From Fidelibacterota bacterium (GTDB lineage: Bacteria; Fidelibacterota; UBA8477), in contig JAIPJQ010000006.1 of NCBI GenBank assembly GCA_021734065.1, positions 1 to 48,846 of the forward strand: 48,846 nucleotides of DNA, in the 5' to 3' direction. Of this stretch, positions 1 to 48,846 are shown one piece after another. The translations under genes were made by a program, and so were the position numbers. Numbering within the stretch: position 1 is the first letter of the stretch; every line of letters starts with the position of its first letter. The notes under the pieces were generated by a model that was given only the letters and a program-made list of their open reading frames with translations, searched no databases and was not told the origin of the DNA.

Positions 1-244
1 TATCTTTGAAATACAACCGGTTCACTATTGCTCTGATACCGATAAGTTTTTTTGATCATGGCTGCGCTCGCTCTTGAAATAATCGTTTTCTTGCCAAATT
101 ATACATCTCTGCTCTGCCATTCAACCACAACTTTGGGGGAGTGCACATTCATTTGGCCTATAACCATTAACGAATAACTGACTACTGTTTTCGTGTTATG
201 TTCGGAGTACATCTTCTGAAACGCCGCTTTACGGGAATAGAACC

Positions 245-2038
245 ATGATGAAACGCTCTTTTATTTATTTAGCCTTGGCATCCATATTGACAACTTCCGC
301 GTTCTCACAAAGCTCGACGGGTGGACTCTTTTTATTAATTCCTACTTCATCGTCGTTGAATGGAATGGGCGAGCTGGGGGTGGGTTTACCCTATGATCAG
401 CCGGATGCGGCTTACTTTAATCCGGCGAACGGAATTTACGGAACCCGGGGTGTAGGTATCTATGGCACCATGCATCAGACCCACTGGCTGCCTGGTCTGG
501 CTGATGATATGTCGCTGGACTATAAGTTCCTGGGGGTCAGTCTGATTCCTGAAAAATATCCGTTTCAACTGGTGTTGCACAACCAAAGGACCTTTCTCGA
601 TGCCGGCGAACAAACCCACACAGATTCGGAGGGAAATGTCATTGGAACGTTTAGTACCTGGTTTTCGGTAAAAGCCTACACCCTGGCCGGGCGCTATACG
701 CGTCAGACCGGACCGGTGCAGTGGGATGTTTCAGCCGGATTTTCCGGCAAGCGCGTGGTTCAACATCTGGTTGACGATGAGTTTGTGAACCCGGGAGGGA
801 AAGGAACCGCTTACAACACCTTCTATGATGGCGGACTTCTCCTCTCCACCCAGTGGGAGCACAGTCTGAACCCGGGTGTGTTGTTGAAACTGCGTCCCGG
901 ATTGGGTATCAGCATCATGAATATGGGTGACAACATCAAGTTTGGAGCGGAAGATCCCTCTCCCCGGCTGGCCCGGGCAGGAATATCTCTCGGTGGTGAA
1001 CTGATTGGCACATCCTACGGACCAATGCTTGCCTTCAAATGGGGACACGCGGCATCAGACATTCTCGCCAATCCCCGTTACCCGGGGGATCCCATAACCT
1101 ACCAGTCGGGACTGGGAGACATTAACATCTACGATCATGTCCTTCGGGGTGAATATGATGAAAACCCGGTAGAGGTTACAGCCGGGAAATCCTTCACGCT
1201 GTTTGACGCTTACACCTATCGTGAAGGCGAGCGAAGCGCTCCCGGTTTTAACAATCCCATTTATGAATCCGGCTATGGTTTGAATTCACGGGGCATGATT
1301 AGATTGTTGCAACGGTTTAGCTCATTGCCGGCGCTCGATATGATTAACCGACACTTCACCCTGCGGTATGATGTTTCCCGGTGGACGAGCGGATCGGATA
1401 GTGATCCGATAGCGAACACAGAATTCAAAGCCTTCACGGTCACGCTGCATAACCTGGGGCCGGGTTCACGCGACCAGGACGGGAAAGATGACGCCTTGCT
1501 TCCCGAGATACCGGTGGAGCTGGTGACCGGGCTTAGCTATTCCGGCATGTATCCCACAAATTTCGACTCGGATGATCGTCTGGATTCACAGTATGAGCGC
1601 GGATATACCATCGGGCTGGAGACTAAAATTTCATCCGCCATCGTTGGGCTCTCATTTTCACAAATGGGCTCCAACTTTATTAATGTGGATTCCCTGGGTT
1701 GGTTCACCATGCGATACCGGATTCACGACCGCTATAATTATGTGAACCTGTATGGCCTGAAGCCATTTGCGCCCACCCGGTGGCTCTCTTTCCTGATCGG
1801 CCCCCAGATTTCGGCCTGCGTGGGGCGCGAGATTTCCGTCTTTGGTGAGGAGGCCGGACTGGAACCCACGCATGAATTGAATGCCGGATTAACCGGGGCG
1901 GCTCAGGTAAAACTCACCGATGCTGCTGCCGTCAGACTGAGTTATTACTACGGCTTCCGGGATATTGAAGACGATTTAACCAACCAAGGCTACCTGAGAT
2001 TGGGGAGTTTTCAGGCGAATTTGGTGGTGAGCCTGTGA
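245..2038 (+). CDS. Outer-membrane beta-barrel-like protein of unknown function
   Basis: A 597-residue protein with a clear Sec signal peptide (two starting Met, Lys-Arg, a hydrophobic stretch to about residue 20, then Ala-Phe-Ser-Gln). After it comes a GGLFLLIPTSS-type N-terminus with an Asn-Pro-Ala motif near residue 60, which resembles the PorV/UPF0164 class of FCB outer-membrane proteins. The rest is rich in alternating polar and aromatic residues, with many short Gly/Tyr/Trp strands, and it ends in a strand closing on Val-Val-Ser-Leu, as expected for a barrel inserted in the outer membrane. No enzymatic motif is visible. It stands alone, with 120 bp before the next gene, and its promoter was not identified. 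The outer-membrane location is well supported; the specific role is unknown, and the PorV likeness is inferred from the N-terminal pattern only. Confidence 0.7.
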   Translation: MMKRSFIYLALASILTTSAFSQSSTGGLFLLIPTSSSLNGMGELGVGLPYDQPDAAYFNPANGIYGTRGVGIYGTMHQTHWLPGLADDMSLDYKFLGVSLIPEKYPFQLVLHNQRTFLDAGEQTHTDSEGNVIGTFSTWFSVKAYTLAGRYTRQTGPVQWDVSAGFSGKRVVQHLVDDEFVNPGGKGTAYNTFYDGGLLLSTQWEHSLNPGVLLKLRPGLGISIMNMGDNIKFGAEDPSPRLARAGISLGGELIGTSYGPMLAFKWGHAASDILANPRYPGDPITYQSGLGDINIYDHVLRGEYDENPVEVTAGKSFTLFDAYTYREGERSAPGFNNPIYESGYGLNSRGMIRLLQRFSSLPALDMINRHFTLRYDVSRWTSGSDSDPIANTEFKAFTVTLHNLGPGSRDQDGKDDALLPEIPVELVTGLSYSGMYPTNFDSDDRLDSQYERGYTIGLETKISSAIVGLSFSQMGSNFINVDSLGWFTMRYRIHDRYNYVNLYGLKPFAPTRWLSFLIGPQISACVGREISVFGEEAGLEPTHELNAGLTGAAQVKLTDAAAVRLSYYYGFRDIEDDLTNQGYLRLGSFQANLVVSL

Positions 2039-2160
2039 CGAACGGTCGGGTTGCACGTGTTCATTCGATGAAATGCGTTTAAGCTTAATCTAATCATCAA
2101 GCGGTAAAACACTCTGGGCAATTAATTTGAACAAACAGACCATTTATTTGTTACCCATCT

Positions 2161-2176
2161 GTTGACATATGTCAAC
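2161..2176. promoter_or_regulatory. Perfect 16-bp palindrome, candidate autoregulatory operator
   Basis: GTTGACATATGTCAAC is identical to its own reverse complement and ends 12 bp before the ATG of the small toxin-like gene. It contains a consensus -35 hexamer (TTGACA, 2162-2167), and a TATTAT hexamer lies 17 bp further on (2185-2190). A repressor bound here would block RNA polymerase. The helix-turn-helix protein encoded two genes down is the obvious candidate binder (inference). Confidence 0.6.
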
Positions 2177-2188
2177 CTGTTGTTTATT

Positions 2189-2449
2189 ATGCGTCCGCGA
2201 AACAAACATCCGAATAAAGATATTGAAGCCGCGGTTAAATATGCTGAATCAAATGGTTGGCGAGTTAAAAAATCTAAAGGACATGCCTGGGGGTCTCTGT
2301 TTTGTCCTGAAAAAAGTCGCAGCGGATGTATTATCCGTGTTTGGTCAACGCCCCGCAATAATGAAAATCACGCAAACCAAATCATTAACTTTGTGAACAA
2401 CTGCCCCCACACCAAAACTTCGAAAACGGGTGGGAAGGAAAAAGAATAA
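2189..2449 (+). CDS. Small HicA/YcfA-like protein, putative toxin of a two-gene cassette
   Basis: An 86-residue basic protein. It shows an amphipathic helix with an Ala-Val-Lys-Tyr-Ala-Glu core (about 10-20), Gly-Trp-Arg-Val, a Lys-Gly-His-Ala-Trp-Gly motif with His32, then Cys39/Cys47, a Trp-Ser-Thr-Pro-Arg-Asn motif (52-57), Glu-Asn-His (59-61) and a C-terminal Cys-Pro-His. The helix-strand layout with a central Gly-His recalls the dsRBD-like fold of HicA/YcfA mRNA interferases. Here His is followed by Ala-Trp-Gly and the Cys/His residues could bind metal, so it is at best a distant relative. The ATG at 2189 is chosen because an upstream in-frame TTG (2162) lies inside the operator palindrome. 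No good Shine-Dalgarno precedes it. The next gene begins immediately after its stop. I recall similar small proteins beside similar HTH proteins in other bacteria, without an assigned function. Confidence 0.6.
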   Translation: MRPRNKHPNKDIEAAVKYAESNGWRVKKSKGHAWGSLFCPEKSRSGCIIRVWSTPRNNENHANQIINFVNNCPHTKTSKTGGKEKE

Positions 2450-3043
2450 ATGGATAACGAAAAAAAATATTTCCGGTTCATTTTTATTTTAGAAGACATT
2501 GATGTCACTGACGATTCAGTTGTTGATATAATCTTTGAGTCGGGATGTGATGACGCATCTTTAGGGTCTCGAGAAAAGGTTGTCTACCTGGATTTTGATC
2601 GGGAAGCTGAAACGTTTCAAGCCGCTGTGAGTAGCGCGATGGAAGATGTTGGCCGGGCCGGCATCAAAGTCCTGAGGGTTGAGCCTGGAGATGCAGTAAC
2701 CGCCAGTGAGATCGCACACAGATTAGGAAAAACCCGCGAGTATGTCCGCCTGCTCATCACCGGGAAACGGGGAAAGGGAGATTTCCCCATACCGATTTCC
2801 GGGGTGGATCGACCTACTCAAATTTTTAGCTGGTTAGACGTGGCTAAATGGTGCTACCAACAGGGAATTATTAAAGACTCAGGCTTGATAGATAACGCTG
2901 AATTCATCATGAAAATAAATCATACCTTACAAAATCATCCCACTAAAAATATCCAATCCCGCCAGAGCGGCACAAAAAAAGTATCTACCCGTTCCAGCCG
3001 AGGGCGCGACCAAACATACCCGGTAGTAACGAAGTCGAATTAA
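2450..3043 (+). CDS. Helix-turn-helix protein, putative antitoxin/autoregulator
   Basis: A 197-residue protein whose ATG directly follows the stop of the small gene upstream, so the two are surely co-transcribed. Residues about 6-80 form an alpha/beta domain with Gly-Cys-Asp-Asp-Ala (32-36) and a Leu-Asp-Phe-Asp-Arg-Glu-Ala segment. Residues 83-103 (Thr-Ala-Ser-Glu-Ile-Ala to Leu-Leu-Ile) read as an excisionase/MerR-like helix-turn-helix. It is followed by Phe-Pro-Ile-Pro and a Trp-Leu-Asp-Val-Ala-Lys-Trp segment, the usual 'phase/wing then Trp' pattern of such DNA-binding proteins. The C-terminal 50 residues are basic and probably disordered. The gene ends 9 bp from the convergent rRNA methyltransferase gene. 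DNA binding is well supported; its role as antitoxin and repressor of the upstream palindrome is inference from gene order. Confidence 0.6.
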   Translation: MDNEKKYFRFIFILEDIDVTDDSVVDIIFESGCDDASLGSREKVVYLDFDREAETFQAAVSSAMEDVGRAGIKVLRVEPGDAVTASEIAHRLGKTREYVRLLITGKRGKGDFPIPISGVDRPTQIFSWLDVAKWCYQQGIIKDSGLIDNAEFIMKINHTLQNHPTKNIQSRQSGTKKVSTRSSRGRDQTYPVVTKSN

Positions 3044-3052
3044 CAAGAAACA

Positions 3053-4450
3053 TTACTTTTTCTCCATCCCCACCACCGTCTCGATATGCGCCGTATGGGG
3101 AAACATATCCACTGGCTGTACCGAAGTAATTTCGTAACGATTCTCGGCACACAGTAATTTCAGATCCCGCGCCAGCGTGGAGGGATTGCAGGAGACATAC
3201 ACGATTCGTTGTGGCGCGAACCGGGTAATATCATCAATCAATTTCGGGTGTAAACCGGCGCGCGGCGGATCCACCACCAACACATCAGGTCGCGGCAGAT
3301 TTTGAGCAGACTCGTCTTTTCTAAAAACATCCTTCAGGTCACCTAAAATAAATTCCGCATTGGTAATGCCGTGGGAAATGGCATTGGCCCGGGCGTTTTC
3401 CACCGCATCAGCCACCACTTCCACACCGATAACTGCTTTGGCGTATTGGGCCAAATACAGAGCGATGGTTCCGGTCCCGCAATAGAGATCATACACCACT
3501 TCGTTCCCGCTCAATTTGGCTTGCGTCAGCGTCTCCGCGTACAATTGTTCCGCCTGGCGTGTATTGGTCTGGAAAAAGGCATTGGCCGCAATCTCATAGG
3601 TCAGTTCGCCCAGCCGGTCATGAATGACACGGGATTTACTGTAGGCATATTCCGCTTCACCAATCGCCACCTCCGCCCGGCTGCGGGTGGTATTATTTAC
3701 CATGACGGTGATGGGGGGAAATTTTTCCTTCAATGTCGCAAAATAGGGCTCAACCAACGCGGGATCGTGGGTCCGGGTCACCAGATTCACCATGATTTCG
3801 TTTGTGTGTTCACCATACCGCAGCACCAAATGCCGCGTCCAGCCCGTGTGGGTTTTGGTGTCAAATGGCTCCCATTGGTGTTCCCGCGCCCAACGGCTGG
3901 TGAAATTCAGGATATCGGTACAAATCGGTTTTTGGAGATAACACACATCAATGGGCAGCACCCGGTCAAACCGCCCCGGGACGTGCAGCCCCAACCCAAA
4001 ATCGTCCATGGGATCATCGGGACGCGCCATCCAGGGACGCCGGGTGAATGAAAATTCCATCTTATTCCGGTAGTGGAAAATATCCGGCGAGGGCAGCGCC
4101 GGTTTTACCGGAATGTCCCTGAATCCGCCCACCCGTTCCAGCAAGTCCTTCACCTGGGTGGTTTTGACAGCCAACTGGTCCGGATAGCTCATATTTTGCA
4201 CTGAACAGCCGCCGCATACGCCAAAATGCGGGCATTTAGCCTCAATTTCACCGGCCGCCGGCTGGCGAATTTCTACCGGATACGCTTCGGCATACTGCTG
4301 ACGCTTTTTCTTAACCCGAATACGCGCTTTCTGCCCCGGAATGGTACGCTCCACAAAAATTGTGAAGCCATCCACATGCGCCACCCCTTTGCCGCCATAA
4401 GCCAGCGATTCAATTTCAACTTCCAGTTCCTGGCCGCGTTTGATGCCCAT
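3053..4450 (-). CDS. rlmD: 23S rRNA (uracil-5-)-methyltransferase, RlmD/RlmCD (TrmA) family
   Basis: This 465-residue enzyme methylates C5 of a uridine in 23S rRNA (or tRNA) with S-adenosylmethionine. Residues 1-60 are a TRAM RNA-binding domain. Cys73, Cys79, Cys82 and Cys170 match the four ligands of the family's [4Fe-4S] cluster. The SAM site includes Phe-Phe-Gln-Thr-Asn (293-297) and Asp-Leu-Tyr-Cys-Gly-Thr-Gly (321-327). Val-Asp-Pro-Pro-Arg-Ala-Gly (394-400) precedes the catalytic Ser-Cys-Asn-Pro with nucleophile Cys421, and Glu457 in His-Ile-Glu-Thr-Val is the general base. The full family length is present. The exact target uridine (RlmC, RlmD or TrmA type) cannot be decided from motifs, so the symbol is provisional. 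It stands alone on the minus strand, tail-to-tail with the helix-turn-helix gene. Confidence 0.9.
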   Translation of the reverse strand: MGIKRGQELEVEIESLAYGGKGVAHVDGFTIFVERTIPGQKARIRVKKKRQQYAEAYPVEIRQPAAGEIEAKCPHFGVCGGCSVQNMSYPDQLAVKTTQVKDLLERVGGFRDIPVKPALPSPDIFHYRNKMEFSFTRRPWMARPDDPMDDFGLGLHVPGRFDRVLPIDVCYLQKPICTDILNFTSRWAREHQWEPFDTKTHTGWTRHLVLRYGEHTNEIMVNLVTRTHDPALVEPYFATLKEKFPPITVMVNNTTRSRAEVAIGEAEYAYSKSRVIHDRLGELTYEIAANAFFQTNTRQAEQLYAETLTQAKLSGNEVVYDLYCGTGTIALYLAQYAKAVIGVEVVADAVENARANAISHGITNAEFILGDLKDVFRKDESAQNLPRPDVLVVDPPRAGLHPKLIDDITRFAPQRIVYVSCNPSTLARDLKLLCAENRYEITSVQPVDMFPHTAHIETVVGMEKK

Positions 4451-4494
4451 GGTTATTTGACTTTTCCCATTATCGTATGATTAAAATGATTCAC

Positions 4495-4527
4495 AAAAAA
4501 ATCCCGCGCCTGTGAGCAGCCCGGGAT
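4495..4527 (-). terminator. Rho-independent terminator of deoC
   Basis: Read on the minus strand, ATCCCG pairs with CGGGAT across a 15-nt loop and is followed by seven T. It lies 33 bp past the deoC stop and just before the rlmD start, so it separates the two transcripts. Confidence 0.7.
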
Positions 4528-4559
4528 GGTTTCAAATGATGCTTTCCTGAAAAAGATGA

Positions 4560-5477
4560 CTACAGACTGACAATTTTCACGCTGGCGGAAGCGCCAATCC
4601 GGCTGGCGCCGGCCTTGTACATGGTGATGGCGTCTTCACACGAACGCACACCACCGGAAGCTTTCACTCCCATCTCGGGTCCCACCACCCGTCGCATCAG
4701 AGCAACATCTTCCGCTGTGGCGCCACCCTTGGAAAAGCCGGTGGAGGTCTTTACGAAATCAGCGCCTGCCTGCTGACACAGAACACAAGCCTTCACCTTT
4801 TCCTCGTCCGTTAACAAAGCCGTTTCCAGGATGACTTTTAACAATGCGGGTTTTCCTGCCTCTTTCACTCGCCGAATATCCTCCCGGACAAAGTCATATT
4901 CGCCGCTTTTCAGCTTGCCCACATTAATCACCATATCCAGCTCCCGGGCGCCCTGCTCCACTGCCCACCGCGCTTCATCTGCTTTGATTTCCGTCGGATT
5001 AGCCCCCAGCGGAAAACCGATAACGGTACAGGCGGGTACGCCGGAACCCTCCAGTTCCCGCACACAGGCGGGGACATGCACCGGGTTCACACACACGCTG
5101 GCAAATCCATAGCGACGCGCTTCGTCACAGAGCTGAATCACCTCCGCATCGGTAGCATCCGGCTTTAAAAGCGTATGGTCAATGAGTCTGGCCAGCGCGG
5201 GTTCGGGGCATTTTGTCCCGATATGGGTGCCAACCCGGGCGGCACCATTTCCCACAATCTCCCGCACCGTCTCAAAATCACGATCCGGACAGAGGTTCTC
5301 TTCGCAGGATTTATACGCCCAAAACTCACCCCTGGGCGTTTCAGTGGCGACTGACTGCGCCTGAGTCGTACGCTCCCGCATGAGCTCATTCACAATGCGG
5401 TCTACATCAAATTCCGGGTAACTCAATCTATCCTCTCCTTCGGCCAAATCATTGGATCTGGAAAATAGTATTTCCAT
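4560..5477 (-). CDS. deoC: Deoxyribose-phosphate aldolase with N-terminal extension
   Basis: DeoC cleaves 2-deoxyribose-5-phosphate to glyceraldehyde-3-phosphate and acetaldehyde in deoxynucleoside catabolism (cytoplasmic). The TIM-barrel begins near residue 94 (Leu-Ile-Asp-His-Thr-Leu-Leu-Lys). The Schiff-base lysine is Lys214 in Leu-Lys-Val-Ile-Leu-Glu-Thr. The proton-relay pair is Lys243 in Val-Lys-Thr-Ser-Thr-Gly and Asp181 in Glu-Leu-Asp-Met. The phosphate-site Gly-Gly-Val-Arg is at 275-278. At 305 residues it is about 80 longer than the common bacterial enzyme. The extra N-terminus (1-90) carries Arg/Glu-rich helices and two Cys and has no motif I recognise. The ATG at 5477 has no strong Shine-Dalgarno, so a start further in cannot be excluded, but residues up to about 90 read as coding. 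Confidence 0.92.
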
Positions 5478-5611
5478 TCATGAAATGCCATAAGGTTGTG
5501 GCGGTCTGGTGGTCAATTTTTGATTCCCGGAGAATGAATGTCCTCTTCCCCTCGACATTATACACAACCACTTTTACTCCCAAGCCCGGTTGGTACACGT
5601 GATATTTATTT

Positions 5612-5639
5612 TTGACCCACGTATCCCTGCGGTTATGTT
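5612..5639 (+). promoter_or_regulatory. Candidate promoter of the NlpC/P60 lipoprotein gene
   Basis: TTGACC (5612-5617) and TATGTT (5634-5639), separated by 16 bp, lie 67 bp before the lipoprotein ATG. The match to a housekeeping-sigma promoter is moderate, and it sits in the divergent deoC/lipoprotein intergenic region. Confidence 0.35.
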
Positions 5640-5706
5640 TTCGGCCGGTATTACAGGGCGGAATGAGTGAACCGGAATAAATAGTCTTGAGCGTGGGGGT
5701 TTTTAG

Positions 5707-6813
5707 ATGAAACAGACACTGACAAAATTTACCATCAGCGGATTGGTCGTGTGGATGGTGACCGGAATAGGAATTTTTAGCTGCTCCAATGACCAGCCCG
5801 CGCCCGATGAGGCTGTACGGATTGTGGAAAAACTAAACCAGACCTATTTCTTCGACTCGCGGGTCTGGAAACAGGATATACAGGCGAGTGTAGCGAATAA
5901 TATCGTTACGCTGACCGGCGAAACCTTCTATCCAAAAGCTGTACGGGGCGCCATTCGCAATTTGAAATCAGCCGGATTTGACAGTATTGTCTCTGAGGTA
6001 AATTTCCTGCCGGAGACTCTCCCCGACGGGAAAAATTTCGCCGTTGTAACCGTTCATCATGTGATGGGTCGGTACAAACCGGTGGAGAAAAAACAGGAAG
6101 CCACCGAATTAATTTACGGCGATATGGTGCGGATTATCCGTCAGGTTGATGACCAATATCAGGTCCAATCCCCGGAAGGTTACCTGGCCTACATTCCCAC
6201 CAACACATTACGCCGGCTGGACACGCTGGCCTGGAATCGCTTTCACCAGGGTCCTTTCGCAAAATTCAGACAAAATGTGCCGCTGAAAAATGGTGAAAAA
6301 ATTTCCATTGGTTCCAGATTGCCCTATTTGGGGAACGGTACCGTCCTGCTGGCAGACGGCAGTGAATACAAGTTGGATTCAGCGGTAGATTTTCGTGTTT
6401 TTTCACCTGAAAACAATCCCGTGCGCAAGGAGATTTTGACTGCGGGCGAACAATACCTGGGATTGCCGTATGTCTGGGGTGGGCGCTCCGGTGAAGGCGC
6501 TGACTGCAGTGGGTTTACCCAGGGCGCTTTCTCGCTCAACGGCATTTATCTGCCGCGGGATACGGATGAAATGTCCATCGTGGGCCAGTTTATCGGCTTC
6601 CCCGGCTGGTATGATGCCCTGATCCCGGGAGATTTGATTTTCTACACATCGGGCCGTCGCCTCATCACCCATGTGGCCATTTATTATGGCGATGGTAAAG
6701 TCATCCAGTCTGCGGGTAGCGGGGTTCACATTGCATCCATGGATCCGGCGGCGCCTGATTATGAAGAACGCCTGTTGCGTGATTTCGCCTTTGCCAAGCG
6801 CATTCTTGACTAG
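5707..6813 (+). CDS. Lipoprotein peptidoglycan hydrolase: BON-like, SH3-like and NlpC/P60 (C40) domains
   Basis: A 368-residue lipoprotein. The signal peptide ends in Ile-Phe-Ser-Cys with lipidated Cys26. Residues about 35-105 resemble a BON-type alpha/beta module (Val-Ala-Asn-Asn-Ile-Val-Thr-Leu-Thr-Gly). Two SH3b-like beta segments follow (about 120-235, ending in a conserved Leu-Ala-Tyr-Ile-Pro pattern). The C-terminal NlpC/P60 domain has the nucleophile Cys267 in Ala-Asp-Cys-Ser-Gly-Phe and His322 in Thr-His-Val-Ala-Ile-Tyr. Family enzymes cleave D-Glu-(meso)DAP-type stem-peptide bonds, so a role in murein remodelling at the envelope is expected. The combination of BON and C40 is not one I know as standard. 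The gene is monocistronic or weakly linked to menG 59 bp downstream. Confidence 0.85.
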   Translation: MKQTLTKFTISGLVVWMVTGIGIFSCSNDQPAPDEAVRIVEKLNQTYFFDSRVWKQDIQASVANNIVTLTGETFYPKAVRGAIRNLKSAGFDSIVSEVNFLPETLPDGKNFAVVTVHHVMGRYKPVEKKQEATELIYGDMVRIIRQVDDQYQVQSPEGYLAYIPTNTLRRLDTLAWNRFHQGPFAKFRQNVPLKNGEKISIGSRLPYLGNGTVLLADGSEYKLDSAVDFRVFSPENNPVRKEILTAGEQYLGLPYVWGGRSGEGADCSGFTQGAFSLNGIYLPRDTDEMSIVGQFIGFPGWYDALIPGDLIFYTSGRRLITHVAIYYGDGKVIQSAGSGVHIASMDPAAPDYEERLLRDFAFAKRILD

Positions 6814-6832
6814 CCATTCGACCAATAAAAAG

Positions 6833-6865
6833 AATGGTGAATGACCACTTTTCACACCATTTTTA
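6833..6865 (+). terminator. Possible terminator after the NlpC/P60 gene
   Basis: AATGGTG (6833-6839) pairs with CACCATT (6855-6861), which runs into a short T tract. A second perfect inverted repeat, CCATTC/GAATGG (6814-6837), shares its right arm with the left arm of this hairpin, so the two are mutually exclusive. Confidence 0.4.
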
Positions 6866-6872
6866 AGCAGTC

Positions 6873-7592
6873 ATGACAGATCAACAATTCATCCACTCCG
6901 GCGCGGAGAAAAAACCTCGGGTACAGGCCATGTTCAATCGCATTGCCGGGCGGTATGATTTTTTAAATCATGCCCTGAGCCTGGGGATTGACATTCTGTG
7001 GCGCAAAAAGACGCTCAAGTCTTTACGCCTGAAGGATGGAGACCGGCTACTGGATGTGGCCACCGGTACGGCTGACATGGGATTATTGGCGCTGGATATT
7101 GCTAAAGTGGATGTTCTGGGACTTGACTTCGCGTATGAAATGCTGGTTTACGGTTCAAAGAAACTGGTGAAAAAATCCGCTACAGACAGGATTCACCTGG
7201 TGCAGGGCGACGCAGAACGGATCCCCTTACAAAGTGAAACCATGGACGCCATTACCATCGCTTATGGCATGCGTAACGTGGGTGATATTGATCAAACCCT
7301 GAGTGAGTTTTACCGGACGCTGCGCCCCGGTGGTCGCGTAGCCGTATTAGAATTCAGCTTGCCCAGCGGCAGGATTTTCGGACCTCTGTTCAATTTTTAT
7401 TTCAGAAAAATCCTGCCCTTTTTCGGCGGACTTTTTTCAAACAAAACCGATTACACCTACCTGCCTGAATCGGTGAGGCATTTTCCAAGTCGCGGGGATT
7501 TCATGGATTTAATGCGGGCTGAGGGGTTTATTGGCGTAGAATGTTATGACCTGACATTGGGCATTAGTTCAATCTTTATCGCCACCAAATAA
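6873..7592 (+). CDS. menG: Demethylmenaquinone C-methyltransferase (MenG/UbiE)
   Basis: This 239-residue class I SAM methyltransferase performs the last step of menaquinone synthesis, C-methylation of demethylmenaquinol (UbiE also acts on ubiquinone precursors). Motif I is Leu-Leu-Asp-Val-Ala-Thr-Gly-Thr-Ala-Asp (about 56-65). Family signatures are the N-terminal Ala-Met-Phe-Asn-Arg-Ile-Ala-Gly-Arg-Tyr-Asp (19-29), Tyr-Gly-Met-Arg-Asn-Val (131-136) and Leu-Arg-Pro-Gly-Gly-Arg (about 150-155) followed by Leu-Glu-Phe-Ser. Length is normal. No ubiquinone genes are seen here, and the quinol-linked NapC-type cytochrome at 40035 fits a menaquinone-using organism (inference). Confidence 0.92.
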   Translation: MTDQQFIHSGAEKKPRVQAMFNRIAGRYDFLNHALSLGIDILWRKKTLKSLRLKDGDRLLDVATGTADMGLLALDIAKVDVLGLDFAYEMLVYGSKKLVKKSATDRIHLVQGDAERIPLQSETMDAITIAYGMRNVGDIDQTLSEFYRTLRPGGRVAVLEFSLPSGRIFGPLFNFYFRKILPFFGGLFSNKTDYTYLPESVRHFPSRGDFMDLMRAEGFIGVECYDLTLGISSIFIATK

Positions 7593-7621
7593 TTTCACAC
7601 CAAAACAATCTGCGTTAACAC

Positions 7622-7648
7622 CCTGCCGGGCAATCAGGCAAGGTTTTT
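7622..7648 (+). terminator. Weak terminator after menG
   Basis: CCTGCC pairs with GGCAAGG (one bulged A) over a 9-nt loop and is followed by five T, between two convergent genes. Confidence 0.4.
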
Positions 7649-7660
7649 AGATCCCAACGG

Positions 7661-8731
7661 TTATTTTTCCTGTGCGACGGCTTCAGCACGACTCACCAAT
7701 GCTGCGTATTCTGCGGTGGGGTCAATTTCAAACGCCATTTTCGCCCGGAGGAGAGCCAATTGAGGCTTGTCCTTCAATAAATAAATCGCAGCCAGACGGG
7801 CGTGTGCCAGGTGATTCTCCGGATTTGTAGACAAAATACTTTTGTAGGTTTGTTCCGCGGCATCTAACCAGATCGTCCCACCGGAACGTGAATTTTGAAT
7901 GTACAGCTCTCCCAAAATCTGACGGGCATCATTATCCTCGGGGAAGTCTTTCAGGTATGATTTGGTTTGTTCAATTCGATAATTCAGCTCAAACGCAGGT
8001 TTGTTGATGAACTCAATGAAGGTTTTGGCTGCCTCCTGATTTTTCGCGTCCATTTCCCGCGCCTGTTCGAAAGCCTGCTGAACCATATCCAGCGGAATAT
8101 CCTCTGTTTGCGCCAGGGCCAGCGCTTTGCCTACATAGGCGTCACCGGCGATGGGGTTCAAATCGATGGCTTTTTGAAACATTTCCCGCGCGCCACCCAC
8201 ATTTTTCTGCGCCAGATAGGCATACGCCACGCCCACCATGGCGGTGTAATTCCGTGGAGATTTTGTCAGGGCTTTTTGATAATGGGATTGTGCCTGAGCA
8301 TAGAGCTTCTGGTGATACAGGACTTTTGCCATACCGATGAGAGCTTCTTCCTGGTCCGGTTCAATAGACAATGCCTGGTCGAAATATCTGTAGGCTTCGG
8401 CATGGTCATTTTGCTTCAGATATACCTGACCAATTTCTATGGTAATGTCTAAGGTGTCGGCTCCGGCGAGAAGTCCGCGTTTATATTGATCAATCGCCGC
8501 TTCGTAATTGCCATTTTCACTAAACAATTTCCCCGCCAGTAAATACGCCTCCGTATATCCGGGATTTTCCTGCTGAACCCGGTTCAACAATTCCATGGCC
8601 CGTATGGGAGAACCCAGCTCAGCCTCAACCAGCGCTTGTCGATATAGCTCATCCACATTCCTCTCACAGCCGGTCATCATCCAGGCCGTGACAGCCATTA
8701 GTATCGCGAAAATTTTCATCTGATTTTTCAT
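7661..8731 (-). CDS. TPR-repeat lipoprotein
   Basis: A 356-residue lipoprotein made of tandem tetratricopeptide repeats. The start at 8731 is preferred over an in-frame ATG 54 bp upstream: the signal peptide (Met-Lys-Asn-Gln, hydrophobic core, Trp-Met-Met-Thr-Gly-Cys) begins there, and a GGGTGGGG Shine-Dalgarno-like stretch precedes it. After the lipidated Cys come roughly eight TPR units with the Ala-Tyr/Gly/Ala-Pro pattern (for example Ala-Tyr-Arg-Tyr-Phe-Asp-Gln-Ala and Asn-Pro-Ile-Ala-Gly-Asp-Ala-Tyr). Such proteins serve as protein-protein scaffolds in the periplasm, often in envelope assembly. No partner is evident here: menG is convergent and bcp lies upstream beyond a terminator. Confidence 0.82.
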   Translation of the reverse strand: MKNQMKIFAILMAVTAWMMTGCERNVDELYRQALVEAELGSPIRAMELLNRVQQENPGYTEAYLLAGKLFSENGNYEAAIDQYKRGLLAGADTLDITIEIGQVYLKQNDHAEAYRYFDQALSIEPDQEEALIGMAKVLYHQKLYAQAQSHYQKALTKSPRNYTAMVGVAYAYLAQKNVGGAREMFQKAIDLNPIAGDAYVGKALALAQTEDIPLDMVQQAFEQAREMDAKNQEAAKTFIEFINKPAFELNYRIEQTKSYLKDFPEDNDARQILGELYIQNSRSGGTIWLDAAEQTYKSILSTNPENHLAHARLAAIYLLKDKPQLALLRAKMAFEIDPTAEYAALVSRAEAVAQEK

Positions 8732-8840
8732 GGAAAACCCCACCCTGCTTTCAGTTAGAGCTGATTTTGAAACTATTGCGCACATGGATTGGCTGCAAGC
8801 CTTTTCACGCCCGGGGAACCGTATTTTTTCGCTCTGAAAT

Positions 8841-8873
8841 TAAAAACCCACAGGACACTCCCATGGGTTTTTA
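8841..8873 (-). terminator. Strong symmetrical terminator downstream of bcp
   Basis: TAAAAACCCA and TGGGTTTTTA form a perfect 10-bp inverted repeat with a 13-nt loop. It has A/T tracts on both sides and can act on either strand. It lies 28 bp past the bcp stop and isolates bcp from the TPR gene. Confidence 0.8.
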
Positions 8874-8900
8874 ACGCACTCAATCAAGACCGGCGTCTGA

Positions 8901-9359
8901 TCATAATCCCCAATCTTTGATAATCTCCTGGGCGTGTTCAGAGACCTTTACCTTCTTGTAAATTTTGTCAATGACGCCATCTTCATTAATGAGATAGGTC
9001 CAGCGATTGGTCCCCATGTATTTGCGACCATACATGTTTTTCTCACCCCAGACGCCATAGAGATTCACCACCTTTTTCTCTGGATCAGCCAGCAGGTCGA
9101 AGTTCAGGTCATATTTATTGCTGAATTTTTGGTGTGACGCTTCATCATCAATGCTGACCCCCAGCACCACAACACTCTTTTCTTTCAAAACAGACTGATT
9201 ATCCCGCAGGTTGCAGGCTTCTTTTGTGCAGCCGGGCGTATTGTCTTTGGGATAAAAATACAGAACCACTTTTTTACCTTTATAGTCGGAAAGTGATACC
9301 GCCTTCCCGTCTTGAGTATTTAATGTGAAATCCGGGGCTTTCTGTCCAGGTTCTAACAT
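8901..9359 (-). CDS. bcp: Thioredoxin-dependent thiol peroxidase (Bcp/PrxQ)
   Basis: This 152-residue atypical 2-Cys peroxiredoxin reduces peroxides, with thioredoxin as electron donor. Peroxidatic Cys44 lies in Thr-Pro-Gly-Cys-Thr and resolving Cys49 five residues later, the Bcp spacing. The AhpC/TSA fold starts at Ala-Pro-Asp-Phe-Thr-Leu. The start at 9359 is chosen over the in-frame ATG at 9374 because AAGGAG lies 6 nt before it, inside the longer reading, and because the protein then begins with the family-typical Leu-Glu-Pro-Gly. Single-gene unit between dnaA and the TPR gene. Confidence 0.93.
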   Translation of the reverse strand: MLEPGQKAPDFTLNTQDGKAVSLSDYKGKKVVLYFYPKDNTPGCTKEACNLRDNQSVLKEKSVVVLGVSIDDEASHQKFSNKYDLNFDLLADPEKKVVNLYGVWGEKNMYGRKYMGTNRWTYLINEDGVIDKIYKKVKVSEHAQEIIKDWGL

Positions 9360-9436
9360 GTACCACTCCTTCATGATTTTTTTGCTTCTTGGTGTGTATT
9401 AATCAACCGGTTATGTGTGCCCGTTGTGAAAACCGG

Positions 9437-10801
9437 TTAGCTGTTCTGATTCATGACGCTTTCTGACAACCGCCGTATCAGTGTTTTTACCTCAGCGTTG
9501 AACAGTTCATCCCGATTGGTTTTTTCCTCAATGGTTTTCACGGCATGAATGACCGTACTATGATCACGACCGCCAAAAGAAAGTCCTATGGACTTAAGTG
9601 AATTACGGGTTAGTTGTTTTGCCATATACATGGCGACTTGCCGGGCCAGAGCAACCTCCTGACGCCGCCCTTTGCCCATAATGTCCACTTTTTTAACACC
9701 GAAGTTTTCCGCAACCACCTCAACGATTCGCTCGACAGTGATATTGGGGGCTACATGGTGGTTCATTACCTCTGCCAGCACCCGGCGGGCCAGATTCAGG
9801 GAAATGTCACTTTTAACCAGTGATGCATAAGCCAGCAAGCGGATCAGCGCACCCTGGAGATCGCGTACATTGGTGTCAATGTTCATAGCCAGAAATTCCA
9901 CCACCTCATAGGGAATTTCGCTTCCACTCTCGTCAGCTTTTTGCCGAAGAATGGCCACGCGGGTTTCATAGTCCGGTTCCTGAATATCCACAATGAGCCC
10001 GGCATTGAACCGGGAGGTGAGGCGGCTGTGGAGCCCCAATTCGGCCGGTGGACGATCTGTGGATAAGATGATCCGGCGCCCGTTCATGTAGAGTTCGTTG
10101 AAGGTGTGGAAAAACTCCTCTTCCGTGCGGACCTTTTTTTGGAAAAACTGGATGTCGTCCACAATTAAGAGGTCAACACTGCGATAGAATCGGCTGAACT
10201 GGGCGGTCTTGTTTTCTTTAATGGCATTAATGTAATCCAGGGTGAATTTCTCGGAGGTTACATACATGACCCGCTTTTCCGGATGCAGCTCCAGAAATGC
10301 ATTTCCTACGGCCTGAACCAGGTGGGTTTTTCCCAGACCGACACCGCCGTAAACCACCAGCGGATTGTAGAGGGAATTGTCACGGGCTTCCACAACAGCC
10401 TGACCAGCCGCTTTTGCAAATTGGTTGTTTGGACCCTCCACGAAGTTGGTGAAGATGTACTGATCGTTTAAATTCGGGCTAAAGGTTTGTTTTGGCTTGT
10501 TTTGTCGCGGAACTTGTGTGTCATCAAAGAAGGGTCTGGGAGCTGCCTCTTTTTGCTCCTCCAGCACAATGGAATAATCCACCTTCATAGGCTCGCCTGC
10601 AATTCCTGACACGGTCTCTTCCACCAGTTCGCCATAGTGGGATTTGACCCATTCATAGAAGAACTGTGACGGCACCTTCAGTATAAGGGTCGCATCATTT
10701 TTTGCCAGGAAAGAAATCGGCTTAAACCAGGTTTGAAACGTTTGCTCCGCTACGCGCTGCCTCAAGGCCTCCTGGGTAGCCGCCCAGAGGTCATGCCCCA
10801 T
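9437..10801 (-). CDS. dnaA: Chromosomal replication initiator DnaA
   Basis: A 454-residue initiator that binds DnaA boxes and melts oriC. Domain I covers residues 1-80 (Trp-Phe-Lys-Pro-Ile). A short domain II linker precedes the AAA+ domain III (about 105-325), with Walker A Gly-Gly-Val-Gly-Leu-Gly-Lys-Thr (152-159), Walker B Leu-Leu-Ile-Val-Asp-Asp-Ile (211-217) and the arginine-rich Ser-Arg-Phe-Asn segment. Domain IV ends with the DnaA signature Gly-Gly-Arg-Asp-His-Ser-Thr-Val. The ATG at 10801 is preferred over the GTG at 10807 because GGAG sits 5 nt before it. It is transcribed divergently from rpmH, and two TTATCAACA boxes lie at its own 5' end, pointing to autoregulation. Unlike many genomes, it is not adjacent to dnaN, which is 13.6 kb away. 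Confidence 0.97.
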   Translation of the reverse strand: MGHDLWAATQEALRQRVAEQTFQTWFKPISFLAKNDATLILKVPSQFFYEWVKSHYGELVEETVSGIAGEPMKVDYSIVLEEQKEAAPRPFFDDTQVPRQNKPKQTFSPNLNDQYIFTNFVEGPNNQFAKAAGQAVVEARDNSLYNPLVVYGGVGLGKTHLVQAVGNAFLELHPEKRVMYVTSEKFTLDYINAIKENKTAQFSRFYRSVDLLIVDDIQFFQKKVRTEEEFFHTFNELYMNGRRIILSTDRPPAELGLHSRLTSRFNAGLIVDIQEPDYETRVAILRQKADESGSEIPYEVVEFLAMNIDTNVRDLQGALIRLLAYASLVKSDISLNLARRVLAEVMNHHVAPNITVERIVEVVAENFGVKKVDIMGKGRRQEVALARQVAMYMAKQLTRNSLKSIGLSFGGRDHSTVIHAVKTIEEKTNRDELFNAEVKTLIRRLSESVMNQNS

Positions 10802-10813
10802 CAACACTCCAAA

Positions 10814-10833
10814 TTATCAACAAGTTATCAACA
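10814..10833 (+). promoter_or_regulatory. Two tandem DnaA-box-like sites upstream of dnaA
   Basis: TTATCAACA occurs twice, at 10814-10822 and 10825-10833, an 11-bp direct repeat that puts both on one helix face. Each differs from TTATCCACA at one base. They start 13 bp before the dnaA ATG, so likely act in dnaA autorepression, possibly also in an accessory origin. Confidence 0.6.
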
Positions 10834-10932
10834 TTTCCTATGTCTCAATCTAACAAAAATCCAGCACGATTCCATGGAAAATTTTTACGCGTTGCATTTT
10901 GGAAAAATTTTATTGGTAAACCCTTTGTTAAA

Positions 10933-10960
10933 TTGACTTTCCCCGGCGATTGGTTATATT
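10933..10960 (+). promoter_or_regulatory. Promoter of the rpmH operon
   Basis: TTGACT (10933-10938) and TATATT (10955-10960) are separated by 16 bp and lie 47 bp before the rpmH ATG. A good housekeeping-sigma match for a strongly expressed ribosomal protein gene. Confidence 0.6.
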
Positions 10961-11006
10961 TCGCCGCTTTTTTTAGCAGGGGTTAAAGAATTAAAGAGAG
11001 TGAGCT

Positions 11007-11147
11007 ATGAAACGCACATATCAACCAAGTCGCCGTAAGCGTCGCAATCGTCACGGCTTTCGGGCGCGCATGAAAACAAAAAATGGCCGGAAACTTCTGG
11101 CCCGTCGTCGTGGAAAAGGCAGACACCAACTTACGGTATCGGGTTAA
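11007..11147 (+). CDS. rpmH: Ribosomal protein bL34
   Basis: A 46-residue, highly basic protein beginning Met-Lys-Arg-Thr-Tyr-Gln-Pro-Ser and containing His-Gly-Phe-Arg-Ala-Arg-Met and Gly-Arg-Lys-Leu-Leu-Ala-Arg-Arg-Arg: a textbook L34. It is part of the large ribosomal subunit. AAAGAGAG lies upstream of the start. It is first in the conserved rpmH-rnpA-yidD-yidC-mnmE-mnmG order near the origin. Its 3' third is overlapped by rnpA in another frame. Confidence 0.96.
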
Positions 11148-11457
11148 ACCCATCCCTTCTGTCGCCGTAGACGAATACCTTTCCAAGGGGGGGCGTGTTT
11201 CGCGAAAGGGTATAACTTTGTACCACCAGCCAAAACCATCCTTAGAGGTGGGCTTTTTAATTAAGCGAAAAGCTGGTAATGCCGTTAGGCGAAACCATAC
11301 CCGGCGATTGTTTTGGGGAACGATTCTTAATCACGATTTTGAGTTTATTCCGGATCGTGGTTATCTGTTTTTATTTCATAACGGCTTTTCCGTAACCGGC
11401 CCGCTTTATGAGGCAATAAATGGACTTATTGCACAAGCAAATCAATCCCGCCAATAA
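11083..11457 (+). CDS. rnpA: Ribonuclease P protein component
   Basis: The protein subunit of RNase P, which helps the catalytic RNA remove tRNA 5' leaders. The RNA-binding signature Ala-Val-Arg-Arg-Asn-His-Thr-Arg-Arg (about 67-75) matches the RNR motif, preceded by the central beta strands (Leu-Glu-Val-Gly-Phe-Leu-Ile). At 124 residues from the ATG at 11083 it has the usual length. The only other possible start is GTG 11110, and both lie inside rpmH, so the overlap with rpmH (38-65 nt) is obligatory. No Shine-Dalgarno is evident at either, which suggests translation coupled to rpmH. yidD overlaps its 3' end by 38 nt. Confidence 0.9.
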
Positions 11458-11680
11458 GATTTTCATCGGGTTCATCAAACTTTACCGGCTGACATTATCC
11501 CCTGTCCTGGGGAATTCGTGCCGGTTTTATCCCTCTTGTTCTCGCTATGCCGAAGAAGCTTTTGAGGTTTTGCCGATTTGGAAAGCCCTGCCTAAAACGG
11601 CCTGGCGAATATTGCGCTGTAACCCCTACGGCAAAGGTGGCTACGATCCGGTAGTTAAAGAGCATTTTGAGGAGCAGTAA
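11420..11680 (+). CDS. yidD: Membrane protein insertion efficiency factor YidD
   Basis: An 86-residue membrane-associated protein that assists YidC-dependent insertion. The family core is complete: [19 protein letters not shown], then [13 protein letters not shown]. It starts within rnpA and lies 2 nt before the yidC start, in the standard gene order. Confidence 0.95.
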
Positions 11681-11682
11681 GT

Positions 11683-13482
11683 TTGAACGATAAAAATACC
11701 GTTCTGGCATTCGTTTTAATGGGCTTGGTTCTGCTGGTCTATTTTTCCACGCCGTACCAGAAAATGATTAACCCTAATGCCGGTGAGCCCGTGCCGGTTG
11801 ATACGTCGTTTTCACCGCGGGGAGCTGCGCCAGAATCTCGTCCGGTGTCAGCCGGTCCAACCGGGCTGGAAAAGACCAAAATCGCTCCCGCACCCGATAA
11901 TATCAGCAGTTTGCCAGATACCGCCTTTGGATTTCAGGGGCCCGTACGGGTGGTGGTGGTCTATACTCCCGAATTTGAAATTCACCTCAATTCCCTGGGG
12001 GGTGGCACGCTTGATAAGGTATACTTAAACAATTACTATCTGAAGGACGGTAGTCGCGTTCAAATTATACCGGACAACGCCCGGGGCGTTCTAGCCAACC
12101 AATTCATCGGTTTTTCTACTGAAAATTTTTCTACCGCACGTATCAATTCAGAACTACTGAACTGTCAGGAAGACACCTGTCAGCTGGACGCTTTTAGTGA
12201 ACCACAGGCAGCAACATTCGTACTACCGCTGGGTCAGGGCGCGCAAATTACCCGCACCTTCACCTTTTATCCCGATAGTTTCCATGTGGGTCTGTCTCAG
12301 CAGACTGAGAACCTGAACAATGTGAACGCAGGACGATTTTTCGCCACCAGCTGGGCTGGTGGCATTAAATCAACAGAGCCCAACAAAAAGGATGAGTTGA
12401 ATTATACGAAGGTTTACACGCTGTTTGGTAGCGAATCCTCGCCATCCGATTATGATGCCAAAAAGGACGGTACAACCGAGACAATCACCGGTACAACGGC
12501 CTGGACCGGCATCCGCTCCAAATATTTTGCGGCTCTCATGGTTCCTGGCGAACCGGCGTATGAGATACATCAAAATCGTTACTTAACACCCGGTGAAGAT
12601 GGCGGGAAAAAGACCTTTAATTGGGACATGCGCCAAAAGCTGGATCGTAATCGCACAGAGCAATCCTTTGATTACCGGGTTTATCTGGGACCGCTTGATT
12701 ACAGCGCCCTGAAAAAGTATGACCTGCATTTTGAAGAGATGATGGACTGGGGCTGGTTCGGAATCATCGGAAAAGGTGCACTGTGGTTATTTAAAAAGCT
12801 GTATTCCGTGATTCCTAACTACGGTATTGTTCTGATTATCTTCGGCATTCTTGTAAAAATTCTCTTGTGGCCACTTACCAAGACCAGCTTTCAATCCAGC
12901 CGCAATATGCAGTCGCTGCAACCTGCCGTGGCAGAACTGAAAGAAAAATACAAGGGCGATCCCAAGCGGTTGAACGCAGAAACCATGAAGCTCTACAAGG
13001 AAAGCGGTGCCAATCCCATGGGCGGGTGTTTGCCCATGTTGATTCAGTTTCCTATCCTGATTGCCATGTTCAATCTTTTCCGTTCCACCATTCAATTGCG
13101 TGATGCGGCCTTCAAGGGTCTGGAGTTTTGGATTCCCGATTTATCCCTGCCTGACACCATTGCCCACGTGGGCGGTATTCCAATTAATATTCTACCCATT
13201 GTCATGGCGGTTACCATGTTTCTGCAGCAAAAGCTCATGTCTCCCGCCGGTGGTGCCACCAATAGCCAGATGAAGAGTATGAGCTATGTAATGACTTTCG
13301 TGTTTTTCTTCATTTTTTATAACTTCCCGTCCGGGCTCAACATCTATTATGCCCTTTTTAATATTCTCAGCATCCTTCAGCAGAAGATGATGCCCGCGCC
13401 TGCACCGGCTGCGATTCCTGCCAAAACCAGCCCGAACAAGCAGGTCAAGAGGCAAAACCGTAAGCCCCGGAAGCGGAAGTAG
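11683..13482 (+). CDS. yidC: Membrane protein insertase YidC
   Basis: A 599-residue inner-membrane insertase. The N-terminal helix (about 5-22) is followed by a large periplasmic beta domain (about 75-345). The conserved five-helix insertase domain begins near 370 (Tyr-Gly-Ile-Val-Leu-Ile-Ile-Phe) and includes the hydrophilic-groove region with Met-Gly-Gly-Cys-Leu-Pro-Met and Asn-Phe-Pro-Ser-Gly-Leu-Asn-Ile-Tyr-Tyr. The last 15 residues are strongly basic, a ribosome-binding tail seen in some YidC proteins. The start is TTG at 11683 with GGAG 8 nt upstream, giving the usual Asn-Thr-Val-Leu-Ala-Phe-Val-Leu N-terminus. Confidence 0.95.
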   Translation: MNDKNTVLAFVLMGLVLLVYFSTPYQKMINPNAGEPVPVDTSFSPRGAAPESRPVSAGPTGLEKTKIAPAPDNISSLPDTAFGFQGPVRVVVVYTPEFEIHLNSLGGGTLDKVYLNNYYLKDGSRVQIIPDNARGVLANQFIGFSTENFSTARINSELLNCQEDTCQLDAFSEPQAATFVLPLGQGAQITRTFTFYPDSFHVGLSQQTENLNNVNAGRFFATSWAGGIKSTEPNKKDELNYTKVYTLFGSESSPSDYDAKKDGTTETITGTTAWTGIRSKYFAALMVPGEPAYEIHQNRYLTPGEDGGKKTFNWDMRQKLDRNRTEQSFDYRVYLGPLDYSALKKYDLHFEEMMDWGWFGIIGKGALWLFKKLYSVIPNYGIVLIIFGILVKILLWPLTKTSFQSSRNMQSLQPAVAELKEKYKGDPKRLNAETMKLYKESGANPMGGCLPMLIQFPILIAMFNLFRSTIQLRDAAFKGLEFWIPDLSLPDTIAHVGGIPINILPIVMAVTMFLQQKLMSPAGGATNSQMKSMSYVMTFVFFFIFYNFPSGLNIYYALFNILSILQQKMMPAPAPAAIPAKTSPNKQVKRQNRKPRKRK

Positions 13483-13493
13483 GGAGTGCTTAC

Positions 13494-14849
13494 CTGTCCC
13501 GGCTACCGGATGTTTCTGAAACCATTGTAGCAATCTCCACCCCGCCAGGAACGGGCGGTCTGGCCATTATTCGTCTTTCCGGACAACACAGCCTTGAGAC
13601 AATTCAGCGATTTTTTTCCGCCGGTCGGCAATTGAAACCTCGCTTTGCAACGTATGGAATTATCGAACACCCGGATCTGGGTGATGACATTTTCGACGAT
13701 GTGGTGGTGACTTACTTCCCCACCCCTAATTCTGCCACGGGTGAGGATGTGGTGGAAATTTCCCTGCACGGCGGCGCTTACTTACAACAGACTTTGTTAG
13801 AGGTATTATCACGGCAGGACAATGTGAGGTTGGCAACACCGGGTGAATTCACCCTGCGGGCGTTTTTAAATGGGAAAATGGACCTTTCCAGCGCAGAGGC
13901 GGTGGCGGAGGCGATTCATGCCCAGGACGCAGTGGCGCACCGACAATCGCAGCGACATCTCCACGGGAATTTGCGCAGCTACGTTTCGCAATTAAAACAG
14001 GATTTGCTAAAAATAGTCTCGTTTATCGAGGCAGAACTGGACTTTTCTGACCAGGAAATTGATATGGTTTCCCCAAAACAACACCTGGTACAGATTGAAT
14101 CGCTGGCAACAAGAGCACAAAATCTGCTGGACACCTATTTTTACGGACAGCGGCTTGTGGAGGGATTTCGCGTCCCTCTAATTGGCGCACCGAACACCGG
14201 CAAGTCCAGTATTTTCAATGTCTTGCAGGGATATAATCGCGCTATTGTAACAGATGTTGCCGGGACCACCCGTGATACGATTGAGGCGCTAATCTCCATT
14301 GCAGGGCATACGGTTGTCTTGGTTGACACGGCCGGCGTGCGTGAATCGAAAAACAAAATTGAAGTTTTAGGGGTTGACCGTACGCGACAAGAGCTGGAGC
14401 GGGCAGATATTGTCTTGTCCGTCCAGTCAACCGACATTCCACCGGAGGACTTCAACACCGGGAATGATGTGCCGGTCATCCGTATTTTGAATAAATCTGA
14501 TCTGGGACAGCCGGGAGAAAAAATGCAGCCGGATATTGGTGCAACAATTTCATGTGTCACCGGCGAGGGTTTTGATGGTTTACGTCAAAAACTGGCCGAA
14601 ACCATTCTGGGTATGCGCCGGAAAACCTCAGAGGGATTGATAATTACCTCCCAGCGGCAGGCTGAGACATTAAGACGCTTTGTTGGAGCCTGTAAAGGCG
14701 CCGTTGCGGCGATTAACAACGCGGCAGGTCCCGAATATGTGGCGTCGGATTTACGCAACGGGCTCACCATTTTAGGTGAAATCACCGGAGAAGCCACACC
14801 TGACGACATTCTGGGTGAGATCTTCGGTTCGTTCTGTATTGGAAAATAG
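13494..14849 (+). CDS. mnmE: tRNA modification GTPase MnmE, apparent CTG start
   Basis: MnmE with MnmG builds the 5-carboxymethylaminomethyl (or taurino-like) group on wobble U34 of tRNAs. From CTG 13494 the protein is 451 residues, the family norm, and begins [18 protein letters not shown], the classical MnmE N-terminus that binds formyl-THF. G motifs: Gly-Ala-Pro-Asn-Thr-Gly-Lys-Ser (near 231), Thr-Thr-Arg-Asp-Thr, Asp-Thr-Ala-Gly (near 278) and Asn-Lys-Ser-Asp. The C-terminus Phe-Cys-Ile-Gly-Lys carries the functional Cys. No ATG, GTG or TTG exists between the yidC stop and the conserved N-terminus. GGGAG lies 7 nt before the CTG. The first conventional start (TTG 13632) would delete 46 conserved residues. 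Confidence 0.93.
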
Positions 14850-14853
14850 GTTA

Positions 14854-16746
14854 ATGGTTTCACGTGAAACATATGATGTGATTGTTGTGGGTGGCGGCCA
14901 CGCGGGTATTGAGGCCTCCCTGGCTTCGGCGCGCATGGGTCTGTCCACGCTATTGATCACCATGAAGTTGGATGCCGTTGGGCGCATGTCTTGTAATCCC
15001 GCCATTGGTGGGTTGGCCAAGGGTCACCTTGTGCGCGAACTGGACGCCCTGGGCGGTGAAATGGCAAAAGCTATTGATGCAACGGGAATACAATTCAAAA
15101 TGCTGAATCGCTCCAAGGGTCGCGCGGTTTGGTCTCCGCGTGCACAGGCGGATAAAAATCAATACAGTGCTTATATGCTGGCGGCCTGCCGGAACGAGGA
15201 AAATCTTGGTTTATTGGAAGATGAGGCCATTGCAGTGTTGGCCCGTCCCGACAAAAGCGCCGTTACCGGCATAAAAACCAAATCGAATGGCGTATTTCAT
15301 TGCGATGCCCTGGTCCTCACCAACGGGACCTTTCTTAACGGACTCATTCATATCGGTGAAAAACAGTTTACTGCCGGCCGGGTGGACGAATCTGCCAGTG
15401 TGGGGATTACAGAATCATTGATCGCGCTTGGGTTTGAAGCCGGTCGCCTGAAAACAGGTACACCTCCCCGCATCAGGCGCGACAGTATCGATTTTTCCAA
15501 AACCACCCTCCAGAAGGGCGATCCTGAACCGGAGCCTTTTTCATTTCAAACCGATTTGGCTGAATTTTCCCCGCCTGATGAAGCCTGCTACATCACCCAC
15601 ACGAATGCAGAGACCCATGCGCTTATCAACGCAAGTCTGGACCGCTCTCCCCTGTTTCGTGGTGTCATTCAGGGCGTGGGTCCGCGCTACTGTCCTTCTA
15701 TTGAAGACAAGGTTGTCCGTTTTCAGGACAAGCTGTCGCACCAACTATTTCTGGAGCCGGAATGGGTGAATGGGGACCAAATTTATGTGAATGGTTTTTC
15801 TTCCTCTCTGCCTGAGGAGGTACAACTGGCGGCCATGCGAACCGTCCCGGGTCTGGAAAAAGTGGCGTTTATCCGTCCGGGTTATGCAGTAGAGTATGAT
15901 TTCTTCCCGCCGCGTCAATTGAATCGCACGCTGGAAACCAAGCGGGTTTCCGGTCTTTATTTCGCCGGACAGATCAACGGTACCTCCGGATATGAGGAGG
16001 CAGCCGCTCAGGGCTTTATCGCCGGTGTAAATGCGGCATTAAAGCTGACAGGCGAGCAACCATTCATTCTGGAGCGACACGAGGCATATATCGGTGTGCT
16101 CATCGATGATTTAATTACCAAAGATGCGGATGAACCTTATCGCATGTTCACTTCCCGGGCAGAACACCGGTTGTTGTTGCGCTATGATAATGCCCATTTC
16201 CGGCTGGCGAAACATGGCCGGGAGTTGGGCTTGCTGGCGGAGGAGGTGTACGCGTTGATCCGGAAAGAACAAGGGCTGGCCGAGCGAGCAATTGAAACAT
16301 TGGAAAAGACCTTCGTTTCCCGGGATCGCGTAAATACCATCCTGACGATGGTTGGTGAGATGCAGGTTACAGAGAACCAGTCTTTAGCCGCGCTATTGCG
16401 ACGGCCCAGGATAAATATTACCCATATTCATTCGTTGCTCCCGGATTGGATGCAACCCCTTCCCCCGTCTCTGCTGTCCCTGGTCGGTACCGACGTCCGT
16501 TACGCCGGGTATATCAAACGCGAGTGGGAGCAGGTAAGAAAAATGAACCGCTTGCAGACGGCATCAATTCCTCCGGAAGTTGATTATTTGGGCATTCCCG
16601 GACTGTCTACAGAGGCGCGCCAAAAGCTGGACAAGATAAAACCGGAGACCCTTGGTCAGGCGGGTCGTATTTCCGGCGTCAATCCCGCCGATATAGCGGT
16701 TTTGATGGTCTATTTTAAGCAGCATGTTTCACGTGAAACTGTCTGA
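14854..16746 (+). CDS. mnmG: tRNA uridine-5-carboxymethylaminomethyl modification enzyme MnmG
   Basis: This 630-residue FAD/NADH enzyme is the partner of MnmE in U34 modification. The dinucleotide fold [11 protein letters not shown] lies at 11-21. Other signatures are Met-Ser-Cys-Asn-Pro-Ala-Ile-Gly-Gly (about 46-54) and Gly-Thr-Pro-Pro-Arg-Ile. The second GidA signature is Gly-Tyr-Glu-Glu-Ala-Ala-Ala-Gln-Gly. The ATG at 14854, 4 bp after the mnmE stop, gives the standard N-terminus; an in-frame upstream start inside mnmE adds a non-conserved 26-residue leader and is rejected. Codons 2-6 and the last codons are formed by parS-like palindromes, so both ends read Val-Ser-Arg-Glu-Thr. mfd overlaps the 3' end by 23 nt. 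Confidence 0.96.
14856..14871. other. parS site 1 (ParB-binding centromere sequence)
   Basis: GGTTTCACGTGAAACA matches 15 of 16 positions of the widely conserved parS sequence, and its inner 14 bp (14857-14870) are a perfect palindrome. It sits in the first codons of mnmG. ParB/Spo0J would nucleate here for origin segregation and SMC loading; parA/parB are not in this window. Confidence 0.85.
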
Positions 16747-19700
16747 TTATATAGCTGACAAGTTTTCCCTCATTCCGGGTCAATCCTTTCTGGCCGGCGT
16801 CGATCCGGCGGCTTTAGGTCTGTACATTTCAAGGCTCATCTCACCTGCTGAACCCTGGCTGATTGTTCTCCCCGACCAAAATCTTGCTGATCCGGTATTT
16901 AATGACCTGGTCGGATTCTTTTCCGCAGATTCCGTGTCATATATCAGCAAAAACCCCCTTACCGGCATGGATTCAGGTCAATCCCTGTCTGCGCTACATC
17001 GACTTATGGCGGAACAGCCCGGAATCTATCTGGTCACCTATGATGATTTGACCTCCGGGATCCAGGCTCGTGGGCTACAGAGAAAAACTTTAACCGTTGG
17101 GCAGACCTATGATTTTAGCGAAATAGAATCCGTCCTGGATAATTTCGGATTTACCCGGGATCGCTTTGTGGTGGAGCCCGGCACTTATGCTGTTCGGGGT
17201 GGTGTGATTGATTTTTTCCCCGGTGAAAGCGAGCACCCTATTCGCTTGGATTTTTGGGGCGATATACTCGATTCCGCCCGGCAGTTTGAACCTGAATCAC
17301 AGCGCTCGGTTACCGAACTGAATGAGGTGAGTTTCTTCAGCCAAAAGCCTTTTGACGAGACTTCCACCCAAAGGCTGGTTGACCTGCTTCCGTCCACATT
17401 TTCTACCGTTTTTTATCGCCCGGCTTACGAGCCAGGCGACACAGTTAGCGCGGTCGATGCGCTATATAATTCTTTTATTAACAACAACTTAATTTCTGTT
17501 TTTGGCGGAGTCCCGGAGAATTTCAAAGGACGAATCTTCTCGGTGGAGCCACAAGCTTCATTCCACCGGAATCTGGCAGCTTTCCGTCATCGTCTGGAGT
17601 ATCTCCAGGAACTTGGATATAAAGTACTCATCACGGCTGAGTCAAAGATTCAGGCGGAACGGCTGGAGAGCCTGTTTGATGAAGAAAAATTTACACCGGC
17701 TGTTTTTAATCTCTCAGCCGGATTCATTGATCATACCCATCATATTGCTGTTTTAACCGATCATCAAATTTTTGACCGGCGGCGCCGACGCAATATTGTC
17801 CAGCGCTTTTTTCCTTCCAGGCCCCTAACCACCGTGGAAGAGTTCAACGAGAAGGATTTTGTGGTTCACCTTGATTTTGGTGTGGGAATGTATCGCGGTG
17901 TGGATGTGATCCGGGTAGCGGGCGTTCCGGCAGAAGTGCTGGCCATCGAATACCAGGAAGGTGATAAAGTTTATGTGCCGGTTGACAAGATGGACCGGGT
18001 GCATAAATATGAAGGGGGTGATGGCCCGCCAAAAATTACCCGCCTGCGATCCACCGAGTGGGATCAACTCAAGTTTCGTACGAAGAAAGCGGTGGAAAAT
18101 TACGCCGCCGAGTTGATGACTTTTTATGCCAGACGGTTTCAGGCTGAGGGATACTCATTCAGTTCCGACACAGAATTGCAGCAAAAGGTTGAAGCCGCGT
18201 TTCTCTACAATGAAACCACTGACCAACTTCAGGCCACCCGGGAAATCAAGGCAGACATGGCGTCTAGCCGACCCATGGACCGGCTGCTGTGTGGCGATGT
18301 GGGCTTTGGAAAAACCGAGGTGGCCATTCGGGCGGCATTCAAGGCGGTCTCTGATTCCAAACAGGTCGCCATTTTGGTGCCAACCACCATTCTGGCGCAG
18401 CAACATTACGAAACTTTCCGTGAGCGGTTGGATGAATTTGCGGTGACAACCGCTGTGTTATCACGCTTCCGGTCTGTAAAAGAGATCAAAGAGACGCTGG
18501 CGGGTGTGGCCAGCGGTGAAATCGACATTCTGGTGGGTACACACCGGCTCTTATCGAAAGATATTCAATTCAAAGATCTGGGGTTGCTGGTCGTGGATGA
18601 AGAGCACCGGTTCGGTGTAAAACACAAAGAGAAAATTAAAGAATTAAAGCTGGGTGTGGACTGCCTGTCCATGACAGCGACGCCGATTCCCCGCACGCTG
18701 CAAATGTCCCTCATGGGCGTACGCGATTTCAGCCAGCTCAACACGCCGCCCCGGGAGCGTCAGCCCATTGATACCAAAGTGGTAGAGTATAAGGAGTCGG
18801 TGATCCGGGAAGCCATCCTGCGCGAGGTTGATCGCGGCGGACAGATCTATTTTGTCCATAACCGGGTAGAGTCCATCGGAATAATGCTGCAAAAATTGCA
18901 GTCCATTGTTCCTGAAGCCCGTATTACCGTGGGACATGGCCAGATGCGAGGGCCGGAATTGGAGCGCGTGATGCTAGGCTTTTTTCACCACGAATATGAT
19001 GTTCTCCTGAGCACCTCCATTGTGGAATCAGGGCTGGATAATCCCAACACAAACACCATTTTAATCAATCGGGCGGACGCCTTTGGTCTGTCACAGCTTT
19101 ACCAGCTTCGTGGTCGGGTTGGTCGCTCTAATCGGCGGGCTTACGCCATTTTACTCACACCGCCATTCCGGCAATTGAACATCAATGCTGCCCGGCGGTT
19201 GAACGCGCTGGAGCGTCACTCCCACTACGGTGGTGGATATGAAATTGCCATGAGGGATTTGGAAATCCGTGGTTCTGGAAATCTCTTTGGGACGGAGCAA
19301 AGCGGACACATCGCCAATATCGGTTACAAACTATACACGCAGATTCTGAAGGAGACGCTGGACGAATTAAAGGCGGAAGCGGAGGAGCAAGCGCCCATTT
19401 ATCCCAAGCCCGATGTAAAAATTGATCTGGATATGCTTATTCCTGAAGATTATGTGGTGGACCCCAACGAACGGGTTTCCCTCTATCGTCGCATTGCCAC
19501 GGCGGGTGATATAGACTCTGTGCACCAATTGCAGGTAGAAATTCGTGATCGCTTTGGTCGGACGCCGCCGGAGGTGATTCAATTGCTGGATGGAAAAAAT
19601 GTCCAGATTCTTGGGCAGCAGTTAGGCTTGCGTTCCCTGACGATTAAGCCTAGACAGGCGCACGCCAATTTTCACAAGGAGGTCGTGACGGAACAGGGGC

Positions 19701-19861
19701 CGGGATTAATTGGCCGATTGTCACGCGCAATTGGGAAAACCAGTCAAAAGGTGGAGATTTTTAATAATGCCGCTCTGCCCTTTGTCATCTCAATTCCATC
19801 CGATAAAAACGCCCTCTCGGAGTCCCGACAATTTTTAGAAGCCATGGAACCTGCGGGGTAA
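16724..19861 (+). CDS. mfd: Transcription-repair coupling factor Mfd
   Basis: Mfd removes RNA polymerase stalled at DNA lesions and recruits UvrA. This 1045-residue copy (family usually about 1100-1180) has UvrB-like N-terminal domains, a CarD-like RNA-polymerase-interaction domain (about 370-440, with Gly-Val-Gly-Met-Tyr-Arg-Gly), and an SF2 translocase with Walker A Gly-Asp-Val-Gly-Phe-Gly-Lys-Thr (about 523-530), a DEEH box (near 624) and [10 protein letters not shown]. A TRCF domain lies near 910-1010, with [10 protein letters not shown]. The ATG at 16724 lies within a parS site (Met-Phe-His-Val-Lys), overlapping mnmG by 23 nt, so the two are translationally linked. Confidence 0.96.
16725..16740. 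other. parS site 2 (ParB-binding centromere sequence)
   Basis: TGTTTCACGTGAAACT matches 15 of 16 parS positions, with the same perfect 14-bp core as site 1 and 1869 bp away from it. It is read in two frames at once: as the end of mnmG and the start of mfd. Confidence 0.85.
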
Positions 19862-19872
19862 ATGGGCTTTCA

Positions 19873-19900
19873 TTGTCTATATTAATTGCTATGCTATACC
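19873..19900 (+). promoter_or_regulatory. Candidate promoter of the parvulin gene cluster
   Basis: TTGTCT (19873-19878) and TATACC (19895-19900) with a 16-bp spacer; TG precedes the -10 by one base, as in extended -10 promoters. It lies 41 bp before the first parvulin-family ATG. Confidence 0.35.
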
Positions 19901-19940
19901 CGCTGATCAAGATGCACGAAAAAAGAAGAGGTTTAAGATT

Positions 19941-21653
19941 ATGATGAAAAGACTAACGGTGCTCACAATTTTCATGAGTGCTTTGGTTCTGACACATTGT
20001 TCCAAGTCATCCGATGATAATGTAATTGCCGCGCTGGATGATGCTGAGGTCACCGCTGACGATTTGTTTGAACGCTATCCCCAGGCTCGCCTGGCTCAGG
20101 CAAGTGATGAAGAGATCAAAAACGCGGTGGACGATGTGGTGCGCCGGGCGCTCTTCGTGAAAGACGCTATCGCCATGGGATATAAAGATTCCACGGGTAC
20201 CAATGCGCAAATCCAGAATGTGGAAGATCAGCGGTTGTTTCAATATGTTTACGGAAAAGACATTCTGGACTCGGTGATCAATGAAGCCCAGCTTCGCGAA
20301 ATGTATGATAAGGCACGCTATGAAGTTCACGCCCGGCATATTCTGATACAACACCGGGAAGTTCCCAATGCTGCGGCCTCCCGCAGTAAAGAAGAAGCCC
20401 TGGCGCTGTGTGGACATGTCCTCCAGCAGCTCAAAGAGGGTGCCGCCTTTGAAGAGCTGGCCAACAAATACACCGAGGATCCTTCGGGAAAAAACACCGG
20501 CGGAGACTTGGGCTGGTTCGGCTGGGGAAAAATGGTGGGTCCCTTCCAGGAGGCGGCATTCAAGCTGTCGGCGGGGGACGTCTCAGATGTTGTGGAAACC
20601 CAGTTCGGATATCACATCATTAAGGTTGAAGGCCGTCGGGAAACGGATGTGAAGCCATTTAATGAGGAGAAAGACAACCTGCGGCGCATGGCTGCCCGGG
20701 ATAACGCCAGAGAGCTGCAGCAGCTGGCGCAAGCGTTCATTTTCAACATCAAGGCAGACAACAATTTTCAGATCATTAATAAAAATGTCGATGCCCTGTA
20801 TCGGGTCATTAATGCTTCAAAATACAAAATCGGTCCTCTTGATCATGTTTTGAAAAATGTGAATTTCACCGCCCCCCTCTTTACCATGGGCGGAGAGAGC
20901 TATGACAGTCAGTGGATTATTGATGAAGTAAACAAGCTGGATGTCAACTCAAAACCCACCGTGAACAACATCAATGACTTTAAAACACTGCTGGAAAATA
21001 TGGTGGTTCACGCCCTCATCATTGAGTATGGACATGAGCGTGGCTACACCAAGGATCCGGAATTCAGCAAGGCTATCACCGATATCCAGAACAATATCAT
21101 TTATAACAACTATGTACGGGATCAGATCAACGCCAACCTGAACCCAACCGAAGATGAACTGAAGGAATATTACGATAACCACAAAAATACCGATTACATG
21201 CAAAAAGAGATGGTGCGGGTTCGGGAGGTACTGGTGAAAGACCAGGCGAAGGCTGACTCTCTCTACAAAATTATCCGGGATGGTGCAGACATTGGTTTAA
21301 TGGCCCGCCGTCATACGGAGCGAAAATATGCTAAGGATCGGGGGGGTGAACTGGCGCCTTTCCCGCCGGGACGCTATGGTGAAATGGGTCAGCGCGCCTT
21401 TGAAATGTCTGCGGGTGAAATCTCCGAACCCATTAAGACCAACACGGGATATTCAATCATTAAGGTTCTGGAAAAAATCGAAGCCGGTCCCCAGGAATTT
21501 GACCGTGTAAAAAACCGCGTGAAAAATGACATTAATCAGGAAATGCGCAAAAAACGCACGGAAGAGCGTTTCAATCAGTTAGCAGAAAAATATGGCCTTC
21601 ATATCAATTATGATGCTGCCTATAACGCTTACCGCGACAAGAACAAAAACTAA
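19941..21653 (+). CDS. Lipoprotein peptidyl-prolyl isomerase with two parvulin domains
   Basis: A 570-residue PpiD/SurA-like foldase. The signal peptide ends in Leu-Thr-His-Cys (Cys at about 21), so it is lipid-anchored. An N-terminal SurA-like helical region (about 30-125) precedes a canonical rotamase domain (about 130-235) with Ala-Arg-His-Ile-Leu, Gly-Gly-Asp-Leu-Gly-Trp-Phe and Phe-Gly-Tyr-His-Ile-Ile-Lys. A second, more divergent rotamase domain (about 420-525) has Val-Arg-Glu-Val-Leu, Gly-Gly-Glu-Leu and Thr-Gly-Tyr-Ser-Ile-Ile-Lys. It probably chaperones outer-membrane protein precursors in the periplasm. First of three related genes, 20 bp apart and then overlapping by one base, ending at a common terminator. 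Confidence 0.88.
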   Translation: MMKRLTVLTIFMSALVLTHCSKSSDDNVIAALDDAEVTADDLFERYPQARLAQASDEEIKNAVDDVVRRALFVKDAIAMGYKDSTGTNAQIQNVEDQRLFQYVYGKDILDSVINEAQLREMYDKARYEVHARHILIQHREVPNAAASRSKEEALALCGHVLQQLKEGAAFEELANKYTEDPSGKNTGGDLGWFGWGKMVGPFQEAAFKLSAGDVSDVVETQFGYHIIKVEGRRETDVKPFNEEKDNLRRMAARDNARELQQLAQAFIFNIKADNNFQIINKNVDALYRVINASKYKIGPLDHVLKNVNFTAPLFTMGGESYDSQWIIDEVNKLDVNSKPTVNNINDFKTLLENMVVHALIIEYGHERGYTKDPEFSKAITDIQNNIIYNNYVRDQINANLNPTEDELKEYYDNHKNTDYMQKEMVRVREVLVKDQAKADSLYKIIRDGADIGLMARRHTERKYAKDRGGELAPFPPGRYGEMGQRAFEMSAGEISEPIKTNTGYSIIKVLEKIEAGPQEFDRVKNRVKNDINQEMRKKRTEERFNQLAEKYGLHINYDAAYNAYRDKNKN

Positions 21654-21672
21654 CCTGGGTTTCGGGGCATTC

Positions 21673-22491
21673 ATGCGTGAATCATTCTGGCTGCGCAGCC
21701 TTTTGACTGGTCTGATTCTGCTTTCAATTTCTACCTGTAACAGTGTCAATAATGACGATGTAGTTGCCCAGGTGAATCATGAATTTCTGACCCTGGAGAA
21801 ATTGCACGCCATGGTGCCACATTTTGATCAACTGGACAGCCTGCAGAAAGCGCATTTTGTGGAAAGCTGGATCCAGGAAACCCTGCTGAAGCAAGAGGCG
21901 GAAAAATATCTCCTGGAGCGGGATCCCCAGTTCAAACAGCAGATGGATACCTATTATCGGCGCTTGCTGGCGGATAAAATGATGCAAAAATTCATGCGTG
22001 AATCCATCCAGATTTCTGACCAGGAAATCCGCGACTATTACGAAAAAAACAAAGACAACTTCCGGCGTGCCGAGGACGAAATTTTTACCTTGCATGTTTT
22101 ATTACCCAGTCGGGATGAAGCACGCGAGCTGCGCAACGTTCTCCTGGCCAATGATCTGGATAAAAAGGCTGAGTTTTTACGCAAATACCAGAACGAAACC
22201 GGATTGGTTAAACTCAGCGATTTGATTCCGGACCTGCGAAACCGCCTCTCCCGCAACCGGGAACCCGGCGTATATGGTCCCTACTGGTCTGATTTCGGCT
22301 ATCATGTGATGAATGTGACCCAGTGGTATGCGAAGGATGATCTGCGTCCCCTGGAAGAGGTCTGGGACGAAATTGCCGGCCGTCTGTCTATCGATCAGCA
22401 GTTGGATTATCGACTGGCCATTACCGACAGCCTGCGCGCTCAGGCCAATGTGAGTTTTCACCCCTCCCTATTCACCCAAACGAGACCATAA
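21673..22491 (+). CDS. SurA-like lipoprotein with a degenerate parvulin domain
   Basis: A 272-residue protein. The start at 21673 yields a signal peptide ending in Ser-Thr-Cys (lipobox). An in-frame start inside the preceding gene would put 27 unrelated residues in front and is rejected. A SurA N-like helical domain follows (Ala-Gln-Val-Asn, Leu-Asp-Gln-Leu-Asp-Ser, a Glu-Ser-Trp-Ile-Gln-Glu-Thr-Leu-Leu core, and Tyr-Tyr-Glu-Lys-Asn-Lys-Asp-Asn-Phe). Then comes a reduced rotamase-like segment (about 135-235) that keeps Gly-Pro-Tyr-Trp-Ser-Asp-Phe-Gly-Tyr-His-Val but lacks the Gly-Gly-Asp-Leu-Gly loop. Probably a chaperone without isomerase activity (inference). Confidence 0.75.
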   Translation: MRESFWLRSLLTGLILLSISTCNSVNNDDVVAQVNHEFLTLEKLHAMVPHFDQLDSLQKAHFVESWIQETLLKQEAEKYLLERDPQFKQQMDTYYRRLLADKMMQKFMRESIQISDQEIRDYYEKNKDNFRRAEDEIFTLHVLLPSRDEARELRNVLLANDLDKKAEFLRKYQNETGLVKLSDLIPDLRNRLSRNREPGVYGPYWSDFGYHVMNVTQWYAKDDLRPLEEVWDEIAGRLSIDQQLDYRLAITDSLRAQANVSFHPSLFTQTRP

Positions 22492-23792
22492 TGCAAAAAC
22501 TATATCGTAATCGCATAAAGTCGTTCCTTCTTTTTCCCTTCTTACTGATGTCTCTGCTCAGCGCCCAGTCGCTGGTGGATGGCCTTGCCGCCATCGTGGG
22601 GCAAAAAGCCATTCTCTACTCGGAAGTTGAGCAAATGGCCCAGCTCATCAGCGCTCAGCAGAAAATTGACCCCTACCAGAACCCACAAGCCTATAACCAA
22701 CTGCGATACAACGCGTTGGACGAGCTGATCAACCAGCAAGTCTTGCTGGAATATGCCCGCCAGGAAACCATCGAGGTGCGCGACCGGGATGTGGAAGCGC
22801 AGGTAGAGCAGCTTATGGGCAATCTGGAGCAACAGTACGGTGGGCTGGATCAGGTGGAGCAAACGTTTGGTATCAGTCCGCGAAAAATCCGCCGTTATTA
22901 TCAGGATCAGATTCGCGGCAATCAGATCATTGAAGCGGTGAAGCGTGAACTATTCAGCAATATCAAAGTGAGTCGCCGGGAGGTGGAGGCGTTTTTCCAA
23001 ACCAACCGGGACAGCTTCCCGGAGATCAATCCAGCGGTGGATTTTTCGATCATCTCCCTGCCCATGGAAGCCGGGACCCGTGCACGGGAAGCAGCCCGTG
23101 ACACCCTGCTCTTTATCCGCGATCGCATTTTATCCGGAGATGCCTCTTTTGCCAATATGGCCCAGCGTTACTCCCAGGATCCGGGAAGCGCGGCCAATGG
23201 CGGAAACATTGGTTTTACCTCCCGGGGCACCTTTGTTAAGCCTTTTGAAACCGCCGCTTACACATTGGAACCCGGCGAGATGAGCGATGTGGTGGAAACC
23301 CAGTTTGGTCTACACATTATCAAACTGGAGGAGCGCCGTGGCGAAAAGGTGAATGTCTCCCACATTCTCATCAAACCCGCAGCTTCTCAGGAAGATGTGC
23401 AGACCCTCAGGGACAGTCTGTCCAGCATCCGGGAGGATATTTTGTCCGGTAAACTCACCTTTGCCGAGGCTGCCAAACAATACCTCACCGATCCCGATTT
23501 GAAAGCCCGCAACGGACGGGTGGGAAAGACAGACATCACCACCATGCCGGAGGGTATGCAACAAATTCTGAATGAGCTGCCTGCCAGAGAGATATCCCAG
23601 CCTTTCCCTGCCCTGGATCAGATCAATCTCGTGCTTGTTCATGAACGCTTTTCCGGCGGTAAGCTGACGCTGAAGAATAACTGGTTTGAACTGGAGTCCA
23701 TGACCCTGCAACAAAAACAGATGGAGCGATTGGAAAAATGGATCCAGGAGCAACGCGAGAAGATGTATATCAATGTAAAAATGATATTATGA
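22491..23792 (+). CDS. surA: Periplasmic SurA-type peptidyl-prolyl isomerase
   Basis: A 433-residue periplasmic chaperone with a cleavable signal peptide (to about residue 25, Leu-Leu-Ser-Ala-Gln). The SurA N-domain opens with Asp-Gly-Leu-Ala-Ala-Ile-Val-Gly (about 30-37). A complete parvulin domain (about 180-285) holds Gly-Gly-Asn-Ile-Gly-Phe and Phe-Gly-Leu-His-Ile-Ile-Lys. A second (about 295-385) holds Val-Ser-His-Ile-Leu-Ile-Lys but is weaker at its end. Its length and domain order match SurA, which escorts outer-membrane beta-barrels. The ATG overlaps the preceding stop (TAATG), so it is translationally coupled. Transcription ends at the strong terminator 36 bp downstream. Confidence 0.88.
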   Translation: MQKLYRNRIKSFLLFPFLLMSLLSAQSLVDGLAAIVGQKAILYSEVEQMAQLISAQQKIDPYQNPQAYNQLRYNALDELINQQVLLEYARQETIEVRDRDVEAQVEQLMGNLEQQYGGLDQVEQTFGISPRKIRRYYQDQIRGNQIIEAVKRELFSNIKVSRREVEAFFQTNRDSFPEINPAVDFSIISLPMEAGTRAREAARDTLLFIRDRILSGDASFANMAQRYSQDPGSAANGGNIGFTSRGTFVKPFETAAYTLEPGEMSDVVETQFGLHIIKLEERRGEKVNVSHILIKPAASQEDVQTLRDSLSSIREDILSGKLTFAEAAKQYLTDPDLKARNGRVGKTDITTMPEGMQQILNELPAREISQPFPALDQINLVLVHERFSGGKLTLKNNWFELESMTLQQKQMERLEKWIQEQREKMYINVKMIL

Positions 23793-23827
23793 TTTCGTCT
23801 CCGGGATAAAGAATCTCCTGTTTTTAC

Positions 23828-23864
23828 CACCCCGATCCCTCAAACGGTCGGGGTGTTTTTTTTT
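23828..23864 (+). terminator. Strong terminator after surA
   Basis: CACCCCGA and TCGGGGTG form a perfect 8-bp stem around a 12-nt loop, followed by nine T. It ends the parvulin operon just before the origin region, so little transcription would enter oriC from this side. Confidence 0.92.
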
Positions 23865-24374
23865 ATCTGAAAAACACCTGTCCACGCACTTATCAACAGG
23901 CTTAATTTCCATCCTTCGAACGTATACTTTTGTTTTTGTTCAACCGTCGGATTTGCCTGAACGGGGTTATGAACATATTCACATAAATTTTTATTCACTT
24001 CCATCTAAAAAGCTGCGTCCCAGAGAATTTTGTGGATAAGAAATTTGTTTCTGACAATTTACGTTCAGGCTATTCGGCGCGATGGGACTTTATCCACGTG
24101 AGCAGGGTTCGCTTTTCATTTTTCAAAAGGGGTTGAAGGTCAAAAAGTTACCGTCGAAAGTGGAAATCTTATCCACATTGTGGACAAACTACGTACTACT
24201 ACGACGTAAGAATATTTCTCTATACAGTAATCATTAAAACAGGGTAAAACACCCGAATGGCGCCGTGTTCAAACTCATTGAATAGCTTTGAATTCAGGCC
24301 GGCTTATGTTATCTTATTCTGCTTATGAGAAAAATATTTAAACCCTTGTTAATTGTGCATTTGGAGAGTTAAGC
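23865..24374. other. oriC: Candidate oriC: DnaA-box cluster upstream of dnaN
   Basis: With the preceding terminator this is the only gene-free stretch over 300 bp. DnaA boxes, exact or one base off TTATNCACA: 23890-23898 (TTATCAACA), 23967-23975 (TTATGAACA), 23991-23999 (TTATTCACT), 24031-24039 (minus strand, exact TTATCCACA), 24090-24098 (TTATCCACG), 24169-24177 (exact) and 24179-24187 (minus strand, TTGTCCACA). The last two face each other as an inverted pair. They are followed by TAC-triplet repeats (24193-24201) and then an AT-rich tract (24209-24240) that could unwind. Flanking genes (dnaN, recF, gyrB/gyrA; dnaA nearby) and two parS sites support an origin. Box clustering is visible; origin function is inference. 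Confidence 0.8.
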
Positions 24375-25490
24375 ATGCAATTTACCCTTGAGAAATCTGC
24401 CCTCCAGACAGGCGTACAAAAAATTATCAAAGTGAGCCCTACCCGCTCCACCATGCCAATCCTGAATCATATCCTGTTTACCATTGAAAATGGTCATCTG
24501 TTTTTACGGACGTCGGATATTGAAATCACCTATGTGCTGGAGGTGGATTTACTCAATGGTGAAGATGGTTCAGTGGCCATTCCTGCCCGTCTGCTGCAGG
24601 AGATCACCAACGAGCTGCCCGAGACGGAATTGAAATTCAGCGTGGACGAGAAACAACGCATCAACCTGGAAACCACGGTGGGTACCTACAAAATACAGGG
24701 TCGCCCAGGGGATGAATTTCCGGAAACACCTCAACTGGCTGATGCGTCCAAATTCAAACTCCCGGCTGATCTGCTGGAACGTATGATTGATAAAACACTG
24801 TTTGCCGTGGGCAGGGACGAATTGAAGCCCGCATTGATGGGGGTGTTGTTCGAAATCAATAAATCGGATATCCGGGCTGTGGCTACCGATGGTCACCGTC
24901 TGGTCCGATTTACCAATAAAGCGTTCACCAATTCCGGTGATCCGGCCAAGGTTATTATCCCCACCAAATTCCTCCAACTGCTGCAAAATATGCTGCCGGT
25001 GGAAGATCAGGTGGAATTCAGTATTGCAGCCGATCATGTGAAGGTGGAAACCAAGGGTGCCCAAGTGTACACCCGCGTGATTGATGAGCATTATCCCGAC
25101 TATACGGCGGTCATTCCCTCCGGAAACGACAAAAGTTTTGTCGCCAGTTCCAATGAGATGATCAATACCGCCCGTCGGGTCTCGATTTTTTCAAATCGGA
25201 CTACCCATCAGTTGGCATTCAAGCTGCATCCGGGATATCTGGAGGTTTATACCGAAGACCCGGAAAACAGTACTTCGGCCAAGGAAGAAGTCTTGGTAGA
25301 ATATGATGGCGAGGAAATGACCATCGGATACAATTCGCTCTATGTGCGGGATCTGCTGCGGAATGTTGAGACAGATAAGGTGGTCTTTAAACTGAGCAGC
25401 GCTGTTGGCCCGGGCATTATCCTGCCGGAAAAACAGCGTGAGAAAGAAGACCTGCTCATGTTACTCATGCCCATCAGGTTGAATAGCTAA
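24375..25490 (+). CDS. dnaN: DNA polymerase III beta sliding clamp
   Basis: A 371-residue processivity clamp that forms a dimeric ring around DNA and tethers Pol III and repair partners. It starts Met-Gln-Phe-Thr-Leu-Glu-Lys. It contains Ile-Leu-Asn-His-Ile-Leu-Phe, Gly-Arg-Pro-Gly-Asp-Glu-Phe-Pro, Ala-Thr-Asp-Gly-His-Arg-Leu-Val, Tyr-Pro-Asp-Tyr and the C-terminal Leu-Leu-Met-Leu-Leu-Met-Pro-Ile-Arg that lines the partner-binding pocket. GGAGAG precedes the ATG. It is the first gene right of the DnaA-box cluster. Confidence 0.97.
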   Translation: MQFTLEKSALQTGVQKIIKVSPTRSTMPILNHILFTIENGHLFLRTSDIEITYVLEVDLLNGEDGSVAIPARLLQEITNELPETELKFSVDEKQRINLETTVGTYKIQGRPGDEFPETPQLADASKFKLPADLLERMIDKTLFAVGRDELKPALMGVLFEINKSDIRAVATDGHRLVRFTNKAFTNSGDPAKVIIPTKFLQLLQNMLPVEDQVEFSIAADHVKVETKGAQVYTRVIDEHYPDYTAVIPSGNDKSFVASSNEMINTARRVSIFSNRTTHQLAFKLHPGYLEVYTEDPENSTSAKEEVLVEYDGEEMTIGYNSLYVRDLLRNVETDKVVFKLSSAVGPGIILPEKQREKEDLLMLLMPIRLNS

Positions 25491-25574
25491 TGACAGCAGG
25501 TAAGCGATTAAGCGTTCTAAATATTATTGTGTTGTGAGGTTATTAACGGAGGTTGGTTCACACCGGCCCGGTGC

Positions 25575-26685
25575 ATGCTGATTAAGTCCCTTTCCATGAA
25601 AAATTTTCGGGTATATGAACACGCAGCACTTCGCTTCGGAGAGCAAACCAATATTCTGTTTGGTGAAAATGGCGCCGGAAAGACCACCGTTTTGGAAGCT
25701 ATCCATTGTCTGGCGTATACCCGCAGCTTTAAAACCCATTTGGACAGTGAACTCATCCGGTACGAAACAACGGAAGCGCGCATCGGAGGGAATTTTCGAG
25801 GGGACAAAAAGAACGACCAGCGGGTGGAGATGAGCCTTTCGGAGAAACAGCCGAAACAGATCAAGGTGAATGGGGCGCTCCTCACCAGTCAGGCCGGATT
25901 GATTGGCAGAATACCGCTGGTATGTCTGGCGCCCGAAGATAGTGTGGTAACCGTCGGGGCTCCGGCTGATCGCCGCCGGTTTTTTGACAAGCTGTTCTCC
26001 CAGGTTGACACCGTCTATCTCACCGCACTGCAGCAGTATAACCGGGTGTTGAAACAGCGAAATGCGCATCTGAATGATTTTGCGGTGAATGGCACGCCGG
26101 TAAATTCGGAATTACTTCTGGCACTGGACACGCAGGTCGTTAAACAAGGAGCGATCATTCAGCAGAAGCGCGCGGAGTATGTACAGAAATTCAAAAGCTT
26201 TGTGTATCAGATTTATCTGGAATTGGAGAAAGATAAAACCTTTAAAGCTGCCTATATACCAGCCGTCAAGGTGAAACCCGGTGAATCGGTGGAACAGGCT
26301 TTTCAACGAGAATTGGAAGCCAGCCGCCCGGCTGATATGCGTCGGGGAACCACCACTACCGGGATCCAGCGCGACTTGTTCCTGTTTTACCTGAATCATC
26401 AGGATATCCGGCGTTACGGCTCCATGGGCGAACATAAACTGGCGCTGGTTGCGTTGAAATTCGCCGAAGGTCGTTTTTTAGAGGATTATTTGACCGAGAA
26501 ACCAATCTACCTGCTAGATGATCTTTTTGCAGAATTGGACATTAAGCGCAGCGTGCAGATTATCCAGTCGTTGCCGGAAGGGTATCAGGTTTTCATTACC
26601 TCCACCGACCTGGCCGATTTGAGGCGGCACGGTTTGGAAATCGAATCGGAAAATTTGACTGTTTTTGATACAGGAAAGCTTCGTG

Positions 26686-26699
<14 letters not shown>
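25575..26699 (+). CDS. recF: DNA replication and repair protein RecF
   Basis: A 374-residue SMC-like ATPase that, with RecO and RecR, loads RecA at gaps. Walker A is Gly-Glu-Asn-Gly-Ala-Gly-Lys-Thr-Thr (about 31-39). The characteristic Tyr-Thr-Arg-Ser-Phe-Lys segment follows. Walker B is Tyr-Leu-Leu-Asp-Asp-Leu-Phe-Ala-Glu-Leu-Asp (about 312-322). The start at 25575 (Met-Leu-Ile-Lys-Ser-Leu) gives the family N-terminus; an in-frame TTG 48 bp upstream adds non-conserved residues. GGAGG sits 24 nt ahead of this ATG, unusually far, and a 13-bp palindrome lies between them. It ends inside the next gene (14-nt overlap). Confidence 0.94.
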
Positions 26700-28913
<2,214 letters not shown>

Positions 28914-28997
28914 TCAGCGAGTGATTGTGGGATTGGGTAAAACAGAACAAACCAGTTTGAAGCAGACATTTATTACTAGATAAGGACGAGGCGAACT

Positions 28998-31538
28998 TTG
29001 GAAATTCAAAGACAGAATATCATCCGCGCCAATATTGAAGACGAAATGAAGAAATCATACATGGACTACTCCATGTCGGTCATTGTTTCGCGCGCGCTTC
29101 CCGATGTTCGGGACGGACTCAAGCCGGTGCACCGGCGCATTTTATATGGCATGAGCGAGCTGGGAGTTCAATACAACCGGCCGTATCGGAAATCAGCCCG
29201 TATCGTTGGTGATGTGTTGGGTAAATATCATCCCCACGGCGATTCGGCGGTTTACGATACCATGGTGCGCATGACCCAGGAATTTTCACTGCGATATCCA
29301 CTGGTGGACGGACAGGGAAACTTTGGCTCCATCGATGGTGATAACGCGGCGGCCATGCGATACACGGAAGCCCGTATGAAGCGCATTGCCGGCGAGATCA
29401 TGCGTGATCTGGATAAGAACACTGTCGATTTCAGGCCCAATTTTGACGACAGTTTGCAGGAGCCGGTGGTAATGCCCACTGTTCTGCCCAATCTGCTGCT
29501 CAATGGCGCCAGTGGTATCGCCGTGGGTATGGCCACCAACATTCCTTCCCACAATCTGGGTGAGGTGGTGGATGCAATATCAGCCCAGATCGACAACCCC
29601 GAAATAGTTATTCCTGAGTTAATGCAGCATATCTCCGGTCCCGACTTCCCCACCGGTGCCATTATTTACGGCGCCAGCGGTATTAAAGACGCCTATGAGA
29701 CCGGTCGTGGAAAGGTCACCGTACGAGCCCGGGTCAATGTGGAAGAGCAGAAAAGCGGCCGGGAACACCTGATTGTTACTGAAATCCCCTACCAGGTGAA
29801 TAAAGCCACGCTTATTGAAAAAATCGCCGATCTGGTCCACGACAAAAAGGTGGAGGGCATTTCCGACCTGCGCGACGAGTCGGATAAAGACGGGATCCGG
29901 GTGGTGATTGAATTGAAGCGGGACGCGATGCCGGAAGTGGTGCTGAATCAGCTCTACAAGCACACGCAGTTGCAGGACACCTTCGGCGTGATTATGCTGG
30001 CGTTGGTGGACGGTCTGCCAAAAGTGCTGACGCTTAAAGAGGTGATCACTCATTTCATCAAATTCCGCCACGATGTGGTGGTGCGCCGGACAGAGTACGA
30101 TTTAAACGAAGCGGAAAAACGTGCCCACATTTTAGAGGGCCTGAAAATCGCGCTGGACAATCTGGACGCGGTGATCAAAACCATCCGGGAATCAAAAAAC
30201 CCGGTTATTGCCAAAGAACAGCTCATGAGCAAATTCGAGCTCAGTGATGTCCAGTCGCAGGCGATTTTGGATATGCGTCTCCAGCGGTTGACCGGGCTTG
30301 AACGGCAAAAAATTGTTGACGAGTACACGGAAACCCTGAAACTCATTGCCAAGCTGAAAGAGATTTTAGCCAATCGCGGTCTCCGAATGGAGATCATCAA
30401 GGAAGAGTTGCAGGAATTGAAAGAACGGTATGGCGATGAGCGCCGGACGGAAATTGTCCATGACGCCCGCGATTTCACCGTGGAGGATATGATTGCCGAA
30501 GAGGAGATGGTTATTACCATTACCCACAACGGTTTTATCAAGCGTTATCCCGTGAGTGGTTACCGTCGCCAGAATCGCGGTGGCCGGGGATCATCCGGAG
30601 CCAAGGCTCGCGACGATGATTTTGTGGAACATTTGTTCGTGGCATCCACCCATGATTACATCCTCTTTTTCACTGACGCCGGTAAATGTTATTGGATAAA
30701 GGTACACCAGCTGCCACAAGCCGGGAAGGCTACCCGCGGGCGGGCGATTGTGAACCTGCTGGGCATTCAGTCAGGTGAAAAAATCATGGCTTACATTACC
30801 GTGCGCGATTTCACCGGCGAGAATTACATCATCATGGCCACGGCCAACGGTCTGGTGAAAAAAACCTTTCTTGAAGCCTACAGCCGCCCGCAACGGGGTG
30901 GCATCTATGCCATTGATATCCGCGAGGGCGACTACCTCATTGATGCCAAGCTCACCAACGGCGAGAATGATATTCTGCTGGGAACCCACAACGGCAAATC
31001 AATCCGCTTTAACGAAAACCGGGTACGTCCCACCGGCCGAAAAACCATGGGCGTCGCCGGCATCCGGCTCAGCGGAAAGGATGATCGTGTGGTGGGAATG
31101 ATCGTGGTCCGTCGGGAGGGAACCGTCCTGGCTGTTACAGAAAGCGGATTTGGTAAACGAACCGAAATCATCAATTACCGGGTCCAGAATCGCGGCGGAA
31201 AAGGCATTATCACCGTGAAAGTTACCCCCAAGGTTGGGAAAATGCTGGCCTTGCTGGAAGTGGTGGATCAGGATGACCTGATGATTATCACCGCCAAGGG
31301 TGTTTTGATCCGCCTGCCGATTGGAAAAATTCGCAGTATCGGACGGAACACGCAGGGCGTGCGACTCATCAGGCTGGATGAGAAGGACACCATTTCAGCT
31401 GTTACCCGGGTTCAGGAAGAGACCGAAACGAAAAACGGTGATTTAGCTCAAATCCCGGACGCAGACGGAAATGGCGATGGCAATGGCGAAGATGAGGATG
31501 ATTCAGGGACCGAGCAGATCAGCGCGTTCGATGAATAG
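28998..31538 (+). CDS. gyrA: DNA gyrase subunit A
   Basis: This 846-residue subunit cuts and rejoins DNA. Catalytic Tyr122 lies in Arg-Tyr-Thr-Glu-Ala-Arg, as in E. coli numbering. The C-terminal beta-pinwheel holds a GyrA-box variant, Gln-Asn-Arg-Gly-Gly-Lys-Gly-Ile, needed for DNA wrapping. The last 40 residues are acidic (Asp-Gly-Asn-Gly-Asp-Gly repeats), as in many GyrA tails. The start is TTG at 28998 with AGGACGAGG just upstream. At the quinolone pocket, residues around 81-90 read [10 protein letters not shown], that is, Ser and Asp at the usual sensitive-type positions. Confidence 0.97.
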
Positions 31539-31623
31539 TTTTCAATCATCGCTCTGTGAATGCGGGAGGTTTTTCAAAAAAACCGGCCTGCTGCGGGTTC
31601 TGCATGAATCAGGGAATATTTAG

Positions 31624-32334
31624 ATGACACCATCCCCCAATCAACAAGGGGTCGTTGAAAATCTTGAACGGGTGCAGGAACGCATTGCCCGGGCGGCCGA
31701 AGGAGTTGGCCGTGAGCCCAATGACATTACCCTGGTGGGAGTCACCAAGCTCCAGCCGATTGAGAAGGTCCAGACGGCCCTGGCGGCGGGGTTGAGAGAC
31801 ATTGGGGAAAACCGGCTTCAGGAGGCGCGGGATAAATTTCCACAACTTGACTTGACCGGAATCAGGCGCCACCTTATTGGCCACTTGCAGACCAATAAAG
31901 CCAAATATGTGCCCCAGCTTTTTGATACGGTCCATAGTATTGATTCGGAACGAATTGCGAAAACCCTGAATGGCAAAATGGAATCGGGCAGTGAGCCACT
32001 GCCAATCTTCATTCAGGTGAACACATCCGGTGAAGAATCCAAGTTTGGAATTGAACCGGAAACTGCCATGGACCTGGTCGGCTTTTGTCTGGAGCAGCAA
32101 CGGTTGCAGGTGCAGGGATTAATGACCATCGGACCATTGACGGATGATAAACAGCGGATTGTCCGGTCTTTTCGGATTTTACGGATGCTGGCTGACCAGA
32201 TCCAAACCGCTTTTGTTCCGGTCATCCGGAAATTGGATTTGTCCATGGGCATGACCGGGGATTTTGAATGGGCGATTGCTGAAGGCGCAACGCATGTGCG
32301 CGTAGGCCGGGCAATTTTCGGCGAACGGGAATAG
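31624..32334 (+). CDS. yggS: PLP homeostasis protein, YggS/PROSC family
   Basis: A 236-residue pyridoxal-phosphate-binding barrel protein that buffers PLP. The PLP lysine is in Val-Gly-Val-Thr-Lys-Leu-Gln-Pro (near 41). Other signatures are Gly-Glu-Asn-Arg-Leu-Gln-Glu-Ala, His-Leu-Ile-Gly-His-Leu-Gln-Thr-Asn-Lys and Leu-Ser-Met-Gly-Met-Thr-Gly-Asp-Phe with Val-Arg-Val-Gly-Arg-Ala-Ile-Phe-Gly near the end. The neighbouring divIVA-like gene matches the yggS-divIVA proximity in many bacteria. Confidence 0.94.
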   Translation: MTPSPNQQGVVENLERVQERIARAAEGVGREPNDITLVGVTKLQPIEKVQTALAAGLRDIGENRLQEARDKFPQLDLTGIRRHLIGHLQTNKAKYVPQLFDTVHSIDSERIAKTLNGKMESGSEPLPIFIQVNTSGEESKFGIEPETAMDLVGFCLEQQRLQVQGLMTIGPLTDDKQRIVRSFRILRMLADQIQTAFVPVIRKLDLSMGMTGDFEWAIAEGATHVRVGRAIFGERE

Positions 32335-32343
32335 GAGATTTCT

Positions 32344-33075
32344 ATGGCACGGATTACACCACTTGATTTGCGGAAACAGGAATTCAAACAAAGTGCGCTG
32401 GGTTTAAATCGAGACCAGGTGCATGAGTTTCTGGAAATGGTGGCGGAGGAGATGGAAACCCTGATTCGGGAAAAAAGTGAAGCTCAGGAAGAAATAAAGG
32501 ATCTCCAGACCAAGCTGGATCGCTATTCGGAAATTGAGAAATCCATGAATTCCGCCCTGGTAATGGCGCGCGAGTCCGCTAACCAGGCGGTGAAGGCGGC
32601 CGAGAAAGAGGCGGGTGCCATTCTCGCTCAGGCACGTACGGAAAAGAACGCGCTCTTGTTTGCGGCTAAAGATGAACTCAACGAAATTCAAAATGAAATC
32701 CGGGACCTGAAATTGAAGCGGGACGGATTTATCATGAACTTCAAAACCATATTAAAGACGCACCAGGAAGCGCTGGAGGCGGAATTTTCCCGAGATGCGG
32801 TAATGTTGACCGAAGAAACCGCGACGAATGAAAAAGGCGGCAAGGGCGCCAAGACGGATGATGCTGAACGAATCATTGATTTTTCCCAGTCGGACCTGAC
32901 CATTTCAGACTTGGACGATGAGCCGGACGAAGCGCCGGAGTCGGAAGAGTCGGAACCCGAAAGTGATAAAAAAAACAAAGCAAAATCAGCCTTTGAGGAA
33001 GCCCTGGAGTTTGAAACCGAAAAAAAGGATGATTCGTCGTCCCGCGAAGAGGACGAGGACGCTGGTGAAAAATAA
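32344..33075 (+). CDS. divIVA: DivIVA-domain coiled-coil protein
   Basis: A 243-residue protein. Residues 1-35 match the DivIVA membrane-binding N-terminus (Ile-Thr-Pro-Leu-Asp-Leu-Arg-Lys-Gln-Glu-Phe and Glu-Val/Phe-Leu-type core). A coiled coil spans about 35-150. The last 90 residues are Glu/Asp/Ser/Lys-rich and probably disordered. DivIVA-type proteins gather at curved membranes or division sites; in a Gram-negative the role is uncertain. It starts 9 bp after yggS, behind GGAG. The downstream gene begins 11 bp before its stop, so the three form one operon with ssb. Confidence 0.82.
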   Translation: MARITPLDLRKQEFKQSALGLNRDQVHEFLEMVAEEMETLIREKSEAQEEIKDLQTKLDRYSEIEKSMNSALVMARESANQAVKAAEKEAGAILAQARTEKNALLFAAKDELNEIQNEIRDLKLKRDGFIMNFKTILKTHQEALEAEFSRDAVMLTEETATNEKGGKGAKTDDAERIIDFSQSDLTISDLDDEPDEAPESEESEPESDKKNKAKSAFEEALEFETEKKDDSSSREEDEDAGEK

Positions 33076-33598
33076 TCCCACGGGTTACGAGCCGGTGATT
33101 CTCACCGATGAACTGTTCCGGGCGGACATTGTCCGGTGGTTGCCCGATGCACGGGTAGGAACCTTCAGCACAAGCCCTGAGGGGGCTCGCCATCAGATTC
33201 GCCAATGGCGCGAAGCTGGTTATCAACAATTTATCCTCTTATTTAATCCGGAAGAAACACCTTCGGAGAACCTGGTGGTCACGGACCATTTGAATCTGAC
33301 CCATAACAACCCGCTCATTGGCATTCACGAAGATATTTTTGGCCCCCGCTTCCCCGATATGTCCAATGTTTATACCACGGACAAAACACCGGGCGAAGAG
33401 GTCGTGGTGGTCATGGGTTACCACAAGGGACTGGAGACCTTCCGGGAAAAGGTTTGGCCAATACGGGCCGGTGTTTATGATGCCATTGCGCTGAAAGCCA
33501 GTGGCGCCACGGTAAGAGGCTGGCTGGTGAGCCAATTGGAAGAGTTATATTCTGAAATTCTGAATTTGACGGAGGAATTATGCAACGAGGAAGCGTGA
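33065..33598 (+). CDS. Shortened purine-nucleoside-phosphorylase-like protein
   Basis: A 177-residue protein from GTG 33065 (GAGG about 8 nt upstream, overlapping divIVA by 11 bp). Residues 72-103 reproduce a PNP family motif: Val-Thr-Asp-His-Leu-Asn-Leu, Asn-Asn-Pro-Leu-Ile-Gly and Phe-Gly-Pro-Arg-Phe-Pro-Asp-Met-Ser. PNPs of this class are about 270 residues and start with a Gly-Ser-Gly phosphate loop, which is absent here. The C-terminal catalytic Asn region is not recognisable either. The N-terminal part (residues 1-70) aligns only loosely with the central PNP sheet. It may be a non-catalytic ligand-binding relative or a decayed enzyme kept for another role. An upstream in-frame start inside divIVA adds only basic residues and is rejected. 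Confidence 0.6.
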   Translation: MKNNPTGYEPVILTDELFRADIVRWLPDARVGTFSTSPEGARHQIRQWREAGYQQFILLFNPEETPSENLVVTDHLNLTHNNPLIGIHEDIFGPRFPDMSNVYTTDKTPGEEVVVVMGYHKGLETFREKVWPIRAGVYDAIALKASGATVRGWLVSQLEELYSEILNLTEELCNEEA

Positions 33599-34080
33599 AT
33601 AAAGTGATTTTAGTCGGTCGTCTGGGCCAGGATCCGGAGGTTCGATACGCCCCATCCGGAACAGCGGTGGCCAATTTCACCATGGCCACCAATGAAGTTC
33701 GCCGTGACCGGGACGGGAATAATCAGGAATCTACCGACTGGCATAAGATCGTAGCGTTCGGGAAAACGGCTGAGTTTCTCGAGCAATATATCAAAAAAGG
33801 CGATATGATCTATGTGGAGGGCAAACTCCAGACGCGCAGCTGGGAAGACAAAGACGGCGTGAAGCGCTATGTGACGGAAGTGGTGACCAATATTCTCACA
33901 CCCCTTTCTTCTCGCAGCTTTCAGGGAAATGACAATGGACCCCAGTCTGGTGGTAAGGATTATAATTCCCGTGGCGGTTCAGGCGCCGGTGAGAAGCAAT
34001 CCAATCGCGGTGCAGATAACGGTTCCGTCAATGAATCCGGCGGAGACGACTATTTTGGTGATGACCCGTTGCCGTTTTAA
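33580..34080 (+). CDS. ssb: Single-stranded DNA-binding protein
   Basis: A 166-residue SSB. The OB fold covers about 1-110, with Asn-Lys-Val-Ile-Leu-Val-Gly-Arg-Leu-Gly-Gln-Asp-Pro-Glu-Val-Arg-Tyr and a Trp-His-Lys-Ile-Val-Ala-Phe strand. A Gly/Ser/Asn-rich linker leads to the acidic tip Asp-Asp-Pro-Leu-Pro-Phe, which recruits partners. The N-terminus has a few residues more than usual (Met-Gln-Arg-Gly-Ser-Val before Asn-Lys); GGAGG 4 nt before the ATG at 33580 supports this start. It overlaps the upstream gene by 19 nt. Confidence 0.96.
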   Translation: MQRGSVNKVILVGRLGQDPEVRYAPSGTAVANFTMATNEVRRDRDGNNQESTDWHKIVAFGKTAEFLEQYIKKGDMIYVEGKLQTRSWEDKDGVKRYVTEVVTNILTPLSSRSFQGNDNGPQSGGKDYNSRGGSGAGEKQSNRGADNGSVNESGGDDYFGDDPLPF

Positions 34081-34100
34081 GAAACAGCCACCGGAAAACA

Positions 34101-34580
34101 ATGGTGGATGACTATATCCACGGACTGGTTGATGTCTTTGTCTGGCGGGAAGGTCAATCCGGCCGAGAGTTTCTTTTACTGAAGCGTGCTCCCGAGGAGC
34201 AATTCCCCAACATTTGGCAATGCGTTTCCGGCGGTGTGAAGCCCGGCGAAAAAGCCTGGCAGACCGCCCTGCGGGAATTGCAGGAGGAAACCGGCTACAG
34301 GCCGAAGCAGCTTTTTGTGGCCGATTATGCCTACAATCTTTACCTGCACCCCATTGATTCCATGTTACAGGTTCCGGTGTTTGGTGCAGAAATCGATGAC
34401 AGCCAGGATCCGGCCCCGCGGTTATCAAAAGAACACACCACATTCCAGTGGTATCCCCTGGAGGAAGCGCTGTCAGTTTTGGCGTGGGAAAATTATCGTC
34501 TGGGTATTCAGGCTGTGAATCGAATGGTGAATTCACCCGCGCTGCTGGAAATTACCCGCATTCCCCGGGAGCGCAGGTAG
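34101..34580 (+). CDS. Nudix hydrolase
   Basis: A 159-residue Nudix protein. The full Nudix box is present: Gly-Gly-Val-Lys-Pro-Gly-Glu, then Arg-Glu-Leu-Gln-Glu-Glu-Thr-Gly-Tyr (about 46-67). Family members hydrolyse nucleoside diphosphates linked to another moiety. The Phe-Leu-Leu-Leu-Lys-Arg and Trp-Gln-Cys-Val-Ser-Gly-Gly surroundings recall dihydroneopterin-triphosphate pyrophosphatase (NudB), but the substrate cannot be fixed from sequence. It starts 20 bp after ssb, so it is probably in that operon. Confidence 0.88.
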   Translation: MVDDYIHGLVDVFVWREGQSGREFLLLKRAPEEQFPNIWQCVSGGVKPGEKAWQTALRELQEETGYRPKQLFVADYAYNLYLHPIDSMLQVPVFGAEIDDSQDPAPRLSKEHTTFQWYPLEEALSVLAWENYRLGIQAVNRMVNSPALLEITRIPRERR

Positions 34581-34642
34581 AGTATTGCGGCACCACTGCG
34601 CCGGTGAAAATTTCCGTGTTTTTCGAGCTGTTAAACCGTGCC

Positions 34643-35338
34643 CTAAACTGAAATAATCTTCAACCCGCCCATTATGGCGGTGGCATGTACCTGCAATGTG
34701 GGCGCATCCGCGCCGGGTGCCGCTGAACCGTGTGTTTTTTCATGATCCACGCCGCCCATGATAGGGAGACTGCTAATGGAAACATTCCAGTCAGCCGGAA
34801 TAATTATTTTTCCCCCGCCCATAATACAAGTGACCTCAAGAGCGGCACCCTCCGGAGAAATTTTCGCGCCGGTCAGGTCAATGTCAACGCCACCCATGAT
34901 CGTAGCAGCGCTGCCTCCCTTGAAATTTTGACTGGTGCTTGCTCGCAGACCGCCCCCAAAGATTGAGAACACATCCAAAATGTCGTCATCGTTTTTGGCT
35001 TTACCTGAAAAGCGACCCCGAAAGAACGGTGGACGGCCTCCGGTAATCAACAGGTATACCCCAAAAGCAATGAGCAACACCGGCCAGTAATAGAAAATCT
35101 GATTAATATCCAGGACATTCAACTCGGCCAGCTGCAGTACCGCACCGATGATGATGAAAAACCACGCATTCACCGTACTTGCCGCGGGTACGGCCAGGCG
35201 CCGCAGTCCAAAAAGAATAATGATCAACGGCCACCAGGTGCCAATAATATCGCCCACCCGAAGCCAATTCAGCGTGTCTGCAAGGAATAGAACACCAACA
35301 ATGAGAAAAATGATACCCAGTGTTTTTTGCGATCGCAT
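34643..35338 (-). CDS. LiaF-like membrane protein (DUF5668 plus LiaF C-terminal-like domain)
   Basis: A 231-residue protein with four N-terminal hydrophobic helices (about 8-25, 32-48, 58-76 and 83-100) typical of LiaI/LiaF-like membrane segments, then a short linker. A beta-helical domain rich in Ile-Met-Gly-Gly repeats (about 145, 168, 192 and 224) is the hallmark of the cell-wall-stress LiaF/DUF2154 fold. In Firmicutes, LiaF restrains the LiaRS envelope-stress system. No LiaRS genes are nearby, so function here is open. Convergent with the Nudix gene; alone on its strand. Confidence 0.82.
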   Translation of the reverse strand: MRSQKTLGIIFLIVGVLFLADTLNWLRVGDIIGTWWPLIIILFGLRRLAVPAASTVNAWFFIIIGAVLQLAELNVLDINQIFYYWPVLLIAFGVYLLITGGRPPFFRGRFSGKAKNDDDILDVFSIFGGGLRASTSQNFKGGSAATIMGGVDIDLTGAKISPEGAALEVTCIMGGGKIIIPADWNVSISSLPIMGGVDHEKTHGSAAPGADAPTLQVHATAIMGGLKIISV

Positions 35339-35434
35339 GTTAATAACCCTCCTGATTTCCCTGTTAGACGCCGTATTGAGAAGCCGTTGTCCTAAACTTA
35401 GATAATTCTCATGATACAGGCTAAAAAAATCCGG

Positions 35435-36226
35435 TCAGTCAATGGCGCATGCATTCAATCCAAACCACTGAGAGATTTTGTGCCGGTAGTGGGCAAAAAT
35501 CGAATAAACCGGCCGGGCCAGCGGCCAAAAAATGGGCGATATCAACAACCATCCCACGAGAGGCCACGGCTGCTTCATTCGGATCAATAACGCGCCCAAC
35601 GCCCGGGCGTGGGTCAATTCCAACCCTTCTGCAAAGTGGACAATGAGTGTTTTTCTAGCACGAGCGGCCAATTCCGGATCTGCCGATTCATCCAGCAGTA
35701 GATGGGGTTTGTAGGGAAACGGATCCTCGGAGACCGTCCGGGCTGAAGACCAATCCGCTGCTGCCTGGCAGATTCCGCAATTACCGTCGTAGTAAACGAT
35801 CTGAAGGTCTGCTTCCCGAATCAGCGCCAGATCGAGCGCCATTCCATTGAAGGCCCATAATAACAACCCACCTAAAGCGTAGGCGCCAACATCACCCCAG
35901 GTGCCGGTTCGGTGGGGCATGACATTGGGAACCAGCCATTCAAACACCACGCTGAAGACCAGCCATCCCAGTCCAATATGCCAAAGCCGTAAAGGAATGT
36001 TTGGAGAAATAATGGATAGTCTGCGCGCCAGGAAATAAGAAAGCGGTACAAACACAATCAGTGCCAGGACATCATGTAACGATGTTCTGAAAAACGAATC
36101 CGCGTCAACAGCGGGAAGAATAAACCAGCGATTAATGCTGTAGAGCAAGCCGCCGGCTATGACCAGATAGATTAAATATTGAGTAGCGCGATCAATGACA
36201 GCGCGATGGAATTGAGGGACAGCCAT
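35435..36226 (-). CDS. Membrane protein fused to a DCC-family (DUF393) thiol-disulfide oxidoreductase
   Basis: A 263-residue protein. Residues 1-130 contain four hydrophobic segments (about 15-35, 45-65, 80-98 and 108-128) resembling a small VanZ-like or DoxX-like membrane domain. Residues about 140-263 are a DCC/DUF393 domain, with Val-Tyr-Tyr-Asp-Gly-Asn-Cys-Gly-Ile-Cys (the DxxCxxC active site) and the C-terminal Tyr-Ser-Ile-Phe-Ala-His-Tyr-Arg plus a final Cys. DCC proteins are normally free-standing at about 130 residues, so this is a fusion that would tether the thiol site to the membrane. The side of the membrane depends on the helix count. Confidence 0.8.
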   Translation of the reverse strand: MAVPQFHRAVIDRATQYLIYLVIAGGLLYSINRWFILPAVDADSFFRTSLHDVLALIVFVPLSYFLARRLSIISPNIPLRLWHIGLGWLVFSVVFEWLVPNVMPHRTGTWGDVGAYALGGLLLWAFNGMALDLALIREADLQIVYYDGNCGICQAAADWSSARTVSEDPFPYKPHLLLDESADPELAARARKTLIVHFAEGLELTHARALGALLIRMKQPWPLVGWLLISPIFWPLARPVYSIFAHYRHKISQWFGLNACAID

Positions 36227-36295
36227 AGGAGTAGATTTTTCTTTTTAATCGTAAACATGGGTGTGGGTCATTCCTTAAAAATAGATGTTATAGAT

Positions 36296-36979
36296 TTATG
36301 TCAAATGTTTCAGCGCTTCCCGGCGCGATAATCCGGAAAGCCGGTCCTCCATTTTCTCCACAAAGGCTTTTACTGCCACCGGATTGGTACGGGCATACTG
36401 GCGCAGCGCCCATCCGATGGCTTTGCGGATGAAAAATTCTTTCTCGTGCGCCATTTTTTCACAGAAGCTGAACAGTAACGGGGCATTGGTGCGCTCTTTT
36501 AGATTGAGTTGACCGATAATAGCGGCCCGCCGCATCCAGAAATTATCAGACTGCGACCATTTCACCAACCACGATTCCAGTGATGGATCTTTTATGAGCA
36601 GGCGCCCCACAGAGCCGCCGGCGATACCGTCCAGCAAATCCCAGTTCCAGCAAGACACCAACAGGGTTTCGTACAGGGACATGGCGCGGGGGATGCGGAG
36701 CTTTGGGTAACCGTTGAGGATGGAAATGGCTAAATATTTTTCCTCATGCTGCTCCGCCTGGAACCAGAGCGTTTTCACCGTTTCCTCGTAGTCATTCCAA
36801 TTAAGCACCGGGAAGTTCTGACGAACAATCCGCCAGACCTCTTTTTGCCCGGCTGATTGCACCCCGTAAAACGGCAGCGGTGATTTCACATATTGCTGCA
36901 TTTTAGGCGCTTTAGCGGGATCGGCGCGGTGCTGCAGCTCTTTACGGACCAGCAACTGGATTTTTAGTGGGATTGACAC
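36296..36979 (-). CDS. DNA alkylation repair enzyme, AlkD-like HEAT-repeat family
   Basis: A 227-residue all-helical protein of the DNA-glycosylase family AlkC/AlkD. The family opening (Lys-Ala-Pro-Lys-Met-Gln-Gln-Tyr-Val-Lys-Ser, then Phe-Tyr-Gly-Val) is present. It is followed by HEAT-like helix pairs, with Trp-Asn-Trp-Asp-Leu-Leu-Asp-Gly (about 111-118) and Arg-Lys-Ala-Ile-Gly-Trp-Ala-Leu-Arg-Gln-Tyr-Ala near the C-terminus, matching conserved AlkD residues. It would excise bulky N3/N7-alkylpurines without base flipping. Single gene, divergent from the esterase. Confidence 0.88.
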   Translation of the reverse strand: MSIPLKIQLLVRKELQHRADPAKAPKMQQYVKSPLPFYGVQSAGQKEVWRIVRQNFPVLNWNDYEETVKTLWFQAEQHEEKYLAISILNGYPKLRIPRAMSLYETLLVSCWNWDLLDGIAGGSVGRLLIKDPSLESWLVKWSQSDNFWMRRAAIIGQLNLKERTNAPLLFSFCEKMAHEKEFFIRKAIGWALRQYARTNPVAVKAFVEKMEDRLSGLSRREALKHLT

Positions 36980-37177
36980 GGGGCTATTGGCTATTCAGGT
37001 AAATGGTATTCTGCATAATGGGCAAGATAAAATCCAGACGGGACCGGAGTAGAACTTTTTCACCACCAGAGGAAGAATTTTTCCTTCTGAGTACACACCC
37101 ATATTGTTCCTTGTGAAAGGTAGCCGTGCCACTGATATTTTCCGCCGATACGAATGACCAACACAGGACTGATATAC

Positions 37178-38005
37178 ATGCGTCATCACAATTCTTACCT
37201 GCTCATCTCCCTGCTTTTAACGTCTATTTTCACCGGTAATTCCCGGGGAGACATTCACCATGTGAAGGTTCCGACAGCAGTTTTGGCGGACAGCAACCGC
37301 ACCATCATTGCCACGCCGTCCACCTATGATTCCCAACGCCCTGCGCGCTATCCGGTGATTCTCATGCTCCACGGCTGGAGCGGTGATGAAACCCAATGGG
37401 AAGACGATGCTGATCTGCAAATGCTTGCCAATCGGTACGATCTGCTTTTGGTGCTGCCGGATGGCGGGTATGCCGGCTGGTGGGCTGACAGTCAGACACA
37501 GCCCAAGCGAAACTATGAGCGTCATATCGTGGATGAATTACTCCCCTGGCTGGAGCAACATTACAATGCCACCCAATCCAAAAATCAACGCGGTCTGACC
37601 GGCCTGAGTATGGGCGGGTACGGTTCCATCGCCCTGTTGCTGCGGAACCCGGATGTGTTTGGTGCCGCCGCCAGTTTAAGCGGCATCACCGACATCATTG
37701 CCCATGGCACCCAATGGGGCTTATTGGAGGCCTTTGGCGACCAGGAGGTCAATGCGGAATACTGGCGAGCGCACAATCCGCTAACCATGATTGATGACCT
37801 GCGGGGTCGCAAAATTCCACCCATATTCATCATCTGTGGTGCGGAAGATTTTGCCTTTCAGGAAAACCTGGCCATGGCGGAGCTGTTGAACGAAAAAGGG
37901 GCAAAATTTCTGGCGCTGTTCCCGCCCGGCACCCACTCACACCCTTTTTGGAAGGAATACATTGGCGAGGCAATTCGATTTATTGTCAATCAAATTCAAG
38001 ATTAA
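37178..38005 (+). CDS. Secreted alpha/beta-hydrolase esterase (esterase D/EstA-like)
   Basis: A 275-residue hydrolase. The start at 37178 gives a signal peptide (Arg-His-His, hydrophobic core, Ser-Arg-Gly); an in-frame ATG 24 bp upstream adds eight residues. The oxyanion region is His-Gly-Trp-Ser-Gly-Asp-Glu-Thr-Gln-Trp. Nucleophile Ser144 lies in Gly-Leu-Ser-Met-Gly-Gly. The acid is the Asp in Gly-Ala-Glu-Asp-Phe-Ala, and the base is a His in Gly-Thr-His-Ser-His-Pro-Phe-Trp. Resembles tributyrin esterase/S-formylglutathione hydrolase-like enzymes; secretion argues against a cytosolic formaldehyde role. A Nudix gene follows after 18 bp. Confidence 0.85.
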   Translation: MRHHNSYLLISLLLTSIFTGNSRGDIHHVKVPTAVLADSNRTIIATPSTYDSQRPARYPVILMLHGWSGDETQWEDDADLQMLANRYDLLLVLPDGGYAGWWADSQTQPKRNYERHIVDELLPWLEQHYNATQSKNQRGLTGLSMGGYGSIALLLRNPDVFGAAASLSGITDIIAHGTQWGLLEAFGDQEVNAEYWRAHNPLTMIDDLRGRKIPPIFIICGAEDFAFQENLAMAELLNEKGAKFLALFPPGTHSHPFWKEYIGEAIRFIVNQIQD

Positions 38006-38023
38006 AAATGTCTGGATAATCGC

Positions 38024-38479
38024 ATGGAAATCACCCGCCATTTTACAGCAACCACCTTCGTCGTGTTTCAAAACCGCACGGTACTGCACTTTCATAAAAC
38101 GCTGAAAATGTGGTTGCCCCCGGGTGGACACATAGACCGGGATGAACGGCCGGACCATGCCGCCTTACGGGAAGTAAAGGAAGAAACCGGGCTGGATGTT
38201 ACACTGGTTTATGATCCGCCAAAAATTGCCTCTGAGAATGCTATTGAGCTTCCGCCACCCCGGCATATTCTGTTGGAAAACATCAATCCCTACCACCAGC
38301 ACATTGACCTGATTTATTTCGCACGGGCACACTCGGAACAGCTAAAACCCCATGATGGCGAGTCCACCACCATCCGCTGGTTTACAGAGGAAGACCTTGC
38401 AGACCAGGATCTCACTGAGGATGTGCGCACCCTGGCCAAGACCGCACTTCAGGTGGTTTCAGCGCTGGAGAATGCGTGA
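38024..38479 (+). CDS. Nudix hydrolase
   Basis: A 151-residue protein with a complete Nudix box (Gly-Gly-His-Ile-Asp-Arg-Asp-Glu through Arg-Glu-Val-Lys-Glu-Glu-Thr-Gly-Leu, about 38-60), preceded by Trp-Leu-Pro-Pro-Gly-Gly. Substrate undetermined; the His-Phe-His-Lys and Leu-Pro-Pro-Gly-Gly-His features are shared with uncharacterised Nudix proteins of this class. Probably co-transcribed with the upstream esterase (18-bp gap). Confidence 0.86.
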   Translation: MEITRHFTATTFVVFQNRTVLHFHKTLKMWLPPGGHIDRDERPDHAALREVKEETGLDVTLVYDPPKIASENAIELPPPRHILLENINPYHQHIDLIYFARAHSEQLKPHDGESTTIRWFTEEDLADQDLTEDVRTLAKTALQVVSALENA

Positions 38480-38603
38480 ATGAATGATCAGAACGGTGTC
38501 GATTTGTCTTAGTTTTTTCAAGTGGAGCGTTTAGTTTTTCCGGACCAATGAGGCAAAAAGACCGGATGTGTATAGCGCTTTTCTGTTCAGGTTGTTGAAA
38601 AGT

Positions 38604-38620
38604 CCGGGATACTGTCCCGG
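38604..38620 (+). promoter_or_regulatory. Perfect hairpin in the leader of the octahaem cytochrome gene
   Basis: CCGGGA and TCCCGG pair around a 5-nt loop, 70 bp before the cytochrome start, with no T run, so it is not a terminator. It could be a leader element or operator. The rest of the 210-bp gap shows no recognisable FNR or NNR box. Confidence 0.3.
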
Positions 38621-38689
38621 GGATGAACGGTGGATGATATACGCAGCGGACTCAAAGGATAAATTGTATTTTGAAAGGAGACGGAGGGT

Positions 38690-40054
38690 ATGCAACGGAG
38701 ACACACCGCGTTGCTCTTGATTTTTGGTTTGTTTATGGCCGTATGCCTGCAAGCGCAGGCGGACGATGTCCAACGGGGCAAGGGGAGCTGCATGACATGC
38801 CACAAAGGCACCTCCCCGGGATTGTACCGACAGTGGCTGGGATCCAAACACGCCACCATGGGCGTCACCTGTTACGATTGTCATAAGGCGGAAAAAACCG
38901 ACCCGGACGCCTTCAAGCACGGTGATTATTACATTGCCACGCTGGTCACCCCGAAAGACTGTTCCCAGTGTCATCCCACTGAATTCAAGCAAGTTGATCA
39001 ATCCTATCATGCCACCGCGGGTGAAATTCTGGAGTCAGCGGACGCCTATCTGGCCAATGTGGTTGGTGGCAGCCCGGCGGCAATTGCCGGCTGTGAAGCC
39101 TGCCACGGGAATCGTGTAAAAATTGACCCAAAATCTCCCAATATGCTGGCGCGTGAAAGTTGGCCCAATTCCGGTGTGGGACGCATCAATCCGGATGGCT
39201 CCAAGGGCTCCTGTAATGCCTGTCACTCCCGCCACTCCTTCTCCAAAGCCCAGGCCCGCCGACCCGAAACCTGCGGAAAATGTCACCTGGGTCCGGATCA
39301 TCCCCAGAAAGAGATTTACGCAGAATCCAAACATGGGATCGCATTTTTCACCAACCAGGACAAGATGAACCTTGAATCCGACCGCTGGGTGGTAGGTGAA
39401 GATTATTATGAAGCACCCACCTGCGTGACCTGTCACATGGGTGCGACGAAACAGCAGAAATCCACCCACGATGTGGGTCTGCGCTTGTCCTGGACGCTGC
39501 GACCGGCGATTTCCGTCCATAAAGAGGACTGGAAAGAGAAACGGGACAACATGAAGGATGTCTGCCAGGCTTGTCACGGGAAGGATTTCGTGGAGGGACA
39601 TTACTACCAGTTTGATGGTGTGGTAAATCTGTATAATGTGAAATTTGCGGCGCCGGCCACAAAGATCATGGAAATCCTGAATAAGAACGGTGCCCTGGAG
39701 CGCAAAGCCGAGTTTGCCAACGATATTGAGTGGATTTACTGGGAGCTCTGGCATCACGAAGGTCGCCGGGCGCGTCATGGTGCAGCCATGATGGGACCGG
39801 ACTACACCTGGTGGGAAGGTATTTATGAAGTGGCGAAACACTTCTACTTCGAACTATTGCCGGCAGCCAGGGAATACGATGACCCGGAAGTGAATCAATT
39901 CATCGATAATATGCTCACAAATGATCCCATGCATAATTGGATGAACGCGAGTTCTGACGAATTGAAAGCCAGGATTAAGTCCGGAGAAATGCAGAAAGTT
40001 TATCAAGACCTATTCAAGGAGACGCGGGCGACCAATGCGCCAAACAATTACTAA
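38690..40054 (+). CDS. Octahaem cytochrome c, hydroxylamine oxidoreductase (HAO) family
   Basis: A 454-residue periplasmic protein with signal peptide (to about 24, Gln-Ala-Gln-Ala). Eight CxxCH haem sites start at Cys34, 61, 91, 135, 175, 195, 245 and 292. HAO-family blocks are visible: Glu-Ser-Lys-His-Gly-Ile (212-217), Tyr-Tyr-Glu-Ala-Pro-Thr-Cys (239-245), Thr-His-Asp-Val-Gly (259-263) and His-Glu-Gly-Arg-Arg-Ala-Arg-His-Gly (356-364). Relatives oxidise hydroxylamine or hydrazine, or run in reverse to reduce nitrite. Which applies depends on the tyrosine cross-link to the active haem, which I cannot assign here. AAGGAGA and GGAGGG precede the ATG. It overlaps the NapC-type gene by 20 nt, a pairing known from epsilon-proteobacterial HAO. 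Confidence 0.82.
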   Translation: MQRRHTALLLIFGLFMAVCLQAQADDVQRGKGSCMTCHKGTSPGLYRQWLGSKHATMGVTCYDCHKAEKTDPDAFKHGDYYIATLVTPKDCSQCHPTEFKQVDQSYHATAGEILESADAYLANVVGGSPAAIAGCEACHGNRVKIDPKSPNMLARESWPNSGVGRINPDGSKGSCNACHSRHSFSKAQARRPETCGKCHLGPDHPQKEIYAESKHGIAFFTNQDKMNLESDRWVVGEDYYEAPTCVTCHMGATKQQKSTHDVGLRLSWTLRPAISVHKEDWKEKRDNMKDVCQACHGKDFVEGHYYQFDGVVNLYNVKFAAPATKIMEILNKNGALERKAEFANDIEWIYWELWHHEGRRARHGAAMMGPDYTWWEGIYEVAKHFYFELLPAAREYDDPEVNQFIDNMLTNDPMHNWMNASSDELKARIKSGEMQKVYQDLFKETRATNAPNNY

Positions 40055-41525
40055 TTTCCTACGCGGGCTCGCGTCAAACTGGATTTCTAAGGCCGGGGTC
40101 GTCCTGGTTACCACATCCTTTGTCCTGTTCAGTATTTTTCAGGTGTTTACGCTACTCGGGCTTTTAACCAACGCCTATATCGGCCTGATCACCTACCTGG
40201 GATTCCCGTCCATTTTCGTCATTGGACTGCTGTTGATTCCCTTTGGGTGGTGGAAATATGTGCGGGAAACGGGTCGAACCACACGGGATCTGTTAAACGA
40301 ACGCTTCCCCGATGATCTCTTACAGCCCAAAGCCTTCGGCGCGAAACTGATCCGCACGCTGGCAATTCTGACGCTGGTAAATATCGTGATCCTGGGAGCG
40401 GCCAGCACGCGCATGCTCCATTTCATGGACCAGGCGGAGTTTTGCGGTACCGCCTGCCACAGCGTAATGGGACCCGAATGGGCGACCTATCAGGATTCGC
40501 CCCACGCCCATGTAAAATGTGTGGATTGTCATGTGGGTGAGGGTGTTGGTGCCCTGATTGACTCCAAAATCAATGGCACCTGGCAGATGATTTCGGTGAC
40601 ATTCGATCTCTATGAGCGCCCCATTCCGGCGCCGGTTCACCAGTTGCGTCCTGCCCGGGAAACCTGCGAGAAATGTCACTGGCCGTCCAAATTTCACGGA
40701 ACCCGGCTGAAAACCATCACCCGCTATCAGCGCGATAAAAACAACACGCCCAAATACACCACCCTGAACCTGAAGGTGGGGTCGGGCGAGAACGGTACGG
40801 CCAGCGGGATTCATTGGCACATTGCCTCACAAAATGAAGTCCGCTACGGTGCCGTTGACGACAAGCGGGAAAAAATCCTCTGGGTTGAAGCGCGTCAACC
40901 GGACGGCAGTTTCAAGCGCTACCAAAATCGTCGCTACGACGCCGGTGCGCCGGTTCACGAGGAGCGGGTCCTGGACTGCATCGATTGTCACAATCGGGCA
41001 ACCCATATTTATGAACTGCCGGACAAAGCTATTGACCGGCGGTTCAGTGAGGGGTTATTGCCCCGGAATTTGCCCTTCCTCAAACGGGAAGCCCTGGCTG
41101 CGCTTACAAAAAATTACGCGGACAAGACCAGTGGCTTGGATGGCATTGAGCGGCATCTAACCGGATTTTATAGAAAATATGATTCGCAGTTGGCGGGAAT
41201 GCGTTTGGATGAAATTGACACCGCGATTGCCGTGGTGCAGGAAATCTACCGTCGCAATATCCATCCCCGCATGAATGTGAATTGGGGCGCTTATCCCAAT
41301 CACATCGGACATGAAACCGATCTGGGGTGTTTTCGGTGTCACAACATGGATATGGTAGACGAGGCGGGTAAAAATGTGGTGAATGATTGCACCACCTGTC
41401 ACTCCATTTTGGCGTATGAAAAAGACGAGCCCTTCGCGTACCTCTTCCCGGTGACGGAGAATGAACCAGAGGGTGATATGCATGAATATCTGCGGCAGGA
41501 GTTTTTGCAGTCTTTTGACGATTAG
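40035..41525 (+). CDS. NapC/NirT-type membrane multihaem cytochrome (quinol-linked)
   Basis: A 496-residue protein with three hydrophobic helices (about 21-45, 55-75 and 104-122), then a haem domain. Haem motifs: an unusual CX3CH (Cys137-Cys141-His142, Phe-Cys-Gly-Thr-Ala-Cys-His), then CxxCH at 162, 211, 315, 432 and 452, giving six sites against the four of classical NapC/NrfH. NapC-family proteins pass electrons between the quinol pool and periplasmic cytochromes. It overlaps the octahaem gene and shares its terminator, so the two probably form one complex or relay. Alternative: an outer-surface electron-transfer branch as in ImcH-like proteins. Confidence 0.82.
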   Translation: MRQTITNFLRGLASNWISKAGVVLVTTSFVLFSIFQVFTLLGLLTNAYIGLITYLGFPSIFVIGLLLIPFGWWKYVRETGRTTRDLLNERFPDDLLQPKAFGAKLIRTLAILTLVNIVILGAASTRMLHFMDQAEFCGTACHSVMGPEWATYQDSPHAHVKCVDCHVGEGVGALIDSKINGTWQMISVTFDLYERPIPAPVHQLRPARETCEKCHWPSKFHGTRLKTITRYQRDKNNTPKYTTLNLKVGSGENGTASGIHWHIASQNEVRYGAVDDKREKILWVEARQPDGSFKRYQNRRYDAGAPVHEERVLDCIDCHNRATHIYELPDKAIDRRFSEGLLPRNLPFLKREALAALTKNYADKTSGLDGIERHLTGFYRKYDSQLAGMRLDEIDTAIAVVQEIYRRNIHPRMNVNWGAYPNHIGHETDLGCFRCHNMDMVDEAGKNVVNDCTTCHSILAYEKDEPFAYLFPVTENEPEGDMHEYLRQEFLQSFDD

Positions 41526-41550
41526 GGCTCAAAAATCATGTCCCAACACG

Positions 41551-41577
41551 AGCCCGCCCCATCAGCGGGCTTTTTTT
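41551..41577 (+). terminator. Strong terminator after the cytochrome pair
   Basis: AGCCCGC and GCGGGCT form a 7-bp perfect stem with a 7-nt loop, running into a tract of seven T, 26 bp after the NapC-type stop. Confidence 0.92.
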
Positions 41578-41682
41578 GTCAAGACGCCTTTTTTCAGACA
41601 GGCTAAATTCCCCGGACCGTCGTTTCACCGATGATCTTTTTGAATCTATAGCAGATATCCCCGGCGGATTGTAAGTTTTTCC

Positions 41683-42930
41683 ATGACCGAAAACGAAGGG
41701 TCCAGCCCCCGCAATTTTAAAGCCTTTGTCTGGCATGGCTTGTTTCTGGCATTTGCCACAACGTTTACCGAAATAAACACCGTTCTTCCGGCGCTGGTGG
41801 TACAGGCGGGCGGAACAGCCTTCCAGCTGGGTGCCCTAACCGCCATTATGGTGGGTGTTCCCATGCTGGCACAGCTGTTTTTCGCGGGAATTTTTACGCC
41901 TCGACCACTAAAAAAGCACCTGCTGCTGGCGGGTATCTACATGCGTGTTCTGGCGTTGTTTGGGGTGGCGTGGACATTATCCCGGGTAACAAACCTACAG
42001 TCCGGCGGGCTGCTCATTTTTTTCGTGTATCTCTGGATGCTGCTCTTTACCACCAGTGGCGCTTTTGCCGGATTGGCGTATACGGATATTCTGGGTAAGT
42101 CGGTGATTGGTTTGGACCGTCGCCGGTTTTTCATCATCCGGCAGATTTTTAACAGCATGGGTATTTTGATCTCCGCGCTCATCGCCCGCCAGGTTTTGGT
42201 GCAACTGCCCTATCCGCAGAATTACTTCGTGCTGTTTTTGGCCGCCGGCGCGCTGTTGTTTGTGGCATCGGGTGGATTTTTATTTCTTAAGGAACGCCCC
42301 ACCAAAACCACCTTTCAGGCGGGCACCTTTTTGGAGAATTTACGCTACATTCCCCAAGCGCTCAAAGCCGATTCGAACCTGCGCTATTTTGTCATTCTCA
42401 CCAATCTCACCGGATTCGCGCTCACCAGCGTGCCCTTTTATATCGCAATGGCAAAAGACCGTTTTGGTCTGGGAGGGGAATCAATCGGGAACTTTTTACT
42501 GACTCAAATTCTGGGGATGCTACTCTCCAATCTGATCTGGTCCCGGCTGGTAAATCGGGGCGGATTTCGTGCGGTGTTATTTGCTACAGCAGGATTGGGG
42601 GTGGCCCTGCCCTTGCTGGCGCTTGCCGTGGTGTTCTGGGGCTCGGGGACTTATTATTATGCCGTGTTTTTTGTCTCGGGAATGATGCTGTCAGCCCGCA
42701 AGATCGCTTTTGACGGAGCATTGCTGGAAATATCAACGGAGGAGAATCGCACACTGTACCAGGGCATTCAGGGCGCGTTTAATGTCACGGTGGCTATTTT
42801 TCCGTTGCTTGGCGGTGCGCTGATAACCGGCTTTGGATTCGCGCCCACGTTTTTTTTGTTGTCTTTTTGTCTGCTTATGGCCTTCCCGGTTATTGCCAAG
42901 CTTAATTGTCCGGTGGAGCGAGCAACATGA
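41683..42930 (+). CDS. Major facilitator superfamily transporter
   Basis: A 415-residue protein with about 11-12 hydrophobic helices and short polar loops. MFS features: the N-terminal helix Phe-Val-Trp-His-Gly-Leu-Phe-Leu-Ala-Phe-Ala, and a basic Pro-Arg-Pro-Leu-Lys-Lys-His loop after helix 2. A central cytoplasmic loop (about 200-215, Lys-Glu-Arg-Pro-Thr-Lys) separates two six-helix halves. Substrate unknown. recO follows with an ATGA overlap, so the two are co-transcribed. Confidence 0.8.
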   Translation: MTENEGSSPRNFKAFVWHGLFLAFATTFTEINTVLPALVVQAGGTAFQLGALTAIMVGVPMLAQLFFAGIFTPRPLKKHLLLAGIYMRVLALFGVAWTLSRVTNLQSGGLLIFFVYLWMLLFTTSGAFAGLAYTDILGKSVIGLDRRRFFIIRQIFNSMGILISALIARQVLVQLPYPQNYFVLFLAAGALLFVASGGFLFLKERPTKTTFQAGTFLENLRYIPQALKADSNLRYFVILTNLTGFALTSVPFYIAMAKDRFGLGGESIGNFLLTQILGMLLSNLIWSRLVNRGGFRAVLFATAGLGVALPLLALAVVFWGSGTYYYAVFFVSGMMLSARKIAFDGALLEISTEENRTLYQGIQGAFNVTVAIFPLLGGALITGFGFAPTFFLLSFCLLMAFPVIAKLNCPVERAT

Positions 42931-43700
42931 TACGAAAGGCGGAAGCGGTGGTTTTGAAAACCATTAACCAGGGGGAGACCAGTAAAATCGCTACCCTGTA
43001 CACCCGTGAGTTTGGCCGGTTGAAAATCATCGCCAAAGGAATTCGCAGCAAAAAAAGCCGTTACATGGGACTGCTGGGTATTACACAGCATATCCAACTG
43101 GTGTTTTATGAAAAACACAACACGGAACTCCAGTTGTTCAAATCGGGTGAGATCGTCCGAACCTACAACGCCCTGAATCAGGATTTCGATCGGCTGGCGT
43201 TTGCCCAGGTGGCCATGGAGTTCATTGAGCGCACGGCGGAAAAAACCGAACCCCACCCGGAATTATTTGATCTGGTGGTGTGGATCCTGACACACCTCAA
43301 TGACCCGGACATCCCGGCAGTTAAATGTTATTGGTATTTCCATTTGCGCTGTTTGTGTGAATTGGGATTTCGTCCGGATGTTTTCCGTTGTCACCAGTGC
43401 AAAAGGACATTTTCTCGTGCAGAAGCGGTTTATCATCAACCCGATGGCGGTGTTTATTGTGTTACTTGCAGTCCCACATTGGATGAGCGGTTTAGTTTGC
43501 GCCTGTCACCCACAGTCATGAGCCTATTACAGGCAATCGACGCGGAAGAGTGGGGTGTGGTGAAAAAAACCAGTCCAGCGCTTGCTGACCGCCGTACGAT
43601 TTGGTCATTCATTTGGCATTACAGCAAGGTTCACCTGGAGCCGTTACAGCGCATGAAATCCCTGGCGGTGCTGGAACAGATTTACCGCGGAGGCCATTAA
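42927..43700 (+). CDS. recO: DNA repair protein RecO
   Basis: A 257-residue RecFOR-pathway protein that anneals DNA and displaces SSB so RecA can load. The N-terminal OB fold starts Ile-Arg-Lys-Ala-Glu-Ala-Val-Val-Leu-Lys and contains Gly-Arg-Leu-Lys-Ile-Ile-Ala-Lys-Gly. A zinc site Cys-His-Gln-Cys, later Cys-Val-Thr-Cys, lies near 156-185. The start at 42927 forms ATGA with the MFS stop; an in-frame start 21 bp earlier is not needed. recF is also in this window. Confidence 0.93.
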   Translation: MIRKAEAVVLKTINQGETSKIATLYTREFGRLKIIAKGIRSKKSRYMGLLGITQHIQLVFYEKHNTELQLFKSGEIVRTYNALNQDFDRLAFAQVAMEFIERTAEKTEPHPELFDLVVWILTHLNDPDIPAVKCYWYFHLRCLCELGFRPDVFRCHQCKRTFSRAEAVYHQPDGGVYCVTCSPTLDERFSLRLSPTVMSLLQAIDAEEWGVVKKTSPALADRRTIWSFIWHYSKVHLEPLQRMKSLAVLEQIYRGGH

Positions 43701-43748
43701 TCCCGGAAATGGCAGAAATGTGTTAATGCTTTTGGCATAAAAACAAAC

Positions 43749-43777
43749 TTCCGTTCACAATAAAAGGTTAGTATACT
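43749..43777 (+). promoter_or_regulatory. Candidate promoter of the rhomboid gene, possibly leaderless
   Basis: TATACT (43772-43777), with a weak -35 TTCCGT 17 bp upstream (43749-43754), places +1 near 43784, which is the A of the rhomboid ATG. No Shine-Dalgarno precedes that ATG. Confidence 0.3.
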
Positions 43778-43783
43778 TTACAC

Positions 43784-44722
43784 ATGAATAGCTGGCAGCA
43801 TCAGGGTGGTCAGAGAATGTCCATCGGTCCCCGGGGGTTAACGCCCGCCATAAAAAATATCATCATCATTAATATCGCCGTGTTTCTGTTCCTGAATCTG
43901 TTGGGGCGGAACGCGGGCTTTTTGGTGCACTATTTTGGGTTGAATCCGGAGCTGGTGCTGACCCGGGTGATGATCTGGCAGCCGGTGAGTTATATGTTTT
44001 TGCATGGTGGGTTCATGCACCTGTTTATGAACATGCTCATGTTGTGGCTGTTTGGGACGGAGCTGGAGATGCTGTGGGGTCGGCGTGAGTTTTACCGGTT
44101 TTATTTCATCACCGGTATCGGCTCGGGCATTCTGTCGATTGTTCCATACATCGTGGGTGTGTTGACCCAGGGAACCTCCTTTTCGCCGGTAATTATCGGT
44201 GCCAGCGGTGCTGTTTACGGAATTTTGCTGGCGTTTGCCCTTACCTGGCCGGATCGCACGGTTTATCTCTATTTCATCATGCCGGTGAAGGTGAAACACC
44301 TGATGATTTTTATGGGCATTATTACCTTCCTGTCAGTGGGAAACCGCGATGGCGTGAGCCATGTGACACATCTGGGCGGTTTATTGGTGGCTTGGTTGTA
44401 TTTGCGCTATCATGGGAACTATCGCGGGTTCAAGTTGAATCTCAACTGGCGGGAATGGCTGAAAAAGCTGAAGAAAATCCAATTTGTCCAGGACCATGAT
44501 GAGTCAAAGCGGGGTTCCGGTGGAAGCAGAAGAACCAACGGATGGCATAAGGTAAATCAGTCGGACGATGCGCCGGGAGGCGAAGATCGAGACAATGCTC
44601 GCGCTGAACTGGATCACCTGCTGGACAAGATTAATCGGATTGGGTATGAGCAGTTGTCAGAGGTTGAAAAGAAGCGATTGTACGAACTCTCACAGGACAT
44701 TGCCCGACATCAGCCCAATTGA
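43784..44722 (+). CDS. Rhomboid-family intramembrane serine protease
   Basis: A 312-residue membrane protein with about six helices between 22 and 210. Catalytic Ser141 lies in Gly-Ala-Ser-Gly-Ala and His196 in Ser-His-Val-Thr-His-Leu-Gly-Gly. The His-Gly-Gly-Phe-Met-His-Leu-Phe-Met-Asn-Met segment (about 75-85) supplies the HxxxN oxyanion element. Residues about 215-275 are a charged linker. The C-terminal 45 residues (Leu-Leu-Asp-Lys-Ile-Asn-Arg-Ile-Gly-Tyr) match a small domain common on FCB rhomboids. Substrate unknown. Confidence 0.92.
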   Translation: MNSWQHQGGQRMSIGPRGLTPAIKNIIIINIAVFLFLNLLGRNAGFLVHYFGLNPELVLTRVMIWQPVSYMFLHGGFMHLFMNMLMLWLFGTELEMLWGRREFYRFYFITGIGSGILSIVPYIVGVLTQGTSFSPVIIGASGAVYGILLAFALTWPDRTVYLYFIMPVKVKHLMIFMGIITFLSVGNRDGVSHVTHLGGLLVAWLYLRYHGNYRGFKLNLNWREWLKKLKKIQFVQDHDESKRGSGGSRRTNGWHKVNQSDDAPGGEDRDNARAELDHLLDKINRIGYEQLSEVEKKRLYELSQDIARHQPN

Positions 44723-44762
44723 GAACGGCTGAGTTTTTTCCAATGATAAGATGAGGGGGCGT

Positions 44763-44813
44763 ATGGCGGAGCGATATTCCGCCGACACAGCGTCATGCGT
44801 TGCTAACAAATAG
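44763..44813 (+). CDS. Possible 16-residue leader peptide upstream of the anti-sigma-like ATPase
   Basis: ATG with GAGGGGG 3 nt upstream, reading Met-Ala-Glu-Arg-Tyr-Ser-Ala-Asp-Thr-Ala-Ser-Cys-Val-Ala-Asn-Lys and ending TAG, whose G is the first base of the next gene's GTG. Its first codons form a perfect hairpin, GGCGGA/TCCGCC (44765-44783). The next gene has no Shine-Dalgarno of its own, so this may drive it by coupling. Too short to be sure. Confidence 0.35.
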   Translation: MAERYSADTASCVANK

Positions 44814-45247
44814 TGAAAACGGTGAAAATCAAACCTGCCAATAAAGCCAAGACTTGCTTGATTCCCCTTTCTGACCGGTTTGAAGCGTTGGTTCGTGCGG
44901 AATATCAAAAGTTTACGGCCGATATCCCCATGAAACAGGATGATCGTCTGGCGGCGAGCATGGCATTGAATGAATTGGCGCTGAATGCCGCCGAGCACAG
45001 CCGGACCAGCGACAATCAGATCATCATAAAGTTCCGGTTGGCCGGAGGTCGATTGAACATACAGGTGAAGGATAATGGACAGGGACTTATGGTTTCGGAA
45101 ACAAAGGCCAAATATTACCGTGGACACGGTTTTAACATAGTCAAAGCACTCTGTGACAGGATGGATATTCATCCGTCTGGCACGGGGTTAACCGTTTCAA
45201 TAACGAAGAATCTATGGAGGCCTCAAATTGGTGGATTTTCCATATAG
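44813..45247 (+). CDS. RsbW/SpoIIAB-like GHKL ATPase (anti-sigma/serine kinase family)
   Basis: A 144-residue GHKL ATPase. N box with Glu54 and Asn58 (Asn-Glu-Leu-Ala-Leu-Asn-Ala-Ala-Glu-His-Ser), G1 box Asp87-Asn-Gly-Gln-Gly and G2 box Gly-His-Gly-Phe-Asn-Ile-Val (104-110). Family members phosphorylate a STAS partner and sequester a sigma factor or other target. Here the STAS gene starts 20 nt before its stop. GTG start at 44813. No sigma factor gene is adjacent. Confidence 0.85.
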   Translation: MKTVKIKPANKAKTCLIPLSDRFEALVRAEYQKFTADIPMKQDDRLAASMALNELALNAAEHSRTSDNQIIIKFRLAGGRLNIQVKDNGQGLMVSETKAKYYRGHGFNIVKALCDRMDIHPSGTGLTVSITKNLWRPQIGGFSI

Positions 45248-45569
45248 CCTGGTGAATCAAGACCGGGCGGTTGTATTGAGGATCGGCGGATATATTGATC
45301 GCCGGGGTATCAAGCAATTACGTGAGACATTGCTGGAGGAATACGCGAACGGCAATAAGCCCATTATTGTCAATTTCTCGAATGGAGAGCCAAACAGTCT
45401 GCTGGTGGCGATCTTTTTTGAAATTTTGGATATCAACAACAAGGATCCCCGGAAGATCGCTTTTTCGAATCTGAACGAACCGATTCACCGCGCGCTGGAG
45501 GCGACCGGAATTCTCTCCTTGTGTGCCGTGTTTTCGGATGAAAATGAAGCGCTGGAGCGGTTGCAATGA
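45228..45569 (+). CDS. STAS-domain protein (anti-sigma-factor antagonist type) with altered phosphosite
   Basis: A 113-residue STAS domain (Val-Val-Leu-Arg-Ile-Gly-Gly-Tyr-Ile-Asp, then Lys-Pro-Ile-Ile-Val-Asn-Phe). In SpoIIAA/RsbV proteins the loop reads Asp-Ser-Ser-Gly-Leu. Here it is Glu-Pro-Asn-Ser-Leu-Leu-Val, so one Ser (Ser57) remains beside Asn56 and the Gly is lost. TTG start at 45228, with GGAGG 7 nt upstream. Overlaps the ATPase upstream and the GAF-AAA+ gene downstream (ATGA), so it is a partner-switch element. Confidence 0.78.
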   Translation: MVDFPYSLVNQDRAVVLRIGGYIDRRGIKQLRETLLEEYANGNKPIIVNFSNGEPNSLLVAIFFEILDINNKDPRKIAFSNLNEPIHRALEATGILSLCAVFSDENEALERLQ

Positions 45570-46996
45570 GTTCTGCTGACCCACGTCTGTTTTTACTGTA
45601 TCGTAGTTTGGAGGAGCTGGCGGACCTGGAGTTCACCGTAGATTCCTGCCCCGAGGCATTCGAAACCATTCAACAGGTCTTCATGGGTGTGTTGGGTGTG
45701 AGCAGAGGTGCCTTCCTTGTGAAAGAATTTGAGAAAGAGATGTGCGAAGTCGCCTACAAACGTGGCTTGAATCTGCCGTTGGGATTCAAGGTGCCGGTGA
45801 ACGGCCTGGGTGAAGAGATGGAGGAAACGCTGAAAACCATGGGTGTGGCTTTCATTCTGCCCATGTATCATCATAACAATTGTGTGGGCCTGGTCTTACT
45901 GGGTGAAAAAATGAATGGTGAGTCCTTCACCCTGGAAGATCGCAAGCTTGTACAGCCCATTGCCAACCTGGTGGGCATGGTGCTGACTAATTTTCTGAGT
46001 TATTACAGCAGTTTGTCGCAGCGGGATGAGTTACAAACCGAGAACAAGCATTTGAAAACGCTGGTGGAAACGCGCTTTAGTATTCGTGAGGTGGTGGGCG
46101 TCTCGGCGGCTTATCAGCGAACCATCCGGCAAGCCACGGTCTTCGCCCAGTCAAATCACGCCATTTTGTTGGTGGGGGATTACGGCACCGGGAAGGAATT
46201 TTTGGCGCGTCTCATTCACCACCAGGGTCCCCGTAGTGTTCATCCCATCTATATCCTGAATGCAGACACGGTTTCGAAAAATTTATGGTTGCGGCAGCAT
46301 CCAAAAGATTTATCTCCCGAAGCGCAGGAACACCTGACCCGTTTACGCGGTGGAACGGTGGTGATTTTGGGTATTGACGAGATACCCAGGGAGGATCAAC
46401 AGGCGTTAATGGCCTCACTGGGAAGCAATGATCTGTCCAGCATCCCGAAGCTATACAATTTCCGAATGATTCTGACCGCTCGCCGCGACCCGGACCAGCT
46501 TGTGGCAGGGGGACTCCTGATTCAGGAGTTGCGGGACCACCTGAAGGGACATGTTATTGAACTGGCACCCCTGTCGGAGCGACGGGAAGCCATTCCAATC
46601 CTGGCGCAAAAGATTTTGGAAACGCTGGCGGTTGAATACGGCCACCCGAACCTGAGTCTTTCCCCTACAGCGCTGCGCTATCTGACGGTGCGCGACTATG
46701 CAGAAAATGTCCGTGAATTGGAAAACCTGATAGAACGGGCGGTGGTAACGTTACCGCTGGATAAACATGAAATCACCCTGGCCAATCTCCAGCCCATGGC
46801 ATTCACGGGCGAGGATATTCATGCCCCGTTTCCCGCAACAATGAAAGACTTGGAGGAGCTCAAAGAGGAGATGGTGTTGCGGGCGCTGGCGCGCAATAAC
46901 TGGAAAAAAGTTGCCGCCGCCGAATCACTGGGCGTCTCCCGCCAAACCATTGATAATTTAACCGCGCGCTACAAAATCAGCCGACCGGATCATTGA
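45566..46996 (+). CDS. GAF-AAA+-Fis regulator resembling a degenerate NtrC-type activator
   Basis: A 476-residue protein: GAF-like sensor (about 30-155), AAA+ domain (about 175-410) and C-terminal Fis helix-turn-helix (Ala-Ala-Ala-Glu-Ser-Leu-Gly-Val-Ser-Arg-Gln-Thr-Ile). Walker A is Gly-Asp-Tyr-Gly-Thr-Gly-Lys-Glu (usual GESGTGKE). Walker B is modified (Val-Val-Ile-Leu-Gly-Ile-Asp-Glu-Ile). The GAFTGA loop that contacts sigma-54 is replaced by unrelated residues (Gln-His-Pro-Lys-Asp-Leu-Ser). Leu-Ser-Glu-Arg-Arg-Glu-Ala-Ile-Pro (sensor region) is kept. It therefore probably binds DNA but cannot remodel a sigma-54 holoenzyme. It is coupled by ATGA to the STAS gene, which suggests control by partner switching. 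Confidence 0.8.
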   Translation: MSSADPRLFLLYRSLEELADLEFTVDSCPEAFETIQQVFMGVLGVSRGAFLVKEFEKEMCEVAYKRGLNLPLGFKVPVNGLGEEMEETLKTMGVAFILPMYHHNNCVGLVLLGEKMNGESFTLEDRKLVQPIANLVGMVLTNFLSYYSSLSQRDELQTENKHLKTLVETRFSIREVVGVSAAYQRTIRQATVFAQSNHAILLVGDYGTGKEFLARLIHHQGPRSVHPIYILNADTVSKNLWLRQHPKDLSPEAQEHLTRLRGGTVVILGIDEIPREDQQALMASLGSNDLSSIPKLYNFRMILTARRDPDQLVAGGLLIQELRDHLKGHVIELAPLSERREAIPILAQKILETLAVEYGHPNLSLSPTALRYLTVRDYAENVRELENLIERAVVTLPLDKHEITLANLQPMAFTGEDIHAPFPATMKDLEELKEEMVLRALARNNWKKVAAAESLGVSRQTIDNLTARYKISRPDH

Positions 46997-47047
46997 ATCT
47001 GATTCCCCCTCCCTGGCGTAATCTGCCACCACGCCGGATTTAAAATC

Positions 47048-48328
47048 ATGACCACAATTCCCTTAGCCTACGGTCACCATGAGATTAACCTGGAATTGCC
47101 GCGCCGGAATATCCGCCATGAAATCGGTGTGAAAAAGCCGTCCAAAATTATGGACGAGCAGCTTCTGAAAACCGCGCTCCGGTCCCTGAAGCCGGAAATG
47201 ATTCGGGATAGGCGGGTGATGATTTTATGTGACGACTATACCCGACCGACGCCGCGCCCGCGGGTGTTTAAATTTCTTTTCCCCAAGTTATCCACCGCGC
47301 GAAGTGTGGACTTTCTCATCACCACCGGCACACATCAGGCTCAGTCGCCAGGGAACGCCGCCATATTGGAGGCTGCCCGCAAGTTCGCCAGAGAATCAGC
47401 CCTGCCAGGATTTCGGACATTCGTGCATGATGTGAATTCCGCTGCATTTGTCACCGCCGGTACCACCAGCCGGGGAACCCAAATTCGGTTCAATCGCTTA
47501 CTGGAAAACCCCCGAGTTTTCATCGCCATTTCCGACATGAAACCCCACTATTTTTCCGGTTATTCCAATCCTATTAAACATTTTGTCCCCGGCTGTTGTG
47601 ATTACGCTGCCATTGAAAACAATCACAGCCTTGCCTTGGATGCACAGGCGTCCTTCGGTCGCCATCCTTTGCACAACAATCGGGATCGCAGGACGAATCC
47701 GGTGGCGGAAGATCAGTTGGAGGGGGCGCGACTCATCATTGGTTCCCGGCTGGTTTATGGCCTGCATCTCATTACCGTGGATGGAAATATTCATGACGCC
47801 CTTTTTGGAGAGACATTTCAAACCATGCCCACGATGTTTCAACGGATTGATGCGCATTTTGGTGCCCGGGTGCGACCGGCGGATATTGCCATTATCTCGC
47901 CAGGTGGTTACCCTGATGATGAGAGCCTGTACACCGCCCAGCGGGCACTGGAATTGACAGCAGCCGGTGTTAAAGCGGGAGGGTGGGTGCTGTTTCTGGC
48001 GGCCTGTGAAAATGGCATTGGAACAGAAAAAGCAATTCAAAATTTTTACCAGCCCCTCACCCGACCGCTGCCGGATGTTTTAAAAACGATAGAAGACAAG
48101 TATGTGCTTTTCGCTCATAAACCATACAAATTTGCGGTGATGATACAAAACCTCACAGAACTGGTCGTGAAAAGCGAATTACCCGACGAGGTGCTTACTG
48201 CGGCTCATCTTATACCTGCCAGGGATCCGCAGTCTGTATTGAACCAGAGGCTGTCCCAATCACCCGGAGCAACCATAAATGTGTTTCACCATGCCAACAA
48301 AATGGCTATTTATAAACAGGATGATTAA
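47048..48328 (+). CDS. LarA-family protein (nickel-pincer racemase/epimerase-like, DUF2088)
   Basis: A 426-residue protein of the lactate-racemase LarA superfamily. Signatures: Asp-Asp-Tyr-Thr-Arg-Pro-Thr-Pro (about 58-65), Thr-Gly-Thr-His-Gln (near 95), Lys-Pro-His-Tyr-Phe-Ser-Gly-Tyr, Lys-His-Phe-Val-Pro-Gly-Cys, and Asn-Asn-His-Ser (near 195). LarA uses a nickel-pincer nucleotide bound to a Lys and His. Corresponding Lys and His residues are present, but the GGxK motif of true LarA is replaced by Ser-Gly-Tyr-Ser-Asn-Pro-Ile-Lys. Many relatives act on other 2-hydroxyacids. No LarB/C/E maturation genes are in view, so substrate and cofactor are open. Confidence 0.82.
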   Translation: MTTIPLAYGHHEINLELPRRNIRHEIGVKKPSKIMDEQLLKTALRSLKPEMIRDRRVMILCDDYTRPTPRPRVFKFLFPKLSTARSVDFLITTGTHQAQSPGNAAILEAARKFARESALPGFRTFVHDVNSAAFVTAGTTSRGTQIRFNRLLENPRVFIAISDMKPHYFSGYSNPIKHFVPGCCDYAAIENNHSLALDAQASFGRHPLHNNRDRRTNPVAEDQLEGARLIIGSRLVYGLHLITVDGNIHDALFGETFQTMPTMFQRIDAHFGARVRPADIAIISPGGYPDDESLYTAQRALELTAAGVKAGGWVLFLAACENGIGTEKAIQNFYQPLTRPLPDVLKTIEDKYVLFAHKPYKFAVMIQNLTELVVKSELPDEVLTAAHLIPARDPQSVLNQRLSQSPGATINVFHHANKMAIYKQDD

Positions 48329-48332
48329 CAGG

Positions 48333-48846
48333 ATGTCTATTTTGCGAAAACTAACCATCAATGCTTTTTTCATGATAACCGCAACCGCCTGGGCGGTGGT
48401 TCCCTTTCGGGCCGATGTAAATGTTCTCACACCGGGAGCCGTGACCATCAGCACGAATGAGATGGAATTTGGGGATGTGAATCTGGACGAATCTGTTCAG
48501 CGAACACTCCTTGTTTACAATGGCACCGACGATACGCTGGACATTTCAGGCACGATAACCACTTCAACCGTTTTTAATGCTGCTCAATGGACTGTTACCA
48601 CCCTGCCACCCATGGATTCGGCAGCTATCGGTGTGGACTTTAGCCCTGAAACCAACATCATATATAATGGATTTATGCTGACGCAGGTAAGCGAATGCGA
48701 ACAGGGCATTGTGGTGGCATTAGCCGGGGCCGGACGGAGCAGTGCGGATTATGCCCTGACATTTAACAAATTTGGCGAGGAGTTAAAAGCTGCGCTGCCG
48801 AACCTTTTCCCCGGTCAGACCGATCTGGGGTATAACGGCGCTCGCG
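48333..48846 (+). CDS. Secreted protein, 3'-truncated by window end; ASH-like domain then possible endonuclease I
   Basis: At least 171 residues are visible. The signal peptide is Met-Ser-Ile-Leu-Arg-Lys with a hydrophobic core ending near Phe-Arg-Ala. Residues about 40-130 resemble an ASH/choice-of-anchor beta domain (Glu-Phe-Gly-Asp-Val-Asn-Leu-Asp-Glu-Ser-Val, Leu-Leu-Val-Tyr-Asn-Gly). The last visible part (Gly-Glu-Glu-Leu-Lys-Ala-Ala-Leu and Gly-Tyr-Asn-Gly-Ala-Arg) looks like the opening of an endonuclease I/EndA nuclease, but the catalytic His-Asn region lies beyond the window. AACAGG precedes the ATG. Confidence 0.55.
   Translation, partial: MSILRKLTINAFFMITATAWAVVPFRADVNVLTPGAVTISTNEMEFGDVNLDESVQRTLLVYNGTDDTLDISGTITTSTVFNAAQWTVTTLPPMDSAAIGVDFSPETNIIYNGFMLTQVSECEQGIVVALAGAGRSSADYALTFNKFGEELKAALPNLFPGQTDLGYNGAR

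Follow-up and report, generated by a model that had tools for sequence, protein, structure and literature searches.

Described Systems Closest to the Locus

In the SpoIIAB/SpoIIAA and RsbW/RsbV systems, an HATPase kinase adjoins a STAS protein that carries a conserved serine, and a SpoIIE-type PP2C phosphatase belongs to the system. The locus described here, which lies in the window (the whole stretch of DNA analyzed, 48,846 nucleotides of contig JAIPJQ010000006.1), has the same kinase and STAS pair but differs in that its cassette lacks a sigma factor, its third gene encodes a GAF-AAA+-Fis protein, and the phosphatase gene probably lies elsewhere in the genome. NtrC-type proteins without the GAFTGA motif, namely, NtrC of R. 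capsulatus and of Caulobacter and VpsR, are reported to work at sigma-70 promoters (PMC10274813). They have in common with the window protein an AAA+-Fis architecture without the sigma-54 loop, but carry a receiver domain, whereas the window protein carries a GAF domain and is encoded together with overlapping kinase and STAS genes.

Targets other than sigma factors have been described for STAS proteins. In HsbA-HsbD of Pseudomonas aeruginosa (PMC5085249), the STAS protein acts through a diguanylate cyclase, with c-di-GMP and FlgM as output; this resembles our locus in the use of a non-sigma target, but has no NtrC-like one. In the Syp system of Vibrio fischeri, the STAS protein SypA works with the kinase/phosphatase SypE, and the response regulator SypG controls syp transcription (PMC8256260; PMC3610818). 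The review (PMC8256260) gives the STAS targets of the non-canonical switches SypA, RbaV, and HmpV as unknown. Syp resembles our locus in that a STAS protein works with a kinase and no sigma factor is known as the output; SypG, however, is a response regulator, and the window protein is a GAF-headed degenerate AAA+ protein. Stressosome output modules place a constant N-terminal RsbU_N receiver before different outputs, with RsbT as the messenger (PMC9237108), which is similar to the window in that one receiver domain serves varied outputs but different in using RsbU_N/RsbT rather than a GAF domain and an RsbW/RsbV-type pair.

Among the matches listed (titles and openings of abstracts, mostly without subscription papers), none described a partner switch that acts on an NtrC-like protein or an adenylate cyclase, and no paper was found on partner switching in Marinimicrobia. 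There are precedents for degenerate NtrC proteins and for partner switches without a sigma factor, and their combination is absent among the matches listed.

Organization and Conservation of the Cassette

The cassette consists of three overlapping genes on the forward strand: an HATPase_c_2 kinase (44813-45247; 144 aa, GTG start, with the start codon uncertain), a STAS protein (45228-45569; 113 aa, TTG start), and a protein composed of a GAF domain, a coiled linker, a degenerate AAA+ region, and a Fis helix-turn-helix (45566-46996; 476 aa, ATG start). The kinase and STAS genes overlap by 20 nt, and the STAS and AAA+-Fis genes by 4 nt (ATGA). Reading-frame coordinates and Pfam matches confirm these three mutually overlapping genes, which had been described in an earlier note on this DNA; its statement that no sigma factor is present was borne out for the 16 other window proteins scanned (6 + 10, a subset of the window reading frames).

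Among 245 Marinimicrobia genomes surveyed, the AAA+ protein occurs in four: the window genome (G000), G001, and G002, all of the same genus, and G003, a distant relative from another family of the same order. All four genomes share the gene order and the overlaps, which indicates that the arrangement is more than chance and rules out chance adjacency in one genome, an outcome that the earlier note had named as refuting its reading. The cassette is thus retained across two families, down to 31% identity.

Kinase and STAS Protein

The kinase matches Pfam HATPase_c_2 over the cut-off (2.4e-11), and its relatives in the PDB include SpoIIAB (4.5e-8) and RsbW (2.6e-7); judged by family, it is a SpoIIAB/RsbW-like serine kinase. 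Residues E54, N58, D87, and G89 are invariant in the four orthologues, and in G001 the DxGxG box has lost its third residue, a glycine of the G1 box.

The STAS protein is a single-domain protein that matches Pfam STAS over the cut-off (3e-6), with TM1442 (4e-4) and SpoIIAA (0.005) as PDB relatives. Its Ser57, which is invariant in all 13 aligned STAS proteins of the window type and the cyclase type described below, is likely the phosphorylation site. This residue aligns with the serine of the TM1442 DSAG motif but lies one residue past the first serine of the SpoIIAA DSSG motif, and the register to SpoIIAA is ambiguous.

A Degenerate NtrC-Type Protein With a GAF Domain

The third protein contains an N-terminal GAF domain (45566-46015, residues 1-150), a degenerate AAA+ core and lid (46091-46810, about residues 176-415), and a Fis-type helix-turn-helix (46847-46993, residues 428-476), all encoded on the forward strand. 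Pfam matches over the cut-off were obtained for Sigma54_activ_2 (5.7e-13), AAA_lid_14 (6e-15), and HTH_8 (4.7e-5), so that the protein has both the AAA+ domain typical of sigma-54 activators and the Fis-type helix-turn-helix expected of a bEBP. The GAF domain falls below the Pfam cut-off (GAF_2, E 0.12), and its assignment therefore relies on profile-profile comparison with cyclase GAF domains.

Neither a GAFTGA loop nor an intact combination of Walker A and Walker B was found. The absence of GAFTGA, as claimed in the earlier note, extends to all four orthologues; of the 11 other NtrC-type proteins found in the window genome (E ≤ 0.001, a limit that may miss loci, five of 11 or more), nine carry GAFTGA, one GSFTGA, and one GAFTNA, and the L1 region of the window protein is 7 residues shorter than theirs (11 in G003). 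The altered Walker motifs of that note proved right for Walker B, whose acids are lost in all four orthologues (DE to LG), but not for Walker A (GDYGTGKE), which keeps the form usual for NtrC-type proteins throughout the genus (three genomes); only G003 shows a change (K to H). Of the two arginine-finger positions, taken from PspF, the second lacks arginine in all four proteins, and the first is arginine only in G001. An AlphaFold2 model of the protein (mean pLDDT 70.5, pTM 0.45) has NtrC-type proteins as its best Foldseek matches, with low whole-model TM-scores of about 0.3, and VpsR is among the PDB matches of the protein.

A Related Cassette With a Cyclase Output

Other Marinimicrobia carry a related cassette of the composition Reg_prop-PP2C / HATPase / STAS / GAF-GAF-PAS-cyclase, and the window has the related HATPase, STAS, and GAF-headed proteins in the same order. 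Cassette-type STAS proteins were identified in 25 genomes, in all of which an HATPase gene adjoins; a related GAF protein then follows in 15 of 21 cyclase-type and in 4/4 window-type genomes, and in five of the 21, the 1500 bases examined contain no GAF protein. The two cassettes differ in output: a class III nucleotide cyclase is present in all ten cassette cyclases scanned, whereas the window cassette has AAA+-Fis instead of a cyclase domain.

In hhalign comparisons, the window GAF domain matches the first GAF domain of eight cassette cyclases at 98.7% (score 101), compared with 9% for the second GAF domain of the same eight proteins, 14% for GAF-phosphatases, and 11% for a GAF domain taken from an ordinary NtrC-type protein in its own genome; the two cyclase profiles used eight of ten cyclases, those of L107 and L109 being excluded since the start chosen cut their N terminus. 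A profile made only of window-type GAF domains gave 10 further matches at 1e-6 in the 245 genomes, nine of which are cassette cyclases and one is not. The GAF, kinase, and STAS profiles all score best with the cyclase cassette relative to controls, several of which contain only 2-4 rows, and X letters (N in the DNA) were deleted before building three profiles of the 25-genome survey above. In phylogenetic trees, to all of which a long-branch warning applies, the window kinase groups with the cyclase-cassette kinases (100/99), and the nearest relative of the window STAS protein, either the cyclase-cassette type or another STAS group, is not separated. The link between the two cassettes thus rests on the kinase, the GAF domain, and the phosphatase.

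The candidate phosphatase is an orphan protein of Reg_prop-Y_Y_Y-SpoIIE architecture (G000:C29:11254-14160), whose gene lies apart from the cassette in each of the four window-type genomes. Its SpoIIE match spans 2-143 of 192 positions, and it groups (99/99, under the same warning) with eight cassette phosphatases, the L110 and L119 copies having been left out as cut by contig ends. Full-length orthologues were found only in the same four of 245 genomes, with incomplete genomes and three candidates scored per genome, and none in the 19 other genomes of the order. As the four genomes represent only two lineages, this co-occurrence amounts to about two observations. Hydropathy ahead of the catalytic domain was compared in three proteins: a peak exceeding 1.6 occurs in the orphan phosphatases of G000 (just over) and G003 and is absent from the cassette phosphatase L108. 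The distribution of the orthologues suggests that the PP2C phosphatase missing from the window cassette is probably encoded elsewhere in the genome.

Since the window kinase and GAF domain match the kinase and first GAF domain of the cyclase cassette better than controls, the window cassette appears to be that switch fitted with a different output, and since other Marinimicrobia couple this switch to GAF-GAF-PAS-cyclase proteins, the exchange would have occurred behind the common GAF domain. With the chances about evenly balanced, the GAF domain in Marinimicrobia may be the receiver of an RsbW/RsbV-type switch whose output is exchangeable, a cyclase in most cassettes and here an ATPase-dead, sigma-54-independent NtrC-like protein. 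The family offers a testable type of STAS target, the GAF-headed output protein, and an apparent exchange between a cyclase and a DNA-binding protein under one conserved switch.

Proposed Mechanism and Alternative Explanations

We propose, with moderate confidence, that the locus is a partner-switching cassette with a DNA-binding protein as its output. This protein, an ATPase-dead NtrC-like regulator that works independently of sigma-54, would be governed by the phosphatase, the kinase, and the STAS protein, probably via its GAF domain. The membrane-bound propeller phosphatase would dephosphorylate the STAS serine, probably Ser57, upon a signal, and the HATPase would rephosphorylate it; the phosphorylation state would determine the binding partners of both the STAS protein and the kinase. 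The AAA+-Fis protein, whose N-terminal GAF domain would serve as the third partner, would go on to bind DNA and to work with sigma-70-type polymerase at its promoters in the way reported for NtrC proteins lacking GAFTGA, with no remodeling driven by ATP, its AAA+ fold serving assembly only. We infer the contacts, the docking site on the GAF domain, the direction of control, and the promoters and target genes from these comparisons. As the contacting partner of the GAF domain, we lean slightly toward the STAS protein over the kinase because, taken over its whole length, it shows the highest conservation among the three proteins in all three comparisons (94/70/37% identity versus 76/48/26% and 74/61/31% for the other two). 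If the proposal is true, a partner switch acts directly on a non-sigma transcription factor, which would be a candidate target type for several STAS-only systems, and protein-protein control in place of ATP-driven remodeling would explain the retention of an NtrC-like protein without sigma-54 and hydrolysis motifs.

In a classical anti-sigma switch, the kinase would instead bind a sigma factor from another locus (FliA/WhiG, RpoD-like, or ECF), and the AAA+-Fis protein would share the operon as an independent regulator. This alternative agrees with the closest solved relatives of the kinase and STAS protein, SpoIIAB/RsbW and anti-sigma-factor antagonists. Sigma70_r2 was searched in six genomes, and the seven sigma-70-family proteins of the window genome were classified as five ECF-like, one RpoD-like, and one FliA/WhiG over the cut-off. 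Together with RpoN, they provide candidates for the other refuting outcome named in the earlier note, a separate sigma factor that binds the ATPase. No SigB/F/G-type protein exceeds the cut-off in this genome (82% complete), in which two large sigma proteins match that model at 122 and 111 versus 234 bits, and no sigma factor was recognized beside the cassette among the window proteins scanned; a sigma factor was not retained as the switch target. Moreover, both families have preserved the gene beside the switch, and its type of GAF domain recurs in the related-cassette cyclases, which makes the anti-sigma explanation unlikely. The control could also run in reverse, with the GAF-AAA+-Fis protein sensing a ligand through its GAF domain and regulating transcription of the switch genes, and the switch acting on something else. 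GAF domains often bind small molecules, regulators of this kind often control their own operon, and an inverted repeat (GGCGGA-N7-TCCGCC) precedes the window cassette. Of such exact six-base inverted repeats, two occur in the window stretch but none upstream of the cassette in G001 or G002, and they were dropped as conserved sites; pure autoregulation also leaves unexplained why the same type of GAF domain heads the related-cassette cyclases, and we regard this reversal as rather improbable. Comparison accordingly favors, in part, the suggestion of the earlier note, in which the AAA+-Fis protein takes the place of a sigma factor as the target of the switch, their physical contact being a prediction; that note mentions neither the probable phosphatase gene elsewhere nor the cyclase-type cassettes.

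Continued cooperation of the AAA+ protein with sigma-54 RNA polymerase was considered because RpoN is present in all four genomes, and Walker A has its normal form in the genus; it was rejected as very improbable given the motif losses, that is, no GAFTGA-like motif, no Walker B acids, changed arginine-finger positions, and a lost Walker A in G003. Decay of the AAA+-Fis gene toward a pseudogene might be suspected from the AAA+ core (residues 176-336), the fastest-evolving and least conserved region with identities of 0.67 to G002 and 0.43 to G001, but is hardly credible. Full-length frames without stops persist in four genomes down to 31% identity, and the GAF domain and helix-turn-helix are well conserved, the latter with identities of 0.84 to G002 and 0.78 to G001 and dN/dS of 0.05 and 0.09 at synonymous sites near or at saturation. 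Identities were used in place of dN/dS because synonymous sites are saturated or nearly so in most comparisons.

Genomic Neighborhood

With no link to the switch claimed, recO-like and rhomboid genes precede the cassette in the genus and a LarA-like gene follows it, and the neighbors in G003 are different.

Conservation of the Window Cassette

The window contains three overlapping forward-strand genes encoding a HATPase_c_2 kinase (44813–45247), a STAS protein (45228–45569) and a GAF-AAA+-Fis protein (45566–46996; Sigma54_activ_2, AAA_lid_14 and HTH_8), all over the Pfam cut-offs, with overlaps of 20 nt (kinase/STAS) and 4 nt (STAS/AAA+). Sequence searches of the PDB identified SpoIIAB and RsbW as relatives of the kinase, ZraR and other NtrC-type proteins as relatives of the AAA+ protein, and TM1442 (4e-4) and SpoIIAA (0.005, 0.009) as weak relatives of the STAS protein.

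At 1e-30, the AAA+ protein was matched in 4 of 60 relatives, a set that includes the source genome G000 (2.5 Mb, 170 contigs, 82% complete); the others were G001 and G002 of the same genus and G003 from another family of the order. Gene order and both overlaps are kept in all four (20 and 4 nt within the genus; G003 has 4 and 11 nt), which bears out the overlapping arrangement described in an earlier note on this DNA. Identities to G002, G001 and G003 are 94, 70 and 37% for the STAS protein, the best conserved of the three whole proteins in each comparison, 74, 61 and 31% for the AAA+ protein, and 76, 48 and 26% for the kinase. Among 245 genomes of the phylum, the window-type GAF part was found at ≤5e-77 in these four genomes and at best at 5e-11 elsewhere. 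Partial matches (26–30%) occurred at three loci from other phyla in a contig search.

Degeneration of the AAA+ Domain

The AAA+ protein was compared with 11 other NtrC-type proteins of G000, found at E ≤ 0.001. It is missing the GAFTGA motif (GAFTGA in nine paralogues, GSFTGA and GAFTNA in one each), and its L1 region is 7 residues shorter than in the 11 paralogues, or 11 shorter in G003. Within the genus, L and G replace the Walker B acids, which are altered in G003 too. The earlier note had described a missing GAFTGA and altered Walker motifs; Walker A, however, has its usual form in the three genus members and is changed (K to H) in G003 alone. At the positions that we equate with the PspF arginine fingers, the second is never arginine (0/4) and the first is arginine in G001 alone. 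The AAA+ core (residues 176–336) is the least conserved region, with identities of 0.67 to G002 and 0.43 to G001; in these comparisons the GAF domain reaches 0.79 and 0.73, and the HTH 0.84 and 0.78. An AlphaFold2 model from a four-row alignment had a mean pLDDT of 70.5 and a pTM of 0.45; its Foldseek matches, led by NtrC-type proteins with whole-model TM-scores near 0.3, add little. The GAF-AAA+-Fis protein is not a sigma-54 activator. GAFTGA is also missing from some known NtrC proteins, which are reportedly active at sigma-70 promoters (PMC10274813).

Related Cassettes With a Cyclase

With a GAF profile from the four window-type proteins alone, the 245 genomes yielded 10 further matches passing 1e-6, with E-values from 5e-11 to 7e-7. 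Nine are proteins aligning across about 620–665 residues with the cyclases of a related cassette, and the tenth, in G023, does not align as a cassette cyclase. The cyclase genes sit 3′ of HATPase and STAS genes and often also of a Reg_prop-Y_Y_Y-SpoIIE phosphatase gene. All ten cassette cyclases read full-length match the Guanylate_cyc, GAF and PAS models, and D499, K539, D543, N620 and R624, presumably class III cyclase catalytic positions, are invariant across ten.

A profile of 13 STAS proteins, the window type among them, found matches at 1e-15 in 28 of the 245 genomes. Of these, 25 carry the cassette type (21 others and the four window-type genomes), and the remaining three have another STAS family only, with no kinase, GAF or phosphatase match in the flanks examined. 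HATPase adjoins STAS in 25/25. A related GAF protein follows 3′ of STAS in 4/4 window-type genomes and 15/21 others; ten of these 15 are cyclases by Pfam and three (G154, G155, G106) by alignment, the last two (G139, G143) being represented by their GAF part alone. Of the other six, five have none within the 1500 bases examined and one lies at a contig end. The phosphatase adjoins the kinase in 16/21 others and 0/4 window-type genomes.

The specificity of the resemblance was gauged against controls. In hhalign, the window-type GAF matched the first GAF of eight cassette cyclases at 98.7% (score 101), versus 9% (24) for their second GAF, 14% (30) for GAF-phosphatases and 11% (25) for the GAF of an ordinary G000 NtrC-type protein. 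The kinase profile scored 133 against 13 cassette kinases, 74 against seven stand-alone HATPases and 41 against two others. The STAS profile scored 85 against the cassette type and 55 and 41 against two control profiles, a weak control because these have 2 and 4 rows. In the kinase tree (n = 26), one branch (100/99, with a long-branch warning) unites window and cassette kinases; the STAS tree (n = 25, likewise with a warning) does not place the window group.

Judged by eye, five cyclase-type cassettes (L108, L109, L110, L117, L121) lie near dnaN-, recF- and partly gyrB-like genes, perhaps near the replication origin. L114 (G070) has a second cassette-type STAS gene (3775–4128) immediately 3′ of the cyclase. 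L111–L113 have phosphatase, HATPase and STAS genes followed by no GAF protein and then, by eye, exbB/exbD/tonB-like genes. In another family of the phylum, L118 (3105–8170) and L120 (2117–6775) have the order PP2C, STAS, HATPase and a second protein with a PP2C-like end; kinase and phosphatase of this type fall outside the window group in trees.

A Candidate Phosphatase Encoded Elsewhere

G000 encodes two SpoIIE-type proteins. The orphan phosphatase, Reg_prop-Y_Y_Y-SpoIIE, lies on the reverse strand of contig C29 (11254–14160), its SpoIIE match spanning 2–143 of 192 positions. Of the genomes of the order, G000–G003 encode it at full length; the other 19 do not, and two of those show partial matches. 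Across the 245 genomes, with three candidates scored per genome, it was found at ≤5e-135 in the same four (identity 56–100% in the genus, 31% in G003); of eleven more partial matches at 1e-20, six, including the best five, are cyclase-type cassette phosphatases. This co-occurrence is worth about two observations because the four genomes represent two lineages. The catalytic part keeps four aspartates, which we take to be metal ligands, and joins eight cassette phosphatases versus five others (99/99, with long-branch warnings). Another long frame of G000 (1357 aa; L136, C149:1608–2519) partially matches the propeller part.

Proposed Partner Switch

The window cassette is predicted to work as a partner switch. 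It has the kinase and STAS protein of RsbW/RsbV-type switches; a sigma factor as target was looked for and not found. The seven Sigma70_r2 proteins of G000 comprise five ECF-like, one RpoD-like and one FliA/WhiG over cut-off, with none over the SigB/F/G cut-offs in this 82% complete genome, whose missing part may still encode a sigma factor. RpoN is found in 4/4 window-type genomes.

The sequences show the components and what each is related to, the lost motifs and the phosphatase co-occurrence; from there on the mechanism is a proposal. A signal would reach the propeller phosphatase, and the STAS protein would be dephosphorylated, probably at Ser57 (invariant in 13/13 STAS proteins, in ambiguous register to SpoIIAA). 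The STAS protein and kinase would then change partners, and the GAF-AAA+-Fis protein, released or recruited, would bind DNA without ATP-driven remodelling. We infer the GAF domain to be the docking site because it is the sole domain common to both kinds of output protein. The earlier proposal that the switch controls the AAA+-Fis protein instead of a sigma factor is partly supported, by a cassette kept in two families, the kinship of its GAF domain with the first GAF of the cassette cyclases and the lack of SigB/F/G hits over cut-off. Precedents are HsbA, whose action runs through HsbD, a diguanylate cyclase (PMC5085249), STAS-only proteins described as having unknown targets (PMC8256260), and the stressosome, where a constant RsbU_N domain precedes different outputs (PMC9237108).

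Immediately 3′ of the cassette lies a LarA-like gene (47048–48328; Lar_N, LarA_C), as in G001 and G002; it does not adjoin the cassette in G003. Elsewhere the window has two neighbouring multi-haem cytochrome genes (38690–41525; Multi-haem_cyto, N terminus NapC/NirT-like) and a single stretch (11683–31538) with YidC, MnmE, MnmG, Mfd-like, two PPIase, GyrB and GyrA genes.
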